Source of the DNA: Ralstonia pickettii DTP0602
Lineage (GTDB): Bacteria > Pseudomonadota > Gammaproteobacteria > Burkholderiales > Burkholderiaceae
Length of the DNA stretch: 64,000 bases
Direction: 5' to 3'
NCBI GenBank assembly: GCA_000471925.1
Contig: CP006668.1
Span: 2,170,001-2,234,000, forward strand
How positions within the stretch are numbered: the first letter of the stretch is position 1; each line of letters starts with the position of its first letter. The notes beneath the pieces are model-generated. The model was not told where the DNA came from, did not search any database, and saw only the letters and a list, made by a program, of their open reading frames with translations. The position numbers and the translations under genes were made by a program. Shown one piece after another: positions 1 through 64,000 of the stretch.

Positions 1-274
1 ATTTGCGTTCGGCGCGCGCCATATTGCGTGCGAACACGTCGCCGGGCATGGCCTCGAAGTCGCGCAGCGGCTGGTAGAGCAGGATCTGCAGGCCGAGGTC
101 GGCCGCCATGCGCCGCACTTCGGCGGGCGAGCCGTCGAAGTGCAGCAGGTCGTTCTCGAAGATCTCCACACCGTCGAAGCCAGCGGCCGCGGCGGCTTCG
201 AGCTTTTCCGGCAGCGTGCCGGAAAGGGAGACGGTGGCGATCGATTTCGGGAGGGGCCTGCGGACTGCGGTCAT
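1..274 (-). CDS. quiC: 3-dehydroshikimate dehydratase, N-terminal part (cut by window edge)
   Basis: The 91 visible residues are the start of a sugar-phosphate isomerase/epimerase-like TIM barrel. The opening KSIATVSLSGTLPEKLEAAA and the following GFDGVEIFENDLL are characteristic of 3-dehydroshikimate dehydratases, which convert 3-dehydroshikimate to protocatechuate in quinate/shikimate breakdown. The gene starts at an ATG at 274 and runs off the left edge, so I cannot see whether it carries the C-terminal dioxygenase-like domain of some QuiC proteins. It is divergent from the IclR gene at 405, and aroQ, a quinate/shikimate dehydrogenase-like gene and a permease lie within 8 kb, which supports the pathway. 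Family call is firm; substrate is inferred. Confidence 0.85.
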   Translation of the reverse strand, partial: MTAVRRPLPKSIATVSLSGTLPEKLEAAAAAGFDGVEIFENDLLHFDGSPAEVRRMAADLGLQILLYQPLRDFEAMPGDVFARNMARAERK

Positions 275-404
275 GGCGATAGCGAGGTGACGGTGTTGCC
301 CCAAAGGTTATGAGCCAGCCAGCCCGTCAACAACCACAATTCGCGCGCAGGCGTGCGACAATCGCTCCATTGCGATCATCACTCGCGCGAAACTCGGGTT
401 AACC

Positions 405-1172
405 ATGGAAAAGGAACCGCTGAACCGGCGCGACTGGATCGCCGGGCTGGAAAAAGGCCTGGCCATCCTGGAGGCCTTCGACAACGACCATCCGCGCCTC
501 ACGCCCACGCAGGCGGCGCAGCTGACGGGGCTCACGCGCACCGCCGCGCGCCGCTACCTGCTGACGCTGGAGCACCTCGGCTACACCACCAGCGACGGCA
601 CGCTGTTCAGCCTGACGCCGCGCGTGCTCAAGGTGGGCTGGTCGTATTTCGATTCGGCGCGGCTGCCGCGCACGGTGCAGCCGTTCCTGCAGCAGATCAC
701 TGCGCAACTCGGCGAGGCGGCCTACCTGAGCGTGCTCGATGGCTGGGAGTTGGTGTTTATCGCCCGCACCGGCACCAGCCGCGTGATGAGCACCGGCTTC
801 GTGCTGGGGGCGCGGGTGCCGGCGCCGCTGGGCTCGGCGGGGGTGATGATGCTGGCCTCGCGCCCCGAGGAGCAGGTGCGCGAATGGCTGGAAAGCTGCG
901 TGCTGGCGCCCTACACGCCTTACACCATCCTGCAGCACGAGCGCCTGCTCGAAGAGATCCGCAAGGCCGGCGCGCAGGGCTATGCGATGCTCGAGCAGCA
1001 GTTGCAGACCGGCGTGCGCGGCATCGCGGTCCCGCTGCGCGACCGCCACGGCAAGGTGATTGCCGCGCTCTCGGTCAATATGCCGATCGGCGACGAGACG
1101 CCACAGCAGGCGCTGGACCGGGTGCTGCAGGTGTTGCAGGACACCGCATTGCTGATCATGCGGGTGCTTTAG
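405..1172 (+). CDS. IclR-family regulator, PcaR/PcaU/PobR-like, probable quinate/shikimate regulator
   Basis: A 255-aa protein with an N-terminal winged helix (about residues 12-75, including TRTAARRYLLTLEHLGY) followed by the IclR effector domain (about 80-250). It resembles the aromatic-acid branch of the family (PcaR, PcaU, PobR). It is divergent from the 3-dehydroshikimate dehydratase gene across a 130-bp spacer, the usual arrangement for a regulator of the neighbouring pathway. Its likely effector is a pathway intermediate such as protocatechuate or quinate (inference). Its last codons overlap the end of the convergent LysR gene by 4 bp. Confidence 0.85.
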   Translation: MEKEPLNRRDWIAGLEKGLAILEAFDNDHPRLTPTQAAQLTGLTRTAARRYLLTLEHLGYTTSDGTLFSLTPRVLKVGWSYFDSARLPRTVQPFLQQITAQLGEAAYLSVLDGWELVFIARTGTSRVMSTGFVLGARVPAPLGSAGVMMLASRPEEQVREWLESCVLAPYTPYTILQHERLLEEIRKAGAQGYAMLEQQLQTGVRGIAVPLRDRHGKVIAALSVNMPIGDETPQQALDRVLQVLQDTALLIMRVL

Positions 1173-2116
1173 TCCAGGCTCGTCGCCAGCGCGTGCGGCC
1201 CTTGCGACAACTGCGTCTTGAGGAACTCGAGGCACACGCGCATCCGGACTGACGCCGACGCCCGCGCGCTGGTCACGGCCCAGATATCGGCCGGCTGCCG
1301 CCAGTCCGGCAGCACGCGCACCAGTTCGCCGGCGCGCACGCTGGCGGCCACGTCCCAGACCGAGGCCATGATGATGCCAAAGCCTTCCAGTGCCCACTGG
1401 TGGGTCACATCGCTGTGGTTCGAAGCCATCGGCCCGGTCACTTTCACCGTCTCCCACCCGTCCGGCCCTTGCAGCCGCCACACGCCAAAGGCCTGGTCGC
1501 GTTCGCGCAGCAACAGGCAGTCGTGCCGGGGCAACTCGGTCGGGTGCTCCGGCGTGCCGCGCCGCGCCAGGTAGGCGGGCGCGGCGCAAAGCACGCGGCT
1601 GCCCGTGGCGATCCTGCTGGCGATCAGGTGCGGTTCCTCGACCTCGCCCACGCGGATGTCCAGGTCGAAGCTCTCGCCGATCAGGTCGACGCGGCGGTCG
1701 AGCAGTTCCAGCCAGGCCTCCAGCCCCGGATGCTGCTGCCGCAGCAGCGATAGCACCGGCGCCACATGCCGACGCCCAAGCCGCACGCTGGTGGCGATGC
1801 GCAGCAGCCCGCGCGGCTCGCCACCGGTGGCACCCACGGCCTCGAGCATGCCGTCGACGTCTTCCAGGATTTTCTGCGCCCAGGCAAAGGCGCTTTCGCC
1901 CTCGGCGGTCACGCTGACGCGGCGCGTGGTGCGATGGAACAGCCTGGCACCGAGCATGGCTTCGAGCATGGCGATGCGCTTGCTCACATGGGCCGGCGAG
2001 ATGCCGGTCTCGTTGGCGGCAGCGATAAAGCTGGCGCGCCGCGCTACCGTGCAGAACAGCCGCAGGTCCCGCAGGAACGGGTCATTGTTCGCCGTCAGCG
2101 CATTCTGAGTTTCCAT
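1169..2116 (-). CDS. LysR-family transcriptional regulator
   Basis: A 315-aa LysR-type regulator: winged HTH at about residues 15-75 (SFIAAANETGISPAHVSKRI, then LFHRTTRRVSVT), and a substrate-binding domain from about 105 to 305. The fold and the DIRVGEVEEPHLIA segment are typical of the DsdC/CrgA-like branch. It lies between the IclR gene, which it meets tail to tail, and aroQ, from which it diverges across about 85 bp. Control of aroQ or of the adjacent catabolic genes is plausible but nothing in the sequence fixes the target. Confidence 0.85.
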   Translation of the reverse strand: METQNALTANNDPFLRDLRLFCTVARRASFIAAANETGISPAHVSKRIAMLEAMLGARLFHRTTRRVSVTAEGESAFAWAQKILEDVDGMLEAVGATGGEPRGLLRIATSVRLGRRHVAPVLSLLRQQHPGLEAWLELLDRRVDLIGESFDLDIRVGEVEEPHLIASRIATGSRVLCAAPAYLARRGTPEHPTELPRHDCLLLRERDQAFGVWRLQGPDGWETVKVTGPMASNHSDVTHQWALEGFGIIMASVWDVAASVRAGELVRVLPDWRQPADIWAVTSARASASVRMRVCLEFLKTQLSQGPHALATSLD

Positions 2117-2200
2117 GGCGGTCGATGATTGGATGAAGGGACTAACGATAGGCTATCGGCGATGGCCGCGCCAGCGCCGCGGCCGATTCAAGGAGACATG

Positions 2201-2662
2201 ATGAAGACAGTACTGGTGCTCAACGGGCCCAACCTCAACCTGCTCGGCACCCGCGAGCCAGCAGTCTATGGCAGTGAAACGCTGGCCGATGTGGAGCGCA
2301 TCTGCCAGGAAGCCGCGCAGCGGCTAGGGCTGGAGGCGCAATGCCGGCAGACCAACCATGAAGGCCAGCTGATCGACTGGATCCACGAAGCGGGGCGGCT
2401 GTGCGCGCAAGGGGAAATGATCGGCGTGGTGCTGAATGCGGGAGCGCTGACGCATACGTCGGTTGCGCTGCATGATGCGATCAAGGGCGCGGCGGTGCCG
2501 GTGGTGGAGTACCACATCTCCAATATCCACGCACGCGAGGCGTTCCGGCACCATTCATGGATTTCGCCGGTGGCGCGGGCGGTGATGGCGGGGCTGGGGG
2601 TGAAGGGGTATGGGTTGGCGGTCGAGGCGCTGGTGCAGGTGACGGCTGTCGCTTCTGCATAA
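2201..2662 (+). CDS. aroQ: Type II 3-dehydroquinate dehydratase
   Basis: A 153-aa class II dehydroquinase of standard length. The opening KTVLVLNGPNLNLLGTREP, the downstream NHEGQLIDWIH and the EYHISNIHAREAFRHHSW segment are family signatures; they carry the active-site Asn, Tyr and His residues. It interconverts 3-dehydroquinate and 3-dehydroshikimate. The ATG at 2201 is chosen because AGGAGA at 2191-2196 sits at the right distance; a tandem ATG at 2198 is too close and an upstream ATG at 2129 lacks a ribosome site. Beside quinate/shikimate catabolic genes it probably serves catabolism, possibly as a paralogue of a biosynthetic aroQ elsewhere. Confidence 0.93.
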   Translation: MKTVLVLNGPNLNLLGTREPAVYGSETLADVERICQEAAQRLGLEAQCRQTNHEGQLIDWIHEAGRLCAQGEMIGVVLNAGALTHTSVALHDAIKGAAVPVVEYHISNIHAREAFRHHSWISPVARAVMAGLGVKGYGLAVEALVQVTAVASA

Positions 2663-2738
2663 GCCCACCCGTTTGCGCATACATGCCAGAGGGAAAGGTT
2701 TGCGCATTGCGATACGCTGACAAATCCTGCAAGCGGGC

Positions 2739-2755
2739 CCCCTCTCCCGCAGGCG
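2739..2755. repeat. Left half of a REP-like hairpin split by the IS
   Basis: CCCCTCTCCCGC at 2739-2750 followed by AGGCG is the left arm and loop of the hairpin that also occurs at 16848, 41029 and 60479. The right arm resumes after the IS at 4260-4271. Removing the IS and one target duplication restores a perfect 12-bp stem with an AG loop downstream of aroQ. Before insertion it may have been the aroQ terminator. Confidence 0.8.
2748..2755. repeat. 8-bp target site duplication, left copy
   Basis: CGCAGGCG directly abuts the left inverted repeat and is repeated exactly at 4255-4262 after the right inverted repeat. A duplication of 8-9 bp is usual for the IS50 group of IS4-family elements. 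Confidence 0.85.
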
Positions 2756-2774
2756 CTTGCCTTTACCCACATCT
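2756..2774 (+). repeat. IS left terminal inverted repeat
   Basis: CTTGCCTTTACCCACATCT matches the reverse complement of 4236-4254 at 18 of 19 positions; the single mismatch is at position 17. Confidence 0.9.
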
Positions 2775-2834
2775 CGATAGGAAAGGTTGTAAACCGGATT
2801 GGACGGTGTTAACTTCGGGTGAAGTTGACAATCA

Positions 2835-4226
2835 GTGGTGGCAATTTTGCCTGATACGGAAGATCTGGAAGACTGGGCCAGCGACGAATTCGGTGGCGCT
2901 CAGTTGGGCGATGCACGTCGCACGCAGCGCCTTGTGGCATTGGCGCGCGGACTGGCGCAAAAAGCCCATGTTTCGTTCCCGCAGGCCTTGAGTGGTGCCC
3001 AACTCAAGGCGGCATATCGCTTCTTTGATAATGAGGCGGTCGACCCGGACGGAATACTGGCGAGCCACGTCGTTCAAACCGTGGGTCGCATGCAGCAGGT
3101 GCCTGTCGTCCTGACGGTGCAGGACACCACGGAATTCAATCTGGCAAATTTGCCCGCGACTGAGGGACTTGGTCACGGCACGGGCGGCAATTTGCACGGA
3201 TTCATGTTGCACAGCGTGCTGGCGGTGACGCCTGAGGGCCTGCCACTGGGCGTGTTGAGCATGAAGACGTGGGTGCGTGCGCCGCAAGCATCGGGCAAGG
3301 CCAGGCAGCGCCGGGCGCTGTCCATTCGCGAGAAGGAAAGCGTGAAGTGGCTGGAGGGGCTGGAATGCCTTGAGCCGCTCAAGATGCAGTGTCCGGACAC
3401 GCACCTTGTTGCCGTCAGCGATCGCGAGGGCGATGTGTATGACGTGTTTCTGGCGCCGCGCCCAGCGGGGGTGGACTGGTTGGTGCGGGCCGCCTGGAAT
3501 CGGGGCGTGGACCACCCAGAGAAGTATCTGTGGGAGACGGTTGCCGCGGCTCCTGTACTTGGGGAGACCGTACTGCACGTGCCCAGGTCCGGCGCCAGGC
3601 AGGCACGTAGTGCCCGACTGGCTTTGCGCTGTGTGCCGGTCCAACTGCGAGCGCCGCGCAGCCGCGGTGCAGAGGGGCTACCGAGTCTCGAAGTGTTTGC
3701 CATTCACGCGCTGGAAATCGAGCCGCCCGAAGGCGTTGAGCCGCTCGAATGGATGTTGCTCAGTTCGATGCCCACCCAAACGCTGGAAGATGTGCTCGAA
3801 CGGCTGAGCTGGTACGCCCGGCGCTGGACCATTGAATCCTGGCATCGTGTCCTGAAAAGTGGCTGCCAGATCGAGGCCCGGCAGTTCGGGACGCTGGAGC
3901 GGTTCCTGCGGGCCACGGCGCTGTTCGCCGTGATCGGCTGGCGCATTATGTACGCGACCATGCTGGGCCGGCTCGAAGCCGATATCCCTTGCTCGGTGCT
4001 ACTGCAATCGCTCGAATGGCGGGCTTTGTACTGCCGCACGCACGGCACCACCAAGCCACCGGAGCAGGCGCCCAAACTCAGCGAAGCTGTCCTTTGGATC
4101 GCCAAGCTCGGTGGCTACCTGGGTCGCAAAAACGACGATCCCCCGGGAGCCACCGTCCTGTGGCGCGGCTTCCTCGCCCTGCACGAAATCACCGAAATGT
4201 ATCGGATCTTCCAGAAAAACGAGTAA
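2835..4226 (+). CDS. tnp: IS4/IS50-type (Tn5-like) transposase
   Basis: A 463-aa cut-and-paste transposase related to the Tn5 enzyme. The catalytic triad is visible: D97 in VQDTTEFN, D196 in VSDREGD and E334 in the family signature YARRWTIESWHRVLKSG (the YREK-type region). The DNA-binding N-terminal segment (EFGGAQLGDARRTQRL) and the final ALHEITEMYRIF are also typical. The frame opens with GTG at 2835; no better start gives the conserved N-terminus. It fills almost the whole element, ending 28 bp before the right end. Confidence 0.95.
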   Translation: MVAILPDTEDLEDWASDEFGGAQLGDARRTQRLVALARGLAQKAHVSFPQALSGAQLKAAYRFFDNEAVDPDGILASHVVQTVGRMQQVPVVLTVQDTTEFNLANLPATEGLGHGTGGNLHGFMLHSVLAVTPEGLPLGVLSMKTWVRAPQASGKARQRRALSIREKESVKWLEGLECLEPLKMQCPDTHLVAVSDREGDVYDVFLAPRPAGVDWLVRAAWNRGVDHPEKYLWETVAAAPVLGETVLHVPRSGARQARSARLALRCVPVQLRAPRSRGAEGLPSLEVFAIHALEIEPPEGVEPLEWMLLSSMPTQTLEDVLERLSWYARRWTIESWHRVLKSGCQIEARQFGTLERFLRATALFAVIGWRIMYATMLGRLEADIPCSVLLQSLEWRALYCRTHGTTKPPEQAPKLSEAVLWIAKLGGYLGRKNDDPPGATVLWRGFLALHEITEMYRIFQKNE

Positions 4227-4235
4227 GCCGCCGGA

Positions 4236-4254
4236 AGTTGTGGGTAAAGGCAAG
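4236..4254 (-). repeat. IS right terminal inverted repeat
   Basis: Reverse complement of the left end with one mismatch. It begins 10 bp after the transposase stop codon. Confidence 0.9.
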
Positions 4255-4271
4255 CGCAGGCGGGAGAGGGG
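4255..4271. repeat. Right target duplication and right half of the split REP-like hairpin
   Basis: CGCAGGCG (4255-4262) duplicates 2748-2755. GCGGGAGAGGGG at 4260-4271 is the missing right arm of the REP-like hairpin, followed by CGCAAAC, matching the AGCAAAC tail of the copy at 16848. Confidence 0.8.
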
Positions 4272-4326
4272 CGCAAACAAGCGGCGCATTGGGCGAAAGC
4301 GCCAGATTGCCCGCAGCCCGGCCCGA

Positions 4327-5391
4327 TCAAAACTTATGCCGCACCCCCGCCATCACCCCGATGCGCGACGCATTGCCATAAGTATTCCCACTGTTAGCAA
4401 ACGTCGGCGAACTGTTCAACGCAATCCACTGCCCCTGCAGGTGGGTGTAGTCCACCTCCACATACACATCGGTGCGCTTGCTGAAGTTGTAGTCGAGCAT
4501 GCCTGCCGTGGTCAGCCGCTTGCCCCCCTGCCCTGCATGGCGCAGCCAGTCGTACTGCAGCGTGCCGATAAACACCAGCGCGTCGGTGATGTTGAACCGG
4601 GTTCCCACATAGCCGACGTTGTTGCGATAGTCCGCCACATCCAGCCGGTTGTTGGTATAGCCGAGGTAGTACTGCGCCCGCGCCGCCTTCCACGTGCCAC
4701 CCAGGCCCCACACCGTCTGCTTGCTGGCCTGCGCCGCCGGCACCGCACCGAAGAAGGCCGTGGTCACGTTCTGCGTCTGCTGGTACACGGCGCCGATCTC
4801 CAGCGGCCCCGACGTGTAGGCCAGCGAGCCGGCAGCGGCCGAGCCGCTCTTGATGCTGCCCGGCACCTCCCCGAAGGTGTAGGCCGCCGCCACCTGCAAG
4901 CCGTTGAAGTTCTTGATGTACTTGACGGTGTTGTCATAGCGCAGCCCGGTGTAGTTGCCGCCCTGGTAGCCGACGATGGAGTTGTTGGCAAAGGCCATGG
5001 CCTCGTAGGACGACAGCAGCTCGTGCGCCAGCGTGTACTGGCGGCCGATCGCGAGCTTGCCGTAATCGCCGTCGAGCCCGATCACGGCGGTGCGCCCGAA
5101 CAGCCGCCCGCCCTGCTGGCTGGTGCCGGTGTCGGGCGAGAAGCCCGATTCCAGGATGAACCACGCCTTGTTGCCGCCACCGATATCCTCGGTGCCGCGC
5201 ATTCCCCAGCGGCTGCCGGTCAGCACGCCATCGGTCATCTGCGTGCGGCCGTGGCCGGCCGCGTCTTCATGGGTGCTGTAGCGGATGGTGGTATCCAGCA
5301 GCCCGTAGAGCGTGACGCCACCGGAAGTCTGGGCGAGCGCGGGCAGGCCGCCCGCGCCCAGCGCGAGCAGCGCTATCAGTCGTTTTTGCAT
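4327..5391 (-). CDS. Outer-membrane porin (OmpC/Bug-associated Burkholderiales type)
   Basis: A 354-aa general porin with a signal peptide (MQKRLIALLALGAGGLPALA, cleavage before Gln21), the start of the mature barrel at SGGVTLYGLLDTTIRYSTH, and a C-terminal Phe in GVMAGVRHKF that serves as the BAM recognition signal. Alternating amphipathic strands fill the length, which is normal for the family. It follows the MFS gene by 46 bp on the same strand, so it probably forms the outer-membrane part of an uptake route for quinate/shikimate-type acids. The substrate is inferred from context only. Confidence 0.9.
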   Translation of the reverse strand: MQKRLIALLALGAGGLPALAQTSGGVTLYGLLDTTIRYSTHEDAAGHGRTQMTDGVLTGSRWGMRGTEDIGGGNKAWFILESGFSPDTGTSQQGGRLFGRTAVIGLDGDYGKLAIGRQYTLAHELLSSYEAMAFANNSIVGYQGGNYTGLRYDNTVKYIKNFNGLQVAAAYTFGEVPGSIKSGSAAAGSLAYTSGPLEIGAVYQQTQNVTTAFFGAVPAAQASKQTVWGLGGTWKAARAQYYLGYTNNRLDVADYRNNVGYVGTRFNITDALVFIGTLQYDWLRHAGQGGKRLTTAGMLDYNFSKRTDVYVEVDYTHLQGQWIALNSSPTFANSGNTYGNASRIGVMAGVRHKF

Positions 5392-5437
5392 CGGAGCTTT
5401 GTCTCTGGGTCTGGTTGTTGTGATGCAATGAAAGGCG

Positions 5438-6766
5438 TCAGGCGACGTCCGGCACCTTGCGCGGGGCGAGGAAGAACAGCCACGTGAGCGCGATGAAGTA
5501 GGCGCAGGGGATCATCGTGAACAGCACCGCATAGTTGTTGTGCGTCGCGGTGAGCACGTAGCCGACCAGCTGCGTCATGAACATGCCGCCGATGGCGCCG
5601 ATCATCCCGCCGAAGCCGAACACCGAGCTGACCACATGCTTGGGCGTGTAGTCCATCACCATGCTCCAGATATTGGCGGTCCAGGCCTGGTGCGCGCCGA
5701 TGGCAACCGAGATCGCGGCCACGGCCATCCACAGGCTGCTGGCGCCGGCGGCCATCACCACCGAGATGATGCATGCCGCGAAGACCAGCATCGACAGCAG
5801 GCGCGCACGCACCGCCGGCATGCCCCGGCTGATCAGCCACGACGACAGCGCGCCGCCGCCCACGCTGCCCACATCGGCCGCCAGGTAGATCACGATCAGC
5901 GGAATGCCCATCTGCGTGACGCTGATGCCGAGCTGGTACTGCTGGTTCAGGAACGGCGGCAGCCAGTACAGGTAGAACCAGAACACCGGCGCGGTGATGG
6001 CGTAGGCCATGGCGAAGGCCCAGGTGCCGCGCATGCGCAGGATCTGGGAGTAGCGGATGCGGTGCGGCGGCGGTTCGACGTCGCGCGTGACATGGGCCAG
6101 TTCGGCAGCGCTGACGGTCGGGTGCTGCTCCGGGTTGTGATAGCGGGCATACCAGAACGCCAGCCACACCGCGCCCAGCAAGGCGATGACGATAAAGGCC
6201 GCCTGCCAGCCCCAGGCCTGCAGGATCAGCGGCAGCATGATCGGCGTGAGCATGGCGCCGACATTGGTGCCGGCATTGAAGATCCCGGTGGCGATAGCGC
6301 GCTCGCTCGCCGGGAACCAGATGCGCGTGGTCTTGACGCAGGCGGGATAGTTGGCCGCCTCGGACAAGCCGAGGAAGAAGCGGCAGATCATGAAGCCGAC
6401 CGCGGAGGCCGCGAACGCGTGCGCGCCGCAGGCGATGCTCCACAACAGCACCGCCAGCGCAAAGGCCCGCTTGACGCCGACCATGTCGATAAACCGCCCC
6501 TGCAGCGCAAAGCCGATGGCGTAGCCCACCTGGAACCAGAAGTTGATATTGGCGTAGTCCTGCGCGGTCCACGCCATGGCCTTGGCCAGCACCGGCTGCA
6601 GCACGCCAAGCGCGGCACGGTCGATATAGTTCAGCGTGGTCGCGAAGAACACCAGCGCCAGCATGCCCCAGCGCACCTTGCCGAAGGCAAAGGCGGCGCG
6701 GACCTTGTCGCCGATCGAGTTGCCGGGTGCCGCAGCGGCCGGCAGCTCCTTGTGAGTCGTGGTCAT
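5438..6766 (-). CDS. MFS permease (anion:cation symporter-like), probable quinate/shikimate-type acid uptake
   Basis: A 442-aa permease with 12 predicted membrane helices in two halves. The first MFS loop motif region reads GRFIDMVGVKRAFAL, and FLGLSEAANYPACVKTTRIWFP is the signature of the ACS/phthalate-permease group, which imports organic acids. The ATG at 6766 is chosen because GGAGA precedes it at a normal distance; the longer frame upstream adds a non-conserved tail. It sits between the dehydrogenase-like gene and the porin, all co-directional, suggesting one operon for uptake and first oxidation. Confidence 0.88.
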   Translation of the reverse strand: MTTTHKELPAAAAPGNSIGDKVRAAFAFGKVRWGMLALVFFATTLNYIDRAALGVLQPVLAKAMAWTAQDYANINFWFQVGYAIGFALQGRFIDMVGVKRAFALAVLLWSIACGAHAFAASAVGFMICRFFLGLSEAANYPACVKTTRIWFPASERAIATGIFNAGTNVGAMLTPIMLPLILQAWGWQAAFIVIALLGAVWLAFWYARYHNPEQHPTVSAAELAHVTRDVEPPPHRIRYSQILRMRGTWAFAMAYAITAPVFWFYLYWLPPFLNQQYQLGISVTQMGIPLIVIYLAADVGSVGGGALSSWLISRGMPAVRARLLSMLVFAACIISVVMAAGASSLWMAVAAISVAIGAHQAWTANIWSMVMDYTPKHVVSSVFGFGGMIGAIGGMFMTQLVGYVLTATHNNYAVLFTMIPCAYFIALTWLFFLAPRKVPDVA

Positions 6767-6861
6767 CTTGTCTGTCTCCACCGTTGGATTGGAAATGCTT
6801 GCCGGCGTGCCTTTATGGGACGGCATCCGCTCGGCTGTCGGCCAGGGCATGCGCCCTGCCC

Positions 6862-7695
6862 TCAATACCGGATCTGCGCAACCGTGCGCAGCGCTTCAGG
6901 TGTGGCCGTGCCGTAGCCAAAGAACTCCAGGTAGGCCGGGATCATCTCGAACAGCATGTCGGTGCCCACCTGGACCTTGCACCCGCGGGCCAGCGCGGCT
7001 TCGAGGAAAGGCGTGTATTCGTGCTTCATCACGACCTCGCCGACCATGGCACCGGGGGCAATGCGCGTGACGTCGAACGGCAGCGGGTCGCCCGCATGCA
7101 TGCCCAGCGGGGTCGCGTTGACCACCACGTCGAAGCCTTGCGGATCGTCCGAGCCGGTGGTCACGCGCAGCGCCGGGTAATGCTCGGCCAGGCGGCGGGC
7201 CAGTGCACGCGCGGCGCCCTCGCGGGCATCGAACAGCGCCAGCTCGGCCACGCCGGCTTGCGCCAGCGACGCGGCGATCGCGCTGCCCACGCCGCCGCTG
7301 CCCGACACAATGGCGCGCGCGCCTTCCAGCTTGCAGCCCTTGCGCGCGATGCCGCGCACAAAGCCGGCGCCGTCGAACTGGTCGCCGACCAGCGTGCCGT
7401 CGTCGCGCCGCAGCACGGCGTTGCAGGCACCGGCGATGCGGGCGGCCGGCGTGAGCTCGTCCACCAGCTCCAGCGTGGCGACCTTGTGCGGCATGGTCAC
7501 GAGCGCGCCGCGGATATTGGTCAGGCGGAACAGGGAACGGAACACGTCGGCGTAGTCGTCGGGCTTGACGCCCATCGGCACTACCACCGCGTCGATGCCC
7601 TGCTGCGCGAACCAGGGGTTGTAGATCATGGGCGCCTTGAACGACTCCGTGGGATAGCCAAGGTGTGGGATGAGCGTGGTCTTGCCGTTGATCAT
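6862..7695 (-). CDS. Shikimate/quinate dehydrogenase family enzyme (catabolic AroE-like)
   Basis: A 277-aa AroE-superfamily protein. The N-terminal substrate domain has YPTESFKAP in place of the usual SLSP loop, TMPHK with the catalytic Lys, and NAVLRRDDGTLVGDQFDGAGF. The Rossmann domain has VSGSGGVGSA. The departures from biosynthetic AroE and the position in a catabolic locus favour oxidation of quinate or shikimate rather than shikimate synthesis (inference). The ATG at 7695 gives the family-typical INGKTTLIPHLGYP opening; 30 upstream codons are unlike the family. It starts the operon with the MFS and porin genes. Confidence 0.82.
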   Translation of the reverse strand: MINGKTTLIPHLGYPTESFKAPMIYNPWFAQQGIDAVVVPMGVKPDDYADVFRSLFRLTNIRGALVTMPHKVATLELVDELTPAARIAGACNAVLRRDDGTLVGDQFDGAGFVRGIARKGCKLEGARAIVSGSGGVGSAIAASLAQAGVAELALFDAREGAARALARRLAEHYPALRVTTGSDDPQGFDVVVNATPLGMHAGDPLPFDVTRIAPGAMVGEVVMKHEYTPFLEAALARGCKVQVGTDMLFEMIPAYLEFFGYGTATPEALRTVAQIRY

Positions 7696-7804
7696 GGTGT
7701 TTGTGAGTTCGGGGCACGGGCCTTGGGGCCAGGCCGGGGCGTGTTTCGTTGACCGGAGATTAGTGGTCGTCCACGCCTCCGCCAAGCGTCCCTTACGCCA
7801 TATT

Positions 7805-7834
7805 GCGCGATCAGTGAACGTACATGCGCGATCA
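7805..7834. promoter_or_regulatory. Direct-repeat operator candidate between the dehydrogenase-like and hpd genes
   Basis: GCGCGATCA occurs at 7805-7813 and again at 7826-7834, 21 bp start to start, that is two helical turns on the same DNA face. IclR-type regulators of the PcaU/PobR group bind direct repeats, so the IclR protein encoded at 405 is a candidate ligand. The related TTGCGATCA occurs in that regulator's own upstream region. Function is inferred. Confidence 0.4.
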
Positions 7835-7972
7835 AGGCGCGCAGTTCGGGTTTCTACGAGGTGCCCCCCCGCGCCGTCCGGACTCGGCCCGGCGGTGGTG
7901 CGTTGCTATGATCCGATCGTCGCCGCAATGGCCCGGCACTGCCCCCTCGCCACCCCCACAGGAGCAACGACA

Positions 7973-9055
7973 ATGAGCGCCGCAGACGTCTCTTCCCCGC
8001 GCGCCGACGAATCCCAGGCCTGGGACAACCCGCTCGGGATCCAGGGCTACGAGTTCATCGAATTTGCCTCGCCCGACCCGGCCGCGCTGGGCCGCACCCT
8101 TGAACGCTTCGGCTTCGCCGCCATTGCCCGCCACCGCCACAAGGCCGTGAAGCTGTACCGGCAGGGCGAGATGAATTTCATCGTCGATGCCGAGCCGGAT
8201 TCGTTCGCGACGCGCTATGCCAGCGAGTACGGCCTGTCGATCTGCGCCATCGGCATCCGCGTGCACGACGCCGCAGCCGCCTTTGCCCGCGCACTGGAAG
8301 CCGGCGCCTGGCCGTTCGAGGGCGGCACGGTGGGACCGATGGAGCTCAATATCCCCGCGATCCAGGGCATCGGCCAGTCGGTCCTCTATTTCATCGACCG
8401 CTGGCGCGGCAAGGAAGGCCGGCCGGGCGACGTGGGCGATATCTCGATCTACGACGTCGATTTCCGCCCGCTGGCGCAGGCCACCGATGCGCCCGATGCG
8501 GGACTCATGCGCGTCGACCACCTGACCCAGGCGGTCGAGCCCGGCCATCTGGAGGAATGGCTGGAGTTCTACCGCAAGGTGCTGGGCTTCCGCGAGATCG
8601 TGGTCGCCAGCGAGGCCCACGCGCTGGTGTCGCCGTGCGGGCGCATCCGGATTCCGCTGTACGAGAAAGGCACGCCGCGCCATGACCAGATGCGTCATTA
8701 CCTGTCGGACCAGCATGGCGAAGGCATCCAGCACATTGCGCTGGCCAGCACCGACATACTCGCCAGCGCCGCGGCACTGGCGGGCAACGGCGTGCGGTTC
8801 GTGCAGCCGCCGGCGGCCTACTACGATTCCGTCGACACGCGCCTGCCCGGTCATGGCCTCGACCTGGCCGCACTGCAGCGCTACGGCATCCTCGCCGACG
8901 GCGCCGTGCGCGCAGATGGCACGCTGGACCGCTTCCAGCAGGCGTTCGTGAAGCGCGAGGCGGGCGAGTTCTTTTTCGAGATCGTCCAGCGCGACGGCCA
9001 TCATGGCTTTGGCGAGGGCAACCTGCCGGTGCTGGAAGCGCTGTCGGGGCGCTGA
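7973..9055 (+). CDS. hpd: 4-hydroxyphenylpyruvate dioxygenase family protein
   Basis: A 360-aa vicinal-oxygen-chelate protein of normal HPPD length. The Fe(II) ligands H183 (RVDHLTQAV), H254 (GIQHIALAS) and E336 (FFFEIVQR) are present, and the C-terminal RDGHHGFGEGN loop matches the family. HPPDs convert 4-hydroxyphenylpyruvate to homogentisate in tyrosine breakdown. The ATG at 7973 follows AGGAG at 7960-7964; the open frame extends further upstream without any conserved sequence. It is divergent from the quinate/shikimate genes. Some QuiC dehydratases carry an HPPD-like domain; here the dioxygenase is a stand-alone gene with its iron site intact. Confidence 0.88.
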   Translation: MSAADVSSPRADESQAWDNPLGIQGYEFIEFASPDPAALGRTLERFGFAAIARHRHKAVKLYRQGEMNFIVDAEPDSFATRYASEYGLSICAIGIRVHDAAAAFARALEAGAWPFEGGTVGPMELNIPAIQGIGQSVLYFIDRWRGKEGRPGDVGDISIYDVDFRPLAQATDAPDAGLMRVDHLTQAVEPGHLEEWLEFYRKVLGFREIVVASEAHALVSPCGRIRIPLYEKGTPRHDQMRHYLSDQHGEGIQHIALASTDILASAAALAGNGVRFVQPPAAYYDSVDTRLPGHGLDLAALQRYGILADGAVRADGTLDRFQQAFVKREAGEFFFEIVQRDGHHGFGEGNLPVLEALSGR

Positions 9056-9162
9056 CAAGGGACGCTGACACGGACCTGATAACCAAAGAGCATTTTGTTC
9101 GTTCGCCGCCGCGCGCGCGGCACATAACATCCTGGCTTGCCCGTCACCGACCGCAAGCCAAC

Positions 9163-10773
9163 ATGCACCGCAGAGACTTCCTCGCCACCACTGCCCTTCT
9201 CTCCATCGGACTGCCGCTGTCCGCCGAAGCCTTTGCGCAAGCCGCCGCTGAATCGCCCGTTCGCGGCGGCGTGCTGAACGTGGCGGTCTCGCCCGAGCCG
9301 ACACTGCTGACCTCGGCCTTCATCACCACCATGAACATCGGCCAGGTCTCCAGCAAGGTGCTGGAAGGGCTGGTCAGCTACGACCTGAACCTGCAACCCG
9401 TGCCGGCGCTGGCGACCTCATGGAACACTACGCCGGACGGCCTGACCACGACCTTCCACCTGCGCAAGGGCGTGCGCTGGCATGACGGCAAGGACTTCAC
9501 CGCGGCGGACGTCAAATACACGCTGCTGGAAGTCTGGAAGAAGCTGCACCCGTTCGGCCGCGCCGCGTTTGCCAACGTGACCGCGGTCGATACGCCCGAT
9601 CCGCATACCGTTGTGATCCGGCTGTCGTCACCGGCGCCCTACCTGCTCAACTACATCAACACCTACGGCGCACAGGTCCTGCCGCGGCACGTCTACGAAG
9701 GCAAGGACGTGCTCAGCAACCCCGCGAACAACGCGCCCATCGGCACCGGGCCGTTCGTGTTCAGGGAGTGGGTCAAGGGCAGCCATGTGCGGCTGGAGCG
9801 CAATCCCAACTACTGGCAGAAGGACCAGCCCTACCTGGATGGCGTGGTGTTCCGCTTCATCCCCGACGCCGCGGCACGCACGGTGGCGCTGGAGGCCGGC
9901 GAGATCGACGTGGCGCTGGGCTCCAGCATCCCGCTGTCCAACCTGAACCGCTTCCGCGACAAGCAGCGCTACGCGATCAACCTGGACGACGGCCGCTACC
10001 TGGCGACCATCTTCCTGACGCAGTTCAACGTGCGCAAGCCGTACTTCGGCGACAAGCGCGTCCGACAGGCGCTGGCGTATGCGATCGACCGCAACGCGCT
10101 GCTGAAGGTGGTGTTCCTTGGCTACGGCAAGCCGGCCACCGGGCCGGTGCCGTCGTCGGTGGTCAACTACTACTCGCCCGATACGCGCCAGTACCCGTAC
10201 GACCTGAAGAAGGCCGCCGCGCTGCTGGACGAAGCGGGACTGAAGCCGGGCAAGGACGGCAAGCGCCTGAAGATCACGCTCGACTACGACGGCGACGGCG
10301 GCGTCAACGCGAGCCGGCCGGCGGAGTTCATCAAGCAGTCGCTGGCGCGCGTGGGCGTGGAGGTGGAACTGCGCGCGGGCGATACCGCCACCTACCTGCG
10401 CCGCGTCTTCACCGAGCAGGACTACGACCTGATGATTTCCAGCCTGCACCGGCTGCCCGATCCCACGCTGGGCGTGCAGCGGCTGTTCTGGACCAAGAAC
10501 ATCATCAAGGGCGCGCCGTGGACCAACGGCTCGGGCTACTCCAACCCGCAGCTGGACCAGATCATGGAAGCCGCGGGCCGGGAAGCCGACGTGGCCAAAC
10601 GCAAGGCGCTGATCAAGTCCTGGCAGCAGATCGTGCAGGAGGACGTGCCGGTGCTGGACCTGGTCGAGCAGACCTGGGTAACGGTGTCGACCGCGCGCTT
10701 CCGCAAGCGCACCGCGCAGGGCGACGGGCTCTTTGCCTCGTACGCGGATGCCTGGCTGCAGCCGCGGGCCTGA
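9163..10773 (+). CDS. ABC importer solute-binding protein, peptide/nickel (DppA/OppA) family
   Basis: A 536-aa family 5 extracellular solute-binding protein. It opens with HRRDFLATTALLSIGL, a twin-arginine-like signal peptide ending about residue 26 (AFA-QA). The domain then shows TTTFHLRKGVRWHDGKDFTA, the GTGPFVF turn and RNPNYW, all typical of DppA-like proteins. It is the first gene of a five-gene operon with two permeases and two ATPases. The ligand may be a di- or oligopeptide, an opine, or another amphiphile; the sequence does not say. Confidence 0.93.
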   Translation: MHRRDFLATTALLSIGLPLSAEAFAQAAAESPVRGGVLNVAVSPEPTLLTSAFITTMNIGQVSSKVLEGLVSYDLNLQPVPALATSWNTTPDGLTTTFHLRKGVRWHDGKDFTAADVKYTLLEVWKKLHPFGRAAFANVTAVDTPDPHTVVIRLSSPAPYLLNYINTYGAQVLPRHVYEGKDVLSNPANNAPIGTGPFVFREWVKGSHVRLERNPNYWQKDQPYLDGVVFRFIPDAAARTVALEAGEIDVALGSSIPLSNLNRFRDKQRYAINLDDGRYLATIFLTQFNVRKPYFGDKRVRQALAYAIDRNALLKVVFLGYGKPATGPVPSSVVNYYSPDTRQYPYDLKKAAALLDEAGLKPGKDGKRLKITLDYDGDGGVNASRPAEFIKQSLARVGVEVELRAGDTATYLRRVFTEQDYDLMISSLHRLPDPTLGVQRLFWTKNIIKGAPWTNGSGYSNPQLDQIMEAAGREADVAKRKALIKSWQQIVQEDVPVLDLVEQTWVTVSTARFRKRTAQGDGLFASYADAWLQPRA

Positions 10774-10777
10774 GGCC

Positions 10778-11776
10778 ATGCGCGCGTCGTTCCTCCGCTT
10801 CCTGCGCCAGCGGCTGCTGCAGGTGGTGCCGGTCGTGCTCGGCATCGCCCTGCTCAACTTCCTGATCCTGCAGCTCGCCCCCGGCGATGTGGTGGATGTG
10901 CTGGCGGGCGAGGCCGGGGCGGCCACCCCGGAGTACATGGCGCACCTGCGCGCCAGCTTCGGCCTGGACCAGCCGCTGTGGCTGCAACTGCTGCACTACC
11001 TGGGCAATGTGCTGACGCTGGACCTTGGCTATTCGTTCCGGCAGAACATGCCGGTGTTCGAGCTGATCGTGAAGCGGTTGCCGGCCACGCTGCTGTTGAT
11101 GCTGCTGGCGATGGGGATTGCGCTGGGGCTGGGCGTGGTGCTGGGCGTGATCAGCGCGGTGCGGGTACAGCGCTGGCCGGATCGGGTGATCTCGCTGGCG
11201 GCGCTGGTGGCCTACGCGATGCCCACGTTCTGGCTGGGGCTGATGGCGGTGGTGCTGTTCTCCGCGCGCCTCGGCTGGCTGCCGTCCGGCGGCATGACCG
11301 ATGTGGGCGCCGGGCACACGGGGCTGGCGCTGGTGCTCGATGTCGCTCGCCATGCGGTGCTGCCCGCCTGCACGCTGGCCACCTTCTACCTGGCGGTCTA
11401 TACGCGGCTGGTGCGCACGGCGATGCTGGAGCTGGATGGCGCCGACTTCGTGCGCACCGCGCGCGCCAAGGGCGCCGGCGAAATCCGCGTGACGCTCGCG
11501 CATGCGCTGCGCAACGCGCTGCTGCCGCTGGTGACGATGGCGGGCTACCAGGTGGCGTCGCTGCTCAGCGGCGCGGTGCTGGTGGAGTCGGTGTTCAGCT
11601 GGCCCGGCCTCGGGCGGCTGGCGTTCGAGTCCGTGCTGGCGCGCGACTTCAACCTGCTGCTGGGCATCCTGTTGCTGAGCTCGTTGCTGGTGACCTGCGT
11701 CAATATCCTCGTGGACTTGCTCTATGCGCTGCTCGATCCGCGCGTCGCGGTCGGGCAGGCGGGAGGGCGGGCATGA
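10778..11776 (+). CDS. ABC importer permease, DppB-type
   Basis: A 332-aa inner-membrane permease with about six helices. The cytoplasmic coupling loop reads ELDGADFVRTARAKGAGE, the EAA motif for contact with the ATPases. The N-terminal LRQRLLQVVPVVLGIALLNFLI and LAPGD are DppB signatures. The ATG at 10778 lies five bases after the upstream stop, and the next gene overlaps by ATGA, so translation is probably coupled. Confidence 0.93.
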   Translation: MRASFLRFLRQRLLQVVPVVLGIALLNFLILQLAPGDVVDVLAGEAGAATPEYMAHLRASFGLDQPLWLQLLHYLGNVLTLDLGYSFRQNMPVFELIVKRLPATLLLMLLAMGIALGLGVVLGVISAVRVQRWPDRVISLAALVAYAMPTFWLGLMAVVLFSARLGWLPSGGMTDVGAGHTGLALVLDVARHAVLPACTLATFYLAVYTRLVRTAMLELDGADFVRTARAKGAGEIRVTLAHALRNALLPLVTMAGYQVASLLSGAVLVESVFSWPGLGRLAFESVLARDFNLLLGILLLSSLLVTCVNILVDLLYALLDPRVAVGQAGGRA

Positions 11777-12660
11777 GCACACTGACGCTGCCCGCACTGG
11801 CGCGCCTGCGTGCCGGATGGCAGCGCGGCCGCGCGCTGGCGCAAGGCCTGCTGCGCAATCCGCCTGCGCTGGCCGGTGCGATCCTGCTGCTCGCCGTGAT
11901 CGTAGCCGCCGCGCTCGGACCCGTGCTGTTCCCGGGCGATCCCTGGGAGATGGCCGGCCCGCCAATGCTGTGGCCGGGCGACGACCCCGCCCATCCGCTC
12001 GGTACTGACTTCATGGGCCGCGACCTCGCCACCGGCCTGGCGGCCGGCGCGCGCGTGTCGCTGCTGATCGGGCTGGTCAGCACGGCACTGTCCGCCACGC
12101 TGGGCATTGCGGTGGGCGCGATCGGCGGCTACTTCCGCGGCCGCATCGACACCACGCTGATGCGGCTGACCGAGCTGTTCCAGACCGTGCCCAAGTTCGT
12201 GCTGGCGGTGGTGCTGGTGGCGATCTTCAAGCCGTCGGTGACCACGGTGGTGATGGCGATCGGCGTGGTCTCGTGGCCCGCCACCGCGCGCCTGGTGCGC
12301 GCCGAGTTCCTGACGCTGCGCGAGCGCGAGTTCGTGCTGGCCGCCGAGACCATCGGCATGGGCCATGTGCGCCTGATCCTGACGCAGATCCTGCCCAACG
12401 CGCTGCCGCCGGTCATCGCCATGTCGACGCTGACGGTCGCCACCGCGATCCAGACCGAGGCCTCGCTGTCGTTCCTCGGCCTGGGCGATCCCAATGTGAT
12501 GAGCTGGGGCACGATCATCGGCAGCGGCCGTGAGCAAGTGGTCGATGCCTGGTACATCTGCGGCCTGCCCGGGCTGGCGATCGTGGTGACGGTGCTGGCC
12601 TTCAACCTGCTGGGCGAAGGCCTGAACGACGCGCTCAACCCGCATCTCCGGCAACGATAG
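11773..12660 (+). CDS. ABC importer permease, DppC-type
   Basis: A 295-aa permease with the DppC-type N-terminal helix, HPLGTDFMGRDLATGLAAGARVS before the membrane domain and the coupling loop VRAEFLTLREREFVLAAETIG. ASLSFLGLGDPNVMSWGTIIG is a strong family signature. The start overlaps the DppB-type stop (ATGA at 11773), indicating translational coupling. It pairs with the DppB-type subunit to form the pore. Confidence 0.93.
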   Translation: MSTLTLPALARLRAGWQRGRALAQGLLRNPPALAGAILLLAVIVAAALGPVLFPGDPWEMAGPPMLWPGDDPAHPLGTDFMGRDLATGLAAGARVSLLIGLVSTALSATLGIAVGAIGGYFRGRIDTTLMRLTELFQTVPKFVLAVVLVAIFKPSVTTVVMAIGVVSWPATARLVRAEFLTLREREFVLAAETIGMGHVRLILTQILPNALPPVIAMSTLTVATAIQTEASLSFLGLGDPNVMSWGTIIGSGREQVVDAWYICGLPGLAIVVTVLAFNLLGEGLNDALNPHLRQR

Positions 12661-12670
12661 GGAATACAGG

Positions 12671-13674
<1,004 letters not shown>

Positions 13675-13678
<4 letters not shown>

Positions 13679-14622
13679 GTACGCCGCTGCTGGCGCTGCA
13701 CGACGTCAGCCGCCACTATCGCACCCAGGCCGGCACCGTACGCGCGCTCGACGGCGTATCGCTGGCCGTGCAGCGCGGCGAGACCCTTGGGCTGGTCGGC
13801 GAGAGCGGCTGCGGCAAGTCCACCGTGGCGCGCATCGCCATGCGCCTGACGGCGCCGGATGCGGGGCGCGTGGTGCTCGATGGCGAGGACATCACCCACC
13901 GCCGCGGACATGCGCTGCATCCCGTGCGAGCGCGGCTGCAGATGGTGTTCCAGGATCCGGCCGCCTCGCTGAATCCGCGCGTAGTCATCGGCCGCGCGCT
14001 GGAAGAGCCGCTGGTCGTGCATCGCCGTGGCAATGCCACCGAGCGCCGCGAACGCGTGGCGTGGGCAATGTCGCGCGTCGGCCTGCGGCCAGAGTTCGCT
14101 GCGCGCTTGCCGCACGAGCTGTCCGGCGGCCAGCGGCAGCGCGTGGCGATTGCACGCGCGCTGATGCTGCAGCCGGACCTGATCGTCTGCGACGAAGCGG
14201 TGTCGGCGCTGGACGTATCGATCCGCGCGCAGGTGCTGAACCTGTTGCTGGAGTTGCGCCAGGCGTTCGGCATGGCCTACCTGTTCATCTCGCATGACCT
14301 GTCCGTGGTGCGACATATGTCGGACCGCATCGCGGTGATGTATCTGGGGCAGGTGGTAGAGATCGGCGAGCGTGACGCCGTGTGGAACGCGCCTGCCCAT
14401 CCCTACACCCGCGCGCTCATCGCCGCGGCGCCGTCGGCCGATCCGGCCGCTCGCGCCAGGCCGCGCGCGCTGCTGGAGGGCGACCTGCCGAGTCCGCTCG
14501 ACCCGCCCACGGGGTGCCGCTTCCATACGCGTTGCCCGTATGCCGCGCCGCGTTGCCGCGAGGCCGCGCCCGAACTGCGCGAAGGCAGCCCTGGGCACTG
14601 GGTCGCCTGCCATTTTTCCTGA
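13675..14622 (+). CDS. ABC importer ATPase, DppF-type
   Basis: A 315-aa ATPase, the second of the pair. Walker A GESGCGKS spans 42-49, the Q-loop is VFQDPAASLNPR, the signature LSGGQRQRVAIARAL, and Walker B LIVCDEAVSALD followed by the switch His in FISHDLSVV. The C-terminal CRFHTRCPYAAPRC cluster is typical of DppF/OppF. The start at 13675 overlaps the previous stop. It is the last gene of the importer operon. Confidence 0.94.
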
Positions 14623-14804
14623 AGGCCTGACGGCCCTGCGCTTCCTCTCTCCGCCTGCGGCCTGAGCCGCGGCGGCCCTGCCTCCCGACTTCCCGCCTTG
14701 GCCGGCGCCGGTACACACCGGCCAGCGCTGCGCTGTCTCGCCCTCGTTCCCGCCGCAATTTGTCGAAAGCCGCGGAGGCGTTAGCGACTTATACGCCACC
14801 CTGT

Positions 14805-14827
14805 AGACAGTTTTGTCTCGATTTTTT
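14805..14827 (+). terminator. Weak terminator-like hairpin after the ABC operon
   Basis: AGACA (14805-14809) and TGTCT (14814-14818) can form a five-pair stem with a GTTT loop, followed after CG by ATTTTTT. The stem is short for an intrinsic terminator, and the same inverted repeat could instead be an operator in the xsc upstream region. Confidence 0.3.
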
Positions 14828-14859
14828 GTCTAATTCATTCCGTAAACCAAAACTTTCTA

Positions 14860-14924
14860 TTGACCTCGGCCAGTCTTGCGCCTACATTCCTCCCAACAAA
14901 CAATTTTTCGGAACGTTTAGTTCC
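14860..14924 (+). promoter_or_regulatory. xsc promoter with downstream GGAAC-N5-GTTCC operator
   Basis: A sigma-70-type promoter: TTGACC at 14860-14865, a 17-bp spacer, and TACATT at 14883-14888. A palindrome GGAAC-GTTTA-GTTCC at 14910-14924 begins 21 bp after the -10 box, that is in the initially transcribed region, where a bound regulator could block transcription. The promoter before the amino-acid permease (35641-35705) has the same boxes, spacer, GCCTACATTCC core and operator distance. An AAAACTT element also lies upstream of both -35 boxes. Promoter assignment is from sequence; regulation is inferred. Confidence 0.75.
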
Positions 14925-14956
14925 ACTTTATAACACCCTCATCAGGAGACAACGCC

Positions 14957-16813
14957 ATGCGCGACCTCGATACCACCTCGAATCCCGCCGTTTCCGGTGG
15001 CTCGGCCGCCGCGAAGGAGAGCCAGGTTCCGGCTGGCCCGCAGACCATGACCCCGTCCGAAGCCTTCGTCGAAACGATGGCCGCCAACGGCGTGACCGAC
15101 ATGTTCGGCATCATGGGCTCGGCCTTCATGGATGCGATGGACATCTTCGCGCCGGCCGGCATCCGCCTGATCCCGGTGGTGCACGAGCAGGGCGCCGGCC
15201 ATATGGCCGACGGTTACGCCCGCGTGTCGGGCCGCCACGGCGTGGTGATCGGCCAGAACGGCCCGGGCATCTCCAACTGCGTGACCTCGATCGCCGCCGC
15301 CTACTGGGCCCACAGCCCGGTGGTGATCGTCACGCCCGAGGCCGGCACCATGGGCATCGGCCTGGGCGGCTTCCAGGAGGCCAACCAGCTGCCGATGTTC
15401 CAGGAGTTCACCAAGTACCAGGGCCACGTCACCAACCCGGCGCGCATGGCCGAGTACACCGCGCGCTGCTTCGACCGCGCCATGTCGGAAATGGGCCCGA
15501 CGCAGCTGAACATTCCGCGCGACCACTTCTACGGCAAGATCACCGCCGAGATCCCGCAACCGCGCCGCCTCGACCGCGGCCCCGGCGGCGATGACAGCCT
15601 GAATGAAGCCGCCGAGCTGCTGGCCAACGCCAGGTTCCCGGTGATCATCTCGGGCGGCGGCGTGGTGATGGCCGATGCGATCGAGGAATGCAAGGCACTG
15701 GCCGAGCGCCTGGGCGCGCCGGTCGTCAACAGCTACCTGCACAACGACTCGTTCCCCGCCAGCCACCCGCTGTGGTGCGGCCCGCTGGGCTACCAGGGCT
15801 CGAAGGCAGCGATGAAGCTGATCTCGCGCGCCGACGTGGTGATCGCGCTGGGCTCGCGCCTGGGGCCGTTCGGCACGCTGCCGCAGCACGGCATGGACTA
15901 CTGGCCCAAGACCGCCAAGATCGTCCAGATCGACGCCGACCACAAGATGCTGGGCCTGGTGAAGAAGATCTCGGTGGGCATCTGTGGCGACGCCAAGGCC
16001 GCCGCGGTCGCGCTGACCCAGCGCCTGGCCGGCCGCACGCTGGCCTGCGACGCCACCCGCGACGCCCGCGCCACCGACATCGCCAACGAGAAGGCCGCGT
16101 GGGAGAAGGAGCTGGACGACTGGACGCATGAGCGCGACGCGTACAGCCTGGACATGATCGAAGAGCAGAAGAACGAACGCACGCCCACCGGCGGCCACTA
16201 CCTGCATCCGCGCCAGGTGCTGCGCGAGCTGGAAAAGGCCATGCCGGAAGACGTGATGGTGTCGACCGACATCGGCAACATCAACTCGGTGGCCAACAGC
16301 TACCTGCGCTTCGAGAAACCGCGCAGCTTCTTTGCGGCGATGAGCTGGGGCAACTGCGGCTACGCCTTCCCGACCATCATCGGCGCCAAGGTCGCGGCAC
16401 CGCACCGCCCGGCCGTGTCGTACGCCGGTGACGGCGCCTGGGGCATGAGCCTGATGGAAACCATGACCTGCGTGCGCCATAACATCCCGGTGACCGCGGT
16501 GGTGTTCCACAACCGCCAGTGGGGCGCGGAGAAGAAGAACCAGGTGGACTTCTACAATCGCCGCTTTGTGGCGGGCGAGCTGGACAACCAGAGCTTTGCC
16601 GACATCGCCAAGGCGATGGGTGCGGAAGGCATCGTGGTCGATCGGCTGGAAGACGTGGGCCCGGCGCTGAAGCGTGCGATCGATCTGCAGATGAATCATG
16701 GCAAGACCACGATCATCGAGATCATGTGCACGCGTGAGCTGGGGGATCCGTTCCGCCGCGATGCATTGGCTAAGCCGGTGCGTTACCTGGACAAGTACAA
16801 GGACTACGTCTGA
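14957..16813 (+). CDS. xsc: Sulfoacetaldehyde acetyltransferase
   Basis: A 618-aa thiamine-diphosphate enzyme that splits sulfoacetaldehyde with phosphate into acetyl-phosphate and sulfite. Visible family features are MTPSEAFVETMAANGVTDMF, the cofactor-activating Glu77 in VVHEQGAGHMADGYARVSG, and the ThDP motif beginning GDG at 491-493 and running to HNRQWGAEKKNQ. These distinguish Xsc from acetolactate synthase. It starts at 14957 after AGGAG at 14944-14948. Pta and a TauE-type exporter follow, completing the standard sulfonate dissimilation route for taurine, isethionate or sulfoacetate. An unusually long, Ala/Ser-rich N-terminal tail of about 28 residues precedes the domain. Confidence 0.96.
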   Translation: MRDLDTTSNPAVSGGSAAAKESQVPAGPQTMTPSEAFVETMAANGVTDMFGIMGSAFMDAMDIFAPAGIRLIPVVHEQGAGHMADGYARVSGRHGVVIGQNGPGISNCVTSIAAAYWAHSPVVIVTPEAGTMGIGLGGFQEANQLPMFQEFTKYQGHVTNPARMAEYTARCFDRAMSEMGPTQLNIPRDHFYGKITAEIPQPRRLDRGPGGDDSLNEAAELLANARFPVIISGGGVVMADAIEECKALAERLGAPVVNSYLHNDSFPASHPLWCGPLGYQGSKAAMKLISRADVVIALGSRLGPFGTLPQHGMDYWPKTAKIVQIDADHKMLGLVKKISVGICGDAKAAAVALTQRLAGRTLACDATRDARATDIANEKAAWEKELDDWTHERDAYSLDMIEEQKNERTPTGGHYLHPRQVLRELEKAMPEDVMVSTDIGNINSVANSYLRFEKPRSFFAAMSWGNCGYAFPTIIGAKVAAPHRPAVSYAGDGAWGMSLMETMTCVRHNIPVTAVVFHNRQWGAEKKNQVDFYNRRFVAGELDNQSFADIAKAMGAEGIVVDRLEDVGPALKRAIDLQMNHGKTTIIEIMCTRELGDPFRRDALAKPVRYLDKYKDYV

Positions 16814-16847
16814 TCAGGCTGTTGCATCTCGCTAGCTGACTGTGTGC

Positions 16848-16873
16848 CCCCTCTCCCGCTTGCGGGAGAGGGG
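16848..16873. repeat. REP-like hairpin between xsc and pta
   Basis: CCCCTCTCCCGC (16848-16859), a TT loop and GCGGGAGAGGGG (16862-16873) form a perfect 12-bp stem, followed by AGCAAAC. Related copies lie at 2739/4260 (split by the IS), 41029 and 60479. Lying inside an operon, it may lower or protect the flanking message rather than end transcription. Confidence 0.75.
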
Positions 16874-16930
16874 AGCAAACCACCGGCATAGCAAGGGCTT
16901 CGGCCCTTTCTTCATTTCTGAGAGAAAACC

Positions 16931-17965
16931 ATGAAACCCATCCTCCGCATCATCGACCGCGCCCGCGCCGCCCCCCGCCGCATCGTGCTGTGCGAGGCCG
17001 AAGACCCGCGCATCCTGCAAGCCGCGCAACGCGCCACGCAGGAAGGCATCGCCCACATCGTGCTGGTCGGCAACGCCCGCCAGATCAACGCCGCCGCGGC
17101 CATCCACGGCATCGCGCTGGACGGCATGACGCTGGTCGATCCCGCCACCTCCGCGCTGACGCCTTCCTTCGCGCAGCAGCTCTATGCATTGCGGCAGAAG
17201 AAGGGCATGACGCTCGACGAAGCCAAACGCGCGGTGCTCGACCCGCTGTGCTTCGCCAACCTGATGGTGCGCCTCGGCCACGCCGATGGCTCGGTGGCAG
17301 GCGCCGACCACACCACCGCCGACGTGGTGCGAAACGCGATCCAGCTGATCGGGCTGGCCCCGGGTTTCCGGCTGGTGTCGAGCTTTTTCCTGATGATGCT
17401 GTGCGAGCCCTTCCATACGCTCAAGGGCGGGCTGATCTTCTCTGATTGCGGGCTGGTGGTGGACCCTGACGCGGACGCGCTGGGCGATATCGCCATGGCC
17501 GCCGCCGACAGCGCCCGCGCGCTGCTGATGGACGAGCCACGCGTGGCGATGCTGTCGTTCTCGACCAGCGGCAGCGCCCACCACGCCGCCGTGGACAAGG
17601 TGGTGGCCGCGACCGAGCGCGTGCGCGCGCAGCGCCCCGGCCTCGCCATCGACGGCGACGTGCAGCTCGATGCCGCCATCGTCGCCGAGATCGCCGCGCG
17701 CAAGGTCGCGCATTCGCAGGTCAACGGCCGCGCCAATGTGTTGGTGTTCCCCAACCTCGAAGCCGGCAATATCGGCTACAAGCTGGCCGAGCGCGTCGGC
17801 GGCGCCAAGGCCATCGGCCCGATGCTGCAGGGCCTGAACAAGCCGGCCAACGACCTGTCGCGCGGCTGCAGCGCCGACGATGTGTTCCATGTCATCGCCG
17901 TCACCGTGGTCCAGGCGCAAGCCACCGCGGAACAGGCCAGCAAGGGCGAGCAGGCGGCCGCATGA
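16931..17965 (+). CDS. pta: Phosphate acetyltransferase (short form)
   Basis: A 344-aa protein consisting of the PTA/PTB domain alone, without the N-terminal DRTGG part of long Pta enzymes. Signatures include VLCEAEDPRILQAA, GADHTTADVVRNAIQLIG, GLVVDPDADALGDIA and SFSTSGSA. It turns the acetyl-phosphate from Xsc into acetyl-CoA. It lies 117 bp after xsc with a REP-like hairpin between, and overlaps the tauE start by ATGA, so it belongs to the same operon. Confidence 0.94.
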   Translation: MKPILRIIDRARAAPRRIVLCEAEDPRILQAAQRATQEGIAHIVLVGNARQINAAAAIHGIALDGMTLVDPATSALTPSFAQQLYALRQKKGMTLDEAKRAVLDPLCFANLMVRLGHADGSVAGADHTTADVVRNAIQLIGLAPGFRLVSSFFLMMLCEPFHTLKGGLIFSDCGLVVDPDADALGDIAMAAADSARALLMDEPRVAMLSFSTSGSAHHAAVDKVVAATERVRAQRPGLAIDGDVQLDAAIVAEIAARKVAHSQVNGRANVLVFPNLEAGNIGYKLAERVGGAKAIGPMLQGLNKPANDLSRGCSADDVFHVIAVTVVQAQATAEQASKGEQAAA

Positions 17966-18732
17966 AAGCAGAATTGTTGTTGCCGCTGCTGGGCCTGCAG
18001 GCCCTGCTCGGCGCCGGCACCTATTTCCAGACGGTGACCGGCTTTGGCCTGGGCATGATCGTGATGGGCGCCACCAGCGGGCTGGGCCTGGCGCCGGTGG
18101 CGACCGTGGCCGCGGTGGTGAGCCTGGTCACGCTGGCCAACAGCGCCTGCGCGCTGCCCGGCAAGTTCCAGCATATCGACTGGCGCGCCGTGGGCGCCGC
18201 CGCCATCGGCATCCTGCCGTCGGTGCTGGTCGGCGTGCTGGTGCTGGAGTACCTGAGTTCCAGCGCCGCCACGCTGCTGCAACTGCTGCTCGGCGCGGTG
18301 ATCCTGTACGGCGGCCTGAGCGCCGCGTTCAAGCCCGACCCGCTGCCGCGCCGCTCGGGCGACGGCAGCTTCTTCATGAGCGGGGTCTTCGGCGGGCTGC
18401 TGAGCGGCATGTTCGGCGTGTCCGGGCCGCCGCTGATCTTCCAGTTCTACCGGCAGCCGATGAAGCCGGTAGAAATCCGCTGCGCGCTGATCCTGGTCTT
18501 TACCGTGACTTCCACCGTGCGCACGCTGTTCTCGGCGTGGCAGGGGCAACTGGATGCCACGATCTGGCTGCAGGCCGCGGTCGGGGTGCCGGTGGTGGTG
18601 ATCGCCACGCTGCTGGGGCGGCGTTTTCCGCCGCCGTTTTCGCCGACCACGACGCGGCGGGTGGCGTTCGGGGTGTTGATCGGGATCGGGGTCAGCCTGA
18701 TGTTGCCGGCGATTTCGGGCTGGGTGCGGTAA
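17962..18732 (+). CDS. tauE: TauE/SafE-family sulfite exporter
   Basis: A 256-aa integral membrane protein with about eight helices. The duplicated TauE/SafE motif is visible as GAGTYFQTVTGFGLGMIVMG in the first half and GVFGGLLSGMFGVSGPPLIF in the second. Coupled by ATGA overlap to pta, it is the expected exporter for sulfite released by Xsc. Convergent with the MFS gene at 18779, only 46 bp away. Confidence 0.9.
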   Translation: MKAELLLPLLGLQALLGAGTYFQTVTGFGLGMIVMGATSGLGLAPVATVAAVVSLVTLANSACALPGKFQHIDWRAVGAAAIGILPSVLVGVLVLEYLSSSAATLLQLLLGAVILYGGLSAAFKPDPLPRRSGDGSFFMSGVFGGLLSGMFGVSGPPLIFQFYRQPMKPVEIRCALILVFTVTSTVRTLFSAWQGQLDATIWLQAAVGVPVVVIATLLGRRFPPPFSPTTTRRVAFGVLIGIGVSLMLPAISGWVR

Positions 18733-18778
18733 GGGCGCCGGGGTGCGCCCTTAATCCGCCACGCCCTGCAACGCCTCC

Positions 18779-20083
18779 TCAGGCGACCGTCCCCGCCGGC
18801 CGCGCCAGCGGTGCGGCTTCTTCCTGGTCCCCGCCGCCGCCGGCCTGCCCCAGATCCATGCCGGTGGTCTCTGGCAGCAGCACCGCGGCGACCACGACCA
18901 TCGCGTAGCCGACTCCCGCCACGATGGCGATCGCGATCGGCAACGAGGTGTGCCCCGTGCTCAGCCACCCCACCGACAGCGGGAACAGCGAGCCGATCAC
19001 CCGCCCGGCGTTATACGACACGCCATACCCCGTCGCCCGTATATCGTTGGGATAAGACTCGGAGATGGTCGCGCCGATGCCCGCGAACACGCCCTGCATC
19101 AGGATGCCGAGCGGAAAGCCAAGGAACAGCATCGACGTATTCGACACCGGGATCACCATATAGACCAGCGCTGCCAGGAACGCCCCGGCCGCGAAGGCGA
19201 TGTAGGTCAGGCGCCGGCCCCAGCGGTCGGTAGCGTAGGCGCCCGCCACGTAGCCGATCAATGAGCCGATGATGGTAACCGCCAGGTAAGAGCTGGTACC
19301 GAACACCGACAGGCCGCGCTCGGTCTTGAGGAAGGTAGGCAACCACGTGGCGATGGCGTAATACGCACCCAGCATCCCGCCGGAGAGCAGGCTGCACAGC
19401 AAGGTCTTGGACAGCAGCGGCCCGCGGAACAGCCGGCCGAGGCCCGCCAGTGCCGTCCCCTGCCTGCCCGCGGCCCGGGTCTTCAGGAAGATTTCCGGCT
19501 CTTCCAGGTTGCGGCGCAGGTAGACCACCACCAGCGCCGGCAGGATGCCGAGGAAGAAGCAGACTCGCCACGCCGTCTCGGCCGGCAGCACGCTGAAGGC
19601 GATCGCATACACGATGGCCGCCGCACCCCAGCCGAAGGAGTAGCTGCTGGCGGTAAAGCCCGAGTATTTGCCGCGATGGGCCGGGTTGCGGATCATCTCC
19701 GTCACCAGCACCATGCACAGCGACGACTCGCCGCCGAATCCCAGGCCCTGGATCATGCGGAACAGCATCAGCTGCTCCGGTGACTGCGCCAGTCCGCACA
19801 GGAAGCAGGCCCCCGCGAACACCACGATGGTCCAGCGCAGCACCCGCACGCGCCCGTAGCGGTCGGCCAGGATGCCGGCGCCGATCGCACCCACCAGCGA
19901 CGACACCAGCGTCCAGGTGACGATGGCGCCCGCCGTCGACTTGCTCATGCCCCACTGCCCCAGCAGCGTGGAGATGAGGAATGAATAGATCATGAAGTCG
20001 AAGACATCGACCGCATGCCCCAGGAACGCGCCATAAAAGCCCTTGCGCTCCATGCGCGACAAATCACGGAACCAGTCGAACAT
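18779..20083 (-). CDS. MFS permease, metabolite:H+ symporter type, of the amidase operon
   Basis: A 434-aa, 12-helix permease. The MFS loop signatures are GILADRYGRVRVLRW after helix 2 and GAYATDRWGRRLTYIAF in the second half. ERKGFYGAFLGHAVDVFDFMIYSFL is typical of the sugar/aromatic-acid symporter branch. A strong AGGGAGG precedes the ATG at 20083. The amidase gene ends 33 bp upstream on the same strand, so the two likely share the operator at 21699. It probably imports the amidase substrate (inference). Confidence 0.88.
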   Translation of the reverse strand: MFDWFRDLSRMERKGFYGAFLGHAVDVFDFMIYSFLISTLLGQWGMSKSTAGAIVTWTLVSSLVGAIGAGILADRYGRVRVLRWTIVVFAGACFLCGLAQSPEQLMLFRMIQGLGFGGESSLCMVLVTEMIRNPAHRGKYSGFTASSYSFGWGAAAIVYAIAFSVLPAETAWRVCFFLGILPALVVVYLRRNLEEPEIFLKTRAAGRQGTALAGLGRLFRGPLLSKTLLCSLLSGGMLGAYYAIATWLPTFLKTERGLSVFGTSSYLAVTIIGSLIGYVAGAYATDRWGRRLTYIAFAAGAFLAALVYMVIPVSNTSMLFLGFPLGILMQGVFAGIGATISESYPNDIRATGYGVSYNAGRVIGSLFPLSVGWLSTGHTSLPIAIAIVAGVGYAMVVVAAVLLPETTGMDLGQAGGGGDQEEAAPLARPAGTVA

Positions 20084-20116
20084 GATCCCTCCCTGTGGTG
20101 TGTGTGGTGTGGTGGC

Positions 20117-21613
20117 TCAGTTGTTGTAGTCCGCCGGCAAGACAGACGGCCGCGGCGGGGGCCGGAACGCGTAGCCCGCGTCTTCCAGCAGGCTGGCAAA
20201 ACGCAGGGCGGTGAGATCCTGGTAGCGGCCGGCAACGATCTGCACGCCGACCGGGAGGCCGCTAGTGCCGGGGCCGATCGGCGCGACCGCCGAAGGCAGC
20301 CCGCACAGCCCGGAATGGCCAGCCCAGAACAATTGCGTGGTCATCGGCTGCGCGCAGCCGTTGACGGTGACGGTGCGTTGCCAGGGCTCGCCCTCCTCGT
20401 TCAGCGCGAAGGCGGTGGTGGCCGCGGCGGGGCACAGCAGCACGTCATAGGCCGAGAAGAAGCGACGCCAGGCCGCGGCAAAGCGCTCGCGGGCGGCTTG
20501 CAGGCGCAGCCAGTCGCGGTGGCTCAGCGTCGCGCCGGTGTACTGGAGGGTGGCATAGGAATGGTCGTCCGCGGCGGCGGCGGCGCTGTGGGCCAGCGCA
20601 TCGGCATAAGCGGCTTCGTCCATGTGCACCGCGGTGGTGGCCCGCAGCAGGGTCACGTAGACGTACCACAGTTCGGCGGCGTCGAAGTCCGGCCGCACGT
20701 GCAAGTCCACGCGGGCGCCCTGCCCGGCCAGCCAGTGGCCGAGCTGTTCGATCTGCGCGGCGACCTCGCCGTCGGCTTCGGCCTGCGGATGGGTGGGCAG
20801 CACGGCGACGCGGAAGTCAGCCAGCCGGCGGTGCGGGCAAACTGGCAGGTCGAAGCGGTACGCAAGCGCATCGTCGCCGTCGGGGCCGGCGATGGCGCGC
20901 AGCACCGGTTCGAGGTCGCGCGCGCTGCGTGCAAGCGGGCCGGCTACGTTGATGTCCTGTTCGCCGAAGCGGGCCGGACCGGTGCCGTGGCCGGCCAGCG
21001 GCACCAGTCCATGGCTGGGCTTGAGCGCGAAGATGCCGCAGTAATGGGCCGGATTGCGCAGCGAGGAGCCGATATCGGATCCGACATCGAAATACGACAG
21101 GCCGGCACACACCGCCGCCGCGCTGCCGCCGGACGAGCCGCCCGGCGTGCGCGACGGATCGTGCGGATTGCGGGTGGTGCCGTAGATGGCGTTGTAGCTC
21201 TGCCAGTCGCGCAGGCCAAGCGGGACGTTGGTCTTGCCGAGCAGCACGGCGCCGGCCTCGCGCAGGCGCTGCACCACTACGGCGTCGCGCTGGGCCGCGC
21301 GGGCGTGCAAGGCCGGATTGCCGCAAGTGGTCGGCCAGCCGGCGACGTCAAACGATTCCTTGACCGAGAACGGCACACCATCGAGCACGCCGCGCGACTG
21401 CCCCGCCCTGCGGCGCCGGTCGCTTTCCAGCGCGGCGGCGCGGGTGGCACCAAAGTCCGACAGCACCAGCGCATTGATGACGCCGTGCCAGTCGCGCCAG
21501 GCCGCCTCGCAGGCGTCCACCAGTTCCACCGAAGAGACCTGGCCGGCAGCGAGCTGCTGTGCCACCTCCCATAGCGGCGGAAAACCGCCGGCACTCCGGT
21601 CAGGCAGGTTCAC
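20117..21613 (-). CDS. Amidase signature family hydrolase
   Basis: A 498-aa amidase of usual length. The Ser-cisSer-Lys triad is K85 (PFSVKESFD), S160 in TPGGSSGGSAAAV and S184 in GSDIGSSLRNPAHYCG; the spacing (75 and 24) fits the family. It hydrolyses a C-N amide bond; the substrate is unknown. The start is GTG at 21613, with AGGA upstream. A GGTATAC-type operator lies 86 bp before the start, shared with the HDO operons, so its substrate may feed the same pathway. Confidence 0.9.
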   Translation of the reverse strand: MNLPDRSAGGFPPLWEVAQQLAAGQVSSVELVDACEAAWRDWHGVINALVLSDFGATRAAALESDRRRRAGQSRGVLDGVPFSVKESFDVAGWPTTCGNPALHARAAQRDAVVVQRLREAGAVLLGKTNVPLGLRDWQSYNAIYGTTRNPHDPSRTPGGSSGGSAAAVCAGLSYFDVGSDIGSSLRNPAHYCGIFALKPSHGLVPLAGHGTGPARFGEQDINVAGPLARSARDLEPVLRAIAGPDGDDALAYRFDLPVCPHRRLADFRVAVLPTHPQAEADGEVAAQIEQLGHWLAGQGARVDLHVRPDFDAAELWYVYVTLLRATTAVHMDEAAYADALAHSAAAAADDHSYATLQYTGATLSHRDWLRLQAARERFAAAWRRFFSAYDVLLCPAAATTAFALNEEGEPWQRTVTVNGCAQPMTTQLFWAGHSGLCGLPSAVAPIGPGTSGLPVGVQIVAGRYQDLTALRFASLLEDAGYAFRPPPRPSVLPADYNN

Positions 21614-21698
21614 GTTGATTCCTTGTCGTTATCCGCGCCAGCAATGGGACGCGGTGGGGGGGTATAGGACAGGCTTCGGGAAGTGCTGCGCTTGCGTT

Positions 21699-21712
21699 GG
21701 TATACTATATTC
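21699..21712. promoter_or_regulatory. GGTATAC operator before amidase-MFS
   Basis: GGTATACTATATTC; an identical 14-mer occurs in inverted orientation at 29075-29088 before the transporter-ferredoxin operon. Candidate site for the GntR/FCD regulator encoded at 22299-23006. GGTATA units are the known recognition element of another FCD regulator, NanR. Confidence 0.65.
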
Positions 21713-21868
21713 ACTCTCGCGCAGAGAGCAAGACGAATATGGGCGCGCGTGCCGGCGCGCTGGACAGCGCAGCGGTGGAGTGGACAGCTGGGGAGAGCCG
21801 TCGGCGGGCAGGCCGCGCGCCGGGAGGCAGCGGCGGCGCGGCGGCGCCGCCGTGTCAATCAGGCTGGA

Positions 21869-22045
21869 TCAGCAATGGCCACGGTTCGGCGTGCGGCCGC
21901 CAAGGGCCACGAGGAAGCGGCCGATATCGCGCAGGCGTAGCGGCAGCAGCGGCGTCGCATGGCGGACGGCATCGCGCGCGGCAAAGTGGCGCAACAGTTG
22001 CTGGCCGACGGATTGCGAGAGATAGCATTGCTCGGGCGACTGCAT
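21869..22045 (-). CDS. Possible 58-aa hypothetical protein
   Basis: A short frame beginning MQSPEQCYLSQSVGQQLLRH and ending with GGRTPNRGHC. AGGGA lies a normal distance before the ATG, codon third positions are GC-rich like the neighbours, and a GGTATAC-type site lies 25 bp upstream. The middle, LLPLRLRDIGRFLVALGG, is leucine- and arginine-rich and could be a helix. I recognise no family, and a frame of this size can arise by chance in high-GC DNA, so the call is tentative. It occupies part of the 685-bp gap between the amidase and gntR genes; I see no other gene there. Confidence 0.35.
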   Translation of the reverse strand: MQSPEQCYLSQSVGQQLLRHFAARDAVRHATPLLPLRLRDIGRFLVALGGRTPNRGHC

Positions 22046-22069
22046 GGTAAATCCCTATTGATCTGGAAT

Positions 22070-22083
22070 GCCTACAGTATACC
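22070..22083. promoter_or_regulatory. GGTATAC operator upstream of the small ORF
   Basis: The reverse complement GGTATACTGTAGGC matches the 21699 site at 11 of 14 positions. It lies in the gap between the amidase and gntR genes. Confidence 0.5.
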
Positions 22084-22298
22084 TAAGTTGGTGCAATGCG
22101 TCATGACGGCGCATGCAATGCCCAATTGCCGGGCATGCAACGAAAGGGGAAGAGAACCAGGAAAGTACCGACGCGCGCGGTAACGCGGCTGGACATCCGG
22201 CACGGCGTACGCCGCACCAAATGGAGAGAGGCCTACTGCAAGAACGTCGGACGGGAGCGGCCAGCGATCAGTTTGCCCGCAAGCCGGGCACGACGCCC

Positions 22299-23006
22299 TC
22301 AGGCCGCCTCTGCCCTGCCCTGCCCGTCCACCGGCAAGTCTGCTGCCTTGGCCGCACTGTAGACATGGCGCGCGGCCAGCAGCGCGGCAAGGTCGGCGTC
22401 TCCCGCGATCACGGCCTGCAGGATCTGGGCGTGCTCGTCCCAGTTCTGGCGCGCGCGCACCACGTTGGCCGGTCCGAACAGCACCGCGGTGCGCTCGCGC
22501 AGCGAACGCATCATTTCCTGCAGCACGCTGTTGGCCGCGATGGTGCCGAGCACTTCATGGAAGCGGGTATTGAGGGCAAGCAGCTCATCCGCGCGGCCCT
22601 GCGCGGCGGCATCCATGCCCTGGCGCAGCACGGTTTCCAGTTCCGCCACCAGCGCCGGGTCGCGGCGCTGCGCGGCGAGCTTGGCGTTCAAGCCTTCCAG
22701 CGTGGCGCGCACCTCTACCATCTCGCGCGCGATCACCGGCGACAGGCTGGCCACCGTCGCGCCGCGGCGCGGCTCGATTACCACCAGGCCTTCGCTGGCC
22801 AGCGCGCGCAGCGCTTCGCGCACCGGGATGCGCGACACGCCCAGTTCGGCCGACAGCTTGTTTTCCACCAGCCGTTCGCCTGGCGCGTACTTCCCGTTCA
22901 GGATGCCTTCGCGCAGCTTGTCGGTGACAAGGGCGAACAGCGGCGAGTGGCTGGCACCGAGGCTCAGCGGCTCGGCGGGCGCGGCAGGAGATGGAGTGAG
23001 GGACAT
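22299..23006 (-). CDS. GntR-family (FCD) regulator of the HDO island
   Basis: A 235-aa FadR-subfamily regulator. The winged helix covers about 25-90 (LREGILNGKYAPGERLVENKL, then SRIPVREALRALASEGLV), and the FCD ligand domain about 95-215, with metal-binding-type residues in RFHEVLG and the HxxIL region. Two GTATACC elements (23045 and 23063, 18 bp apart) lie just upstream, which suggests autoregulation. Similar sites precede every operon from 21.6 to 29.1 kb, so it is the probable local repressor (inference). Confidence 0.9.
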   Translation of the reverse strand: MSLTPSPAAPAEPLSLGASHSPLFALVTDKLREGILNGKYAPGERLVENKLSAELGVSRIPVREALRALASEGLVVIEPRRGATVASLSPVIAREMVEVRATLEGLNAKLAAQRRDPALVAELETVLRQGMDAAAQGRADELLALNTRFHEVLGTIAANSVLQEMMRSLRERTAVLFGPANVVRARQNWDEHAQILQAVIAGDADLAALLAARHVYSAAKAADLPVDGQGRAEAA

Positions 23007-23037
23007 GAGTCGGCAAAGGCGTAAGCGGAAAGGCTGG

Positions 23038-23069
23038 CGTTATTGTATACCAGCCGGTCCCTGTATACC
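23038..23069. promoter_or_regulatory. Paired GTATACC operator before gntR
   Basis: GTATACC at 23045-23051 and again at 23063-23069, as direct repeats 18 bp apart, 39-63 bp upstream of the gntR start. Their reverse complements match the GGTATAC consensus at 10 and 8 of 14 positions. Position fits autoregulation. Confidence 0.6.
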
Positions 23070-23077
23070 GCCATGTC

Positions 23078-24076
23078 TTAACAATACTGGAAGGTGAAGC
23101 TGTCCGCATAGATGTGATCCGAACTTGCCCCGCGCCTGAGGAAAGCGGCACGGGCGTCACGGATCATGTCAGGCGAGCCGCACAGGTAGATGGCGTGCTC
23201 GCTGAGATCGCCGAGATCAGCCAGCGCCGCGTCGTGCACATAGCCGCGCCTGCCCTGCCAGTCGGCGCCGGCGCGGGACAGCACGGGAATGTACTGGAAG
23301 TCGTAAAGGCGTTCGCCCCATGTCGGGATATCGGTATGCAGATACAGGTCTTCCGGCTGGCGCATGCCCCAGTAGAGCGACACCGGCGGGCAGTCGGGAT
23401 CGTCCATCAGCGATTCCAGTATCGCCTTGATCGGCGCCAGCCCGGTGCCGGTGGCCACCATCAGCAGCGGCCGGTAATCCTTGGCGCGGTAGAAGAAGGT
23501 GCCGAGCGGCAGCTCTATGTCAATCGCGTCGCCCGCCTTCATTTGCGGCAGGATGCCGTCGGTGAAGGCACCGCCCGGGATGCGCCGCACATGCAGGTCG
23601 ACCCGTCCGTCGCGCGGCACCGAGGCCATCGAGAAGCTGCGCGCGCGCCCGTCGTCGCTCAGCAGCTTCAGGTACTGGCCGGGGCGATAGTCGAGCGCGC
23701 CAGCGTCCGGCACCTCCAGTTCGATATGCAAGACGTCAGCCGACAACGGCCGCACCGCCTGCACTAGCGCCCGATAACGCGCCGGCTCGGCGCACGCCTC
23801 GTCCTCGCGCGCCGTGCTGATGACGAGGTCGCCCAGCGGCTGCGCCTGGCAGGCCAGCGCATAGCCGGCAGCGGCCTCATCCGGCGCCAGGCCGAACGGT
23901 TCCTCGTCATACCGCACCTGCCCGTCAAGCAGCCGGATGCGGCAGGTGCCGCAGCCACCCAGCTGGCAGTCGTGCGGCAAGGCAATGCTGGCGCGCCCGG
24001 CAGCCTGCAGCAGGGTCTCGCCCCGTTCGACAAAAAAGACCTGCTGCGTTTCGGCGATCTGGATGCGGTATGACAT
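23078..24076 (-). CDS. 2Fe-2S/FAD/NAD(P)H oxidoreductase (oxygenase reductase type)
   Basis: A 332-aa electron-transfer protein. An N-terminal plant-type ferredoxin domain has Cys37, Cys42, Cys45 and Cys76 (DCQLGGCGTC, LACQ). The FAD domain has RPGQYLKL and RSFSMAS, and the nicotinamide domain LLMVATGTGLAPIKAILE and YLCGSPDM. This layout matches reductases of ring-hydroxylating and phenol hydroxylases and CDP-6-deoxyglucoseen reductase. It is the last gene of the HDO operon, 52 bp after the GlcG-like gene, and no Rieske or phenol hydroxylase lies nearby, so the HDO protein is its likely partner (inference). Confidence 0.9.
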   Translation of the reverse strand: MSYRIQIAETQQVFFVERGETLLQAAGRASIALPHDCQLGGCGTCRIRLLDGQVRYDEEPFGLAPDEAAAGYALACQAQPLGDLVISTAREDEACAEPARYRALVQAVRPLSADVLHIELEVPDAGALDYRPGQYLKLLSDDGRARSFSMASVPRDGRVDLHVRRIPGGAFTDGILPQMKAGDAIDIELPLGTFFYRAKDYRPLLMVATGTGLAPIKAILESLMDDPDCPPVSLYWGMRQPEDLYLHTDIPTWGERLYDFQYIPVLSRAGADWQGRRGYVHDAALADLGDLSEHAIYLCGSPDMIRDARAAFLRRGASSDHIYADSFTFQYC

Positions 24077-24128
24077 GGAACCTCCGCGCGTGTTCGAAAT
24101 GGTGGCGGGCGGCCGGCGCCCGCCTGGC

Positions 24129-24608
24129 TTACTTCTTGATGTCGGCCTGCACCAGCACCTTCAGGTCCTGCGGCGCCAGCAGCTCGGCCAGCGCCTGCAG
24201 CGCGGCCAGCCCGGCCTGCGTATCCTGCTCGCCGTTGCCGCCGGACAGGCCGATGCCGCCGATCACCTCGTCGTTGACCACGATCGGGAAGCCGCCCACG
24301 AACGCGGCGAACTTGCCCTCGAAGCTCCACTGGATGCCGAACGCCTCATTGCCCGGCAGCGCCGGCCCGTTGGGCGGCGTGGTGAACAGGTGTGTGGAGC
24401 GCTTGTGCCCCGCGGCCGTGAACGCCTTGTTCCATGCGATCTGCGGCCCGGTGATGCGGGCGCCGTCCATGCGCTCGAGCGCGAGCGGATAGCCGCCCTC
24501 GTCGACCACGCAGATCGATTCCAGCACGCCGATTTCCTCCGAGCGCCGGATCGCCGCGGCAACCATGTGGCGCGCTTCGCGCAGTTCCAGCTTGATGGCT
24601 TTTTTCAT
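24129..24608 (-). CDS. GlcG/HbpS-family protein (DUF336)
   Basis: A 159-aa protein with the GlcG/HbpS fold: an N-terminal helix (LELREARHMVAAAIRRSEEIG), VVDEGGYPLALERMDGA and the glycine-rich GGFPIVVNDEVIGGIGLSGG. Members bind heme or cobalamin or act as small accessory or lyase-like proteins in catabolic operons. It lies 28 bp after the aldehyde dehydrogenase gene. No specific role can be assigned; a ligand-binding or lyase step on the HDO product is possible. Confidence 0.85.
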   Translation of the reverse strand: MKKAIKLELREARHMVAAAIRRSEEIGVLESICVVDEGGYPLALERMDGARITGPQIAWNKAFTAAGHKRSTHLFTTPPNGPALPGNEAFGIQWSFEGKFAAFVGGFPIVVNDEVIGGIGLSGGNGEQDTQAGLAALQALAELLAPQDLKVLVQADIKK

Positions 24609-24636
24609 GTCTCTTGACTCCTTGTAACGGCCGGGC

Positions 24637-26082
24637 TCAGGCGCCCCGATAGACCGTCTTGACCTGCGTATAGAACTCCAGCCCGGTGCGGCCCGACTCG
24701 CGGAAGGTCGAGGTGCTTGAGCGCTTCACCCCGCCGAACGGCGCGTTGACCAGATTGCCGGTGGTGGTGCGGTTGACCTTGACCGTGCCCGCCTCGATGT
24801 CCGTGGCGAAGTGGTGGATGTAGCGCGGGTTGCTGGTGACGATGGCCGCGGCCAGCCCGTACTCGGTGTCGTTGGCCTTGGCGATGGCGTCGGCGTAGTC
24901 GGTGAAGCCCAGGATGGCGATCACCGGCCCGAAGATCTCCTCGCGCGCGATCCGCATCTGCTGGGTCACGTCGGTGAAAACGGTCGGCGCCACGTAGTAG
25001 CCCTTGTCAAAGTCGCCGCCGGCGAGGCGCGCGCCGCCGCACAGCAGCGTCGCTTCGGACTTGCCGATATCGATATAGCGCAGCACCGTTTCCAGCTGCT
25101 TGTGCGAGGCCAGCGGCCCGAGGTCCATCCCGGCCGTCATGCCGCTGCCGACCTTGAGCGTGGCGACCTTCGCCAGCAACCGCTCGGTGTACGCGGCCTT
25201 GACGGACTCGGCCACCAGCACGCGGCTGGTGCCGGTACACGCCTGCCCCGACAGCGAGAAGCCGCCCTTGATGGTCAGATCGACGGCGCGGTCGAGGTCG
25301 GCATCTTCCATCACGATCAGCGGATTCTTGCCGCCCAGCTCCATCTGCGTGCGCGTGGTCAGCGGCACGGCGCGGTGGATCTGCTCGCCGGCGCGCGACG
25401 AGCCGGTGAACGAGATCGCCCGCACAGCCGGCGCCTCGGTGATGGCCGGGCCGATCTCGGCCGCGCTGCCGGTGATGAAGTTCAGCACGCCCTTGGGCAG
25501 GCCGGCCTTGACCAGTGCCTCGGCCAGCCGGTAGCCCGACAGCGGCGCCTCGGACGACGGCTTGAACACCACCGTGTTGCCGGTCACCAGCGCCGGGGCG
25601 ATCTTGCGCGCCGGGATTGACACCGGGAAATTCCACGGCGCGATCACCGTCACCACGCCCAGCGGCTCGCGCTGGCTGTAGACGAGCTGGTCGGGGTCGT
25701 CGTTCGGGTACACCTCGCCGGTGAAGGTCTGCCCTTCCACCGCGTAGAACCGCAGCGTCTGGGCCGAGCGCAGCACCTCGTCGCGAGCCAGTGCCAGCGC
25801 CTTGCCTTCCTCGCGGGTCAGCTCGGCGGCAATGCTGTCGGCATTGGCTTCAAGATGATCGGCGGCGCGGTTAAGGATGGCGGCGCGCTTGCCGACCGGA
25901 GTTTTCTTCCAGCCGGCGAACGCTGCCGCCGCGGCGGCGACGGCCGCCTGCGCGTCCACCGCGGAAGACGCCTGGAAGCGGCCCACGATATCGGCGGTAT
26001 CGGCCGGGTTGACATTGTCGAAGGTACGGCCCGACTGGCAGGCCGTCCATTCGCCGTCGATATGGTTGAGGAATACGGTCAT
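24637..26082 (-). CDS. NAD(P)-dependent aldehyde dehydrogenase
   Basis: A 481-aa ALDH with the oxyanion Asn151 in APWNFPVSIP, catalytic Glu248 in QMELGGKNPLI, nucleophile Cys282 in SGQACTGTSR, and EEIFGPVIAI. It resembles the succinic/alpha-ketoglutaric semialdehyde branch, which favours short aliphatic or dicarboxylic semialdehydes. It lies 25 bp after the HDO gene, so the pair suggests that the oxidase releases an aldehyde that is then oxidised to an acid. Substrate identity is inferred only. Confidence 0.9.
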   Translation of the reverse strand: MTVFLNHIDGEWTACQSGRTFDNVNPADTADIVGRFQASSAVDAQAAVAAAAAAFAGWKKTPVGKRAAILNRAADHLEANADSIAAELTREEGKALALARDEVLRSAQTLRFYAVEGQTFTGEVYPNDDPDQLVYSQREPLGVVTVIAPWNFPVSIPARKIAPALVTGNTVVFKPSSEAPLSGYRLAEALVKAGLPKGVLNFITGSAAEIGPAITEAPAVRAISFTGSSRAGEQIHRAVPLTTRTQMELGGKNPLIVMEDADLDRAVDLTIKGGFSLSGQACTGTSRVLVAESVKAAYTERLLAKVATLKVGSGMTAGMDLGPLASHKQLETVLRYIDIGKSEATLLCGGARLAGGDFDKGYYVAPTVFTDVTQQMRIAREEIFGPVIAILGFTDYADAIAKANDTEYGLAAAIVTSNPRYIHHFATDIEAGTVKVNRTTTGNLVNAPFGGVKRSSTSTFRESGRTGLEFYTQVKTVYRGA

Positions 26083-26107
26083 CGTCGATCCGGTTGCGCG
26101 GCGGCGC

Positions 26108-26839
26108 TCAGGCGGCCATGTCGAGTTCGGGCAGCGGCAGTTCTTTCTCGACGTAGTCGTGATAGAGCGCCGTCGTATACAGCAGCCGCATCTGCGCGCC
26201 GATCTCGCAGATCTTCAGGCAGCGCTGCTGCAGTTCCGGCGTGTTGGCGTGCTCGAGCACGATCTGGTAGCCGCGCTCGCCGTGGATCTCGTCCGAGACG
26301 ATATGCAGGTCGAAGAATTCGACTTCCTCGTCGGTGAACTGGTACTTGTCGCGCAGCGTCGGGGTCTGCTTGCGGTAGATCGACGGCACCTGTGACTCCA
26401 GCCCGACTACCAGGCCGGCCACCGCGACGATGGGGTCTTCACGCATGGCCACGGCGTAGCACCAGCTCTGCAGGCCGCGCGTGGTGGGCGACATATTGTC
26501 CGGGTCGATCACGCGCTCGCGGGTGGTGCCGCAGGCTTCCGCAAAGCGGATCAGCAGGTCGGTATGGCGGTCGCCGCCGATCTCTTCCTCATACATATTG
26601 GCGAGCAGGAAATCCTTGGCTTCGGTATAGCGGTCCGGCGTGCGCGCGTAGATGTAGCCCAGGTAATCCGCGAACGGGCCGACGTAGTGATAGTGGTTCT
26701 CGGCCCAGCGTGCGAGATGGGCGCGGGTCAGCTTGCCGCTGGCCCAGGCCACGCTGAACGGCGCCTTGTTGGCGCTCTTGCCTTTGATGGCTTCTTCGAG
26801 GGCGGCACGGAATGCTTCGCGGTTCATCAGTTCGGCCAT
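26108..26839 (-). CDS. Heme-oxygenase-like diiron oxidase/oxygenase (HDO; CADD/PqqC/TenA-like)
   Basis: A 243-aa all-helical protein of the TenA/PqqC/CADD superfamily. All six ligands of the HDO diiron site can be placed: E85-x6-H92 in EEEIGGDRH, E148 in GLESQVPS, and H179-x3-D183-x2-H186 in LHIVSDEIH. This is the same pattern as CADD. Related enzymes (CADD, UndA, BesC, SznF) cleave C-C bonds or hydroxylate N with O2. Start is the ATG at 26839 after AGGAG; a longer frame from 26875 has no ribosome site. First gene of a four-gene operon with ALDH, GlcG-like and reductase genes. Substrate unknown. Confidence 0.85.
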   Translation of the reverse strand: MAELMNREAFRAALEEAIKGKSANKAPFSVAWASGKLTRAHLARWAENHYHYVGPFADYLGYIYARTPDRYTEAKDFLLANMYEEEIGGDRHTDLLIRFAEACGTTRERVIDPDNMSPTTRGLQSWCYAVAMREDPIVAVAGLVVGLESQVPSIYRKQTPTLRDKYQFTDEEVEFFDLHIVSDEIHGERGYQIVLEHANTPELQQRCLKICEIGAQMRLLYTTALYHDYVEKELPLPELDMAA

Positions 26840-26925
26840 GGCGGAGGCTCCTGGTTGGCGATGGGGGGCAATCAAGTGGGTTGGATGCCGGGGTCTCTTC
26901 GTGAATCGATCGGCCCCTGCATTGT

Positions 26926-26940
26926 TGTATACTATATACA
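26926..26940. promoter_or_regulatory. GGTATAC-type palindromic operator before the HDO operon
   Basis: TGTATA-CTA-TATACA is a perfect 6-bp inverted repeat with a 3-bp spacer, the most symmetric member of the set. It matches the 21699 site at 12 of 14 positions and lies 87 bp upstream of the HDO start. Confidence 0.7.
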
Positions 26941-27015
26941 GTTAGTCAGCGACAACAAGGGCTTCGTTGACTAATCACGTAAGTGTTTACCCGGCGGCGG
27001 ACCGGGCAATGCGAC

Positions 27016-27948
27016 TCAGGCCGCGCGACGCTCCGCCGCGCCAGTGATCCGCGACCACGCGAAGCCCGCCAGCGCCACGTCCTCCAGCCCCACGCCGACT
27101 GACTTGTAGATCAGGATGTCGTCGTCCCGCTGGCGCGGCGACACCTTGCCCAGGACCACGTCGCCCAGTTCGACGATCTTCTCGTGCGGAAGGGCCTGCG
27201 GATCGGCCAGCACGATGTCGCCGGCCTCGCGCACGGACTGCGGGCGCCACTCGACCACCACGGCGGCGGCGCGGCGCAGCGCGGTGTCGTCCAGTTCACG
27301 CGTATGCGGCAGGCTGGAGCCGATGGCGGCAACGAAGGCGCCCGGCCGCAGCGACGCGCCCGCGAACAGCGGCGTTGTCGCGCGCGACGCCGTGACGACG
27401 ATATCGGCCTCGGCCACGGCAGCATCGGGCTCTGTCAGCGCGACCGGGATGCCGCACAGGGCCGACAGCCGCTCCGGCATGCCTTCATCGGCGTGCGGAT
27501 CAGACACCAGGATGCGCTCCAGCCCGAGCGTCGCGCTAAGCTGGCGCGCGTGTTGCACGCCCTGCATGCCGGCGCCGAACAGCGCCAGCGTGCGCGCACC
27601 GGGCCGAGCCAGCCGCTGCGCCGCAAGCGTGGTGCAGGCGGCCGTACGCAGGCGCGTGATGGCGCCGGCGTCGAACGAAGCTAGCGGGCGCCCGTCGTCG
27701 GCCGAGAAGATCAGGATGACAAAGGAGAACTGGCCGTTGATGGTCGTGTAGACCTTGGCGCCCGCCACGCCCTGCTGCGGGATCACCGCGCCCAGCGTGG
27801 ACAGCTTGACGCCGCCCGCCTCGGTGCGGATGCGCTCCTGCATCGCGGCGTCGCCACGCCCGAAGCTGGAAAACGCTGCCTCCATGACCTGCCGGGCATC
27901 CTCCGGGCTGACGTGGGCATCGATCATCGCGTCTGTGATGTGCTGCAT
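27016..27948 (-). CDS. Ornithine cyclodeaminase/mu-crystallin family protein
   Basis: A 310-aa NAD(P)-binding protein of usual length. The substrate domain has GAKVYTTINGQ with the conserved Lys; the Rossmann motif is LALFGAGMQGVQHARQL. GAFVAAIGSSLPHTRELDD is also a family signature. Members include ornithine cyclodeaminase, ketimine reductases and amino-acid dehydrogenases, acting on alpha-amino acids or cyclic imines. It lies 60 bp after the TauE-like gene on the same strand, likely one operon. Its presence suggests that an amino acid or imine appears in the pathway (inference). Confidence 0.87.
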   Translation of the reverse strand: MQHITDAMIDAHVSPEDARQVMEAAFSSFGRGDAAMQERIRTEAGGVKLSTLGAVIPQQGVAGAKVYTTINGQFSFVILIFSADDGRPLASFDAGAITRLRTAACTTLAAQRLARPGARTLALFGAGMQGVQHARQLSATLGLERILVSDPHADEGMPERLSALCGIPVALTEPDAAVAEADIVVTASRATTPLFAGASLRPGAFVAAIGSSLPHTRELDDTALRRAAAVVVEWRPQSVREAGDIVLADPQALPHEKIVELGDVVLGKVSPRQRDDDILIYKSVGVGLEDVALAGFAWSRITGAAERRAA

Positions 27949-28008
27949 GGGGACTCCGCTGGTTGGGATGGGGACAGGGAAAGAGGGAGATCTCTGCGGG
28001 CCAGAGCC

Positions 28009-28839
28009 TCACGAAAAGGCAGTGCGGCCGAGCACACCGAGCGCCCCGGCAGCGCAAAGACCCAGCAGCAGCCGGCGCACCGCCCCGGGCGAAACGTGCC
28101 CGCGCAAGCGGTTCGACAGCGCGAAGCCGGCAAACAGGAATGGCGCAAGGGCCGCCGCCAGCACCAGTTGCGGCAAACCGAAGCGCCCCGCCATCGCCAG
28201 CATGGAGAGCGACAGCACTGCGCCGCCGGACAGGATGCAACCCATCGTGGCGCGCAGCGGCGCCGGCGCCATGTGCTGCATGACCAGCGCGAACGGGGGC
28301 GCACCGGCCGAAGTGATCGTTCCCATGAAGCCCGACAGGGTGCCGGCGATGGTCACATTGGGCGAGGTCGGCAGCAGGCGCCAGCCCAGCAGGCTCAGCG
28401 CCACGGCGGCAAGTATCGACACCGAGAACAGCACCCCCAGCGGACCCGGCGCCAGCCACGCCATGGTCAGCACTGCCGCCGCCCCGCCGAGCGCGCGCCC
28501 GATCAGGGCGAAGCCTGCGATGCGCCACGCGATCGCCTCCCGCTCACGCAGCGCGCCCATCAAGGAGAGACAGCAGCCCATCGCCAGCAGCGGTCCCGGC
28601 ACGAGGTCGGGGAAGAAGATTGCCCCCAGCGGTGCCGAAAGCATCGCAAAGCCGATCCCGCCCACGCCTTGCAGGCAGGCGCCCACGAGGATGAGCGCAC
28701 CCATCCATAGATAAGTGGTGACGGAGAGCCCGGCGGGAAGCAGGGAGAACAACGTGGCGGGCAAGGCAGAGGTCATGGCGGCAGGTCGAAATAGCGGCTT
28801 GGAAGGCGCGAATGAAGCGCGTCGGACGGACGGCCTCAT
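28009..28839 (-). CDS. TauE/SafE-like membrane permease of the HDO island
   Basis: A 276-aa membrane protein with about eight helices and the family glycine motif GACLQGVGGIGFAMLSAPLG; the second-half motif is weaker (GTLSGFMGTITSAGAPPFALVM). The ATG at 28839 is chosen because AGGAGG lies 10 bp upstream; a GTG three codons earlier abuts the ribosome site. TauE-type proteins move sulfite or other organic anions. It is only a remote paralogue of the exporter at 17962 and no sulfonate gene adjoins it, so a different anion is likely. A GGTATAC-type operator lies 58 bp upstream. Confidence 0.82.
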   Translation of the reverse strand: MRPSVRRASFAPSKPLFRPAAMTSALPATLFSLLPAGLSVTTYLWMGALILVGACLQGVGGIGFAMLSAPLGAIFFPDLVPGPLLAMGCCLSLMGALREREAIAWRIAGFALIGRALGGAAAVLTMAWLAPGPLGVLFSVSILAAVALSLLGWRLLPTSPNVTIAGTLSGFMGTITSAGAPPFALVMQHMAPAPLRATMGCILSGGAVLSLSMLAMAGRFGLPQLVLAAALAPFLFAGFALSNRLRGHVSPGAVRRLLLGLCAAGALGVLGRTAFS

Positions 28840-28896
28840 AAGGGGCACGCCTCCTGCTTATATTGCTCGCACTTCGTGTGGAAGTCGCCGCAAAAC

Positions 28897-28910
28897 GGTA
28901 TACAGTCTAC
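28897..28910. promoter_or_regulatory. GGTATAC operator before the TauE-like gene
   Basis: GGTATACAGTCTAC matches the 21699 site at 10 of 14 positions, 58 bp before the TauE-like start in the 316-bp divergent spacer shared with the transporter operon. Confidence 0.55.
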
Positions 28911-29074
28911 ATGTCACAGCGGAGCCGAGCAAACGGTTTCATCCCGTCTGCGCACCACTTAAAGGACGTTCGCACCGTCGCAGGGCCAATATATGTGCGG
29001 CGTTCGGGCAACTTGCACCAGTCTGGTATAGGCGTAAGTCCGGATGAAAAACCTGTTGTCGCGAGTTCGCACTG

Positions 29075-29088
29075 GAATATAGTATACC
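29075..29088. promoter_or_regulatory. GGTATAC operator before the transporter-ferredoxin operon
   Basis: GAATATAGTATACC is the exact reverse complement of the 14-bp site at 21699-21712. It ends 67 bp before the transporter start. Confidence 0.65.
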
Positions 29089-29093
29089 GACAC

Positions 29094-29120
29094 TGGGTTC
29101 CAGAACTGGTACGGAACCCA
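29094..29120. promoter_or_regulatory. Inverted repeat in the transporter leader
   Basis: TGGGTTCC (29094-29101) and GGAACCCA (29113-29120) are perfect 8-bp inverted arms with an 11-bp spacer, 35 bp before the start codon. It could be a second operator or a leader hairpin. No T-run follows, so it is not an intrinsic terminator. Confidence 0.45.
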
Positions 29121-29155
29121 GGGCCCCACAACCCCTCCGCCCCCAGGGAGTCTTC

Positions 29156-30694
29156 ATGTCACAACAAGTCGTGATCGGTGCCGCGCACTGGATCTATCTG
29201 TCAGGGGTAGCAGTCATCGTGTTGACGATGATCCTGCGCGCCAATGTTGTCGTCCCTTCCATCGTCGGCACCGCCCTGGTCGTGTTTGCGCTCACCGGCA
29301 GCCCGGTTTCGGCGCTGGGCGGAGTGTTTTCCGCGAGCCTGGTTGCCGCCAAGGAGCTGTTCAATATCTTCCTGGTGATCGCGTTCATGACGGCGCTGCT
29401 CAATGCGCTCAAGACGCTGCGCTCCGACATCCGCATGGTCGAGCCCTTCCGCGTGGTGATGAAGAACGGGCATTCGGCGTTCTTTATCTTGGCGGGCATC
29501 ACCTACGTCATCTCCCTGTTCTTCTGGCCGACCCCGGCCGTGCCGCTGGTATCGGCGATCTTGCTGCCGGCCGCCATTGCGGCGGGGCTGCCGCCGCTGG
29601 CGGGTGCGATGGCGATCGCCATCGCCGGCCAGGGCATGGCGCTGTCGTCCGACTATGTGATCGGCGTAGCCCCCGGCATCAGTGCCAAGGCGGCCGGCGC
29701 AGCGGTGAGCGCCGCGGTGGTGGCCGATCGCGCGCTGGCGCTGTCGCTCATCACCGGCACTATTGCGCTGTGCCTGGCCTACCTGTCGATGCGCAAGCAC
29801 ATCGTGCCCGCCTGCGGCACCCTGCTCGACCGCTGGCAGGCGCGCGCCGGCGGCACCGCCGAGGCGCTGGAAGGCGGCGGCACCTTCGACAAGGCCGAGA
29901 TCGCCAAGGGCACCGCCCACGCCGAGCCGCTGGCCACCGACAGCAATATCGAAGCAAGCCTGTCGATGGTGGCCCGGCGCCGGGTGAAGTGGTCGAAATG
30001 CTTCGCGATCGTGACGCCCGTCGCCTTCCTCGCCGTAGTCGCGGTCATGGTGCTGCCCAAGCTCGGCACTGGCGTGCAGGACCTCAAGGGCGGCGATGCG
30101 GCGGCGCTGGTCGGCGGCGTCGCGGCGGTGCTGATGATGCTGGCGACGCTGGCCGCCGAAGGCCCGCGCCGCATGCTCGACGTGTGCCCGGAGCACATCA
30201 CCGACGGCTTCGTCTTCGCCTTCAAGGCGATGGGCTCGGTGCTGCCGATCGCCGGCTTCTTCTTCGTCGGCGCCGGCGAAACCGCCGCGCAGATCCTGGG
30301 CCTGCCGCCGGGCAAGGCGCCGAGCCTGCTGTTCGAACTGATCCAGGCCTACCAGCACATGATCCCGGACAACCACGTGCTGGTCGCCTTCGGCGTGCTG
30401 CTGGTCGGCATGATCACCGGCATCGACGGCTCGGGTTTCGCGGGCCTGCCGCTGACCGGCACGCTGGCCGGCGCCCTCGGCCCGGTGGTCGGCTTCGACC
30501 CGGCCACGCTGGCCGCGGTGGGCCAGATGGGCGCGGTCTGGACCGGCGGCGGCACGCTGGTGGCGTGGTCGTCGCTGATCGCGGTGGCCGGCTTCGCCCG
30601 GGTGCCGGTGCTGGAAGCGGTGCGCGCGCTGCTGATCCCGGTGCTGATCGGGCTGGCCTGCTCCACCGTGGCCGCCATGGTGTTGTGGTCGTAG
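29156..30694 (+). CDS. 12-helix membrane transporter, possibly GntP/ion-transporter superfamily
   Basis: A 512-aa hydrophobic protein with about 12 helices and a cytoplasmic loop near 215-275 (KHIVPACGTLLDRWQARAGG to ARRRVKWSK). Repeated half-motifs (FFWPTPAVPLVSAILLPAAI; DGSGFAGLPLTGTLAGALG) and re-entrant-like glycine segments resemble GntP/DcuC-type carriers of organic acids, but I cannot place it firmly. GGGAG precedes the ATG. It heads an operon with two ferredoxins and an orphan protein under a GGTATAC operator, so it may import the pathway substrate. Confidence 0.75.
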   Translation: MSQQVVIGAAHWIYLSGVAVIVLTMILRANVVVPSIVGTALVVFALTGSPVSALGGVFSASLVAAKELFNIFLVIAFMTALLNALKTLRSDIRMVEPFRVVMKNGHSAFFILAGITYVISLFFWPTPAVPLVSAILLPAAIAAGLPPLAGAMAIAIAGQGMALSSDYVIGVAPGISAKAAGAAVSAAVVADRALALSLITGTIALCLAYLSMRKHIVPACGTLLDRWQARAGGTAEALEGGGTFDKAEIAKGTAHAEPLATDSNIEASLSMVARRRVKWSKCFAIVTPVAFLAVVAVMVLPKLGTGVQDLKGGDAAALVGGVAAVLMMLATLAAEGPRRMLDVCPEHITDGFVFAFKAMGSVLPIAGFFFVGAGETAAQILGLPPGKAPSLLFELIQAYQHMIPDNHVLVAFGVLLVGMITGIDGSGFAGLPLTGTLAGALGPVVGFDPATLAAVGQMGAVWTGGGTLVAWSSLIAVAGFARVPVLEAVRALLIPVLIGLACSTVAAMVLWS

Positions 30695-30779
30695 GCGGCC
30701 GCAAGTGCCGCCAGGCCGGACAGATTTCCCCGACTTCTCTTGACGCCGGGTGGGCGCCCCACCCGGCAGGAACCGCACG

Positions 30780-31130
30780 ATGCCGACAGTCACTTTCCAC
30801 AAGCAGGGCCAGACCTTCGTCGACGAGGTCAAGCCCCAGACCAACCTGGTCGTCCGCGCCGGGATTCGCCAGTTTCCCTACCCCAACCTGCGTTACGAGT
30901 GCGGCATGGGCAAGTGCTCCAAGTGCGCCTGCCGCGTGATCGCCGGCGCCGAACACCTGCCGCCGCCCAACTGGAAGGAAAAGAAGCAGCTCGGCGACCG
31001 GCTCGAACAGGGTTACCGGCTGGCCTGCCAGCTCTGGATCGAGCACGACATCGAACTGGCGCAGGACGACCTGACCAGCGCGGCCCCGGCCACCGCCGGC
31101 ACCCTGGCCACGGCCAGCGCGGACGCCTGA
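30780..31130 (+). CDS. Small [2Fe-2S] ferredoxin
   Basis: A 116-aa plant-type ferredoxin domain with Cys41, Cys46, Cys49 and Cys83 (ECGMGKCSKC, RLACQ). An extra Cys51 follows the cluster loop. An insertion, PPPNWKEKKQLGDRLEQG, precedes the last ligand; its KEKK core recurs in the second ferredoxin at 31490, so the two are probably paralogues. AGGA precedes the ATG at 30780. Two-gene spacing downstream is one base (stop 31130, next ATG 31132). Likely electron carrier between the reductase at 23078 and an oxygenase such as the HDO protein (inference). Confidence 0.85.
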   Translation: MPTVTFHKQGQTFVDEVKPQTNLVVRAGIRQFPYPNLRYECGMGKCSKCACRVIAGAEHLPPPNWKEKKQLGDRLEQGYRLACQLWIEHDIELAQDDLTSAAPATAGTLATASADA

Positions 31131-31131
31131 C

Positions 31132-31449
31132 ATGTTCGTCCTCCTCACCAGCCGCCCCGGCCAGTTCCGCACCGAGCCCACCGCGGGCATGACCGCGGTC
31201 GAAGCGTACGACTACGTCTTCTATGGCAAGCGCACCGCACGCTTTGTCATCGCCGAACTGGCCGCCGATACCAAGGTGCGGGTGCTGGAAGAAACGCCGC
31301 CCGGCATCGTCAACCTGGTGTCGACCAAGTTCCTGGACAAGTACGCCACGCTGGAGGCCGCCCGCGCCGCGCTACGCGAGCTGGCCAGCTTCGGCAGCAT
31401 GGACATCGCCCTGGTGCCCACGCCGGTCGCCGTATGCGGGCGGTGCTGA
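31132..31449 (+). CDS. Orphan 105-aa protein between two ferredoxin genes
   Basis: A soluble 105-aa protein beginning MFVLLTSRPGQFRTEP, with VEAYDYVFYGKRTARFVIAE, VRVLEETPPGIVNLVSTKFL and a helix DKYATLEAARAALRELASFG. It ends in CGRC. I recognise no family. It starts one base after the first ferredoxin and is followed 40 bp later by the second, so all three are almost certainly co-translated. Size and context would fit a small regulatory or coupling protein of an oxygenase system, but that is speculation. Confidence 0.75.
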   Translation: MFVLLTSRPGQFRTEPTAGMTAVEAYDYVFYGKRTARFVIAELAADTKVRVLEETPPGIVNLVSTKFLDKYATLEAARAALRELASFGSMDIALVPTPVAVCGRC

Positions 31450-31489
31450 TCCCCCGGCCCTCACGTGGTCACGCAACAAATTCATCGCC

Positions 31490-31792
31490 ATGATCCAGAT
31501 CACCTTCCTCACCAACCACGGCAAGACGGTCAGCGCGCCGGTCAACAGCAACCTGCTGCGCGTGTCGCTGCGCGAGCAAGGTGGCATCCCCTTCAAGTGC
31601 GGCGGCGGTTTGTGCGGCACCTGCAAGTGCCGCATCGAAAAGGGCCACGAGCACACCGACGCGGTCAAGCCGAAGGAAAAGAAGCTACTGGCGGAGGCGG
31701 AGCTGGCCGCCGGGTTCCGGCTGGCCTGTCAGACTTTTATCAATGGCGACATCGCGGTGTCGTGGCAGCCGAAGGAGGCGGTGCGCGCGTGA
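31490..31792 (+). CDS. Small [2Fe-2S] ferredoxin, second copy
   Basis: A 100-aa plant-type ferredoxin with Cys37, Cys42, Cys45 and Cys80 (KCGGGLCGTC, RLACQ). It shares the KPKEKKLLAEAELAAG insertion type with the ferredoxin at 30780. It is the last gene of the transporter operon. Having two ferredoxins plus a ferredoxin-containing reductase in one locus suggests a dedicated electron chain. Confidence 0.87.
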   Translation: MIQITFLTNHGKTVSAPVNSNLLRVSLREQGGIPFKCGGGLCGTCKCRIEKGHEHTDAVKPKEKKLLAEAELAAGFRLACQTFINGDIAVSWQPKEAVRA

Positions 31793-31911
31793 TTGTGGTG
31801 GTGAGCGGCTGCTGAGGGTGGCTGACGGCGGAGGCCCTCGCCAGGCGGCCGCGTCAGGCATGGGGCTTACGATGGCCCAAACACCAGAGCGGCTAGTACG
31901 AGCTTTCCGTC

Positions 31912-31932
31912 ATGTACGCGTAACGCGTACAT
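31912..31932. repeat. Perfect palindrome in a convergent gap
   Basis: ATGTACGCG-TAA-CGCGTACAT: 9-bp perfect arms and a 3-bp spacer, between the end of the second ferredoxin gene (31792) and the end of the cobT-like gene (31961). Neither neighbour starts here and no T-run follows, so promoter and intrinsic-terminator roles are not obvious. Confidence 0.6.
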
Positions 31933-31960
31933 AGTGAAAAACCAGACAGAGCCGGCTACC

Positions 31961-33682
31961 TCACCGCCGCCGCGCCCCCACCAGCCCCGCCACCTCATCC
32001 AACATCGCCATATCCACCGGCTGCGACAAATCCAGCGCCAGCGTATGCCGGTAATACGGACTGAGATCCAGCCCCACCCCCAACCCCAGCACTTCGACGT
32101 CCCGCAGCGCCTCATGCCGCGCCACCACCGCCTTCAGGTGGTTGTCGAGGTAGCAGGCGTCATTGGCCTGCCCGGTCGCGGTATCCATCGGGCTGCCGTC
32201 CGATACCACCAGCAGGATGCGGCGCACCTTGCCGGTGGCATGCAGCCGCGCGCAGGCCCACTCGACCGCCTCCCCGTCCACCCCTTCGCGGAACAGGTCG
32301 GCCTTGAGCAGCGCACCGATATCGGTGCGCGCACGCCGCCAGCTGCGCTGCGCATCCTTGACCACCATATGGCAGGTCTCGTTGAGCCGGCCCGGATGCG
32401 CCGGGCGCCCGCGCGCCAGCCAGTCGGCGCGGGCGCGGCCGCCGTTCCAGGCGTTGGTGGTGAAGCCCAGCACCTCGGTGGCGACGCCGGCCTGGTCGAG
32501 CGCGCGGGTGAGCATGTCGATCAGCAGGGTCAGCGGCTCGGCCTGCGCCTTCATCGAACCTGAGCAGTCGATCAGGAAGCCCACCACGCAATCCGCATGG
32601 GCCTTGTGTGCTTCACGGCGGAAGAGCCTGCGCTCGGCAGGCGAGCTGACCAGCTGCGCCAGGCGGCGGCCGTCGATGCGGCCGCTTTCCTCGCCGAAAG
32701 ACCAGCCGTCCACGCGCGGTTGCGCCAGCGCCGCGCGCAGCCGGCGCGCGAGTCGTGCGATGTTGACGCCGGCGCGGGCGATGCGGGCGTCGAGCCGCGT
32801 GCGGTACTCGTCCAGCAGCGCGCGCCGTACCAGGGTGGCGGCGCGCACCTCGCGGTCGTAGCGCGTGGTGAAGGCGCGGTAGCCATCGGTGGCCTCGGCC
32901 AGTACGCGGCTGTGGCCGCTATCGGCGAGGGCGAAGTCTTCCGCGGGCGGTTCGTCGAAATCGAGCCACAGCGCAAACCCCGCGCGCGCGGCGGAAGCGG
33001 CGTTGTCGTCAGCCTCGCCGGCACGTGGCGCTTCGGTACGAACCATTTCCGCCACTGCGCGGGCGAGCGCCAGTGCATGTGCCGCATAGGCCGACTGGTC
33101 ATGCCGACAAGCACGCAGCCCGACCAGCGATGTGCCCAGCACGGGCACGATGGCGGCGCGCGTGGCTTCGATCAGGTCTTCGGTCTCTTCCAGCACCGGC
33201 TCGCCGGTCAGTCGCGACCATGCGACCTGCGCCACAGTGTAAAGCAGGATGCCGAGATGCCCTTCAGTCAGACCGGAGCGATGGAACGCCCGCGACCACG
33301 CCATGAAGCGATGGCGCAGGTTGGCCGCCACGCCCGCCATGCCGCGCGGCAACCGCGTCTCACAACGCAGCTGTTCGAGCAGTTCGAACACCAGGCGCTC
33401 GACCGGATCGGCGGGGCAAAGCCGGCGATGCAGCGCGGCATCGGAATGCGCCTGGCGCAGCGCCGCGCCGTCAGCGGCGCCACGCAGGCACGTGGCGGTA
33501 TCGGTTTCCGGATCGGTACGCAGGTGCGGCGCATGCTGCGGCACCGGCCGCATCGCGCGCCAAAGCTGCCCGTCGCGGAAATGCAGCGCGGCGTCGCCCG
33601 TCAGCGCGCGCACGGCGGCGCCGGACAGTTCATCCTGCCGCTGGCGCCGGCGCAGTTGCTGCGCGGCCGCGGCGGCGCTCAT
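31961..33682 (-). CDS. cobT: CobT-like VWA-domain protein
   Basis: A 573-aa protein like the CobT subunit of aerobic cobaltochelatase: a helical N-terminal half, then a C-terminal von Willebrand A domain with MIDAS motif DCSGSMKAQ and the later TDIGALLKADLF and VVSDGSPMDTATG segments. The ATG at 33682 overlaps the cobS-like stop by ATGA; the frame continues upstream without conserved sequence. CobS-CobT form the AAA+/VWA motor that drives metal insertion by CobN. No cobN or other cobalamin gene is in the window, so the client may be another protein. It lacks the long acidic linker of classical CobT as far as I can see. Confidence 0.85.
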   Translation of the reverse strand: MSAAAAAQQLRRRQRQDELSGAAVRALTGDAALHFRDGQLWRAMRPVPQHAPHLRTDPETDTATCLRGAADGAALRQAHSDAALHRRLCPADPVERLVFELLEQLRCETRLPRGMAGVAANLRHRFMAWSRAFHRSGLTEGHLGILLYTVAQVAWSRLTGEPVLEETEDLIEATRAAIVPVLGTSLVGLRACRHDQSAYAAHALALARAVAEMVRTEAPRAGEADDNAASAARAGFALWLDFDEPPAEDFALADSGHSRVLAEATDGYRAFTTRYDREVRAATLVRRALLDEYRTRLDARIARAGVNIARLARRLRAALAQPRVDGWSFGEESGRIDGRRLAQLVSSPAERRLFRREAHKAHADCVVGFLIDCSGSMKAQAEPLTLLIDMLTRALDQAGVATEVLGFTTNAWNGGRARADWLARGRPAHPGRLNETCHMVVKDAQRSWRRARTDIGALLKADLFREGVDGEAVEWACARLHATGKVRRILLVVSDGSPMDTATGQANDACYLDNHLKAVVARHEALRDVEVLGLGVGLDLSPYYRHTLALDLSQPVDMAMLDEVAGLVGARRR

Positions 33683-34695
33683 CGCGCGGACTCCGACTCG
33701 GCGGGCGCTGCGGCGGCTTCGCCGGGCAGGTGGCCGAAGCAGCGCTGGTAGTACTCCGCCACCACCGGCCGCTCGGCCTCGTCGCACTTGTTGAGGAAGG
33801 TCAGGCGGAACGCCAGCGCGGGATCGTGGAAGATCTGGCAGTTCTCGGCCCAGCTGATCACCGTGCGCGGCGACATCAGCGCCGACACGTCGCCCGCCGC
33901 AAACCCGCGGCGCGTCAGCCCCGCCAGCGCCACCATCGCATCGACCAGCGCGTGGCCGGCATCGTTGTCGAGCTCGGGCACGCGCGCCAGCACGATGCCG
34001 GCCTCCTCGTCATGCGGCAGGTAGTCCAGCGTGGCCACCACGTTCCAGCGGTCGATCTGCGCGTGGTTGAGCAATTGCGTGCCGTGGTAGAGGCCGTTGA
34101 CGTTGCCGAGCCCCACCGTGTTGGAAGTGGCGAACAACCGGAAAGAAGGATGCGGCCGGATCACGCGGTTCTGGTCGAGCAGCGTGAACTTGCCGTCGCG
34201 CTCCAGGATGCGCTGGATCACGAACATCACATCGGGGCGGCCCGCATCGTACTCGTCGAAGATCAGCGCCACCGGCCGCTGCAGCGCCCACGGCACGATG
34301 CCCTCCTGGAACTCGGTCACCTGGCGCCCGTCGCGCACCACGATGGCATCCTTGCCGACCAGGTCGAGCCGGCTGATATGCCCGTCCAGGTTGACGCGCA
34401 CGCAGGGCCAGTTCAGCCGCGCGGCCACCTGCTCGATATGGGTCGACTTGCCGCTGCCGTGCAGCCCCTGCACCATCACGCGCCGGTCGCGCATGAAGCC
34501 GGACAGGATCGCCAGCGTCACCTCGGGCTGGAAGCGGTAGGCCGGGTCGATCTCCGGCACGTGGTCGTCGCGCTGGCTGAAGGCCGGCACCATCAGGCCG
34601 GAATCGATGCCGAACACGCTGCGCACCGGAATCATCCGGTCCGGCTTGCCAAACTGGTCTTGCGTCACCTCTTGCTCCTCGTTGCTTGTCGCCAT
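33679..34695 (-). CDS. cobS: CobS-like AAA+ (MoxR-type) ATPase
   Basis: A 338-aa AAA+ ATPase with Walker A GLHGSGKS at 77-84, the CobS-typical THIEQVAARLNWPCVRVNLD that follows, Walker B VALIFDEYD and sensor region FRLFATSNTVGLG. The N-terminal RMIPVRSVFGIDSGLMVPAF also matches CobS. It overlaps the CobT-like gene by 4 bp, so the pair is co-translated. See the CobT entry for the missing CobN partner. Confidence 0.88.
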   Translation of the reverse strand: MATSNEEQEVTQDQFGKPDRMIPVRSVFGIDSGLMVPAFSQRDDHVPEIDPAYRFQPEVTLAILSGFMRDRRVMVQGLHGSGKSTHIEQVAARLNWPCVRVNLDGHISRLDLVGKDAIVVRDGRQVTEFQEGIVPWALQRPVALIFDEYDAGRPDVMFVIQRILERDGKFTLLDQNRVIRPHPSFRLFATSNTVGLGNVNGLYHGTQLLNHAQIDRWNVVATLDYLPHDEEAGIVLARVPELDNDAGHALVDAMVALAGLTRRGFAAGDVSALMSPRTVISWAENCQIFHDPALAFRLTFLNKCDEAERPVVAEYYQRCFGHLPGEAAAAPAESESAR

Positions 34696-34743
34696 GCCTT
34701 GCGCAGCGCGACCAGCGGAGCAAACCGCGTGACGCCGTGCGCG

Positions 34744-35574
34744 CTATTCGTCCTCTTCCGCGCCGCCGTGCCAGGCGCTGGCACTGTCGGCCTCGATCGC
34801 CGCCAGCGCACCGGCTGCGCGCTGCAGTGCGGGCAGCAGCTGCAGCGCTTTGTCGCGCGCCACGCGCATCACAGGGGCCTGCAGCGCCAGTCCCAGGTTG
34901 GATTTGCCGCCGTCCGTGGCCGGCACCAGCACGCCGATGCAGACCAGCCCGGGCAGGAACTCCTCGTCGTCCATCGCGTAGCCGTCGCGCTTCACGCGCT
35001 CCAGTTCGGCTTCCAGCTGCGCGTGGTCGGTCAGCGTGTTCTGCGTGTAGCGCTCCAGCTCCACGTGCCCCAGCAGCCGCTGCCGCTGCGCCGGCGCCAG
35101 TTGCGCGAGGAACAGCTTGCCGGTGGCCGAGCAATGCGCCGGCACGCGCGAGCCCGGATGCAGGTAGAAGCGCAGCGGCGCCGCCGTCTCCACGCGATCC
35201 AGGTACAGCACTTCGCCGCCCGAGAACGCGGTCAGGTTGCAGCTCTCGCCGACCTCTTCCACCAGCCGCCGCAGCACCATGTGGCGCGCGCCGTGCGAGG
35301 TGCTGTTGAGCAACAGGTTCTCCGCCAGCCGGCGCAGCCGCAGGCCGGTGCCGTATTGCCTGCCGTCGCCGTTGCGCTGGATCAGGCCTGCGGCTTCCAA
35401 CTGCTGCAGCATGCGGTGCAGCGTGGGCTTGGGCAGGCCGGTCTCTTCCACCAGCGCCTGCAGGTTGAAGGCCTGGTCCTTCTCGGCGATGACTTCGAGC
35501 AGGCCGAACAGCCGCAGTGCCGGCGTGTCTCCGTCAGGCTTGGCGTCACTTTTGGTGAGGCGCATATCGTTCAT
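34744..35574 (-). CDS. IclR-family regulator next to the taurine/amino-acid locus
   Basis: A 276-aa IclR protein: winged helix at about 18-80 (FNLQALVEETGLPKPTLHRM) and effector domain at about 95-260 (SCNLTAFSGGEVLYLDRVET, HCSATGKLFLA). The ATG at 35574 is chosen because GGAG lies 6 bp upstream within the coding-strand leader; the two ATG codons at 35586 and 35589 lack a site. It diverges from the amino-acid permease gene, whose promoter holds a GGAAC-N5-GTTCC palindrome like that of xsc. It is therefore the first candidate regulator of both (inference); the MocR protein at 37417 is the alternative. Confidence 0.87.
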   Translation of the reverse strand: MNDMRLTKSDAKPDGDTPALRLFGLLEVIAEKDQAFNLQALVEETGLPKPTLHRMLQQLEAAGLIQRNGDGRQYGTGLRLRRLAENLLLNSTSHGARHMVLRRLVEEVGESCNLTAFSGGEVLYLDRVETAAPLRFYLHPGSRVPAHCSATGKLFLAQLAPAQRQRLLGHVELERYTQNTLTDHAQLEAELERVKRDGYAMDDEEFLPGLVCIGVLVPATDGGKSNLGLALQAPVMRVARDKALQLLPALQRAAGALAAIEADSASAWHGGAEEDE

Positions 35575-35629
35575 GCCTGGCTCCATCATAGGTAAGTTTC
35601 ATTTTCAGAGTCAAATCATATCAATTATC

Positions 35630-35705
35630 GAAACTTCTGGTTGACCTTCCACGGCCGACGGCCTACATTCCAGCAAAAGAACTATTTTTTGGAACTTATG
35701 GTTCC
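35630..35705 (+). promoter_or_regulatory. Permease promoter with twin operator elements
   Basis: TTGACC at 35641-35646, a 17-bp spacer and TACATT at 35664-35669, followed 21 bp later by GGAAC-TTATG-GTTCC (35691-35705). A degenerate second copy (11 of 15 matches) at 35630-35644 overlaps the -35 box. Boxes, spacer length, the GCCTACATTCC core and operator distance are the same as at xsc. The rest of the 344-bp gap holds the permease leader and shows no further gene. Confidence 0.75.
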
Positions 35706-35918
35706 GATTTTTAAGCGAACACCGGAGACGAGTCGACATGGACGGATAGCCGATCCCTCCCGGGATTGCGAACACTGAACCGACCACGGCCCCAGGCTGG
35801 CACAGGCTGGTAATTACTGCCCCGCCACCTATACAGAAGAGAAGCCGTGGCGCCTGCCCAAAACGCTGTACTGGCTGCAACGCAGTACCGGCAGCAAGCG
35901 CAGCACAGGAGACACAAC

Positions 35919-37355
35919 ATGATTCAACAACCCCAGTCCGGCAACGGGCTATCCCACGGCCTCAAGCAACGCCACATGACCATGATCGCCCTCGGCGGCG
36001 TGATCGGCGCGGGCCTGTTCGTCGGCAGCGGCGTCGTCATCAAGTCGGCCGGCCCGGCCGCGGTCCTTTCCTTCCTGATCACCGGCCTGCTCGTGGTGCT
36101 GGTGATGCGCATGCTGGGCGAGCTGGCCTGCGCCATGCCCGGCGGCGGCTCCTTCTACGAATACGCGCGCGAAGCCTGGCGCGACCGCCCGGCGGTGGGC
36201 AACCTCGCCGGCTTCCTGACCGGCTGGATGTACTGGTATTTCTGGGTCATCGTGGTGGCGCTCGAAGCCGTGGCCGGTGCCGACCTGGTGCGCTACTGGC
36301 TGCCCGACGTCCCCAACTGGATCATCAGTCTCGTCTTGCTGGTGATGCTGACGCTGACCAACCTGGTCTCGGTCAAATCCTTCGGCGAGTTCGAGTTCTG
36401 GTTCGCGTCGATCAAGGTGGCCGCGATCATGGTCTTCCTGTTCGTCGCGGGCGTCTATGTACTGGGCCTGGCCCCGGGCGCGCATGGCATGCAGGTGGCC
36501 AACCTGACCGCCAACGGCGGCTTCATGCCCCACGGCATCGTGCCGGTGCTGACCGGTGCGGTCGCGGCCACGGGTTTCTACTTCGGCGCCGAGATCGTCA
36601 CCATCGCCGCCGCCGAAACCGCCGAGCCGCAGAAGGCCGTGGCCAAGGCCACCAACTCGGTGATCACGCGCGTGCTGGTGTTCTATGTCGGCTCGATCCT
36701 GCTGGTGGTGTGCCTGGTACCGTGGAATTCCACCGGCATCGCCACGCCGTATGTCAGCGCGCTGAACGTGATGGGCGTGCCGGCCGCCGCGCAGATCATG
36801 AACGCGATCGTGCTGACCGCGGTGCTGTCGGCGCTCAACTCTGGCCTGTATGCCTCGTCGCGCATGCTGTTCGCGCTGACACGCCGCGGTGACGCGCCCA
36901 AGTCGCTGGCCCGCGTGAGCCGCAACGGCGTACCGACGCGCGCCATCCTGATGGCCACGCTGTTCGGCTACGTTGCGGTGGTGATGTCCTATGTCTCGCC
37001 CGATACAGTGTTCGCCTTCCTGGTCAACTCGTACGGCACCGTCGCGATCTTCGTCTACATCCTGATCGCGATCTCCCAACTGCGCCTGCGCGCCCGCCTG
37101 GAACGCGAAGCCCCGGAGCGGCTGCGCGTGCGGATGTGGTGCTATCCGTATCTCACCTATGTGGCGATCCTGGGCATGCTTGGCATCGTGATCGCGATGG
37201 CATTCATTCCCGACCAGCGCACGCCGCTAGCCCTGGGCGTGGTCAGCCTGGCGATCCTGCTGGTGGCGTACGCGGCGCGGCAACTGTTTCGTCGTGGCGT
37301 GGATCCGGTAGTGCCGCTGGCAGAGATGCCCCGACCGGACCTGCACGAGTATTGA
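35919..37355 (+). CDS. Amino-acid permease, AAT family (GABA-permease-like)
   Basis: A 478-aa, 12-helix APC permease. HGLKQRHMTMIALGGVIGAGLFVGSG at the N-terminus is the family signature (residues about 11-36), with GGSFYEYAREAWRDRPAVG after helix 2 and FGEFEFWFASIKVAAI in the middle. AGGAGA precedes the ATG at 35919. Together with the MocR, NTF2-like and FAD dehydrogenase genes downstream and the operator shared with xsc, taurine or a similar amino-sulfonate or amino acid is the probable substrate (inference). Confidence 0.88.
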   Translation: MIQQPQSGNGLSHGLKQRHMTMIALGGVIGAGLFVGSGVVIKSAGPAAVLSFLITGLLVVLVMRMLGELACAMPGGGSFYEYAREAWRDRPAVGNLAGFLTGWMYWYFWVIVVALEAVAGADLVRYWLPDVPNWIISLVLLVMLTLTNLVSVKSFGEFEFWFASIKVAAIMVFLFVAGVYVLGLAPGAHGMQVANLTANGGFMPHGIVPVLTGAVAATGFYFGAEIVTIAAAETAEPQKAVAKATNSVITRVLVFYVGSILLVVCLVPWNSTGIATPYVSALNVMGVPAAAQIMNAIVLTAVLSALNSGLYASSRMLFALTRRGDAPKSLARVSRNGVPTRAILMATLFGYVAVVMSYVSPDTVFAFLVNSYGTVAIFVYILIAISQLRLRARLEREAPERLRVRMWCYPYLTYVAILGMLGIVIAMAFIPDQRTPLALGVVSLAILLVAYAARQLFRRGVDPVVPLAEMPRPDLHEY

Positions 37356-37416
37356 TGTCTGACGCGGCGCGCCGGTGCAGTATGCTGGCGCGCTTCGCCG
37401 TGTCGCCTGCCGCCCC

Positions 37417-38970
37417 ATGAGCCTCAAGTCCCCCACCACGATGTGGTTCCAGCTGTTCCAGCAGCACGCGCTGTCGGGCCTGAGCCTGCAGGGCAAGATC
37501 CGCCAGATGCTGGTCTCGGCCATCCTCGACGAGCAACTGCCGCAGGGCGAGCCGCTGCCCAGCAGCCGCGAGCTGTCGGCGCAACTGCGCGTGGCGCGCA
37601 ATACGGTGGTGCTGGCCTACCAGCAGCTGGTCGATGAGGGCTACCTGGTGGCGCGTGAGCGCAGCGGCTACTTTGTCAACCCGGAGATCCTCGGCACGCG
37701 CGTAAGCGGCGTCGCCTCGCTGCGCGGCGAGCCGGTGCCCGCGCGTGCGGGCGAACCCGACTGGGAGCGGCGCTTCGTGTTCCGCCCCACGCAGCAGCGC
37801 AATATCGTCAAGCGCGCCAACTGGCGCGACTATCCCTACCCCTTCCTCTACGGCCAGTACGACCCCGTGCTGTTCCCCACCGCCGACTGGCGCGAATGCT
37901 GCCTGAAGGCGCTCAGCGTGCTCGACATCCACGACTGGGCGCAGGACATGATCCTGCGCGACGACGAATCGCTGGTGCAGCAGATCCGCACGCGCGTGCT
38001 GCCACGCCGCGGCGTGTGGGCCGGCGCCGACGAGATCGTGGTGACGGTGGGTGCGCAGCAGGCGCTGTACCTGCTGGCCGACCTGCTGGTCAGTCCCGAC
38101 ACGCCGCTCGGCATCGAAGACCCCGGCTATCCGGATGCGCGCAATATCTTCGGCTCGCATACCTCGCAGCTGGTGCCGCTGCCGGTCGACGGCGACGGCC
38201 TGGTGTTGTCCGACGCGCAGCGCGCTTGCGACTACGTCTACGTGACCCCCGGCCACCAGTGCCCCACCACGGTCACCATGCCGCTGGCGCGGCGCCAGGC
38301 GCTGCTGCGCCAGGCCGAGGACGCGGACTTCGTGCTGATCGAGGACGACTACGAAAGCGAGAGCCGCTTCGAGGGCGACCCTACCCCCACGCTCAAGAGC
38401 CTGGACCGCAGCAACCGCGTGATCTACGTCGGCAGCCTGTCCAAGAGCCTGGCGCCGGGGCTGCGCATCGGCTATATCGTCGGGCCAGCGGCGCTGATCG
38501 CCGAGTTGCGCGGCGCGCGCCGGCTGATGCTGAGGCACCCGTCGGCCTATATCCAGCGCGCGTTCTCGCTGTTCCTGTCGCTCGGACACTATGACGCGCA
38601 CCTGCGCCGGCTGTCGGCGGCGCACCGCGAGCGCGCCGATGCGGTGCTGGCGGCGCTGGCCACGCATATGCCCGATTTCCGGCCCGTGCCGATCGCCGGG
38701 GGCGCCTCTTGCTGGATCGAAGGCCCGTCGTGGCTCGATGCCGATGCGCTGGCGCGGCTGGCGGAGCTGCAGGGCGTGCTGATCGAGCCGGGCAGCGTCT
38801 TCTTCATGGCGGAGCCCGCGCCGCGCAACTGCTTCCGGCTGGGCTACTCGTCGATCTCGCTGGACCGCATCGAACCCGGCATCCGCGTGCTGGCCTGCGT
38901 GGCGCGTGAGCTGCAGGCTGCCGCCGGCAGCGCACCTGCCGTCACTTCCCGGGCGCGCCCCGCCGCCTGA
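37417..38970 (+). CDS. MocR-type regulator (GntR helix fused to an aminotransferase-like domain), TauR candidate
   Basis: A 517-aa fusion protein. Residues about 20-90 form a winged helix (LPSSRELSAQLRVARNTVVLAYQQL), and about 130-510 a fold-type I aminotransferase domain whose PLP lysine is K343 in GSLSKSLAPGLRIGY. MocR proteins sense amino compounds through PLP; GabR and TauR are known members. The next genes encode a TauXY-like dehydrogenase, so TauR is a reasonable identity but not proven. The ATG at 37417 is preferred to an upstream GTG; neither has a strong ribosome site. Confidence 0.88.
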   Translation: MSLKSPTTMWFQLFQQHALSGLSLQGKIRQMLVSAILDEQLPQGEPLPSSRELSAQLRVARNTVVLAYQQLVDEGYLVARERSGYFVNPEILGTRVSGVASLRGEPVPARAGEPDWERRFVFRPTQQRNIVKRANWRDYPYPFLYGQYDPVLFPTADWRECCLKALSVLDIHDWAQDMILRDDESLVQQIRTRVLPRRGVWAGADEIVVTVGAQQALYLLADLLVSPDTPLGIEDPGYPDARNIFGSHTSQLVPLPVDGDGLVLSDAQRACDYVYVTPGHQCPTTVTMPLARRQALLRQAEDADFVLIEDDYESESRFEGDPTPTLKSLDRSNRVIYVGSLSKSLAPGLRIGYIVGPAALIAELRGARRLMLRHPSAYIQRAFSLFLSLGHYDAHLRRLSAAHRERADAVLAALATHMPDFRPVPIAGGASCWIEGPSWLDADALARLAELQGVLIEPGSVFFMAEPAPRNCFRLGYSSISLDRIEPGIRVLACVARELQAAAGSAPAVTSRARPAA

Positions 38971-39098
38971 TCGCTGGCGGCGTCGCTGGCCCAAGCGATT
39001 GTCCCGAACTGGCGCTACAGCGCGACGCCCGGCTTCCCTATCCTCGAGTCATGGCCGGTCCTGGACGGATCGGCAGACTACACTCAGGAGACCAAGCC

Positions 39099-39506
39099 AT
39101 GTCCGACCAGAACCACAACGCCGCCGGCATCGAACTGCTGCAGGCCTTCAACGACGCCTGGAACCGCCACGACCTCGACGCGCTGATGGGCTTCATGGCC
39201 GATGACTGCGCCTTCCACGGCGTGGCCGGGGGCGAGCTGCTGGGCCGCAGCTTTATCGGCCGCGACGCGGTGCGCGAAGGCTTTCAGCTCGCGTGGCAGA
39301 CCTTCCCGGACGCGCAATGGGTCGATGGCGAGCACTTCGTCGCCGGCGCCCGCGGCGTCAGCGAATCGACCTTCCGCGGCACCCGTACCGACGGCGCGCG
39401 CATCGAGGCGCGCATGGTGGACGTCTTTACCTTCCGCGACGGCAAGATCGCGGTCAAGAACGCGTACCGCAAGGACCGTCCGCCCGTAGTGGCTCCCGCA
39501 GCCTGA
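39099..39506 (+). CDS. tauX: SnoaL/NTF2-like small protein, TauX (taurine dehydrogenase small subunit) candidate
   Basis: A 135-aa cone-shaped NTF2/SnoaL-like protein (FNDAWNRHDLDALMGFMADDC, then VDVFTFRDGKIAVKNAYRKDRP). CAGGAG precedes the ATG. It lies 16 bp before a FAD amine dehydrogenase gene. A small protein of this fold paired with a DAO-type flavoprotein fits the TauX-TauY subunits of taurine dehydrogenase; the gene symbol rests on this context and remains provisional. Confidence 0.65.
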   Translation: MSDQNHNAAGIELLQAFNDAWNRHDLDALMGFMADDCAFHGVAGGELLGRSFIGRDAVREGFQLAWQTFPDAQWVDGEHFVAGARGVSESTFRGTRTDGARIEARMVDVFTFRDGKIAVKNAYRKDRPPVVAPAA

Positions 39507-39522
39507 GAACAGGAGACGCGCC

Positions 39523-40965
39523 ATGCAAGCCGTAGTCCCCCGCAGTGTCCTGGCCGGCGAGCACTCGACCGCGCCAGCCCGGCCGTACGACCCCGCCTAC
39601 GACCCGCTGCACACCCCCACTCCCGGACACGGGCGCGAATACGCGCCGACCTACTGGATCGGCACCGCCGGCGAGCCGCCCGCCGACGACGGCCCGATCA
39701 CGCATGACATCGACGTCGATGTGGCGATCATCGGCTCGGGCTTCACCGGCCTGACCTGCGCCATCTTCCTGGCGCAGGAGTACGGCATCAAGGCCACCGT
39801 GCTGGAAGCGAACCGCGTCAGCTGGGGCTGCAGCACGCGCAACGGCGGCCAGGCGCAATGCGCGTCGGGGCGGCTCAAGCGTTCGCAATGGATCCAGCGC
39901 TACGGGCTCGATACCGCGCTGCGCCTGCATGAAGAGATCTGCGCCGGCATGGAGACCTTCAAGGGCCTGATCAAGGACATCGAGTGCGATCCGCAGCCGG
40001 GCGGCCACCTGTACATCGCGCACCGCGACAAGGTGATGCCCACGCTGGAGAAGGAAGCCAAGGTCCTGCGCGAAGTATTCAACTACGACGCGCGGATCCT
40101 GGATGCCGACACCGTGCGACGCGAATACGTCGACGACAAGGAGGCCGCCGGCGCCATGCACGAACCTGAAGGCATCGGCATCCACGCCGGCAAGCTCGCC
40201 TTCGGCTACCTGCGGCGCGCGCGCGAGCTCGGTGCGAAGGTGCATCCGTCCAGCCCGGTGACCAGCTGGGAAACTCGCAACGGCGTGCATTACCTGCGCA
40301 CGCCCGGCGGCATCGTGCGCGCCCGCGCCGTGGGCGTTGCCACCGGCGGCTATACCTCGCAGACGCTGCATCGCGAACTCAAGAACCGGCTGTTCCCGAT
40401 CCTGTCGAACTCGATCGTCACGCGCCCGCTCACCGCCGAGGAACGCGCAGCGTGCAACTTCCGCACGACGCAGGTCATTACCGATACGCGCATCCTGCGC
40501 CACTACTACCGGCTGATGCCCGACGGCCGCCTGCAGATCGGCAGCCGCAGCGCCATCACCGGCAATGACGCGCCGCAGGAACAGTACAAGCAGAAGCTGA
40601 TCGGGGATATGTATCGCAAATTCCCGGCGCTGCAGGGTATCCAGGTCGATTACTCGTGGTGGGGCTGGGTCGATGTCAGCCACGACATGATGCCGCGCAT
40701 CACGCAGCCGGATCCGGCGCAGTCGATCTACTACGCGATGGGCTATGGCGGCAATGGCGTGATGTACTCCGCGCAGGCTGGCAAGCGGCTGGCGGCGTTG
40801 ATTGCCGGCAAGGCCTCCGCGCTGCCGGAACTGCCGATCTTCCGTTCGCCGCTGCCGTTCCCGAATGTGCGGGAGATGGTGGAATCGCAGATGTTCGCGC
40901 CGTTCCGGAGGATGGGGCAGCGGGTGCTTTACCACTGGTATCACTTGAAGGATGACGTGTTGTGA
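39523..40965 (+). CDS. tauY: FAD-dependent amine dehydrogenase/oxidase (DAO family), TauY candidate
   Basis: A 480-aa flavoprotein. The FAD-binding GSGFTG starts at residue 71 within DVDVAIIGSGFTGLTCA, followed by STRNGGQAQCASG, and the C-terminal region has YYAMGYGGNGVMYSAQAGK. This layout is shared by gamma-glutamylputrescine oxidase and the large subunit of taurine dehydrogenase. If it is TauY it would deaminate taurine to sulfoacetaldehyde, the substrate of the Xsc encoded 23 kb away. The shared promoter design supports that link; gamma-glutamylputrescine or another amine remains possible. Confidence 0.72.
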   Translation: MQAVVPRSVLAGEHSTAPARPYDPAYDPLHTPTPGHGREYAPTYWIGTAGEPPADDGPITHDIDVDVAIIGSGFTGLTCAIFLAQEYGIKATVLEANRVSWGCSTRNGGQAQCASGRLKRSQWIQRYGLDTALRLHEEICAGMETFKGLIKDIECDPQPGGHLYIAHRDKVMPTLEKEAKVLREVFNYDARILDADTVRREYVDDKEAAGAMHEPEGIGIHAGKLAFGYLRRARELGAKVHPSSPVTSWETRNGVHYLRTPGGIVRARAVGVATGGYTSQTLHRELKNRLFPILSNSIVTRPLTAEERAACNFRTTQVITDTRILRHYYRLMPDGRLQIGSRSAITGNDAPQEQYKQKLIGDMYRKFPALQGIQVDYSWWGWVDVSHDMMPRITQPDPAQSIYYAMGYGGNGVMYSAQAGKRLAALIAGKASALPELPIFRSPLPFPNVREMVESQMFAPFRRMGQRVLYHWYHLKDDVL

Positions 40966-41028
40966 GCGGTGTGTGGCGGCATTGCTTGCCGGAAGCGCCT
41001 GCACTTGCCGACGCCCGTCTTGAACGTT

Positions 41029-41054
41029 CCCCTCTCCCGCTCGCGGGGTAGGGG
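41029..41054. repeat. REP-like hairpin after the FAD dehydrogenase gene
   Basis: CCCCTCTCCCGC (41029-41040), TC, then GCGGGGTAGGGG (41043-41054) with two mismatches to the other copies, followed by AGCAAG. It lies 64 bp after the stop and could end transcription or protect the message. Confidence 0.65.
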
Positions 41055-41220
41055 AGCAAGCCCGCAGTCGCAGTACGATCCTACCCTGTCGGATTCCACC
41101 GACACCCAAACCGGACCCCACCGCCTCCACAGCCCGCACAGCGCCGCAGTATGATTCCCAAGTCTCCCGCCCCGGGAGCATCGCGGCCGCCCGCTGGCCG
41201 CAGTGCATCAGGAGGCACGC

Positions 41221-42333
41221 TTGGACCCAGCCCGGCTCCTGCAGGCTGAACCCGCCCCCGCCGGCGACCTCATCGTCGCCCGCCCGGAGGGCCTCTATTG
41301 CCGGCCCGGCGACTTCTATATCGACCCTTGGCGCCCGGTCGAACGCGCCGTCATCACCCACGCCCACTCCGATCACGCGCGGTTCGGCCACGGGCAATAC
41401 CTGTGCTCGGAACCGGGCCGGGGCGTGCTGCTGGCGCGCCTGCCCGGCATCCACCTCAATACCCTGCCCTACGGCGAGCGCATCACGCACCACGGCGTCA
41501 CGCTGAGCCTCCACCCCGCCGGCCACGTGCTGGGTTCAGCCCAGGTACGCCTGGAATACCGCGGCCAGGTCTGGGTGGCCTCCGGCGACTACAAGCTCGA
41601 AGCCGACGGCACCTGCGACCCGTTCGAGCCGGTGCCCTGCGACACCTTCATTACCGAAAGCACCTTCGGCCTGCCGATCTACCGCTGGCCGCCACAGGCC
41701 GCGCTGATGGCTGAAATCTTCCACTGGTGGCAAACCAACGCGCAGGCCAGCCGCGCCAGCATCGTCTACGCCTACACCTTCGGCAAGGCGCAGCGCATCC
41801 TTCATGGCCTGCTGCGCCATGCCGGCGCCGACGGCATGCCCGGCCCGGTAGTCGTGCATGGCGCGCTGACCATGCTCAACGCCGCCTATGCCGAAGCCGG
41901 CGTGGCGCTGCCGCCGATGGCGCTGGCCACGGAGCTGCCGCCGCGCAGCCCGCTGCTGCGGCAGACACTGGTGGTGGCGCCGCCATCGGCGCAACGCTCG
42001 ACGTGGCTGCGCCGCTTCGGCGACGCGTCCGACGCCTTCGCCAGTGGCTGGATGCAGCTGCGCGGCACACGCCGGCGCCGTGGCGTGGATCGCGGCTTTG
42101 CGCTGTCCGACCATGCGGACTGGCCCGGGCTGCTGACTGCCATCGACGCCACCGGCGCCGGCCGAATCATCGTGACCCACGGCAACGTGCCGGTGATGGT
42201 GCGGTACCTGAACGAACGCGGCTGGCAGGCGCAGGCCTTCGACACCGAATACGGCGACGACGACGAATCGGCGCGCAGTGAAACGCAGGCTGCGGAGACC
42301 CCTGACACCAGCAACGAAGAGGCGGCGCCATGA
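41221..42333 (+). CDS. Ligase-associated metallo-beta-lactamase-fold DNA exonuclease
   Basis: A 370-aa metallo-beta-lactamase/beta-CASP nuclease. The metal motif H47-x-H49-x-D51-H52 (ITHAHSDHARFG) is intact, with HPAGHVLGSAQ, SGDYKLEADGTCDPFEPVPC and the later LSDHADW and THGN. TTG at 41221 is the preferred start because AGGAGG lies five bases upstream; a GTG at 41203 has none. It overlaps the DNA ligase gene by 4 bp. The usual bacterial cluster is exonuclease, ligase, Lhr-like helicase and PdeM endonuclease; here only the first two are intact. Confidence 0.9.
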   Translation: MDPARLLQAEPAPAGDLIVARPEGLYCRPGDFYIDPWRPVERAVITHAHSDHARFGHGQYLCSEPGRGVLLARLPGIHLNTLPYGERITHHGVTLSLHPAGHVLGSAQVRLEYRGQVWVASGDYKLEADGTCDPFEPVPCDTFITESTFGLPIYRWPPQAALMAEIFHWWQTNAQASRASIVYAYTFGKAQRILHGLLRHAGADGMPGPVVVHGALTMLNAAYAEAGVALPPMALATELPPRSPLLRQTLVVAPPSAQRSTWLRRFGDASDAFASGWMQLRGTRRRRGVDRGFALSDHADWPGLLTAIDATGAGRIIVTHGNVPVMVRYLNERGWQAQAFDTEYGDDDESARSETQAAETPDTSNEEAAP

Positions 42334-44003
42334 AGGCGTTCGCCGACCTTTACGCCGCGCTAGACGGCACCACATCCACCAAGGCCCGGCTGGCCGCACT
42401 GGTCGGCTACCTGCGCGTCGCACCGCCGGAAGACGCCGCCTGGGCCGTGTACTTCCTGGCAGGCGGCAAGCCGCGCCAGATCGTGCCGGTGTCGCTGCTG
42501 CACGAACTGGCGCGCCAGGCCGCGGACCTACCCGACTGGCTGTTCGAGGAGAGCTACCAGGCCGTCGGCGACCTCGCCGAAACCATCGCCCTGCTGCTGC
42601 CCGACCCGATGGATGCCGACCACGCCGGCCTGGCGGAATGGGTCGAGCAACGGCTGCTGCCGCTGCGCGGACTGCCGCCGGAGGAACTGATGCCGCGCCT
42701 CGACACCCTGTGGCGGCCGCTCGACGCGCACGGCCGGCTGGTGCTGTTCAAGCTGATCACCGGCGCCTTCCGCGTCGGCGTGTCGCGGCTGCTGGTGACG
42801 CGTGCGCTGGGTGAAGTGGCGAGTATCGATCCCAAGCGCGTGGCCGAGCGCATGGTCGGCTACACCGACCTGTCGGCCCGGCCCGATGCGGCACGATTCC
42901 TCGCGCTGCTCGCGCCAGAGAGCGACGACAACCGCGAATTGCGCGCCAGCGGGCAACCTTACCCGTTCTTCCTGGCGCATCCACTGCAAGCACCGGTCGA
43001 GCAGTTCGATATCGTGCTCGGCGAGCCGGCAAACTGGCTGGTCGAATGGAAATGGGACGGCATCCGCGCGCAACTGGTGCGCCGCGGCGGCCAGACCTGG
43101 CTGTGGTCGCGCGGCGAGGAACTGATCACCGAACGCTTTCCGGAAATCCTGCAAGCGGCCGAACACCTGCCTGACGGCACCGTGCTCGACGGCGAGATCG
43201 TCGTCTGGCAACAGGGCCGCGTGCAGCCGTTCGCCTTGCTGCAGCAGCGCATCGGCCGCAAGACGCTGAGCGCCAGGCTGCTGCGCGAGGCGCCCGCCAT
43301 CCTGATGGCCTATGACCTGCTCGAATGGGAGGGCGAGGACTGGCGCACCCGCCCGCAGGCCGAACGGCGCACGCGCCTGAAACAGGTGGTGTCGGACTAC
43401 GTCCATCCCTCGCTGGAGCTCAGCCCGCTGGTCGAGGCCGAAAGTTGGGAACACTTCGCGCGACTGCGCGATGCCTCGCGCGAACTTGGCGTCGAAGGCT
43501 TCATGCTGAAGGCCGCCAGTGCCGCCTACGGCGCCGGGCGCACCAAGGACGCAGGCGTCTGGTGGAAGTGGAAGATCGACCCGTATTCTGTCGATGCGGT
43601 GCTGGTCTACGCGCAGCGCGGACATGGCCGCCGCGCCAGCCTCTACACCGACTTTACCTTCGCGGTCTGGAATGCCCCAGCCGGCACGCCCGACCGCGCG
43701 CTGGTGCCGTTCGCCAAGGCATATTCCGGCCTGACCGATGAAGAGATGCGCGCGGTCGACGCGATCGTGCGCCGGACTACGGTAGAGAAATTCGGCCCGG
43801 TGCGCAGCGTGGAGCCCACGCAGGTATTCGAGCTCGGCTTCGAGGGCATCGCCCGCAGCGGTCGCCACAAGAGCGGCATCGCGGTGCGCTTTCCGCGCAT
43901 GCTGCGCTGGCGCACCGACAAGCCCATCGAAGAAGCCGACACGCTGGCCACGCTGGAAGCAATGCTGCCCGGTACCGCTGCGCCGCGGGAGGATGCGGCA
44001 TGA
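42330..44003 (+). CDS. ATP-dependent DNA ligase (repair, exonuclease-associated type)
   Basis: A 557-aa ligase with an N-terminal DNA-binding domain (to about 200), the nucleotidyltransferase domain with adenylated K241 in EWKWDGIRAQ, motif III-like ILMAYDLLEWEG, motif IV EGFMLK and motif V VWWKWKIDP, then an OB domain to the end. The start overlaps the exonuclease stop by ATGA. This is the stand-alone ligase of the DNA-damage cluster, not the LigD fusion: there are no polymerase or phosphoesterase domains. Confidence 0.93.
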   Translation: MKAFADLYAALDGTTSTKARLAALVGYLRVAPPEDAAWAVYFLAGGKPRQIVPVSLLHELARQAADLPDWLFEESYQAVGDLAETIALLLPDPMDADHAGLAEWVEQRLLPLRGLPPEELMPRLDTLWRPLDAHGRLVLFKLITGAFRVGVSRLLVTRALGEVASIDPKRVAERMVGYTDLSARPDAARFLALLAPESDDNRELRASGQPYPFFLAHPLQAPVEQFDIVLGEPANWLVEWKWDGIRAQLVRRGGQTWLWSRGEELITERFPEILQAAEHLPDGTVLDGEIVVWQQGRVQPFALLQQRIGRKTLSARLLREAPAILMAYDLLEWEGEDWRTRPQAERRTRLKQVVSDYVHPSLELSPLVEAESWEHFARLRDASRELGVEGFMLKAASAAYGAGRTKDAGVWWKWKIDPYSVDAVLVYAQRGHGRRASLYTDFTFAVWNAPAGTPDRALVPFAKAYSGLTDEEMRAVDAIVRRTTVEKFGPVRSVEPTQVFELGFEGIARSGRHKSGIAVRFPRMLRWRTDKPIEEADTLATLEAMLPGTAAPREDAA

Positions 44004-44033
44004 GCCCGCCGCGCGGTGCCGGACGCGGAAGGC

Positions 44034-44188
44034 GTCCGGCGCGTGCCGAACGTGGGCCTCCTGTTCTAGGAGGTCTTCCGCAAGCACGATCCCGGCAACC
44101 TGCTGCTCGGCCAGGCCGAGTGCGAGGTACTGATGCAGGAGCTGGATACGCACCGGCTGGCCGATACCCTGGAGCGCCTGTCGGCGCT
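44034..44188 (+). pseudogene. Remnant of the ligase-associated Lhr-like helicase, C-terminal end
   Basis: In one frame the DNA reads VPNVGLLF, a TAG stop at 44067, then [20 protein letters not shown] and [20 protein letters not shown]. These match the C-terminal end of the Lhr-like helicase that normally follows the ligase. The remaining 800-odd residues are absent. The piece lies directly between the ligase gene and a PdeM fragment, so a large internal deletion is the likely cause. Confidence 0.7.
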
Positions 44189-44458
44189 GAGGCGTTCGCG
44201 CTATGCCATATGCCCGGCGTTTCGCCGCATGGCTACGTGCTGGCCGGCCACCTCCACCCGGCTTGCCGCCTGCGCGGTGCGGGCGCGGACAGCCTGCGCC
44301 TGCCCTGCTTCCTGTTCGGCCCGCGCGGCGCCATCCTGCCCGCCTTCGGCGCCTTCACCGGCCACGCCACGGTGCGGCCGCTGCCGGATGAGCGCGCCTA
44401 TGTGGTCGGCGGCGGCCGGGTCTGGCCGGTGGGGCTTTCCGCTCAGAACAGGGTATAG
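44189..44458 (+). pseudogene. Remnant of the PdeM-type ligase-associated phosphoesterase, C-terminal part
   Basis: The frame reads [20 protein letters not shown], then [38 protein letters not shown] and a closing VYVV-like segment. This is the C-terminal third of the calcineurin-like PdeM endonuclease, including one metal-site GHLH. The N-terminal two thirds with the other metal ligands are missing, so it cannot be active. It is joined to the Lhr remnant, and its last 16 bp overlap the end of the convergent SDR gene. Confidence 0.7.
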
Positions 44459-45213
44459 CCGCCGTCGATGACGAAGGTGTCGCCCGTGTGATAGGCCGAC
44501 GCCGGACTCATCAGGTAGACCGCGATGCCGGCGAAGTCGCTGCCCTCGCCCCAGCGGCGCATCGGCACGCGCTTGTGGACCATCTCCTGGAACGCGTCGT
44601 TGGCCTGCGCCGCGCCGGTCATCTCGGTCGTGATCCAGCCCGGCAGGATCGAATGGGCGCGAATGCCCTTGCGCGCGTACTCGACGGCCAGCCCGCGCAT
44701 CATGGAGATCACGCCGCCCTTGGTCGCGGCATAGTGTTCCGAGCGCGGCGCGCCCTCGATCGCCGCCACCGACGCCGTGGTGCAAAGCAAGCCGCCCTCG
44801 CCCTGCGCCAGCATCTGCCGCACCGCGGCTCGCAGCGTGAAGAAGGCGCCGTCCAGGTTGACGCGCATGGTCTTGCGCCAGACCTCCGCCGTCATGGCGT
44901 CGAACGGGCTCTTGTTGCCGCCGACGCCAGCATTGGCAAAGCAGCCGTCGATGCGGCCCAGCGCGGCGATGGTCCGCTGCATGGCGCCATCGACCGCCTG
45001 TTCGTCGCCCACGTCGCAGACCTCGGTATGCACCTTGCGGCCGTGCTGCTGCAGCCGGTCGGCCGCCGCAGCATTCTTGTCCGCGTTGGTGCCCCAGATT
45101 GCAATATCGGCACCGGCCGCAGCCAGCCCTTCGGCAATGCCCAGGCCGATGCCGCCGTTGCCGCCGGTCACCAGCGCCACTTTGCCTGTCAGGTCAAACG
45201 GGTGCTTGCTCAT
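44443..45213 (-). CDS. Short-chain dehydrogenase/reductase
   Basis: A 256-aa classical SDR: NAD(P) motif [17 protein letters not shown] in place of the usual NNAG, catalytic YAATK and the closing [13 protein letters not shown]. The ATG at 45213 gives a standard length and follows GGAGA; the frame runs on upstream into non-conserved sequence. It stands alone between the repair remnant and an 815-bp spacer. Substrate unknown. Confidence 0.88.
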
Positions 45214-45360
45214 GTCTCTCTGTCTCCTCGGGGTGGTCTGTTGCTGCCTTGGTCGGACATTGTTGACATGGCGGGCGGCAAAGCTCGTCGTCGGAATGGA
45301 TGAAATTTGGGTGTGCGGTGGAGCGGGCCGCCGTCGCTTCGGACGGGGGAGAGAGGACAA

Positions 45361-45378
45361 GCGTGGCTGTAGCCACGC
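45361..45378. repeat. Perfect hairpin upstream of the terminator
   Basis: GCGTGGCT-GT-AGCCACGC, an 8-bp perfect stem with a GT loop, 15 bp before the terminator at 45393. The pair could be the 3' part of a structured transcript. Confidence 0.5.
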
Positions 45379-45392
45379 TGCAATGGGGATAT

Positions 45393-45421
45393 GCCCAGCC
45401 TGAACCGGCTGGGCTATTTTT
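45393..45421 (+). terminator. Rho-independent terminator on the + strand
   Basis: GCCCAGCC (45393-45400), loop TGAACC, GGCTGGGC (45407-45414), then TATTTTT. The strong stem and T-run point to + strand transcription, but no convincing + strand gene ends here, so a small RNA or a short unrecognised gene may lie just upstream. Confidence 0.65.
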
Positions 45422-45475
45422 CATTGCGTGTACCGCGTGGGGCGCGAGGCACTCAAGCGCCCATCACGCTGGGGG

Positions 45476-45547
45476 CTATCGCAATCCGAAGAAACTGAGT
45501 ACGGCGAGGATGATTACAACAGCTCCAACAAGCCAGACTATATTCAT
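45476..45547 (-). CDS. 23-aa single-helix membrane peptide
   Basis: A short frame encoding MNIVWLVGAVVIILAVLSFF followed by GLR and a stop. Positions 3-20 form one hydrophobic helix with a positively charged C-terminus. AGGAG lies at a normal distance before the ATG (45547), strong support for translation. It sits in an AT-richer 815-bp spacer between the SDR and LysR genes. I recognise no named family; similar tiny membrane proteins are common in Burkholderiales and often stress-linked (general knowledge). Confidence 0.65.
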   Translation of the reverse strand: MNIVWLVGAVVIILAVLSFFGLR

Positions 45548-46028
45548 GACAGCTCTCCTTGTTCCAAATGTATCGGCGCTAGTGAGGTCGAAAACCGACT
45601 GACGCCCTTTTGCACGTGGAAGGTCGTATTGGGGGACTCGTCCAACCTCGCGCCGGCGATATGCCCATCGCTATCAGAAGCCCCGCAACATTCGTGCCGA
45701 AGCGGAACTGCTGCATCTGCCTTAGCTCGCAGTGCAATTCTTCGCTAGCACCAGCAATTAAGCCGGTCAGGAATCCTCTTATTACAAAGAAGACGGGTTT
45801 TAATTACAAAGCCGTGGTATTGGCGTCTTGCATTGACTGCTTTACGCTGCCCCCGACGCTGAAACTGCACATCTTGGGTTCGGCGCGCTCACCAATCTCC
45901 GTGGCGCGGCGTAGTGCGAGTCGTTGAAGCGCGCGGTTTCCTAGGCCTGGGCGGGGCGGGCAACGGCCGTCGAATCCTGCCGTGATTCGCACTATGATGC
46001 CCACATCCCCAACCCCCGGTTGCCAATC
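45548..46028. other. AT-richer spacer with no further gene seen
   Basis: About 480 bp between the membrane peptide and the LysR gene. Composition is less GC-rich than the rest of the window, with AT-rich stretches near 45780-45815. I see no open frame with a ribosome site, no hairpin with a T-run and no tRNA. It probably holds the promoters of the flanking genes. Confidence 0.5.
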
Positions 46029-46958
46029 ATGGACAAGGCCCGCGTCCTCACCCTCTTCCTCGGCGTCGTCCGTGCCAATAGCTTCCATCGCGCGGCGGTC
46101 GAGGCCGGCGTAACGCCCCAGGCCGCCAGCAAGGCCGTGCGCACGCTGGAAGACCACCTCGGCGTACGCCTGCTCCACCGCACCACCCGCAAGCTCAGCC
46201 TGACCACCGAAGGTGCCCGCCTGTTCGAACTGGCCGCTCCCGGCATGCGCCAGCTCGACGAGGCGCTCGAACTGGTCCGCAGCAGCAGGAGCGACGACGA
46301 CGGCCTGATCCGCCTGACCGCGCCACCGTCGATCGGCAGCCGCGTGCTGGTGCCGCTGGTGCGAGGCTTTCGCCAGCAGTACCCCGGCATTACCTTCGAC
46401 GTGGTGCTGAGCGACCTCTTCACCGACCTGGTCGAAGCCAAGATCGATGTTGGCTTCCGCGTCGGCACCAGCCCCGGCCAGAACCTGGTGGCGCGGCGGC
46501 TGTGCGACCTGCCGCTGGTCATCTGCGCGTCACCGGACTACCTGGCGCGGCACGGCGAGCCGGCCTCCCTCGACGAGTTGCTGCGGCACCAGTGCACCGG
46601 CTTCCGGCGTCCCTCGACCGGGCGCATGGTGCCTTGGGAGCTGCAGGTGGGCGGCGACCTGGTCTACCAGGAGGTCCCTGCGGTGGCGAGCTTCAATGAC
46701 GTCGAAACCGAGGTCGAGGCGGTGCGGTCCGGCATGGGCATCGGCCAGTTGCCTGCCTACATGATCCACGCCGACCTGGTCAGCGGACGGCTGAAGCCGA
46801 TCCTGCCGGGGTACAGCAGCAGCAATGTCGGTATGTATATGTACTACCCGCATCGCAGCCAGATGCCGGTGCGGGTCCGGCGGTTTATCGACTTTGTGGT
46901 TGAGGCGAGCCGGGGCGCGGAGCAGGCGCTGTCACGGCTGGTGGGACTTTTGCCGTGA
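46029..46958 (+). CDS. LysR-family transcriptional regulator
   Basis: A 309-aa LysR protein of the CrgA/DsdC-like group: winged helix at about 3-62 (FHRAAVEAGVTPQAASKAVR, LLHRTTRKLSLT) and ligand domain from about 90 (DVGFRVGTSPGQNLVARRL). The ATG at 46029 gives the MDKARVLTLFLGVV opening; a TTG nine bases upstream is less likely. It is co-directional with the secreted protein gene and lies 740 bp before the acyl-CoA operon. Its target cannot be told. Confidence 0.87.
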   Translation: MDKARVLTLFLGVVRANSFHRAAVEAGVTPQAASKAVRTLEDHLGVRLLHRTTRKLSLTTEGARLFELAAPGMRQLDEALELVRSSRSDDDGLIRLTAPPSIGSRVLVPLVRGFRQQYPGITFDVVLSDLFTDLVEAKIDVGFRVGTSPGQNLVARRLCDLPLVICASPDYLARHGEPASLDELLRHQCTGFRRPSTGRMVPWELQVGGDLVYQEVPAVASFNDVETEVEAVRSGMGIGQLPAYMIHADLVSGRLKPILPGYSSSNVGMYMYYPHRSQMPVRVRRFIDFVVEASRGAEQALSRLVGLLP

Positions 46959-47150
46959 ACCGTCGCCCTTCGACCATCGGCAACCATGAGTTGTCATTGA
47001 AACGCCATTCCTCTCCCTAGTGCTACGGTCGCTCCACGCATAGATTGGTCTCAACGGCGGCTGCACAGCGCCATCCCGGAACTCACCGGGACGCACGCAG
47101 CAGCCACCGTCCCTCTCTTCATTCGATGACCAGTCTTCAGGAGCGACATC

Positions 47151-47495
47151 ATGATTGCCCAACTCGCACGCACCCTTGTTCCCGCCGCCGTCTCGCTGGT
47201 GGTCGGCGTCTCCCTGCAGAACGCGAACGCGGCTCAGGCCGCTGACGTGCCGGCCGCCGTGGCAGCGCGCACGCATGACGTCTTCACCGACGGCCAGCGG
47301 CAGGGCCGCTTCGACACCTTCTCCGAAGGCGCGCATGGCAGTGCTGCCGCAGCGCTCGTCGCCGGCCTGGACCGCAGCGGGGCCTCGGCCACGCCGGCGC
47401 GGAAGTTCGATCCTTACACCGATGGTGCCCGCGCGGTCGAAGGCGATCCGCGCCTGCGCGGCCCCGCGTTGAATAGCGTGCCGGCGTGGGTGTGA
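47151..47495 (+). CDS. Small secreted hypothetical protein
   Basis: A 114-aa protein with a signal peptide (MIAQLARTLVPAAVSLVVGV, cleavage probably after ANA near residue 27). The mature part has two related segments, THDVFTDGQRQGRFDTFSEG and KFDPYTDGARAVEGDPR, each with F-D/T-x-Y/F-T/S-DG. It carries no cysteine and no enzyme motif. AGGAG precedes the ATG. Similar short exported proteins with TDG repeats occur in Cupriavidus (general impression). Function unknown. Confidence 0.75.
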   Translation: MIAQLARTLVPAAVSLVVGVSLQNANAAQAADVPAAVAARTHDVFTDGQRQGRFDTFSEGAHGSAAAALVAGLDRSGASATPARKFDPYTDGARAVEGDPRLRGPALNSVPAWV

Positions 47496-47695
47496 TCCCC
47501 CGATCCGAAGTCGACGCAATGCGTCAGGGCAAGCCCTGAACGGCTGACTCCGATCTCCGGACAAAACGCCTGTCCAGACGCCCTGCCTCGCCCTTTCAAT
47601 TGACTTTTTCTCAACCGAAAAGGCCGGAAATATCGATTGTCGCGCAGCCCGCCGACGACAACTATTACGCCAAGGCCAACCAACAGGAGACAGCC

Positions 47696-48049
47696 ATGTC
47701 AGACCAGCCCTATCCGCTCTGGAGCGCGGAACCCGTCCCCCACCTGATTGCCTCGCGCGACCGCGCCAGTGGCGAATGGATCTTCCCGGCGCTGCCGGCC
47801 GATTCACCGCTCGCCGCCAGCCACGACAACGTCACCATCCGCGGCTCCGGCGTGGTCTACAGCTTCACCGTGATCCATCCCGCGCCCAAGACCGGCCAGC
47901 CGCCCTATGCGCTGGGCTATGTCGACTTCGTCGGCCCGGTGCGCATCTTCGGGCGCCTCCAAGGCAAGGCGCGCCCGGTCATCGGCGACCGCTACGAGGT
48001 GCGCCCCGACGCCGAATTCGGCTATGTCTTCGAGGCCGTCACGGCCTGA
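47696..48049 (+). CDS. OB-fold (DUF35-like) partner of the thiolase, without zinc-ribbon cysteines
   Basis: A 117-aa protein with the acyl-CoA-associated OB fold (VTIRGSGVVYSFTVIHPAP, then YALGYVDFVGPVRIFGRLQG). DUF35 proteins usually begin with a four-Cys zinc ribbon; this one contains no Cys at all, although the WSAEPVPHLIASRDRASGEW region sits where the ribbon would be. AGGAGA precedes the ATG at 47696. It lies 28 bp before a thiolase gene; such pairs form heteromeric thiolases or aldolases (for example BbsAB, Ltp2-DUF35). Confidence 0.85.
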   Translation: MSDQPYPLWSAEPVPHLIASRDRASGEWIFPALPADSPLAASHDNVTIRGSGVVYSFTVIHPAPKTGQPPYALGYVDFVGPVRIFGRLQGKARPVIGDRYEVRPDAEFGYVFEAVTA

Positions 48050-48077
48050 CCGATCGAGAAAAGGAAAGGTAAGCAAC

Positions 48078-49223
48078 ATGCAGGACATCTACATCCACGG
48101 CGGCGCAATGACGCCGTTCGGCCGCCACCCCGGCGTGCTGGCGCCGGAACTGGCGCAACAGGCCATCCTCAAGGCGCTGGCCGATGCCGACGTGCCGGCC
48201 AGCCGCATCCAGGCGGTGTATTGCGCCAACGTGCTCGGCGGCATGATCCTGGGCCAGCTGATCGTGCGCGACCTGGGCCTGAAGGGCATCCCCGTCTACA
48301 ACATCGAGAACGCCTGCGCCAGCGGCGCCACCGGTGTGCACCTGGCGCGGCATGCGCTGCTGGCCGGGCAATATGACACGGTTCTGGTGTTCGGCATCGA
48401 GCAGCTCACCGCGCTGGGCGGCGGCACCATCCCGCTGCAGCGCAACGACCACAAGACCGAGCTCTATGCCAAGGCCGGCATGGTATTGCCCGCGGTGTAT
48501 GCGATGCGCGGCACGCGCTTCCTGCACGAGCGCGACGCGTCACCCGCTGACCTGGCCGAAGTGGCGGTCAAGAACCGCTACAACGGCTCGCTCAATCCTT
48601 ACGCCCAGCAGCGCAAGGCCACCACGGTCGAAGAAGTGCTGGCCTCGCGCATGATCGCCGACCCGCTGACGCTGCTGCAGTGCTGCCCGTCGCAGGTCGA
48701 TGGCGCGGCCGCGCTGGTGCTGAGCACGCGCCGCCCGGCGCAGGCGCGCCCGGTCAAGGTGCTGTCTTCGGTGGTGGTGTCGGGCCTGCGCGAGGAAGCC
48801 GACGACGACATCCTCGACGCCGAGATCACCGCGCGCGCCGCGCGACAGGCCTATGAACAGGCCGGACTGGGCCCGCAGGATGTCGACGTGGTGGAGCTGC
48901 ACGACGCCTTCACCATCGCCGAACTGCTCTACTACGAAGCGCTGGGGCTGGCACCGCAAGGCGAGGCGGTGTCGCTGCTGAAGTCCGGCGCGACGCGCCT
49001 GGGCGGCCGCGTGCCGGTCAACCCCAGCGGCGGCCTGCTGGCCAAGGGCCATCCGCTCGGCGCCACCGGCGTGGCGCAGATGGTGGAGATCCTGTGGCAC
49101 TTGCAAGGGCGCGCCGGCGAGCGCCAGGTTGACGATGCCCGCATCGGCCTGACCCAGTGCACCGGCGGTGGCATCGCGGGCGTGGACCACGCCGCCTCTT
49201 CCGTCCACCTGCTGGGAGTCTGA
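48078..49223 (+). CDS. Thiolase-family enzyme (SCP-x/lipid-transfer thiolase type)
   Basis: A 381-aa thiolase. The nucleophile is C80 in ENACASGATG; KGHPLGATG holds the active-site His, and LTQCTGGG the second Cys. All catalytic positions are present, so it should cleave a 3-oxoacyl-CoA rather than act only as an aldolase. It is preceded by an OB-fold partner and followed by SDR and enoyl-CoA hydratase genes with 1-10 bp gaps. Together they make a beta-oxidation-like module for an unknown acyl-CoA. Confidence 0.88.
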   Translation: MQDIYIHGGAMTPFGRHPGVLAPELAQQAILKALADADVPASRIQAVYCANVLGGMILGQLIVRDLGLKGIPVYNIENACASGATGVHLARHALLAGQYDTVLVFGIEQLTALGGGTIPLQRNDHKTELYAKAGMVLPAVYAMRGTRFLHERDASPADLAEVAVKNRYNGSLNPYAQQRKATTVEEVLASRMIADPLTLLQCCPSQVDGAAALVLSTRRPAQARPVKVLSSVVVSGLREEADDDILDAEITARAARQAYEQAGLGPQDVDVVELHDAFTIAELLYYEALGLAPQGEAVSLLKSGATRLGGRVPVNPSGGLLAKGHPLGATGVAQMVEILWHLQGRAGERQVDDARIGLTQCTGGGIAGVDHAASSVHLLGV

Positions 49224-49224
49224 G

Positions 49225-49989
49225 ATGGGTACACAACGATTCGATCCCACGCATGTGGCCGTGGTCACGGGCGCCGCGCGCGGCATCGGCCTGGGCATTG
49301 CCACGCAACTGGCGCGGCAGGGCCTGACGGTGGCGCTGCTGGACCGCGATGGCGGCGCGCTTGACGAGGCGGTCGGCGGACTGGCCGCCGCAGGGCTTAA
49401 CGCCTTCGGCGCCACCGTCGACCTGACCGATTCCGCCGCCGTCAACGACGCGTTTGCGCAGGTATCGGCACGCGCCGGCCGGATCGACTACCTGGTCAAC
49501 AACGCCGGCGCCGTGCGCGACATGCGCTTCCTGAAGATGACCGACGAGGACTGGGACCTGGTCATCGATACCAACCTGCGCTCGCAGTTCCTGTGCTGCC
49601 GCGCGGCGCTGCCCGGCATGGTCGAGCGCGGCTACGGGCGCGTGGTCAATATCTCGTCGCGGGCCTGGCTGGGCGGCTTCGGGCAGGCCAACTATTCTGC
49701 CGCCAAGGGCGGCGTGGTCAGCCTGACGCGCTCGCTGGCGATCGAGTTCGCGGCCAAGGGCATCACCGTCAACGCGGTCGCGCCCGGCATCGTCGATACA
49801 CCGCTGTTTCAGGCCTTTGCGCCCGAGGTACAGGCCCGGCTGCAGAAATCGGTGCCGGTGCAGCGCATCGGCACGGCCGACGATATCGCCAACGCAGTCA
49901 GCTTCTTCCTTGACCCGCAATCGTCCTACGTAACCGGGCAGACGCTCTACGTGTGCGGCGGGCGCAGCCTGTCGTCGCCGAGCGTGTAA
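49225..49989 (+). CDS. SDR-family 3-hydroxyacyl-CoA-type dehydrogenase
   Basis: A 254-aa SDR: TGAARGIGLGIA, NNAGAVRD, catalytic YSAAKGG and the closing TGQTLYVCGGR. It resembles FabG-like 3-oxoacyl reductases and 3-hydroxyacyl-CoA dehydrogenases. It starts two bases after the thiolase stop. In this operon it would oxidise the 3-hydroxyacyl-CoA made by the hydratase (inference). Confidence 0.88.
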   Translation: MGTQRFDPTHVAVVTGAARGIGLGIATQLARQGLTVALLDRDGGALDEAVGGLAAAGLNAFGATVDLTDSAAVNDAFAQVSARAGRIDYLVNNAGAVRDMRFLKMTDEDWDLVIDTNLRSQFLCCRAALPGMVERGYGRVVNISSRAWLGGFGQANYSAAKGGVVSLTRSLAIEFAAKGITVNAVAPGIVDTPLFQAFAPEVQARLQKSVPVQRIGTADDIANAVSFFLDPQSSYVTGQTLYVCGGRSLSSPSV

Positions 49990-49999
49990 GGAGGACGCC

Positions 50000-50803
50000 A
50001 TGACCATCCAACGCCATATCGAAGGGGCGGTCGCCGTGCTGACCATCGACCGGCCCGAGGCGCTCAATGCGCTGGACGTGAACACGCTGCGCGAACTGCG
50101 CGCGCAACTGGCCGAAGTGCGCGACCGCGTCGACCTGCGCGTCGCGGTGCTGACCGGCGCCGGCACGCGCGCCTTCTGCGCCGGGGCGGACCTGAAAGGC
50201 ACGCGCACTTCACCCGCCACCTACCCCGAAGCGCTGTTCCGCGCGCCGGAGCAGGCGGTGGACCTGGGCCTCTATATCCGGCTGATGGACCTGACCGACC
50301 TCGGCCTGAACAAGCCGCTGATCGCGGCGGTCAACGGGCACTGCCTGGGCGCGGGGCTGGAGATCGCCTTGCAGTGCGACTTGCGGATTGCGTCGGCGCA
50401 GGCCAGCTTCGGCCTGCCCGAAGCCGCGGTCGGCTCGATCCCGGCGGTCTCCGGCCTGCATCGGCTGCTCAAGGCCGTGCCGGCGGCCCACGCGATGCAG
50501 ATGGTGCTGACCGGCGAACGCATTGACGCCGCGCATGCCGCGCGCATCGGCCTGGTCAGCGAGACGGTGGCGCCCGATGCCTTGCTCGACCGTGCCCTCG
50601 TTCTGGCCGCACGCATCGCCGCCAATGCACCGCTGGCCGTCCAGGCGGTCAAGAAGCTGTCGCGCCAGACCAGCCACCTCAGCGAAGCCGATGCGCAGCA
50701 GCTGACCGAACTCTACTGGGGCGTGCTGCGCGATACCGCCGACCGCACCGAAGGCCGCCAGGCATTCGCCGAAAAGCGGCAGCCTCGCTACACGGGCCGC
50801 TGA
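50000..50803 (+). CDS. Enoyl-CoA hydratase/isomerase family protein
   Basis: A 267-aa crotonase-fold protein. The oxyanion loops are FCAGADLKG and GHCLGAGLEIAL, and both catalytic Glu positions of hydratases are retained (GLEIAL and GLPEAAVGSIP). AGGAGG lies upstream of the ATG. It probably hydrates the enoyl-CoA intermediate of the operon's pathway. Confidence 0.9.
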   Translation: MTIQRHIEGAVAVLTIDRPEALNALDVNTLRELRAQLAEVRDRVDLRVAVLTGAGTRAFCAGADLKGTRTSPATYPEALFRAPEQAVDLGLYIRLMDLTDLGLNKPLIAAVNGHCLGAGLEIALQCDLRIASAQASFGLPEAAVGSIPAVSGLHRLLKAVPAAHAMQMVLTGERIDAAHAARIGLVSETVAPDALLDRALVLAARIAANAPLAVQAVKKLSRQTSHLSEADAQQLTELYWGVLRDTADRTEGRQAFAEKRQPRYTGR

Positions 50804-50835
50804 GCGGCCCCACCATAGCTAGACAGGAGACAACC

Positions 50836-51819
50836 ATGGCAGGAATTTCCCGATTCATGCGCGCGGCGCTGGCCGGCGTGCTCGCAGCCACGGCGCTGGG
50901 TGCGGGGGCGCAGGCCCCCTTCCCCACGCAGAAGCCGATCACCCTGGTGGTGCCGTTCGCCCCCGGCGGCGGCAACGACATCCTGGCGCGGGTGATCGCG
51001 CCCAAGATGGGCCAACTGCTCGGCCAGACCATCGTGATCGAGAACAAGCCGGGCGCGGGCGGCAACCTCGGTACCGATTACGTCGCCCATGCGGCCCCGG
51101 ATGGCTACACGCTGGTGATCGCATCCGGCCAGGTCACCATGAACCCGTTCCTCGGCATGAAGGTGCCGTTTCGGATCGAGCGCGATTTCGAGCCGGTCGG
51201 GCTGATCGCGTCGGTGCCGATCATGCTGGTCGCCAATCCCGACCAGCCGTTCCGCACGCTGCAGGAGTTCATCCAGTTCACCCGCGCCAATCCGGGCAAG
51301 CTCAGCTACAGCAGCCCCGGCCCCGGCACCCCGCAGCACCTGGCCGGCGAGGTGTTCGCCAAGCTGAACAAGACCGAACTGCTGCACGTGCCCTACCGCG
51401 GCACCGGCCCGTCGATCACCGACCTGATGGGGGGCCAGGTTCAGATCTCGTTCGCCACCTTTGCCTCGTCGATCCAGTACGTGCGCGCCGGCAAGCTGCG
51501 CGCGCTGGGCATTGCCGGCAAGAAGCGCAGCAAGCTGATGCCGGACCTGCCCACCTTCGCCGAAGCCGGCATCACCGGTTATGACGCGGAACTCTGGTAC
51601 AGCATGCTGGCACCGGCCCACACGCCGAAAGCCGTGGTCGACAAGGTCAACGCCGCGCTGGTGGCCGCGCTAAAGTCGCCCGACGTCGCCGAGCAGCTGA
51701 CCCGGCAGGGCTTCGAGGCGCAGGCCTCCACGCCGGCCGAACTCAAGGCCTATATCAGCAAGGAAATGTCGCGCTGGCAGCGCGTGATCCAGGACAACAA
51801 CATCAAGGTGTCCCTATGA
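50836..51819 (+). CDS. Bug-family (TctC-like) periplasmic solute receptor
   Basis: A 327-aa tripartite-tricarboxylate-type binding protein. It has a signal peptide (about residues 1-27, cleavage after GAGA), then KPITLVVPFAPGGGNDILAR, the Bug signature, and NKPGAGGNLGTDYVA. No TctA/TctB membrane genes are nearby, as is common for orphan Bug receptors in Burkholderiales. Lying within the CoA operon and overlapping the next gene by ATG, it likely senses or delivers the free acid substrate. Confidence 0.92.
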   Translation: MAGISRFMRAALAGVLAATALGAGAQAPFPTQKPITLVVPFAPGGGNDILARVIAPKMGQLLGQTIVIENKPGAGGNLGTDYVAHAAPDGYTLVIASGQVTMNPFLGMKVPFRIERDFEPVGLIASVPIMLVANPDQPFRTLQEFIQFTRANPGKLSYSSPGPGTPQHLAGEVFAKLNKTELLHVPYRGTGPSITDLMGGQVQISFATFASSIQYVRAGKLRALGIAGKKRSKLMPDLPTFAEAGITGYDAELWYSMLAPAHTPKAVVDKVNAALVAALKSPDVAEQLTRQGFEAQASTPAELKAYISKEMSRWQRVIQDNNIKVSL

Positions 51820-52241
51820 ACGCCCCTAATGAACGCCATGTCCTGCCGCCCACCGACAACCCGCTGCTGGACTACCTGGGCATCCGCCTGGCCAGCGTCG
51901 GCGATGGCCGCTGTACCTTCGAGCTCGATATCGAGCCGCGCCACCTGAACCGGCAGGGCAGCGTCCAGGGCGGCGTGACCGCCACCCTGCTCGACGCCGC
52001 CTGCGGCTACGCCGGCCTGCCCACAGGCCCCGACGGCGCGCTGGGCCACGCGGTGACGGTGATGCTGAACATCAGCTACCTCAGCAAGGCCAGCGCCGGC
52101 CGGCTGCGCGCCACGGCGACGGTGACCCGCGCCGGCAAGAGCCTGTACTTTGCCTCGGCCGAACTGGCCACCGATGCCGGCGTGCTGGTGGCCACCGCGC
52201 AAGGCACGTTCAAACGATCCCGCACCCTTCCGGAGACCTGA
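51816..52241 (+). CDS. PaaI-type hotdog thioesterase
   Basis: A 141-aa hotdog protein with the PaaI motif HLNRQGSVQGGVTATLLDAACGYA, where the Asp-containing helix follows the conserved Gly-Gly. Such enzymes hydrolyse stalled aromatic or hydroxyacyl-CoA esters and release CoA. It overlaps the Bug gene by 4 bp and precedes the CoA-transferase by one base. Confidence 0.88.
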   Translation: MNAPNERHVLPPTDNPLLDYLGIRLASVGDGRCTFELDIEPRHLNRQGSVQGGVTATLLDAACGYAGLPTGPDGALGHAVTVMLNISYLSKASAGRLRATATVTRAGKSLYFASAELATDAGVLVATAQGTFKRSRTLPET

Positions 52242-52242
52242 C

Positions 52243-53475
52243 ATGCTGCGCGACGCACTGGACGGCCTGACCGTCATCGACTTCACCCAGATCGGCGCCG
52301 GGCCAACCTGCACCATGCTGCTCGCCGACATGGGCGCCAGGGTCATCAAGATAGAGCCGCCCGGCGGCGAACTCGGCCGCGGACTGGGTCCCGGCTGGCT
52401 CGGCGACGACAGCGCGCTGTTCCACGGCTTCAATCGCAACAAGCTGGGCGTGGCGCTCGACCTGAAATCCCCCGACGGGTTGGCCGTGGCGCGCCGGCTG
52501 GTTGCCGAAGCCGACATCGTGGTGGAAAGCATGCGCCCGGGCGTGATGGAGCGCCTGGGCCTGGGCTACGCCGAGCTGTCGCAGGGGCATCCGTCGCTGG
52601 TCTATTGCTCGATCTCCGCGTATGGCCAGGACGGCCCCTATGCCGGCCGCGCTGGCGTCGACGGCATTATCCAGGCCGATTCCGGGCTGATGAGCCTGAT
52701 CGGCCTGCCCGACGGCGAACCGTGCAAGGTGCAGGCGCCGGTGGTCGACGTGATGACCGGCTACGTGGCCTGCGTGGGCATCCTCGGCAAGCTGGCGCAA
52801 CGGGCGCGCGACGGGCAGGGCGGGCATCTCGACGTCAACCTGCTCAATGCGGCGCTGGCGCTGCAGCAGTCGTCAATCACCAGCTATTGCGCGGACGGGC
52901 AACTGCCGGAGCGCGCGGGCAGCGCCGCGCCCTACTCCGCGCCCAACCAGGCCTTCCGCACCGCCGACGGCTGGATCATGGTCGCCGCCTACATGCCCGA
53001 GCGCTGGCGCCGGCTGTGCAGCGTGCTGGGCCTGCCGGCGCTTGCCGACGACCCGCGCTTCGCCACCTCGCCGCTGCGCGTGGCCAACCGGGCGGCGATG
53101 GTAGAAGCGCTGACCGGCGTGTTCGTGACCCGGTCCACCGACGCCTGGCTGGCCCTGCTGCAGGACGCCGACATCCTGTGCGCGCGCGTGGCCACCTATG
53201 AAGACCTGATGGCGCATCCGCAGGTGGCGGCCAACCGCATGGTGCAGCGCATCCCGCACGACACGCTGGGCGAGATCAGCGTGCCCGGCTTCCCGATCAA
53301 CAGCGCGCAGGAAAACGCGCTGCCGGCGCGGCCGGCGCCGGCTTGCGGGCAGCATACGCAGGCGGTGCTGGGCGAGCTTGGCTTCAGCGCGGCGCAGATC
53401 GCCAGCTTGCAGGCGCGTGGCGCGATCCACTGTACCGATGCCGGGGCGCCGCAGCTTGCCGCGGCGGCATCATGA
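52243..53475 (+). CDS. Family III CoA-transferase (CaiB/BaiF)
   Basis: A 410-aa family III transferase: GLTVIDFTQIGAGPTCTMLL at the N-terminus, the RxxPG-like VVESMRPGVMERLGLGYAEL, the catalytic Asp in APVVDVMTGY, and GGHLDVNLLNAAL. It would move CoA from a donor thioester to the free acid, activating the pathway's substrate without ATP. The ATG at 52243 begins within the downstream end of the thioesterase operon, one base after its stop. Confidence 0.9.
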   Translation: MLRDALDGLTVIDFTQIGAGPTCTMLLADMGARVIKIEPPGGELGRGLGPGWLGDDSALFHGFNRNKLGVALDLKSPDGLAVARRLVAEADIVVESMRPGVMERLGLGYAELSQGHPSLVYCSISAYGQDGPYAGRAGVDGIIQADSGLMSLIGLPDGEPCKVQAPVVDVMTGYVACVGILGKLAQRARDGQGGHLDVNLLNAALALQQSSITSYCADGQLPERAGSAAPYSAPNQAFRTADGWIMVAAYMPERWRRLCSVLGLPALADDPRFATSPLRVANRAAMVEALTGVFVTRSTDAWLALLQDADILCARVATYEDLMAHPQVAANRMVQRIPHDTLGEISVPGFPINSAQENALPARPAPACGQHTQAVLGELGFSAAQIASLQARGAIHCTDAGAPQLAAAAS

Positions 53476-54152
53476 ACCGCGCCGACATCATCGCCGCACT
53501 CTACGCGCGGCGCAGCGTGCGCGGCTTTCTCGATACGCCGGTGCCGCGGGAGACCGTTGCCGCGATCCTGGACGATGCGGCGCGCAGCCCGAGCGCGTCG
53601 AACACGCAGCCGTGGCGCGTCTACGCCTGCGCAGGCGAGGTGCGCAAGCGGCTCACTGACGCGTTGCTGGCGCTGCATGACAGCGGCGGCGGTGAGCATC
53701 GCGAAGAGTATGTCTACTACCCGCCCGCGTGGCGCGAACCCTACCTGGCACGGCGCCGCACGCTGGGCAAGGCGCTGTATGGCCTGCTTGGCATCCCGCG
53801 CGGCGACAGCGCCGGCATGGCGCGCCAGTACGCGCGCAACTATGCATTCTTCGGCGCGCCGGTGGGGCTGTTCTTTACCATCGAGCGCGGGCAGGGACAG
53901 GCGGCCTGGCTGGACCTCGGCATGTTCCTGCACGCGGTAATGATGGCGGCGCTCGGGCATGGATTGGCGACCTGCGCGCAGCAGGCGTTCGCGCGCTACC
54001 ACCAGGTCATTCGCGCGCAGCTGGAGATTCCGGACAGCGAGATCCTGGTGTGCGGCATGTCGCTCGGCCATCCCGATCCGCGCGAGCCGGCCAACCGCCT
54101 GCGCACCGCGCGCGAACCGGTGGAGGCGTTTGCGCAGTTCACCGGCTGGTGA
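53472..54152 (+). CDS. Nitroreductase-family flavoprotein
   Basis: A 226-aa FMN nitroreductase-fold protein: ALYARRSVRGFLDTPVP with the FMN-binding Arg pair, and SPSASNTQPWRVYA. The C-terminal helix CGMSLGHPDPREPANRLRTAR is typical. It overlaps the CoA-transferase gene by ATGA and ends the operon. Members reduce nitro groups, quinones or enoates; in a CoA operon it could reduce a conjugated acid or its CoA ester, or hint at a nitro-substituted substrate. Neither is proven. Confidence 0.85.
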   Translation: MNRADIIAALYARRSVRGFLDTPVPRETVAAILDDAARSPSASNTQPWRVYACAGEVRKRLTDALLALHDSGGGEHREEYVYYPPAWREPYLARRRTLGKALYGLLGIPRGDSAGMARQYARNYAFFGAPVGLFFTIERGQGQAAWLDLGMFLHAVMMAALGHGLATCAQQAFARYHQVIRAQLEIPDSEILVCGMSLGHPDPREPANRLRTAREPVEAFAQFTGW

Positions 54153-54167
54153 GCGGCGCGAATCGTA

Positions 54168-55064
54168 TCAGCCCTGCGTGCCGAACTGCGCCAGCAGCCA
54201 CTGGCGGAACACGGCCATGCTCGGACCTTCCTTGCGCTCCGCCGGCGTCAGCAGGTAGTAGGTGAAATCGCCCATGTCGACGGTCTGGCGGAACGGCGCC
54301 ACCAGTCGGCCGGCGTCCAGGTCGGCCGCCACCAGGAAGCGCTGCGCGATGGCAAAGCCCTGCCCTTCGACCGCCGCCGCATACGCCATGGCGGAACTCT
54401 GGTAGGTCATGCCGCTGCGCGCATCGACCTGTCCGTCGGCGCGGGCCGCCTTGAGCCAGTGCGCCCAGTCGTCGGGGCGCGCAATCGAGTGCAGCAGCGT
54501 CTGGTGCTGCAAATCGGCGGGCTTCTTCACCTTGTTTCCGGCTGTCAGCAGGCCGGGGCTGCATACCGGCACCAGGATGTTGGAGACCAGCCGGTAGGTA
54601 TTGACACCGCTCCACTTGCCGTCGCCCAGCCGGATCGCGCCGTCGATGTCTTCCTTGCGGAAGTCGACCGGGTCGAGCGAGGCGGTGAGCAGCACCTCGA
54701 TGCCGGGATTGGCGGCATGGAAGCTCGACAGCCGCGGGATCAGCCAGCGCATGGCAAAGGTGGTGTAGGCGCGCACCTTGAGCTGCTTGCGCTTCGCGCG
54801 CTTGCTCAGCCGCCGCGTGGCCTCGCGCAGGTCGTCCATCGCCTTGGTCACGGCGCGGTAGTAGTCCTCGCCGGTGCGGGTCAGCGAGATCTGGCGGTGG
54901 CCACGGTGCAGCAATTGCACGCCCAGGCCGTCTTCCAGCGCGCGGATCTGGCGGCTGACGGCGCCAGGCGTGACGTGCAACTCCTCGGCAGCCGTGGTGA
55001 TGCTGAGATGCCGGGCGGCGGCCTCGAAGGCGCGCAAGGCGTTCAGTGGGGGCAGTTTGTCCAT
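54168..55064 (-). CDS. LysR-family regulator, GcvA type
   Basis: A 298-aa LysR protein with the GcvA-like opening LPPLNALRAFEAAARHLSIT, HTH region TPGAVSRQIRALEDGLGVQL, and DIDGAIRLGDGKWSG in the ligand domain. The ATG at 55064 gives this canonical start. It is convergent with the nitroreductase gene (16 bp) and divergent from the SDR at 55255, so regulation of either is possible. Confidence 0.87.
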   Translation of the reverse strand: MDKLPPLNALRAFEAAARHLSITTAAEELHVTPGAVSRQIRALEDGLGVQLLHRGHRQISLTRTGEDYYRAVTKAMDDLREATRRLSKRAKRKQLKVRAYTTFAMRWLIPRLSSFHAANPGIEVLLTASLDPVDFRKEDIDGAIRLGDGKWSGVNTYRLVSNILVPVCSPGLLTAGNKVKKPADLQHQTLLHSIARPDDWAHWLKAARADGQVDARSGMTYQSSAMAYAAAVEGQGFAIAQRFLVAADLDAGRLVAPFRQTVDMGDFTYYLLTPAERKEGPSMAVFRQWLLAQFGTQG

Positions 55065-55254
55065 GTCGGCGAGTCTGCCACACGGTTGAGGTTTACTCAA
55101 TCGAAGTGCCCGGCATTTCATTCCCAACTTTTGGTTGTCATTTAATCGCGATTGCACTGCCTAGTGTTGAGGGCGTTGCCGGCCTAAATTTGTCTCCGTG
55201 GCCCCCGCCATCAGACATCGCAGTCAAAACGAGCACCCTGAAAGGAGATTCACC

Positions 55255-56133
55255 ATGTCCGCCAACACCACCAACCCCACCATCAACGCCACCAGCAAGG
55301 TCTGGTTCATCACCGGCGCTTCGCGCGGCTTCGGCCTGGAACTGACCCGTGCCGCGCTGGCACGCGGCGATCGCGTCGTCGCTACCGCGCGCCGCCCGGA
55401 GACGATCACCGCCGCACTGGGCGATCACGACAACCTGCTGGGCGTGGCGCTGGACGTCACCAACGAAGCGCAGGCGATCGCCGCCGCCGAGGCCGCCGTG
55501 GCCCGCTTCGGCCGCATCGACGTGCTGGTCAACAACGCCGGCTACGGCCTGCTGGGCGCGGTCGAAGAGGCCTCCGCGCAGGAAGTCGAGCAGCAGTTCG
55601 CCACCAACGTGTTCGGCGTGCTGACCGTGACGCGTGCCGTGCTGCCGCAGATGCGCCGGCAGCGCAGCGGCCGCATCCTCAACATCTCGTCAATTGGTGG
55701 CTACGCCGCGTATCCCGGCTGGGGCGTCTATGGCGCCACCAAGTTCGCGGTGGAGGGCCTGACGGAAGCGCTCGATGCGGAACTGTCGCCGCTGGGCATC
55801 CGCGCCACCGTGGTCGAGCCGGGCTTCTTCCGCACCGACTTCCTCGATGCCAGCTCGCTGGTGCGCGTGCGCACCGAGATCGCGGCGTATGCCGATACGG
55901 TCGGGGCAATGCGTGAGCACATGGCTTCGGCCAACCACCAGCAGCCCGGCGACCCGGCCAAGCTGGCGGCAGCGCTGCTGACCCTGGCCGACAGCGAAAC
56001 CCCGCCGGTGCGCCTGCCGCTGGGCTCCGACGCGGTCTACCGCATCACCGAGAAGAACCGCAAGGTGGAAAGCGAACTGGCCACGTGGCAGGCGCTGGCG
56101 GTGTCGACCGACCACGACGACGTGCGCCGCTGA
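55255..56133 (+). CDS. Short-chain dehydrogenase/reductase
   Basis: A 292-aa SDR with TGASRGFGLELTRAAL, NNAGYGLLGAVEE and YGATKFAVEGL. The C-terminal region with VEPGFFRTDFLD is typical of the longer SDR subgroup often annotated as oxidoreductases of unknown substrate. AAAGGAGA precedes the ATG at 55255. It is divergent from the GcvA-type LysR gene, the usual layout for a LysR target. Confidence 0.88.
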   Translation: MSANTTNPTINATSKVWFITGASRGFGLELTRAALARGDRVVATARRPETITAALGDHDNLLGVALDVTNEAQAIAAAEAAVARFGRIDVLVNNAGYGLLGAVEEASAQEVEQQFATNVFGVLTVTRAVLPQMRRQRSGRILNISSIGGYAAYPGWGVYGATKFAVEGLTEALDAELSPLGIRATVVEPGFFRTDFLDASSLVRVRTEIAAYADTVGAMREHMASANHQQPGDPAKLAAALLTLADSETPPVRLPLGSDAVYRITEKNRKVESELATWQALAVSTDHDDVRR

Positions 56134-56340
56134 TCTTGCTGCAGCGCACCAGCGCACGGCTTGCTGCAATGCGGGCATGCCGTGCGACACGCGAACTCAG
56201 GCCGGCCAAGCGCCGGCCTCGCCACTTACGGGCTAGCTTGCGTCAGGCAATGCACCGAGTCGGGCATGCGCGTATGTCGCTTCCGGCGAATTTCGCCAAT
56301 AATGCCCTGAGAGTCATTGCCGGACGAACCGAGAGCCACC

Positions 56341-58395
56341 ATGCACGATAGTCCCGATGCCATCCGCACCGTCGCCCTGCTTGGGCACGCGGGGTGCGGC
56401 AAGACCTCGCTGATCGAGGCGCTGCTGTACAAGGGCGGTGCCCTGCACACGCCCGGCAGCATCGAGCGCGGTTCCACGGTGTGCGACACCGATCCGCTGG
56501 AGCGCAAGTACAAACGCTCGCTGACCTCCGCGGTCGCCCACCTGCACTACCGCGACACCCGCATCTACCTGGTCGACACCCCCGGCTACCCGGACTTCTC
56601 CGGGCTGGCGATCAGCGCGCTGGCGGCCGTGGAAACCGCCGCCATCGTCATCAATGCGCAGACCGGCATCGAGATGACCACGCGCCGGGCCATGGCCTGG
56701 GCGCAGGCGCGCCAGTTGTGCCGGATGATCATCATTAACGGCATCGACGGCGACAAGGTCGATCTGCCCGCGCTGCTGGCGGATATCCAGGAGGCCTTCG
56801 GCAAGGAATGCCTGCCAATCAACCTGCCGGCCGACAACGGCAGCAAGGTGGTTGACTGCTTCTTCAATCCGGCCGGCGAGTCGGATTTTTTATCTGTGCC
56901 CTCCGCGCACGATGCGCTGATCGACCAGGTCATCGAGATCGATCCCGAGCTGATGGAGCTGTACCTGGAACAAGGCGAGGCGATCACGCCGGAGCAGCTG
57001 CACGCGCCGTTCGAGCGCGCGCTGCGCGAAGGCCACCTGGTGCCGATCTGCTTTACCTCGGCGGCGACGGGCGCCGGCATCACCGAGCTGCTGGATGTAT
57101 TCGTGCGGCTGCTGCCCAATCCCACCGAGGGCAACCCACCGCTGTTCTATCGCGATACGGGGGAAGGCAGCGAGAACCGCAAGGCCGTCCGCGCGGAGCC
57201 CGTGCCGGACAAGCATGTGCTGGCGCACGTGTTCAAGATGGTCATCGATCCCTATGTCGGCAAGCTGGCGGTGTTCCGCATCCACCAGGGCACGATCACG
57301 CGCGACAGCCAGCTCTATATCGGCGAAGGACGCCAGCCGTTCAAGGTGGCGCACCTGCTGCGGCTGCAAGGCAAGGAGACACAGGAAGTGCCACGCGCCG
57401 GGCCGGGCGATATCTGCGCGGTGGCCAAGATCGATGAACTCGGCTTCGATGCCGTGCTGCACGATGCCACCGAGGACGGCGATATCCACCTGACGCCGCT
57501 GGAATTCCCCACGCCGATCTACGGGCTGGCGATCGAGCCGGCGCGCCGCGGCAACGAGCAGCGGCTGGCGGAGGTACTGCACAAGCTGAGCGCGGAAGAC
57601 CCGTGCCTGCGCGTGGAGCATCCGGCCGGCACCAACGAAACCGTGGTGTTTGGTCTGGGTGAGTTCCACCTGCGCTGTGCGCTGGAGCGGCTGACCGAGC
57701 AATACAAAGTGGAGGTGGTGACGCGCCCGCCCAAGATCGCTTACCGCGAAACCATCGGCGGCAAGGCCGAGGGCCATCACCGGCACAAGAAGCAGACCGG
57801 TGGCGCCGGGCAGTTCGGCGAGGTGATGCTGCGGGTCGAACCGCTGGCGCGCGGCGAAGGCTTCGAGTTTATCGATGCGGTAAAGGGTGGCGCGATTCCG
57901 GGCCAGTTTATTCCCGCGGTGGAGAAAGGCATCCGCCAGGCGTTGGAAAGCGGTCCGCTGGCTGGATTCGCGATGCAGGACGTGCGCGTGACGGTGTATG
58001 ACGGCAAGAGCCATCCGGTCGATTCGAAGGAAGTCGCGTTCGCGACCGCCGGACGCAAGGCGTTTATCGACGCGGTGCTGAAGGCGCGGCCCAGCGTGTT
58101 GGAGCCGATCGTCGATATCGAGGTCACGGTGCCGGGCACTTCGATGGGCGACATCATCGGCGACCTTTCCACCAAGCGCGGCCAGGTCCATGGCACCCGC
58201 ACCGCGGCCGGCAACGCGGTGACCGTGGCCGGACAGGTGCCGCTGTCGGAGCTGAGCGACTACCAGTCACGGCTGAACAGCCTGACCGGCGGCCACGGCA
58301 GCTACACCATCCAGTTCAGCCACTATGACAACGTGCCGCCGGCGCAGCAGGAAAAGATGGCGTCCCGCCACAAGGCGCAGCAGGACACCGACTGA
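56341..58395 (+). CDS. EF-G-like translational GTPase paralogue
   Basis: A 684-aa five-domain EF-G homologue. G1 is GHAGCGKT at 15-22, G3 is DTPGYPDF, while G4 reads NGID where true EF-G has NKMD, so guanine specificity or GTP use may be altered. Domain IV has HRHKKQTGGAGQFGEV and domain V the GDIIGDLSTKRGQV segment. The family is the EF-G-like/EF-G-2 group, usually a second copy beside the essential fusA. ATG at 56341 after GAGAG is preferred over an upstream TTG at 56317. It stands alone without ribosomal genes. Confidence 0.88.
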   Translation: MHDSPDAIRTVALLGHAGCGKTSLIEALLYKGGALHTPGSIERGSTVCDTDPLERKYKRSLTSAVAHLHYRDTRIYLVDTPGYPDFSGLAISALAAVETAAIVINAQTGIEMTTRRAMAWAQARQLCRMIIINGIDGDKVDLPALLADIQEAFGKECLPINLPADNGSKVVDCFFNPAGESDFLSVPSAHDALIDQVIEIDPELMELYLEQGEAITPEQLHAPFERALREGHLVPICFTSAATGAGITELLDVFVRLLPNPTEGNPPLFYRDTGEGSENRKAVRAEPVPDKHVLAHVFKMVIDPYVGKLAVFRIHQGTITRDSQLYIGEGRQPFKVAHLLRLQGKETQEVPRAGPGDICAVAKIDELGFDAVLHDATEDGDIHLTPLEFPTPIYGLAIEPARRGNEQRLAEVLHKLSAEDPCLRVEHPAGTNETVVFGLGEFHLRCALERLTEQYKVEVVTRPPKIAYRETIGGKAEGHHRHKKQTGGAGQFGEVMLRVEPLARGEGFEFIDAVKGGAIPGQFIPAVEKGIRQALESGPLAGFAMQDVRVTVYDGKSHPVDSKEVAFATAGRKAFIDAVLKARPSVLEPIVDIEVTVPGTSMGDIIGDLSTKRGQVHGTRTAAGNAVTVAGQVPLSELSDYQSRLNSLTGGHGSYTIQFSHYDNVPPAQQEKMASRHKAQQDTD

Positions 58396-58411
58396 GCGCT
58401 TAGTGCTCGAC

Positions 58412-60076
58412 TCAGTGCTGGCTGGCGCCGGCCGCGCCGATGCCGGTCATGGCGCGCACGAACTGCGCGCCATAGCGCTGGCGCTCGGTGCTCGCCTGGG
58501 CGGACCGGTCCAGCACGGATACCAGCCAGGCGCAGGCAAAGGCCAGGGTCATCGAGAACAGCGCCGGGTTGGCGTAAGGGAAGATCGCCTGCTGATGCTT
58601 CAGGATGCCGACCCACACGGTCGGGCCCAGCACCAGCAGCGCCACCGCCGACGCCAGCCCGGCCAGGCTGCCCGCCACCGCGCCGCGCGTGGTCAGTCCT
58701 TTCCAGAACATCGACAGGAACAGCACCGGGAAGTTGACCGAGGCGGCGATCGCCAGCACAAGCCCTGACAGGAAAGCGATGTTCTGCTTCTCGAACATCA
58801 CGCCCAGCACCATCGCCAGCACGCCGATCACCAGCGTGGCTGCCTTCGACACGCGGATCTCGTCCTTCTCGTTGGCCTGTCCGCGGCGGAACACGTTGGC
58901 GTACAGGTCATGCGAGACCGCCGATGCGCCCGACAGGGCCAGGCCCGCCACCACCGCCAGGATGGTCGCGAACGCCACCGCCGAGATAAAGCCGAGGAAG
59001 AGATCGCCACCGATGGCGTGCGACAGGTGCACCGCCACCATATTGCTGCCGCCAATGATCTTGCCAGCCGCGTCGCGGTAGGCGGGGTCCGCGCCCACCA
59101 TCACGATCGCGCCGAAGCCCACCACCAGGATCAGCAGGTAGAAGTAGCCGATAAAGCCGGTGGCGTAGAGCACGGACTTGCGCGCCTCTTTGGCGTCGGC
59201 CACGGTGAAGAAGCGCATCAGGATATGCGGTAGCCCGGCGGTGCCGAACATCATGCCGACGCCCAATGAGATCGCATCGATCGGGTTGGACACCAGCCCT
59301 CCCGGCGACAGGATCGCGGCGCCCTTGTCATGCACCTTGGCGGCGCCGGCGAACATGGCTTCGGGACTGAAGCCGAAATAGGCGAGCACCATGATGGCCA
59401 TGAAGGTCACCCCGCCCAGCAGCAGCGCGGCCTTGATGATCTGCACCCACGTCGTGGCCAGCATCCCGCCGAACATCACGTACAGCACCATCAGCGCGCC
59501 GACGATGACGACCGCCGATTCATAGCTGGTGCCGAACAGCAGCTCGATCAGCTTGCCGGCGCCGACCATCTGCGCCACCAGGTACATGATGACCACGGTC
59601 AGCGTGCCGCAGGCGGCGGTGATGCGCACCGGCTTCTGTGACAGCCGGTACGACACCACGTCGGCAAAGGTGTAGCGGCCGAGGTTGCGCAACCGTTCGG
59701 CGACGATGAACAGGATGATCGGCCAGCCGGCGACCACGCCCAGGGCGTAGATCAGGCCGTCATAGCCTTTGTCGAACATCATCGCCGAGATGCCCAGGAA
59801 GGACGCCGCCGAGACCATGTCGCCGGCGATCGCCAGGCCGTTCTGGAAGCCTGTGAGGCCACCGCCGGCTGCGTAGAAATCCGACGCCGAGCGCGTGCGC
59901 CGCGCGGCCCAGCGCGTGATGCCGAGCGTGAACACCACGAACAGCAGGAACATCACGATGGCGCTCCAGTTCAGCGGCCGCGGCGCGGCTTCGGCCTGAA
60001 TGGCGGGGGCCGCCATGGCGGCCGTGCTGGCGAGCCCGGCCAGGGCCGCGCAGAGGAAACGGTGTACCGGCTTCAT
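58412..60076 (-). CDS. actP: Cation/acetate symporter
   Basis: A 554-aa sodium:solute symporter with about 13 helices plus a signal-like N-terminus ([20 protein letters not shown], ending AMAAP), as in Act[24 protein letters not shown] and [15 protein letters not shown] are family signatures. AGGAG precedes the ATG at 60076, which overlaps the DUF485 stop by ATGA. It imports acetate or similar short monocarboxylates; in this stretch it precedes phenylacetate genes on the same strand. Confidence 0.92.
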
Positions 60077-60381
60077 GCTTGGCACTCCTTGCGTACGCGT
60101 TCGTTGAGCGGGTCCAGGTCGCGGTTGGCGCGGTGGACATAGATGCCGGTGAGCAGGACGGCGGCGAAGATCACCGCAACGCCTACCGGAATGCCCACCG
60201 TCATCACGCCCGCGCCAACGGGCGTGCCGAGCGTGGCCGGGGAGAAGGCCAGCAGCAGGATGAAGCCGAAGTAGATCGCCAGCATTAGCAGCGTCAGCGA
60301 CCAGCCCAGGCGTGCGCGCCCGCTGGTCAGCCGGAGGAAATCGGGGTGGTTCTGGATGGTTTCCAGTTGTCGCGCGTCCAT
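60073..60381 (-). CDS. DUF485 (YjcH-like) inner-membrane partner of ActP
   Basis: A 102-aa protein with two membrane helices ([20 protein letters not shown] and [20 protein letters not shown]), opening with the DUF485 motif [16 protein letters not shown]. It is translationally coupled to actP. These small proteins regularly accompany acetate symporters. Confidence 0.9.
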
Positions 60382-60478
60382 CGTTGTCTCCTTTGGCGCA
60401 GGGGTTGGCGTGGCGGCTCTGGGTGGGCGCCATCGCGGGGGTGAATCGTTGAGGTTCTGGATCTGCCGGCGGTTTGCT

Positions 60479-60504
60479 CCCCTCTCCCGCAGGCGGGAGA
60501 GGGG
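60479..60504. repeat. REP-like hairpin between paaK and the acetate permease genes
   Basis: CCCCTCTCCCGC (60479-60490), AG, GCGGGAGAGGGG (60493-60504), preceded by GTTTGCT, so it is inverted relative to the copy at 16848 (AGCAAAC after the stem). It sits 36 bp after the paaK stop and is the same sequence that is rebuilt when the IS at 2756 is removed. Confidence 0.75.
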
Positions 60505-60539
60505 GGCGTTTGCCGGGGGTGGTGGTAGAAAGCAGCGCT

Positions 60540-61889
60540 TCAGATTGCGCCGACCGGCTGCTCGTGCGTAACCTTGGACCGCATATCCACCACGCGCCGC
60601 GCCTTGCCGACGCTGGTGCGCTCGATGCCCTCGGCGGCCACCACCTGCACCCGCGTAGTAACGCCGACATAGGTCTTGATCTGGTCCTTCAGCTCGCGCT
60701 CCAGCGCCGCGCGGTCGTCGGCGGAGAGGGACGCCGAGCGCTCGGGGCGCGCCTCGACACGCACCTCCAGCTTGTCCAGGTGCCCGTCGCGGGTCACCAC
60801 CAGCTGATATTGCGGTGCCAGCGCCGGCGCCTTCAGGATCAGTTCCTCGATCTGCGACGGGAACACGTTCACGCCACGGATGATCAGCATGTCATCCGAG
60901 CGCCCGGTGATCTTGCCGATGCGCCGCATCGACCGCGACGTCGGCGGCAGCAGACGCGTGAGGTCGCGCGTGCGGTAGCGGATCACCGGCAGCGCTTCCT
61001 TGGTCAGCGAGGTGAACACCAGTTCGCCCTCCTCTCCGTCCGGCAGCACCTCGCCGGTCACCGGGTCGATGATCTCGGCGTAGAAATGGTCTTCCCAGAT
61101 CACCGGGCCATCCTTGCTCTCGATACATTCACACGCGACACCCGGACCCATGACTTCAGACAGCCCGTAGATGTCCACCGCATCGATGCCGGCGCGCGCC
61201 TCGATCTCGGCGCGCATCGCATCGGTCCACGGCTCGGCGCCGAAGATGCCGACCTTCAGCGAGCTGTCCGACGGATCCATGCCCTGGCGCTCCATCTCCT
61301 CGATCAGGTTCAGCATGTACGACGGCGTCACCATGATGATGTTGGGCTGGAACTCGCGAATGAGCTGAACCTGTTTCTCGGTCTGGCCGCCGGACATCGG
61401 GATCACGGTGCAGCCGGCCTTCTCCGCGCCGTAGTGGGCACCCAGGCCGCCGGTGAACAGGCCATAGCCGTAGCTGACATGGACCAGGTCGCCGGCGCGC
61501 CCGCCGGCGGCGCGGATGGAGCGCGCCACCACGCTGGCCCAGGTATCGATATCCTTCGCCGTGTATCCGACCACGGTCGGCTTGCCGGTGGTGCCGCTCG
61601 ACGCATGCACGCGCGCCACCTGCTCGCGCGGCACCGCGAACATGCCGAAGGGATAGTTGTCGCGCAGGTCCTGCTTGGTCAGGAACGGGAACTTCGACAG
61701 GTCCGACAGCGACTGCAGGTCGTCCGGATGCACCCCCGCCGCGGCAAAGGCCTTGCGGTAATGCGGCACGTTGTCGTAGGCATGGCGCACGCTCCATTTG
61801 AGCCGTTCCAGCTGCAAGGCTTGCAGTTCGTCGCGGCTGGCGCGCTCGATCGGCTCCAGCTCGTTGGGGTTGGGGATGCGTTGAACCAT
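60540..61889 (-). CDS. paaK: Phenylacetate-CoA ligase
   Basis: A 449-aa adenylate-forming ligase. The phosphate-binding loop [40 protein letters not shown], and the later [22 protein letters not shown] identify PaaK. It activates phenylacetate to phenylacetyl-CoA, the first step of the aerobic hybrid pathway. paaN and paaE lie upstream on the same strand, so it belongs to a paa cluster extending beyond the right edge. Confidence 0.95.
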
Positions 61890-61967
61890 TGTCTACTCCA
61901 TCTCGTTATGATGGCGCCACAAGCGAGGGGGGCCGGCGCCGGGGTACTACGACTGCAAGCCTTGGCG

Positions 61968-63632
61968 TCAGATATGCGAACGGCTCTGGACGACGCGGAA
62001 GCGGTTGGCGACGAAGGCGGCATCCGACAGCGAGGCGTTCGCCGCCGGGTTGGCGCCGGTGGCGTGGAAATCGCTGAACGCGGCCGACTGGTTCACGAAC
62101 ACGCCGCCGGTCAGGTTGAGCGACAGCGCCACGCCGGCGTCTTCGGCGGCATCGCGGATGCTTTCGGTCACGCCCGCATCAGTGGTGTAGGCGGACAGCG
62201 TCAGCGCGCCGTGCTGCTTCGCGCCGCGGTGCGCCAGCGCAATGCTGTGCGCGGTGCTGTCGGTGCCGACAATGAACGAGATCGGGCCGAACAGTTCCTG
62301 CATAATCTTGCCCTCGTCGCTGGCGTCCACCTTCAGCACCAGCGGCGTGCGGATGCGCGCGCCGGGGAACTCCGGATGTTCCAGCACGCGGCTGTCGGCG
62401 ACGATCTCGCCGAGCGCGCGCGACGACTCGATGCGCTCGACCACGCCGTCGTTCTGGATCGCACCCAGCAGTTCCACGGCCTTCGCCGGATCGCCGGTCA
62501 GCTTGCTCACGGCCTCGCCGATCGCCGCGGCGACCTGTTCGAAGCTGACGCGCCCTTCCGGCGTATCGATGCCGTCCTTCGGCACGTAGATGTTCTGCGG
62601 CGCCGTGCACATCTGGCCCGAGTACAGCGACAGCGAGAACGCGATATTGCGCACCATGCCCTTGAAGTCGGCGGTAGAGGCGATAACGATCTGGTTGACG
62701 CCGGCCTTCTCGGTGTAGACCTGCGCCTGGCGCGCATTGCGCTCCAGCCAGTCACCGTTGGTGCTGCTGCCGGTGAAGTCGATCAGGCGGACTTCCGGGC
62801 GCAGGGCCAGCTTGGACGCCATGCGCTCGCTCGGGTCGTTGGCGACCAGCGTGACCAGGTTCGGGTCGAAGCCGGCTTCCTCCAGAACTTCACGCGCCAC
62901 TTCCACCGTGATCGCCAGCGGCAGGATTGCGCCGGGGTGCGGCTTGACCACCACCGCATTGCCGGTCGCCAGGCTGGCGAACAGGCCGGGATACCCGTTC
63001 CAGGTCGGGAAGGTGCAGCAGCCGATCACCAGGCCCACGCCGCGCGGCACCACGCTGTAGCGCTTCTCCATACGCAGCGGTTCGTTCTTGCCCTGCGGCT
63101 TCTCCCAGATGGCCTGCTTCGGAATGCGGCGAAGCTCGTCCCAGGCATAGGCCACGGATTCCAGGCCGCGGTCCTGCGCGTGCGGGCCGCCCGCCTGGAA
63201 GGCCATCATGAAGGCCTGGCCGGTGGTGTGCATCACCGCGTAGGCGATCTCGAAGCTGCGGCGGTTCAGGCGCTGCAGGATCTCCAGCGAGACGCCGACC
63301 CAGGCTTCCGGTCCGGCCTTGCGCCAGGCGGGCATGCCCTTGGCGACGCCGGCGAAGAGCTGGTCGAGGTCGGGCTTCGGATAGGTGATGCCCAGTTCCG
63401 GGCCGTACGGCGAGACTTCCTTGCCGGCCTGGCCGACGGTGCCCGGCTGCGACAGTGCAAAGGGCTTGTTCAGGCGGGCTTCAAAGGCGGCCTTGCCGTC
63501 GGCGTTGGCGGTTTCGCCGTAGGCCCTGGGGCTCGGCATTTCGGAAAACGGGCTCCAGTAGCCGCGCTCGGCGATGGCTTGGGTGGCTTGTTCCAGCAGC
63601 GCCTGGTGGCGCTCAAAAAACGGATGGGACAC
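61968..63632 (-). CDS. paaN: Phenylacetate degradation aldehyde dehydrogenase-like protein PaaN
   Basis: A 554-aa ALDH-superfamily protein with PaaN-type ends: MSHPFFERHQALLEQATQAI and FRVVQSRSHI. The catalytic Cys lies in YSGQMCTAPQNIYV, and GCCTFPTWNGYPGLFASL replaces the usual oxyanion segment. It lacks the hydratase domain of PaaZ. PaaN oxidises ring-cleavage aldehyde intermediates of the phenylacetate pathway in Burkholderiales (family knowledge). Confidence 0.9.
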   Translation of the reverse strand: MSHPFFERHQALLEQATQAIAERGYWSPFSEMPSPRAYGETANADGKAAFEARLNKPFALSQPGTVGQAGKEVSPYGPELGITYPKPDLDQLFAGVAKGMPAWRKAGPEAWVGVSLEILQRLNRRSFEIAYAVMHTTGQAFMMAFQAGGPHAQDRGLESVAYAWDELRRIPKQAIWEKPQGKNEPLRMEKRYSVVPRGVGLVIGCCTFPTWNGYPGLFASLATGNAVVVKPHPGAILPLAITVEVAREVLEEAGFDPNLVTLVANDPSERMASKLALRPEVRLIDFTGSSTNGDWLERNARQAQVYTEKAGVNQIVIASTADFKGMVRNIAFSLSLYSGQMCTAPQNIYVPKDGIDTPEGRVSFEQVAAAIGEAVSKLTGDPAKAVELLGAIQNDGVVERIESSRALGEIVADSRVLEHPEFPGARIRTPLVLKVDASDEGKIMQELFGPISFIVGTDSTAHSIALAHRGAKQHGALTLSAYTTDAGVTESIRDAAEDAGVALSLNLTGGVFVNQSAAFSDFHATGANPAANASLSDAAFVANRFRVVQSRSHI

Positions 63633-63686
63633 GGCTTGCTCCGGGGGATGTCGGGTTTCTGTAATCAGGGGGAGGACCAGGACGCT

Positions 63687-64000
63687 TCAGGATTCCTGGT
63701 CAAAGTCGATCACCAGCTTGTCGCTGACGGCATAGCTCTGGCAGCTCAGGATGAAGCCGCGGGCGACTTCGTAGTCTTCCAGCGCAAAGTTCACGTCCAT
63801 GTCGACCTCGCCTTCGATGCGCTTGCAGCGGCAGGTCGAGCAGACGCCGCCCTTGCACGAGTAAGGCAGTTCGATGCCCTGCGCCAGCGCGGCGTCCAGC
63901 ACGGTCTCCTTGTTCTTCTCCAGCGTGAAGCTGCGGGTGCGGCCGTCCTGGATCACGGTGACTTCGCACTGCTGCTGACCGGCCTGCTTGTGCGCATGCG
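63687..64000 (-). CDS. paaE: Phenylacetyl-CoA epoxidase reductase subunit, C-terminal part (cut by window edge)
   Basis: About 103 residues of the C-terminal plant-type ferredoxin domain: CEVTVIQDGRTRSFTLEKNK, then SCKGGVCSTCRCKRIEGEVD and LSCQSYAVS, with the four ligands in C-x4-C-x2-C plus a distant Cys. PaaE carries this domain at its C-terminus, unlike the reductase at 23078 where it is N-terminal. The gene enters from the right edge and ends at 63687. It passes electrons from NADPH to the PaaABC(D) epoxidase. Confidence 0.88.
   Translation of the reverse strand, partial: HAHKQAGQQQCEVTVIQDGRTRSFTLEKNKETVLDAALAQGIELPYSCKGGVCSTCRCKRIEGEVDMDVNFALEDYEVARGFILSCQSYAVSDKLVIDFDQES

Follow-up and report, generated by a model that had tools for sequence, protein, structure and literature searches.

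A palindromic GTATAC switch that lies before the same genes in Cupriavidus, Paraburkholderia, Pandoraea, Achromobacter and Bradyrhizobium points to a single putative regulator for a pathway around an unusual iron oxygenase. Taken as a whole, we consider it likely that the island described here is one substrate-inducible catabolic regulon under its own GntR/FCD regulator, with a tandem operator and an oxygenase route. We observed the operator, found it conserved and almost confined to the island genes, and also recorded the co-occurrence of gntR and hdo, the gene content and the conserved metal-ligand set. All coordinates refer to the 64-kb window, i.e., the whole stretch of DNA that was analysed. 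For comparison 79 loci carrying an orthologous hdo gene, from Beta- and Alphaproteobacteria, were used, and a site was counted when found within 250 bp.

The amidase operon (minus strand) contains an amidase-signature hydrolase (20117..21613; PF01425, 5.9e-90; NF004816 with 729 bits, cut-off 503) and as gene 2 an MFS transporter (18779..20083; PF07690, 1.8e-43), which stayed below the sialate symporter models (best 165 bits, cut-off 553). For the 58-aa gene at 21869..22045 (minus) no Pfam family was found; homologues were present in 46 of the 79 loci, and what had been noted as a small ORF is apparently a conserved real gene. Also on the minus strand, we found gntR for the GntR/FCD regulator and proposed operator ligand (22299..23006; PF00392, 3.5e-20; PF07729, 6.9e-25), red for a BenC-like NAD(P)H reductase with [2Fe-2S], FAD and NAD domains (23078..24076; PF00175, PF00111, PF00970), hbpS for an HbpS/GlcG-like protein (24129..24608; PF03928, 1.1e-31), and aldh for an aldehyde dehydrogenase (24637..26082; PF00171), nearest to the alpha-ketoglutaric semialdehyde dehydrogenases, yet with 561 bits below the model cut-off of 770. 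The gene hdo (26108..26839, minus; 243 aa from ATG 26839; PF14518, 9.4e-37) encodes a heme-oxygenase-like diiron-type oxidase/oxygenase (HDO). It is accompanied on the same strand by ocd for a reductase of the ornithine cyclodeaminase/mu-crystallin family (27016..27948; PF02423, 2.1e-42) and by tauE for a membrane protein of the TauE/SafE family that probably exports anions (28009..28839, start ATG 28839; PF01925, 6.8e-15). The plus strand carries a conserved multi-helix membrane protein that matches no Pfam family and is probably a transporter (29156..30694), the [2Fe-2S] ferredoxins fdx1 (30750..31130; PF00111, 7.3e-9) and fdx2 (31508..31792; PF00111, 8e-15), and between both orf105 for a conserved 105-aa protein (31132..31449). 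For the latter neither a Pfam match nor an NCBIfam match at E 1e-10 was found, and fold searches with its predicted model (pLDDT 85) gave no clear match. The poor model of the transporter (pLDDT 63) resembles carboxylate transporters (MleN, VcINDY, TRAP), with a Foldseek E of 6.3e-5 and a probability of 1.00 to MleN and a similar result for VcINDY; MleN, DASS and TRAP are taken by us to form one ion-transporter superfamily.

GTATAC was found at eight starts in the window (21700, 22077, 23045, 23063, 26175, 26927, 28898 and 29082), and none occurred in the rest of the window outside 21700-29087. The first-pass annotation had counted seven and none elsewhere in the window; the latter held, while the count missed the copy at 26175. 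This copy (26175..26180, minus) was not counted as an operator because it lies within the hdo coding sequence, in the codons CTG TAT ACG of a conserved LLYTT, and it is very probably a chance coding match. Another locus has the same coding match. Shuffling of the window gave 1.66 +- 1.32 expected copies, and eight were reached in 0 of 100 shuffles. Rarity of the hexamer genome-wide had been set as a test, and it was found: the genome of 8,125,850 bases contains 140 copies (678 for the reversed word CATATG), compared to the eight in the island stretch. At the genome rate 0.12 copies are expected per 7.4 kb, which gives a probability of about 1e-12 for at least eight and of about 1e-9 after multiplication by the count of windows of this size that fit into the genome.

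The amidase-MFS operator (GAATATA-GTATAC; 21699..21712, minus) has the same sequence as the transporter-ferredoxins operator (29075..29088, plus; core and 7-bp copy). The identity over 14 bp claimed earlier was confirmed, with GGTATACTATATTC read at both places, but on the plus strand at 21699 and on the minus strand at 29075. The small gene is preceded by a GTATAC core at 22077-22082 (operator 22070..22083, minus), and gntR by the two cores 23045 and 23063 (23045..23068, minus) in the 71-bp gap between reductase stop and gntR start, where autoregulation is possible. The hdo operon has GTATATA-GTATAC (26927..26939, minus; core and 7-bp copy), which had been described as a perfect inverted repeat at 26926; its 6-bp arms TGTATA and TATACA are indeed perfect, but 3 bp lie between them and no continuous palindrome is formed. 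The tauE-ocd operator (GTAGACT-GTATAC; 28898..28910, minus) differs from the extended form by one mismatch. Measured to the start codons of our choice, the cores lie 87 bp before the amidase gene, 32 bp before the small gene, 39 and 57 bp before gntR, 59 bp before tauE (ATG 28839) and 69 bp before the transporter gene. The hdo core lies 88 bp from ATG 26839, which is preceded by AGGAG, and 52 bp from an upstream TTG.

Checking the motif before orthologous genes, as had been suggested, revealed GTATAC upstream of hdo in 79 of 79 loci, of the amidase gene in 36 of 36, of tauE in 41 of 41 and of the transporter gene in 60 of 69, a core within 250 bp being missing for the other 9. Before MFS, reductase, hbpS and fdx2 genes it was found in 0 of 257 cases. 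Among the 64 palindromic hexamers GTATAC was the commonest before hdo, amidase, tauE and transporter (runner-up at hdo TATATA, 23 of 79), and it was not the commonest before gntR, ocd, aldh and fdx1. For gntR, a site within 250 bp was seen at just 31 of the 69 loci, and its autoregulation through a near site is therefore not universal. The hexamer follows moved operons, with an own aldh site in Achromobacter and an own fdx1 site in some Paraburkholderia loci; in genome G255 the amidase-MFS pair resides on a different contig from hdo, still with the operator GAATATAGTATAC. When operons were assigned by a crude rule, a core was missing from 24 of the 250 apparent head genes and present at 78 of 564 apparent internal genes (hdo 23, gntR 22, aldh 21, orf105 7, fdx1 5). 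The 7 orf105 cores, all from Achromobacter (L036, L041, L045, L047, L058, L060 and L061), overlap the orf105 start codon and were rejected as operators.

A weaker second copy of GTATAC was observed exactly 7 bp from the core, i.e., regularly spaced core repeats as in a NanR-like tandem operator. For 325 distinct sites the mean match at +-7 bp was 3.00 versus 1.55 in shuffled flanks (z 33), and 148 of 650 oriented flanks matched in at least 5 of 6 positions versus 3.5 expected; exact GTATACNGTATAC tandems were found 19 times in the 79 loci. Judged from these alignments, the putative operator is a 7-bp tandem and more than a hexamer. In its strict extended form it occurs 3 times in the 8.13-Mb genome, every time in the island, and with one mismatch at 4 places outside of it (reversed control pattern, 3 matches). 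For 15 other genomes 22 of 27 strict sites were located in the island by our tally, 2 precede a moved amidase gene or sit in a second gntR/transporter pair, and 3 have no island gene nearby; 2 of the 15 genomes lack the strict pattern. In a Bordetella genome a further operator copy lies between the second gntR and the second transporter gene.

The gntR product combines an N-terminal GntR winged helix with a C-terminal FCD domain and belongs to the FadR/FCD subfamily. The gntR gene was present in 69 of the 79 loci; of the 10 genomes left over, 9 have it at 53-59% identity, and in one MAG with hdo the GntR reached only 41%. Among 60 family genomes, with scoring limited to the top 47 first-look candidates where a genome was large, the 6 with hdo were the same 6 with gntR (E 2.4e-59 or better), the next best match having 39% identity. 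Because gntR orthologues occur in exactly these 6 of 60 genomes, its product is likely the ligand of the operator, as far as sequence comparison can tell. In a different family, a 47%-identical HDO has next to it a GntR of 57% identity, again with two cores. The residues H150, H192 and H214, invariant in 71 gntR rows, probably form a metal site of the FCD domain. The earlier proposals of one operator before every operon and of the GntR/FCD protein as its ligand were supported by footprinting in the 79 loci, by the number of extended operators in the genome and by the gntR/hdo co-occurrence, and the three agree with the multi-operon regulon predicted there.

Could another regulator, or several of the FCD-type GntR paralogues, read the operator, with the island gntR controlling a part only? 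The 132 further GTATAC in the genome, the 39%-identical paralogue and the 38 of 69 loci without a site near gntR would fit, and GT-N2-AC palindromes are known for several FadR-subfamily groups, judged from the available part of the source (PMC4494728). Nevertheless, this was considered clearly improbable, as gntR tracks hdo through the same genomes, the exact 7-bp tandem is confined to the island in its own genome, and the Bordetella operator copy again sits beside a gntR gene. With the island GntR as reader, the sites 32-88 bp before the starts might be upstream activating sites of an activator, a kind of FCD protein on record in the accessible literature, e.g., CitO; we regard this as unlikely, although deserving some weight, since catabolic FCD regulators are mostly repressors. 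NanR on its tandem repeats is likewise a repressor in the text available (PMC8012715).

A promoter element or other non-regulatory signal, conserved through horizontal transfer of one block, is a highly improbable explanation of the hexamer. Transfer is likely, because hdo is 85-100% identical to the window copy across the 79 loci and is patchy, being carried by 6 of 60 genomes of the family and by 5 of 398 of the phylum. However, gene order varies among genera while the motif remains at operon heads, median identities across loci have dropped to 52-62% for gntR, reductase, tauE and orf105, and all sites pooled carry little information beyond about 7 bp from the core. A mere promoter element was also rejected by the internal-gene control. 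The HDO itself might serve biosynthesis together with its neighbours, making or modifying a cofactor or small product like CADD/pABA synthase or PqqC. Its closest solved structures are indeed 4-aminobenzoate synthases and PqqC, and the HDOs treated in the available part of a 2026 review serve biosynthesis (PMC13108848). We rate this as unlikely: HDO scored under the curated cut-offs for CADD/self-sacrificing pABA synthase (TIGR04305, 94.8 versus 200 bits) and PqqC (TIGR02111, 53.3 versus 240 bits), and importer, amidase, other hydrolases, aldehyde dehydrogenase and a substrate-type GntR appear typical of catabolism.

The ligand set E..H..E..H..D..H (3H/3C) of the HDO, i.e., E97, H104, E160, H191, D195 and H198, was invariant in 201 of 201 rows, comprising the window, the 79 loci, the best 120 of 1350 database matches and one 45-47% homologue. 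We take these positions to be the metal ligands from the alignment to 4-aminobenzoate synthases and from the ligand positions of the family. The island looks like a multicomponent HDO system of reductase, two ferredoxins and small protein, feeding the aldehyde dehydrogenase, and the substrate is perhaps a small carboxylate. From the observations above we infer GntR-operator binding, repression, effector, electron path and reaction as follows. The GntR/FCD protein, most likely a repressor, would sit on the palindromic GTATAC core and the weaker 7-bp copy before each operon and would release the operator once a small carboxylate-like effector occupies the FCD domain; effectors of the FadR subfamily are typically carboxylic acids according to the accessible text (PMC4494728). 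Derepression would provide the importer and, in Cupriavidus, also the amidase and the MFS carrier, which may free the true substrate from amide conjugates. Electrons from NADH would enter at the BenC-like reductase and, through one [2Fe-2S] ferredoxin or both, reach the heme-oxygenase-like diiron protein, which would convert the substrate to an aldehyde; the aldehyde dehydrogenase would yield the acid, while the OCD-family reductase and the exporter might handle side products.

With the motif, the genes of an orphan pathway can be delimited beforehand, among them the easily overlooked 58-aa gene and the amidase operon placed on another contig in one relative. Operator and reporter together offer a ready substrate assay, in which the right compound should trigger a response. 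About a dozen HDO superfamily members had been validated by 2026 and are described as biosynthetic in the part of the review at hand, which seeks ways to deorphanise the rest (PMC13108848). Tentatively, and with slightly less than even confidence, we propose a first catabolic multicomponent HDO that is driven by a dedicated NADH reductase and two ferredoxins, with orf105 as a small accessory protein (possibly a new fold), and that opens a degradation pathway of soil bacteria for a small carboxylate, common to several genera, under an FCD regulator with a 7-bp tandem operator. If true, such a ferredoxin-driven catabolic HDO would extend the superfamily past its biosynthetic members.

The island resembles the E. 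coli NanR sialoregulon, where an FCD-type GntR and one AT-rich tandem-repeat operator serve three operons that belong to a single catabolic pathway; the spacing of NanR dimers on the operator, roughly half a helical turn as given in the excerpted text, is a further likeness to the 7-bp tandem (PMC8012715). In the island the core is a palindrome, GTATAC, with its copy 7 bp away, whereas NanR uses (GGTATA)3. Of the earlier comparison with NanR the tandem-repeat arrangement was retained, while orthology was dismissed (NCBIfam NanR, 62.1 bits versus a cut-off of 260). GTATAC, read as GT-AT-AC, fits by operator sequence the GT-N(2-3)-AC palindrome of the FadR subfamily, in whose regulons a palindromic core is likewise accompanied by a weaker box, 7-12 nt from the core centre; the island's regulated genes and orthologue group are absent from those named in the available sections (PMC4494728). 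The PhnR-type GntR of Burkholderiales (TIGR03338) was the best NCBIfam match of the island GntR, yet with 123 bits versus 271.5 it is no equivalogue. The three-component non-heme diiron monooxygenase of Rhodococcus wratislaviensis has an oxygenase reportedly of a different protein fold from HDO. In the abridged source it shares the multicomponent diiron organisation and terminal hydroxylation of a small compound (PMC7782822). Island hdo has the fold family and the 3H/3C ligand set in common with the HDO superfamily, of which MboA likewise has a redox partner, MboB; as far as the available review text goes, HDOs studied so far need no protein effector and are biosynthetic, whereas hdo here belongs to a degradation-type island and is tied to a small protein, a reductase and two ferredoxins (PMC13108848). 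The BenC-like reductase is common to the island and the Rieske-type oxygenases (BenABC, glycine betaine monooxygenase). Rieske-type multicomponent systems combine a reductase with ferredoxin-type electron transfer to a terminal oxygenase. In contrast, the terminal oxygenase of the island is heme-oxygenase-like, and its reductase scored 194 bits, below the BenC cut-off of 430.

Read left to right, the minus-strand part of the island comprises genes for an MFS carrier, an amidase, a small ORF, the GntR/FCD regulator (gntR), a BenC-like reductase, an HbpS-like protein, an aldehyde dehydrogenase (aldh), the heme-oxygenase-like diiron-type oxidase/oxygenase HDO (hdo), an OCD-family reductase (ocd) and a TauE-family protein (tauE); the plus-strand part, after tauE, has genes for a membrane protein that matches no Pfam family (transporter), a ferredoxin (fdx1), orf105 and a second ferredoxin. 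Judged by the purine-rich stretches ahead of them, ATG 26839 and ATG 28839 are most likely the starts of hdo and tauE, respectively; a Caballeronia orthologue is annotated with 243 codons, the length of hdo from ATG 26839. The annotation of its plasmid includes the same central genes (GntR, ferredoxins, “iron-containing redox enzyme”, aldehyde dehydrogenase, heme-binding protein, reductase, OCD). A sulfoacetaldehyde module of xsc (TIGR03457, 1076 bits, cutoff 676), pta and a second TauE-family gene adjoins the island at 14957–18732; pta homologues were found in 10/79 related loci, in Cupriavidus only. CobS- and CobT-like cobaltochelatase genes lie to the right (31961–34695) and also beside the island in several Cupriavidus loci.

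Counting the hexamer core GTATAC, 8 copies were found in the 64-kb window, every one within 21700–29087, while shuffled windows gave 1.66 ± 1.32 and 0 of 100 shuffles reached 8. The whole genome (8,125,850 bases, the window being bases 2,170,001–2,234,000 of contig 2) contains 140 GTATAC versus 678 copies of the reversed word. At this rate 0.12 copies were expected in the island stretch (P of at least 8 about 1e-12), and the enrichment proposed in the first-pass annotation was upheld genome-wide. That annotation had correctly placed the cores in the island, but counted seven, overlooking the one at 26175. This core lies inside the hdo coding sequence, translated as Leu-Tyr-Thr within a conserved peptide, and was ruled out as an operator, which leaves seven candidates. 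Sites 21699 and 29075 had been described as identical over 14 bp; their sequences are indeed identical, but on opposite strands, which fits sites that serve opposite-strand genes.

An HDO protein scan of an 84,980-species collection yielded 464 relatives, the best 80 of which were analyzed as 79 distinct loci. Record titles assign 24 of these to Achromobacter, 23 to Cupriavidus, 12 to Paraburkholderia, 8 to Bradyrhizobium and 8 to Pandoraea, with single loci from Bordetella, from Burkholderia, from a Pseudolabrys MAG and from a Rhizobiales MAG. We are aware that these loci are mutually related and that locus counts represent non-independent events. Using a distance of up to 250 bp, only genes with the upstream stretch present and coding cores still included, GTATAC was found upstream of hdo in 79/79, amidase in 36/36 and tauE in 41/41 cases, so that the motif is conserved before orthologues, as the earlier reading required. 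Lower fractions were observed for transporter (60/69), gntR (31/69), ocd (14/35), aldh (28/77) and fdx1 (19/76). With coding cores removed, none was found upstream of MFS (0/36), reductase (0/68), hbpS (0/77) and the second ferredoxin (0/76). Applying a crude operon rule, by which a gene is internal when a same-strand island gene ends at most 200 bp upstream, the core was present at 226/250 operon heads versus 78/564 internal genes (hdo 23, gntR 22, aldh 21, orf105 7, fdx1 5). The 7 orf105 cores were rejected as coding coincidences; the other internal ones may mark internal promoters. When all 64 palindromic hexamers were compared over 200 bp upstream, GTATAC was the most frequent before hdo (79/79; runner-up TATATA, 23), amidase, tauE and transporter; it ranked second for aldh, third for gntR and ocd, and lower than fifth for fdx1. 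The 79 loci, 1.39 Mb in total, contain 415 GTATAC versus 74 CATATG. Gene order varies by genus: in Achromobacter aldh stands behind transporter with its own core, and own cores stand before fdx1 in several Paraburkholderia loci and, in others, before OCD.

The operator is a tandem, in which a weaker second copy accompanies the core. Comparing both orientations of 325 distinct sites (650 flanks) with shuffled flanks, a copy at exactly ±7 bp showed a mean match of 3.00/6 versus 1.55 (z 33), with 5 or 6 matches in 148/650 flanks versus 3.5 expected. The runner-up offset, ±5, overlaps the core (1.90 versus 1.35, z 15) and had zero matches of at least 5; offsets ±9 and ±14 reached z of about 5. Exact GTATAC-N-GTATAC occurred 19 times. 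The extended form GWATAYNGTATAC was found without mismatch at 3 places in the own genome, all in the island (21700, 26927, 29075); allowing one mismatch raised the total to 8 places, 4 inside the island, while the reversed pattern gave 3 matches. In the short stretches surrounding the four outside matches (contig 1:1410704; contig 2:1626209, 2024090, 2889459) no island gene was found except a 27% GntR relative; a GntR paralogue of 39% identity is encoded 4 kb from the match at 2024090. Across 15 further genomes that bear the island, the extended operator occupied 27 distinct places, 22 within the island, with at least one place in 13/15 genomes. Among the five outside places, one (L108, G255:C85:66000–74000) is upstream of an amidase-MFS pair (70% and 84% identical) whose contig is not that of hdo, another (L112, G405:C3:694500–702500) separates a second gntR (57%) from a second transporter gene (66%), and the other 3 had no island gene nearby. 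The predicted regulon is thus essentially restricted to the island gene set.

The candidate regulator gene, gntR, lies inside 69/79 loci (50–99% identity), and 9 of the 10 remaining genomes carry it elsewhere (53–59%), in at least one case (L033) just outside the analyzed flank; in the tenth, a MAG, the best GntR relative showed 41%. Among 60 family genomes, the window's included, hdo (E 1e-100 or better) was found in 6, and gntR at E 2.4e-59 or better in exactly these 6. Across the 60, the best match after those was 39% identical (E 2e-29), where scoring in the larger genomes covered the 47 best first-look candidates. A phylum sample contained hdo in 5/398 genomes (E 1e-40 or better). In one of these five, a genome from another family, the only HDO is 47% identical. 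At this most distant locus (L088), hdo again adjoins an HbpS-like gene and a gntR whose product is 57% identical; two cores lie close to where hdo and the gene of a Rieske protein (L088:7929–8762, 277 aa, no other Pfam match) start in opposite directions. Invariant gntR positions amount to 44% in the winged helix versus 29% in the FCD domain, where H150, H192 and H214 are invariant across 71 rows. NanR and PhnR identity was ruled out by NCBIfam cutoffs.

The small ORF (22045–21869, minus strand, 58 codons, no Pfam family) is preceded by a core at 22077. Its product is conserved (GQQLLRHYAARDAVRHATPLxPLR) in 21/23 Cupriavidus and 24/24 Achromobacter loci, the Achromobacter copies being divergent from hdo; including a weak match in Bordetella (37%), the total is 46/79 loci at E 0.01 or better.

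No other island protein is as well conserved as HDO (median identity to the window's version across the loci 91%, others 52–85%), and the three-histidine, three-carboxylate ligand set typical of HDOs, assigned by alignment to 4-aminobenzoate synthases, is kept in 201/201 aligned rows. The hydrolase varies by lineage: amidase in Cupriavidus, Paraburkholderia and Pandoraea, alpha/beta hydrolase by Caballeronia annotation and in a 9-locus cluster of which one member was scanned, an isochorismatase-type enzyme in the Pseudolabrys MAG, and gamma-glutamyltranspeptidase in C. basilensis (G287). Together with an aspartate-dehydrogenase-like gene 3' of the second ferredoxin in one Rhizobiales locus and the carboxylate-transporter-like fold of the transporter (weak model), this suggests a small carboxylate as HDO substrate, often supplied as an amide or similar conjugate, which HDO would oxidize to an aldehyde.

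Several further genes accompany the loci. C. basilensis KF708 contains a second hdo (L020:4933–5727), whose protein is identical over 254 residues; a separate GTATAC lies near it, and the locus also includes a gamma-glutamyltranspeptidase gene. A porin-like gene, assigned by eye and Caballeronia neighbor annotation (L031:7695–8879, L033:7675–8895, L057:4920–6116), forms a cluster in 9 loci, 7 members with GTATAC nearby; an M20-type amidohydrolase gene, assigned by eye (L049:334–1527, GTATAC nearby), belongs to a cluster of 12 loci, 2 members with GTATAC nearby. A TerC-like membrane protein is encoded directly 3' of transporter (L031:14715–15482, L057:2502–3227, L029:7307–8116), in a cluster that spans 7 Paraburkholderia/Burkholderia loci and of which one member was scanned against Pfam; it may be relevant to how HDO is supplied with metal.

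In the literature the two features of the operator appear separately: FadR-subfamily palindromes carry an extra half-site 7–12 nt away (PMC4494728), and NanR dimers sit on tandem GGTATA repeats, each shifted by about half a turn (PMC8012715). A 2026 review (PMC13108848) tallies about a dozen validated HDOs, treats them as biosynthetic and states that those studied require no protein effector, although one step of MboA depends on a redox partner; “ferredoxin” is absent from its main text. In contrast to the HDOs described there, the island's hdo is linked with genes for a reductase, two ferredoxins and orf105, beside an aldehyde dehydrogenase gene.
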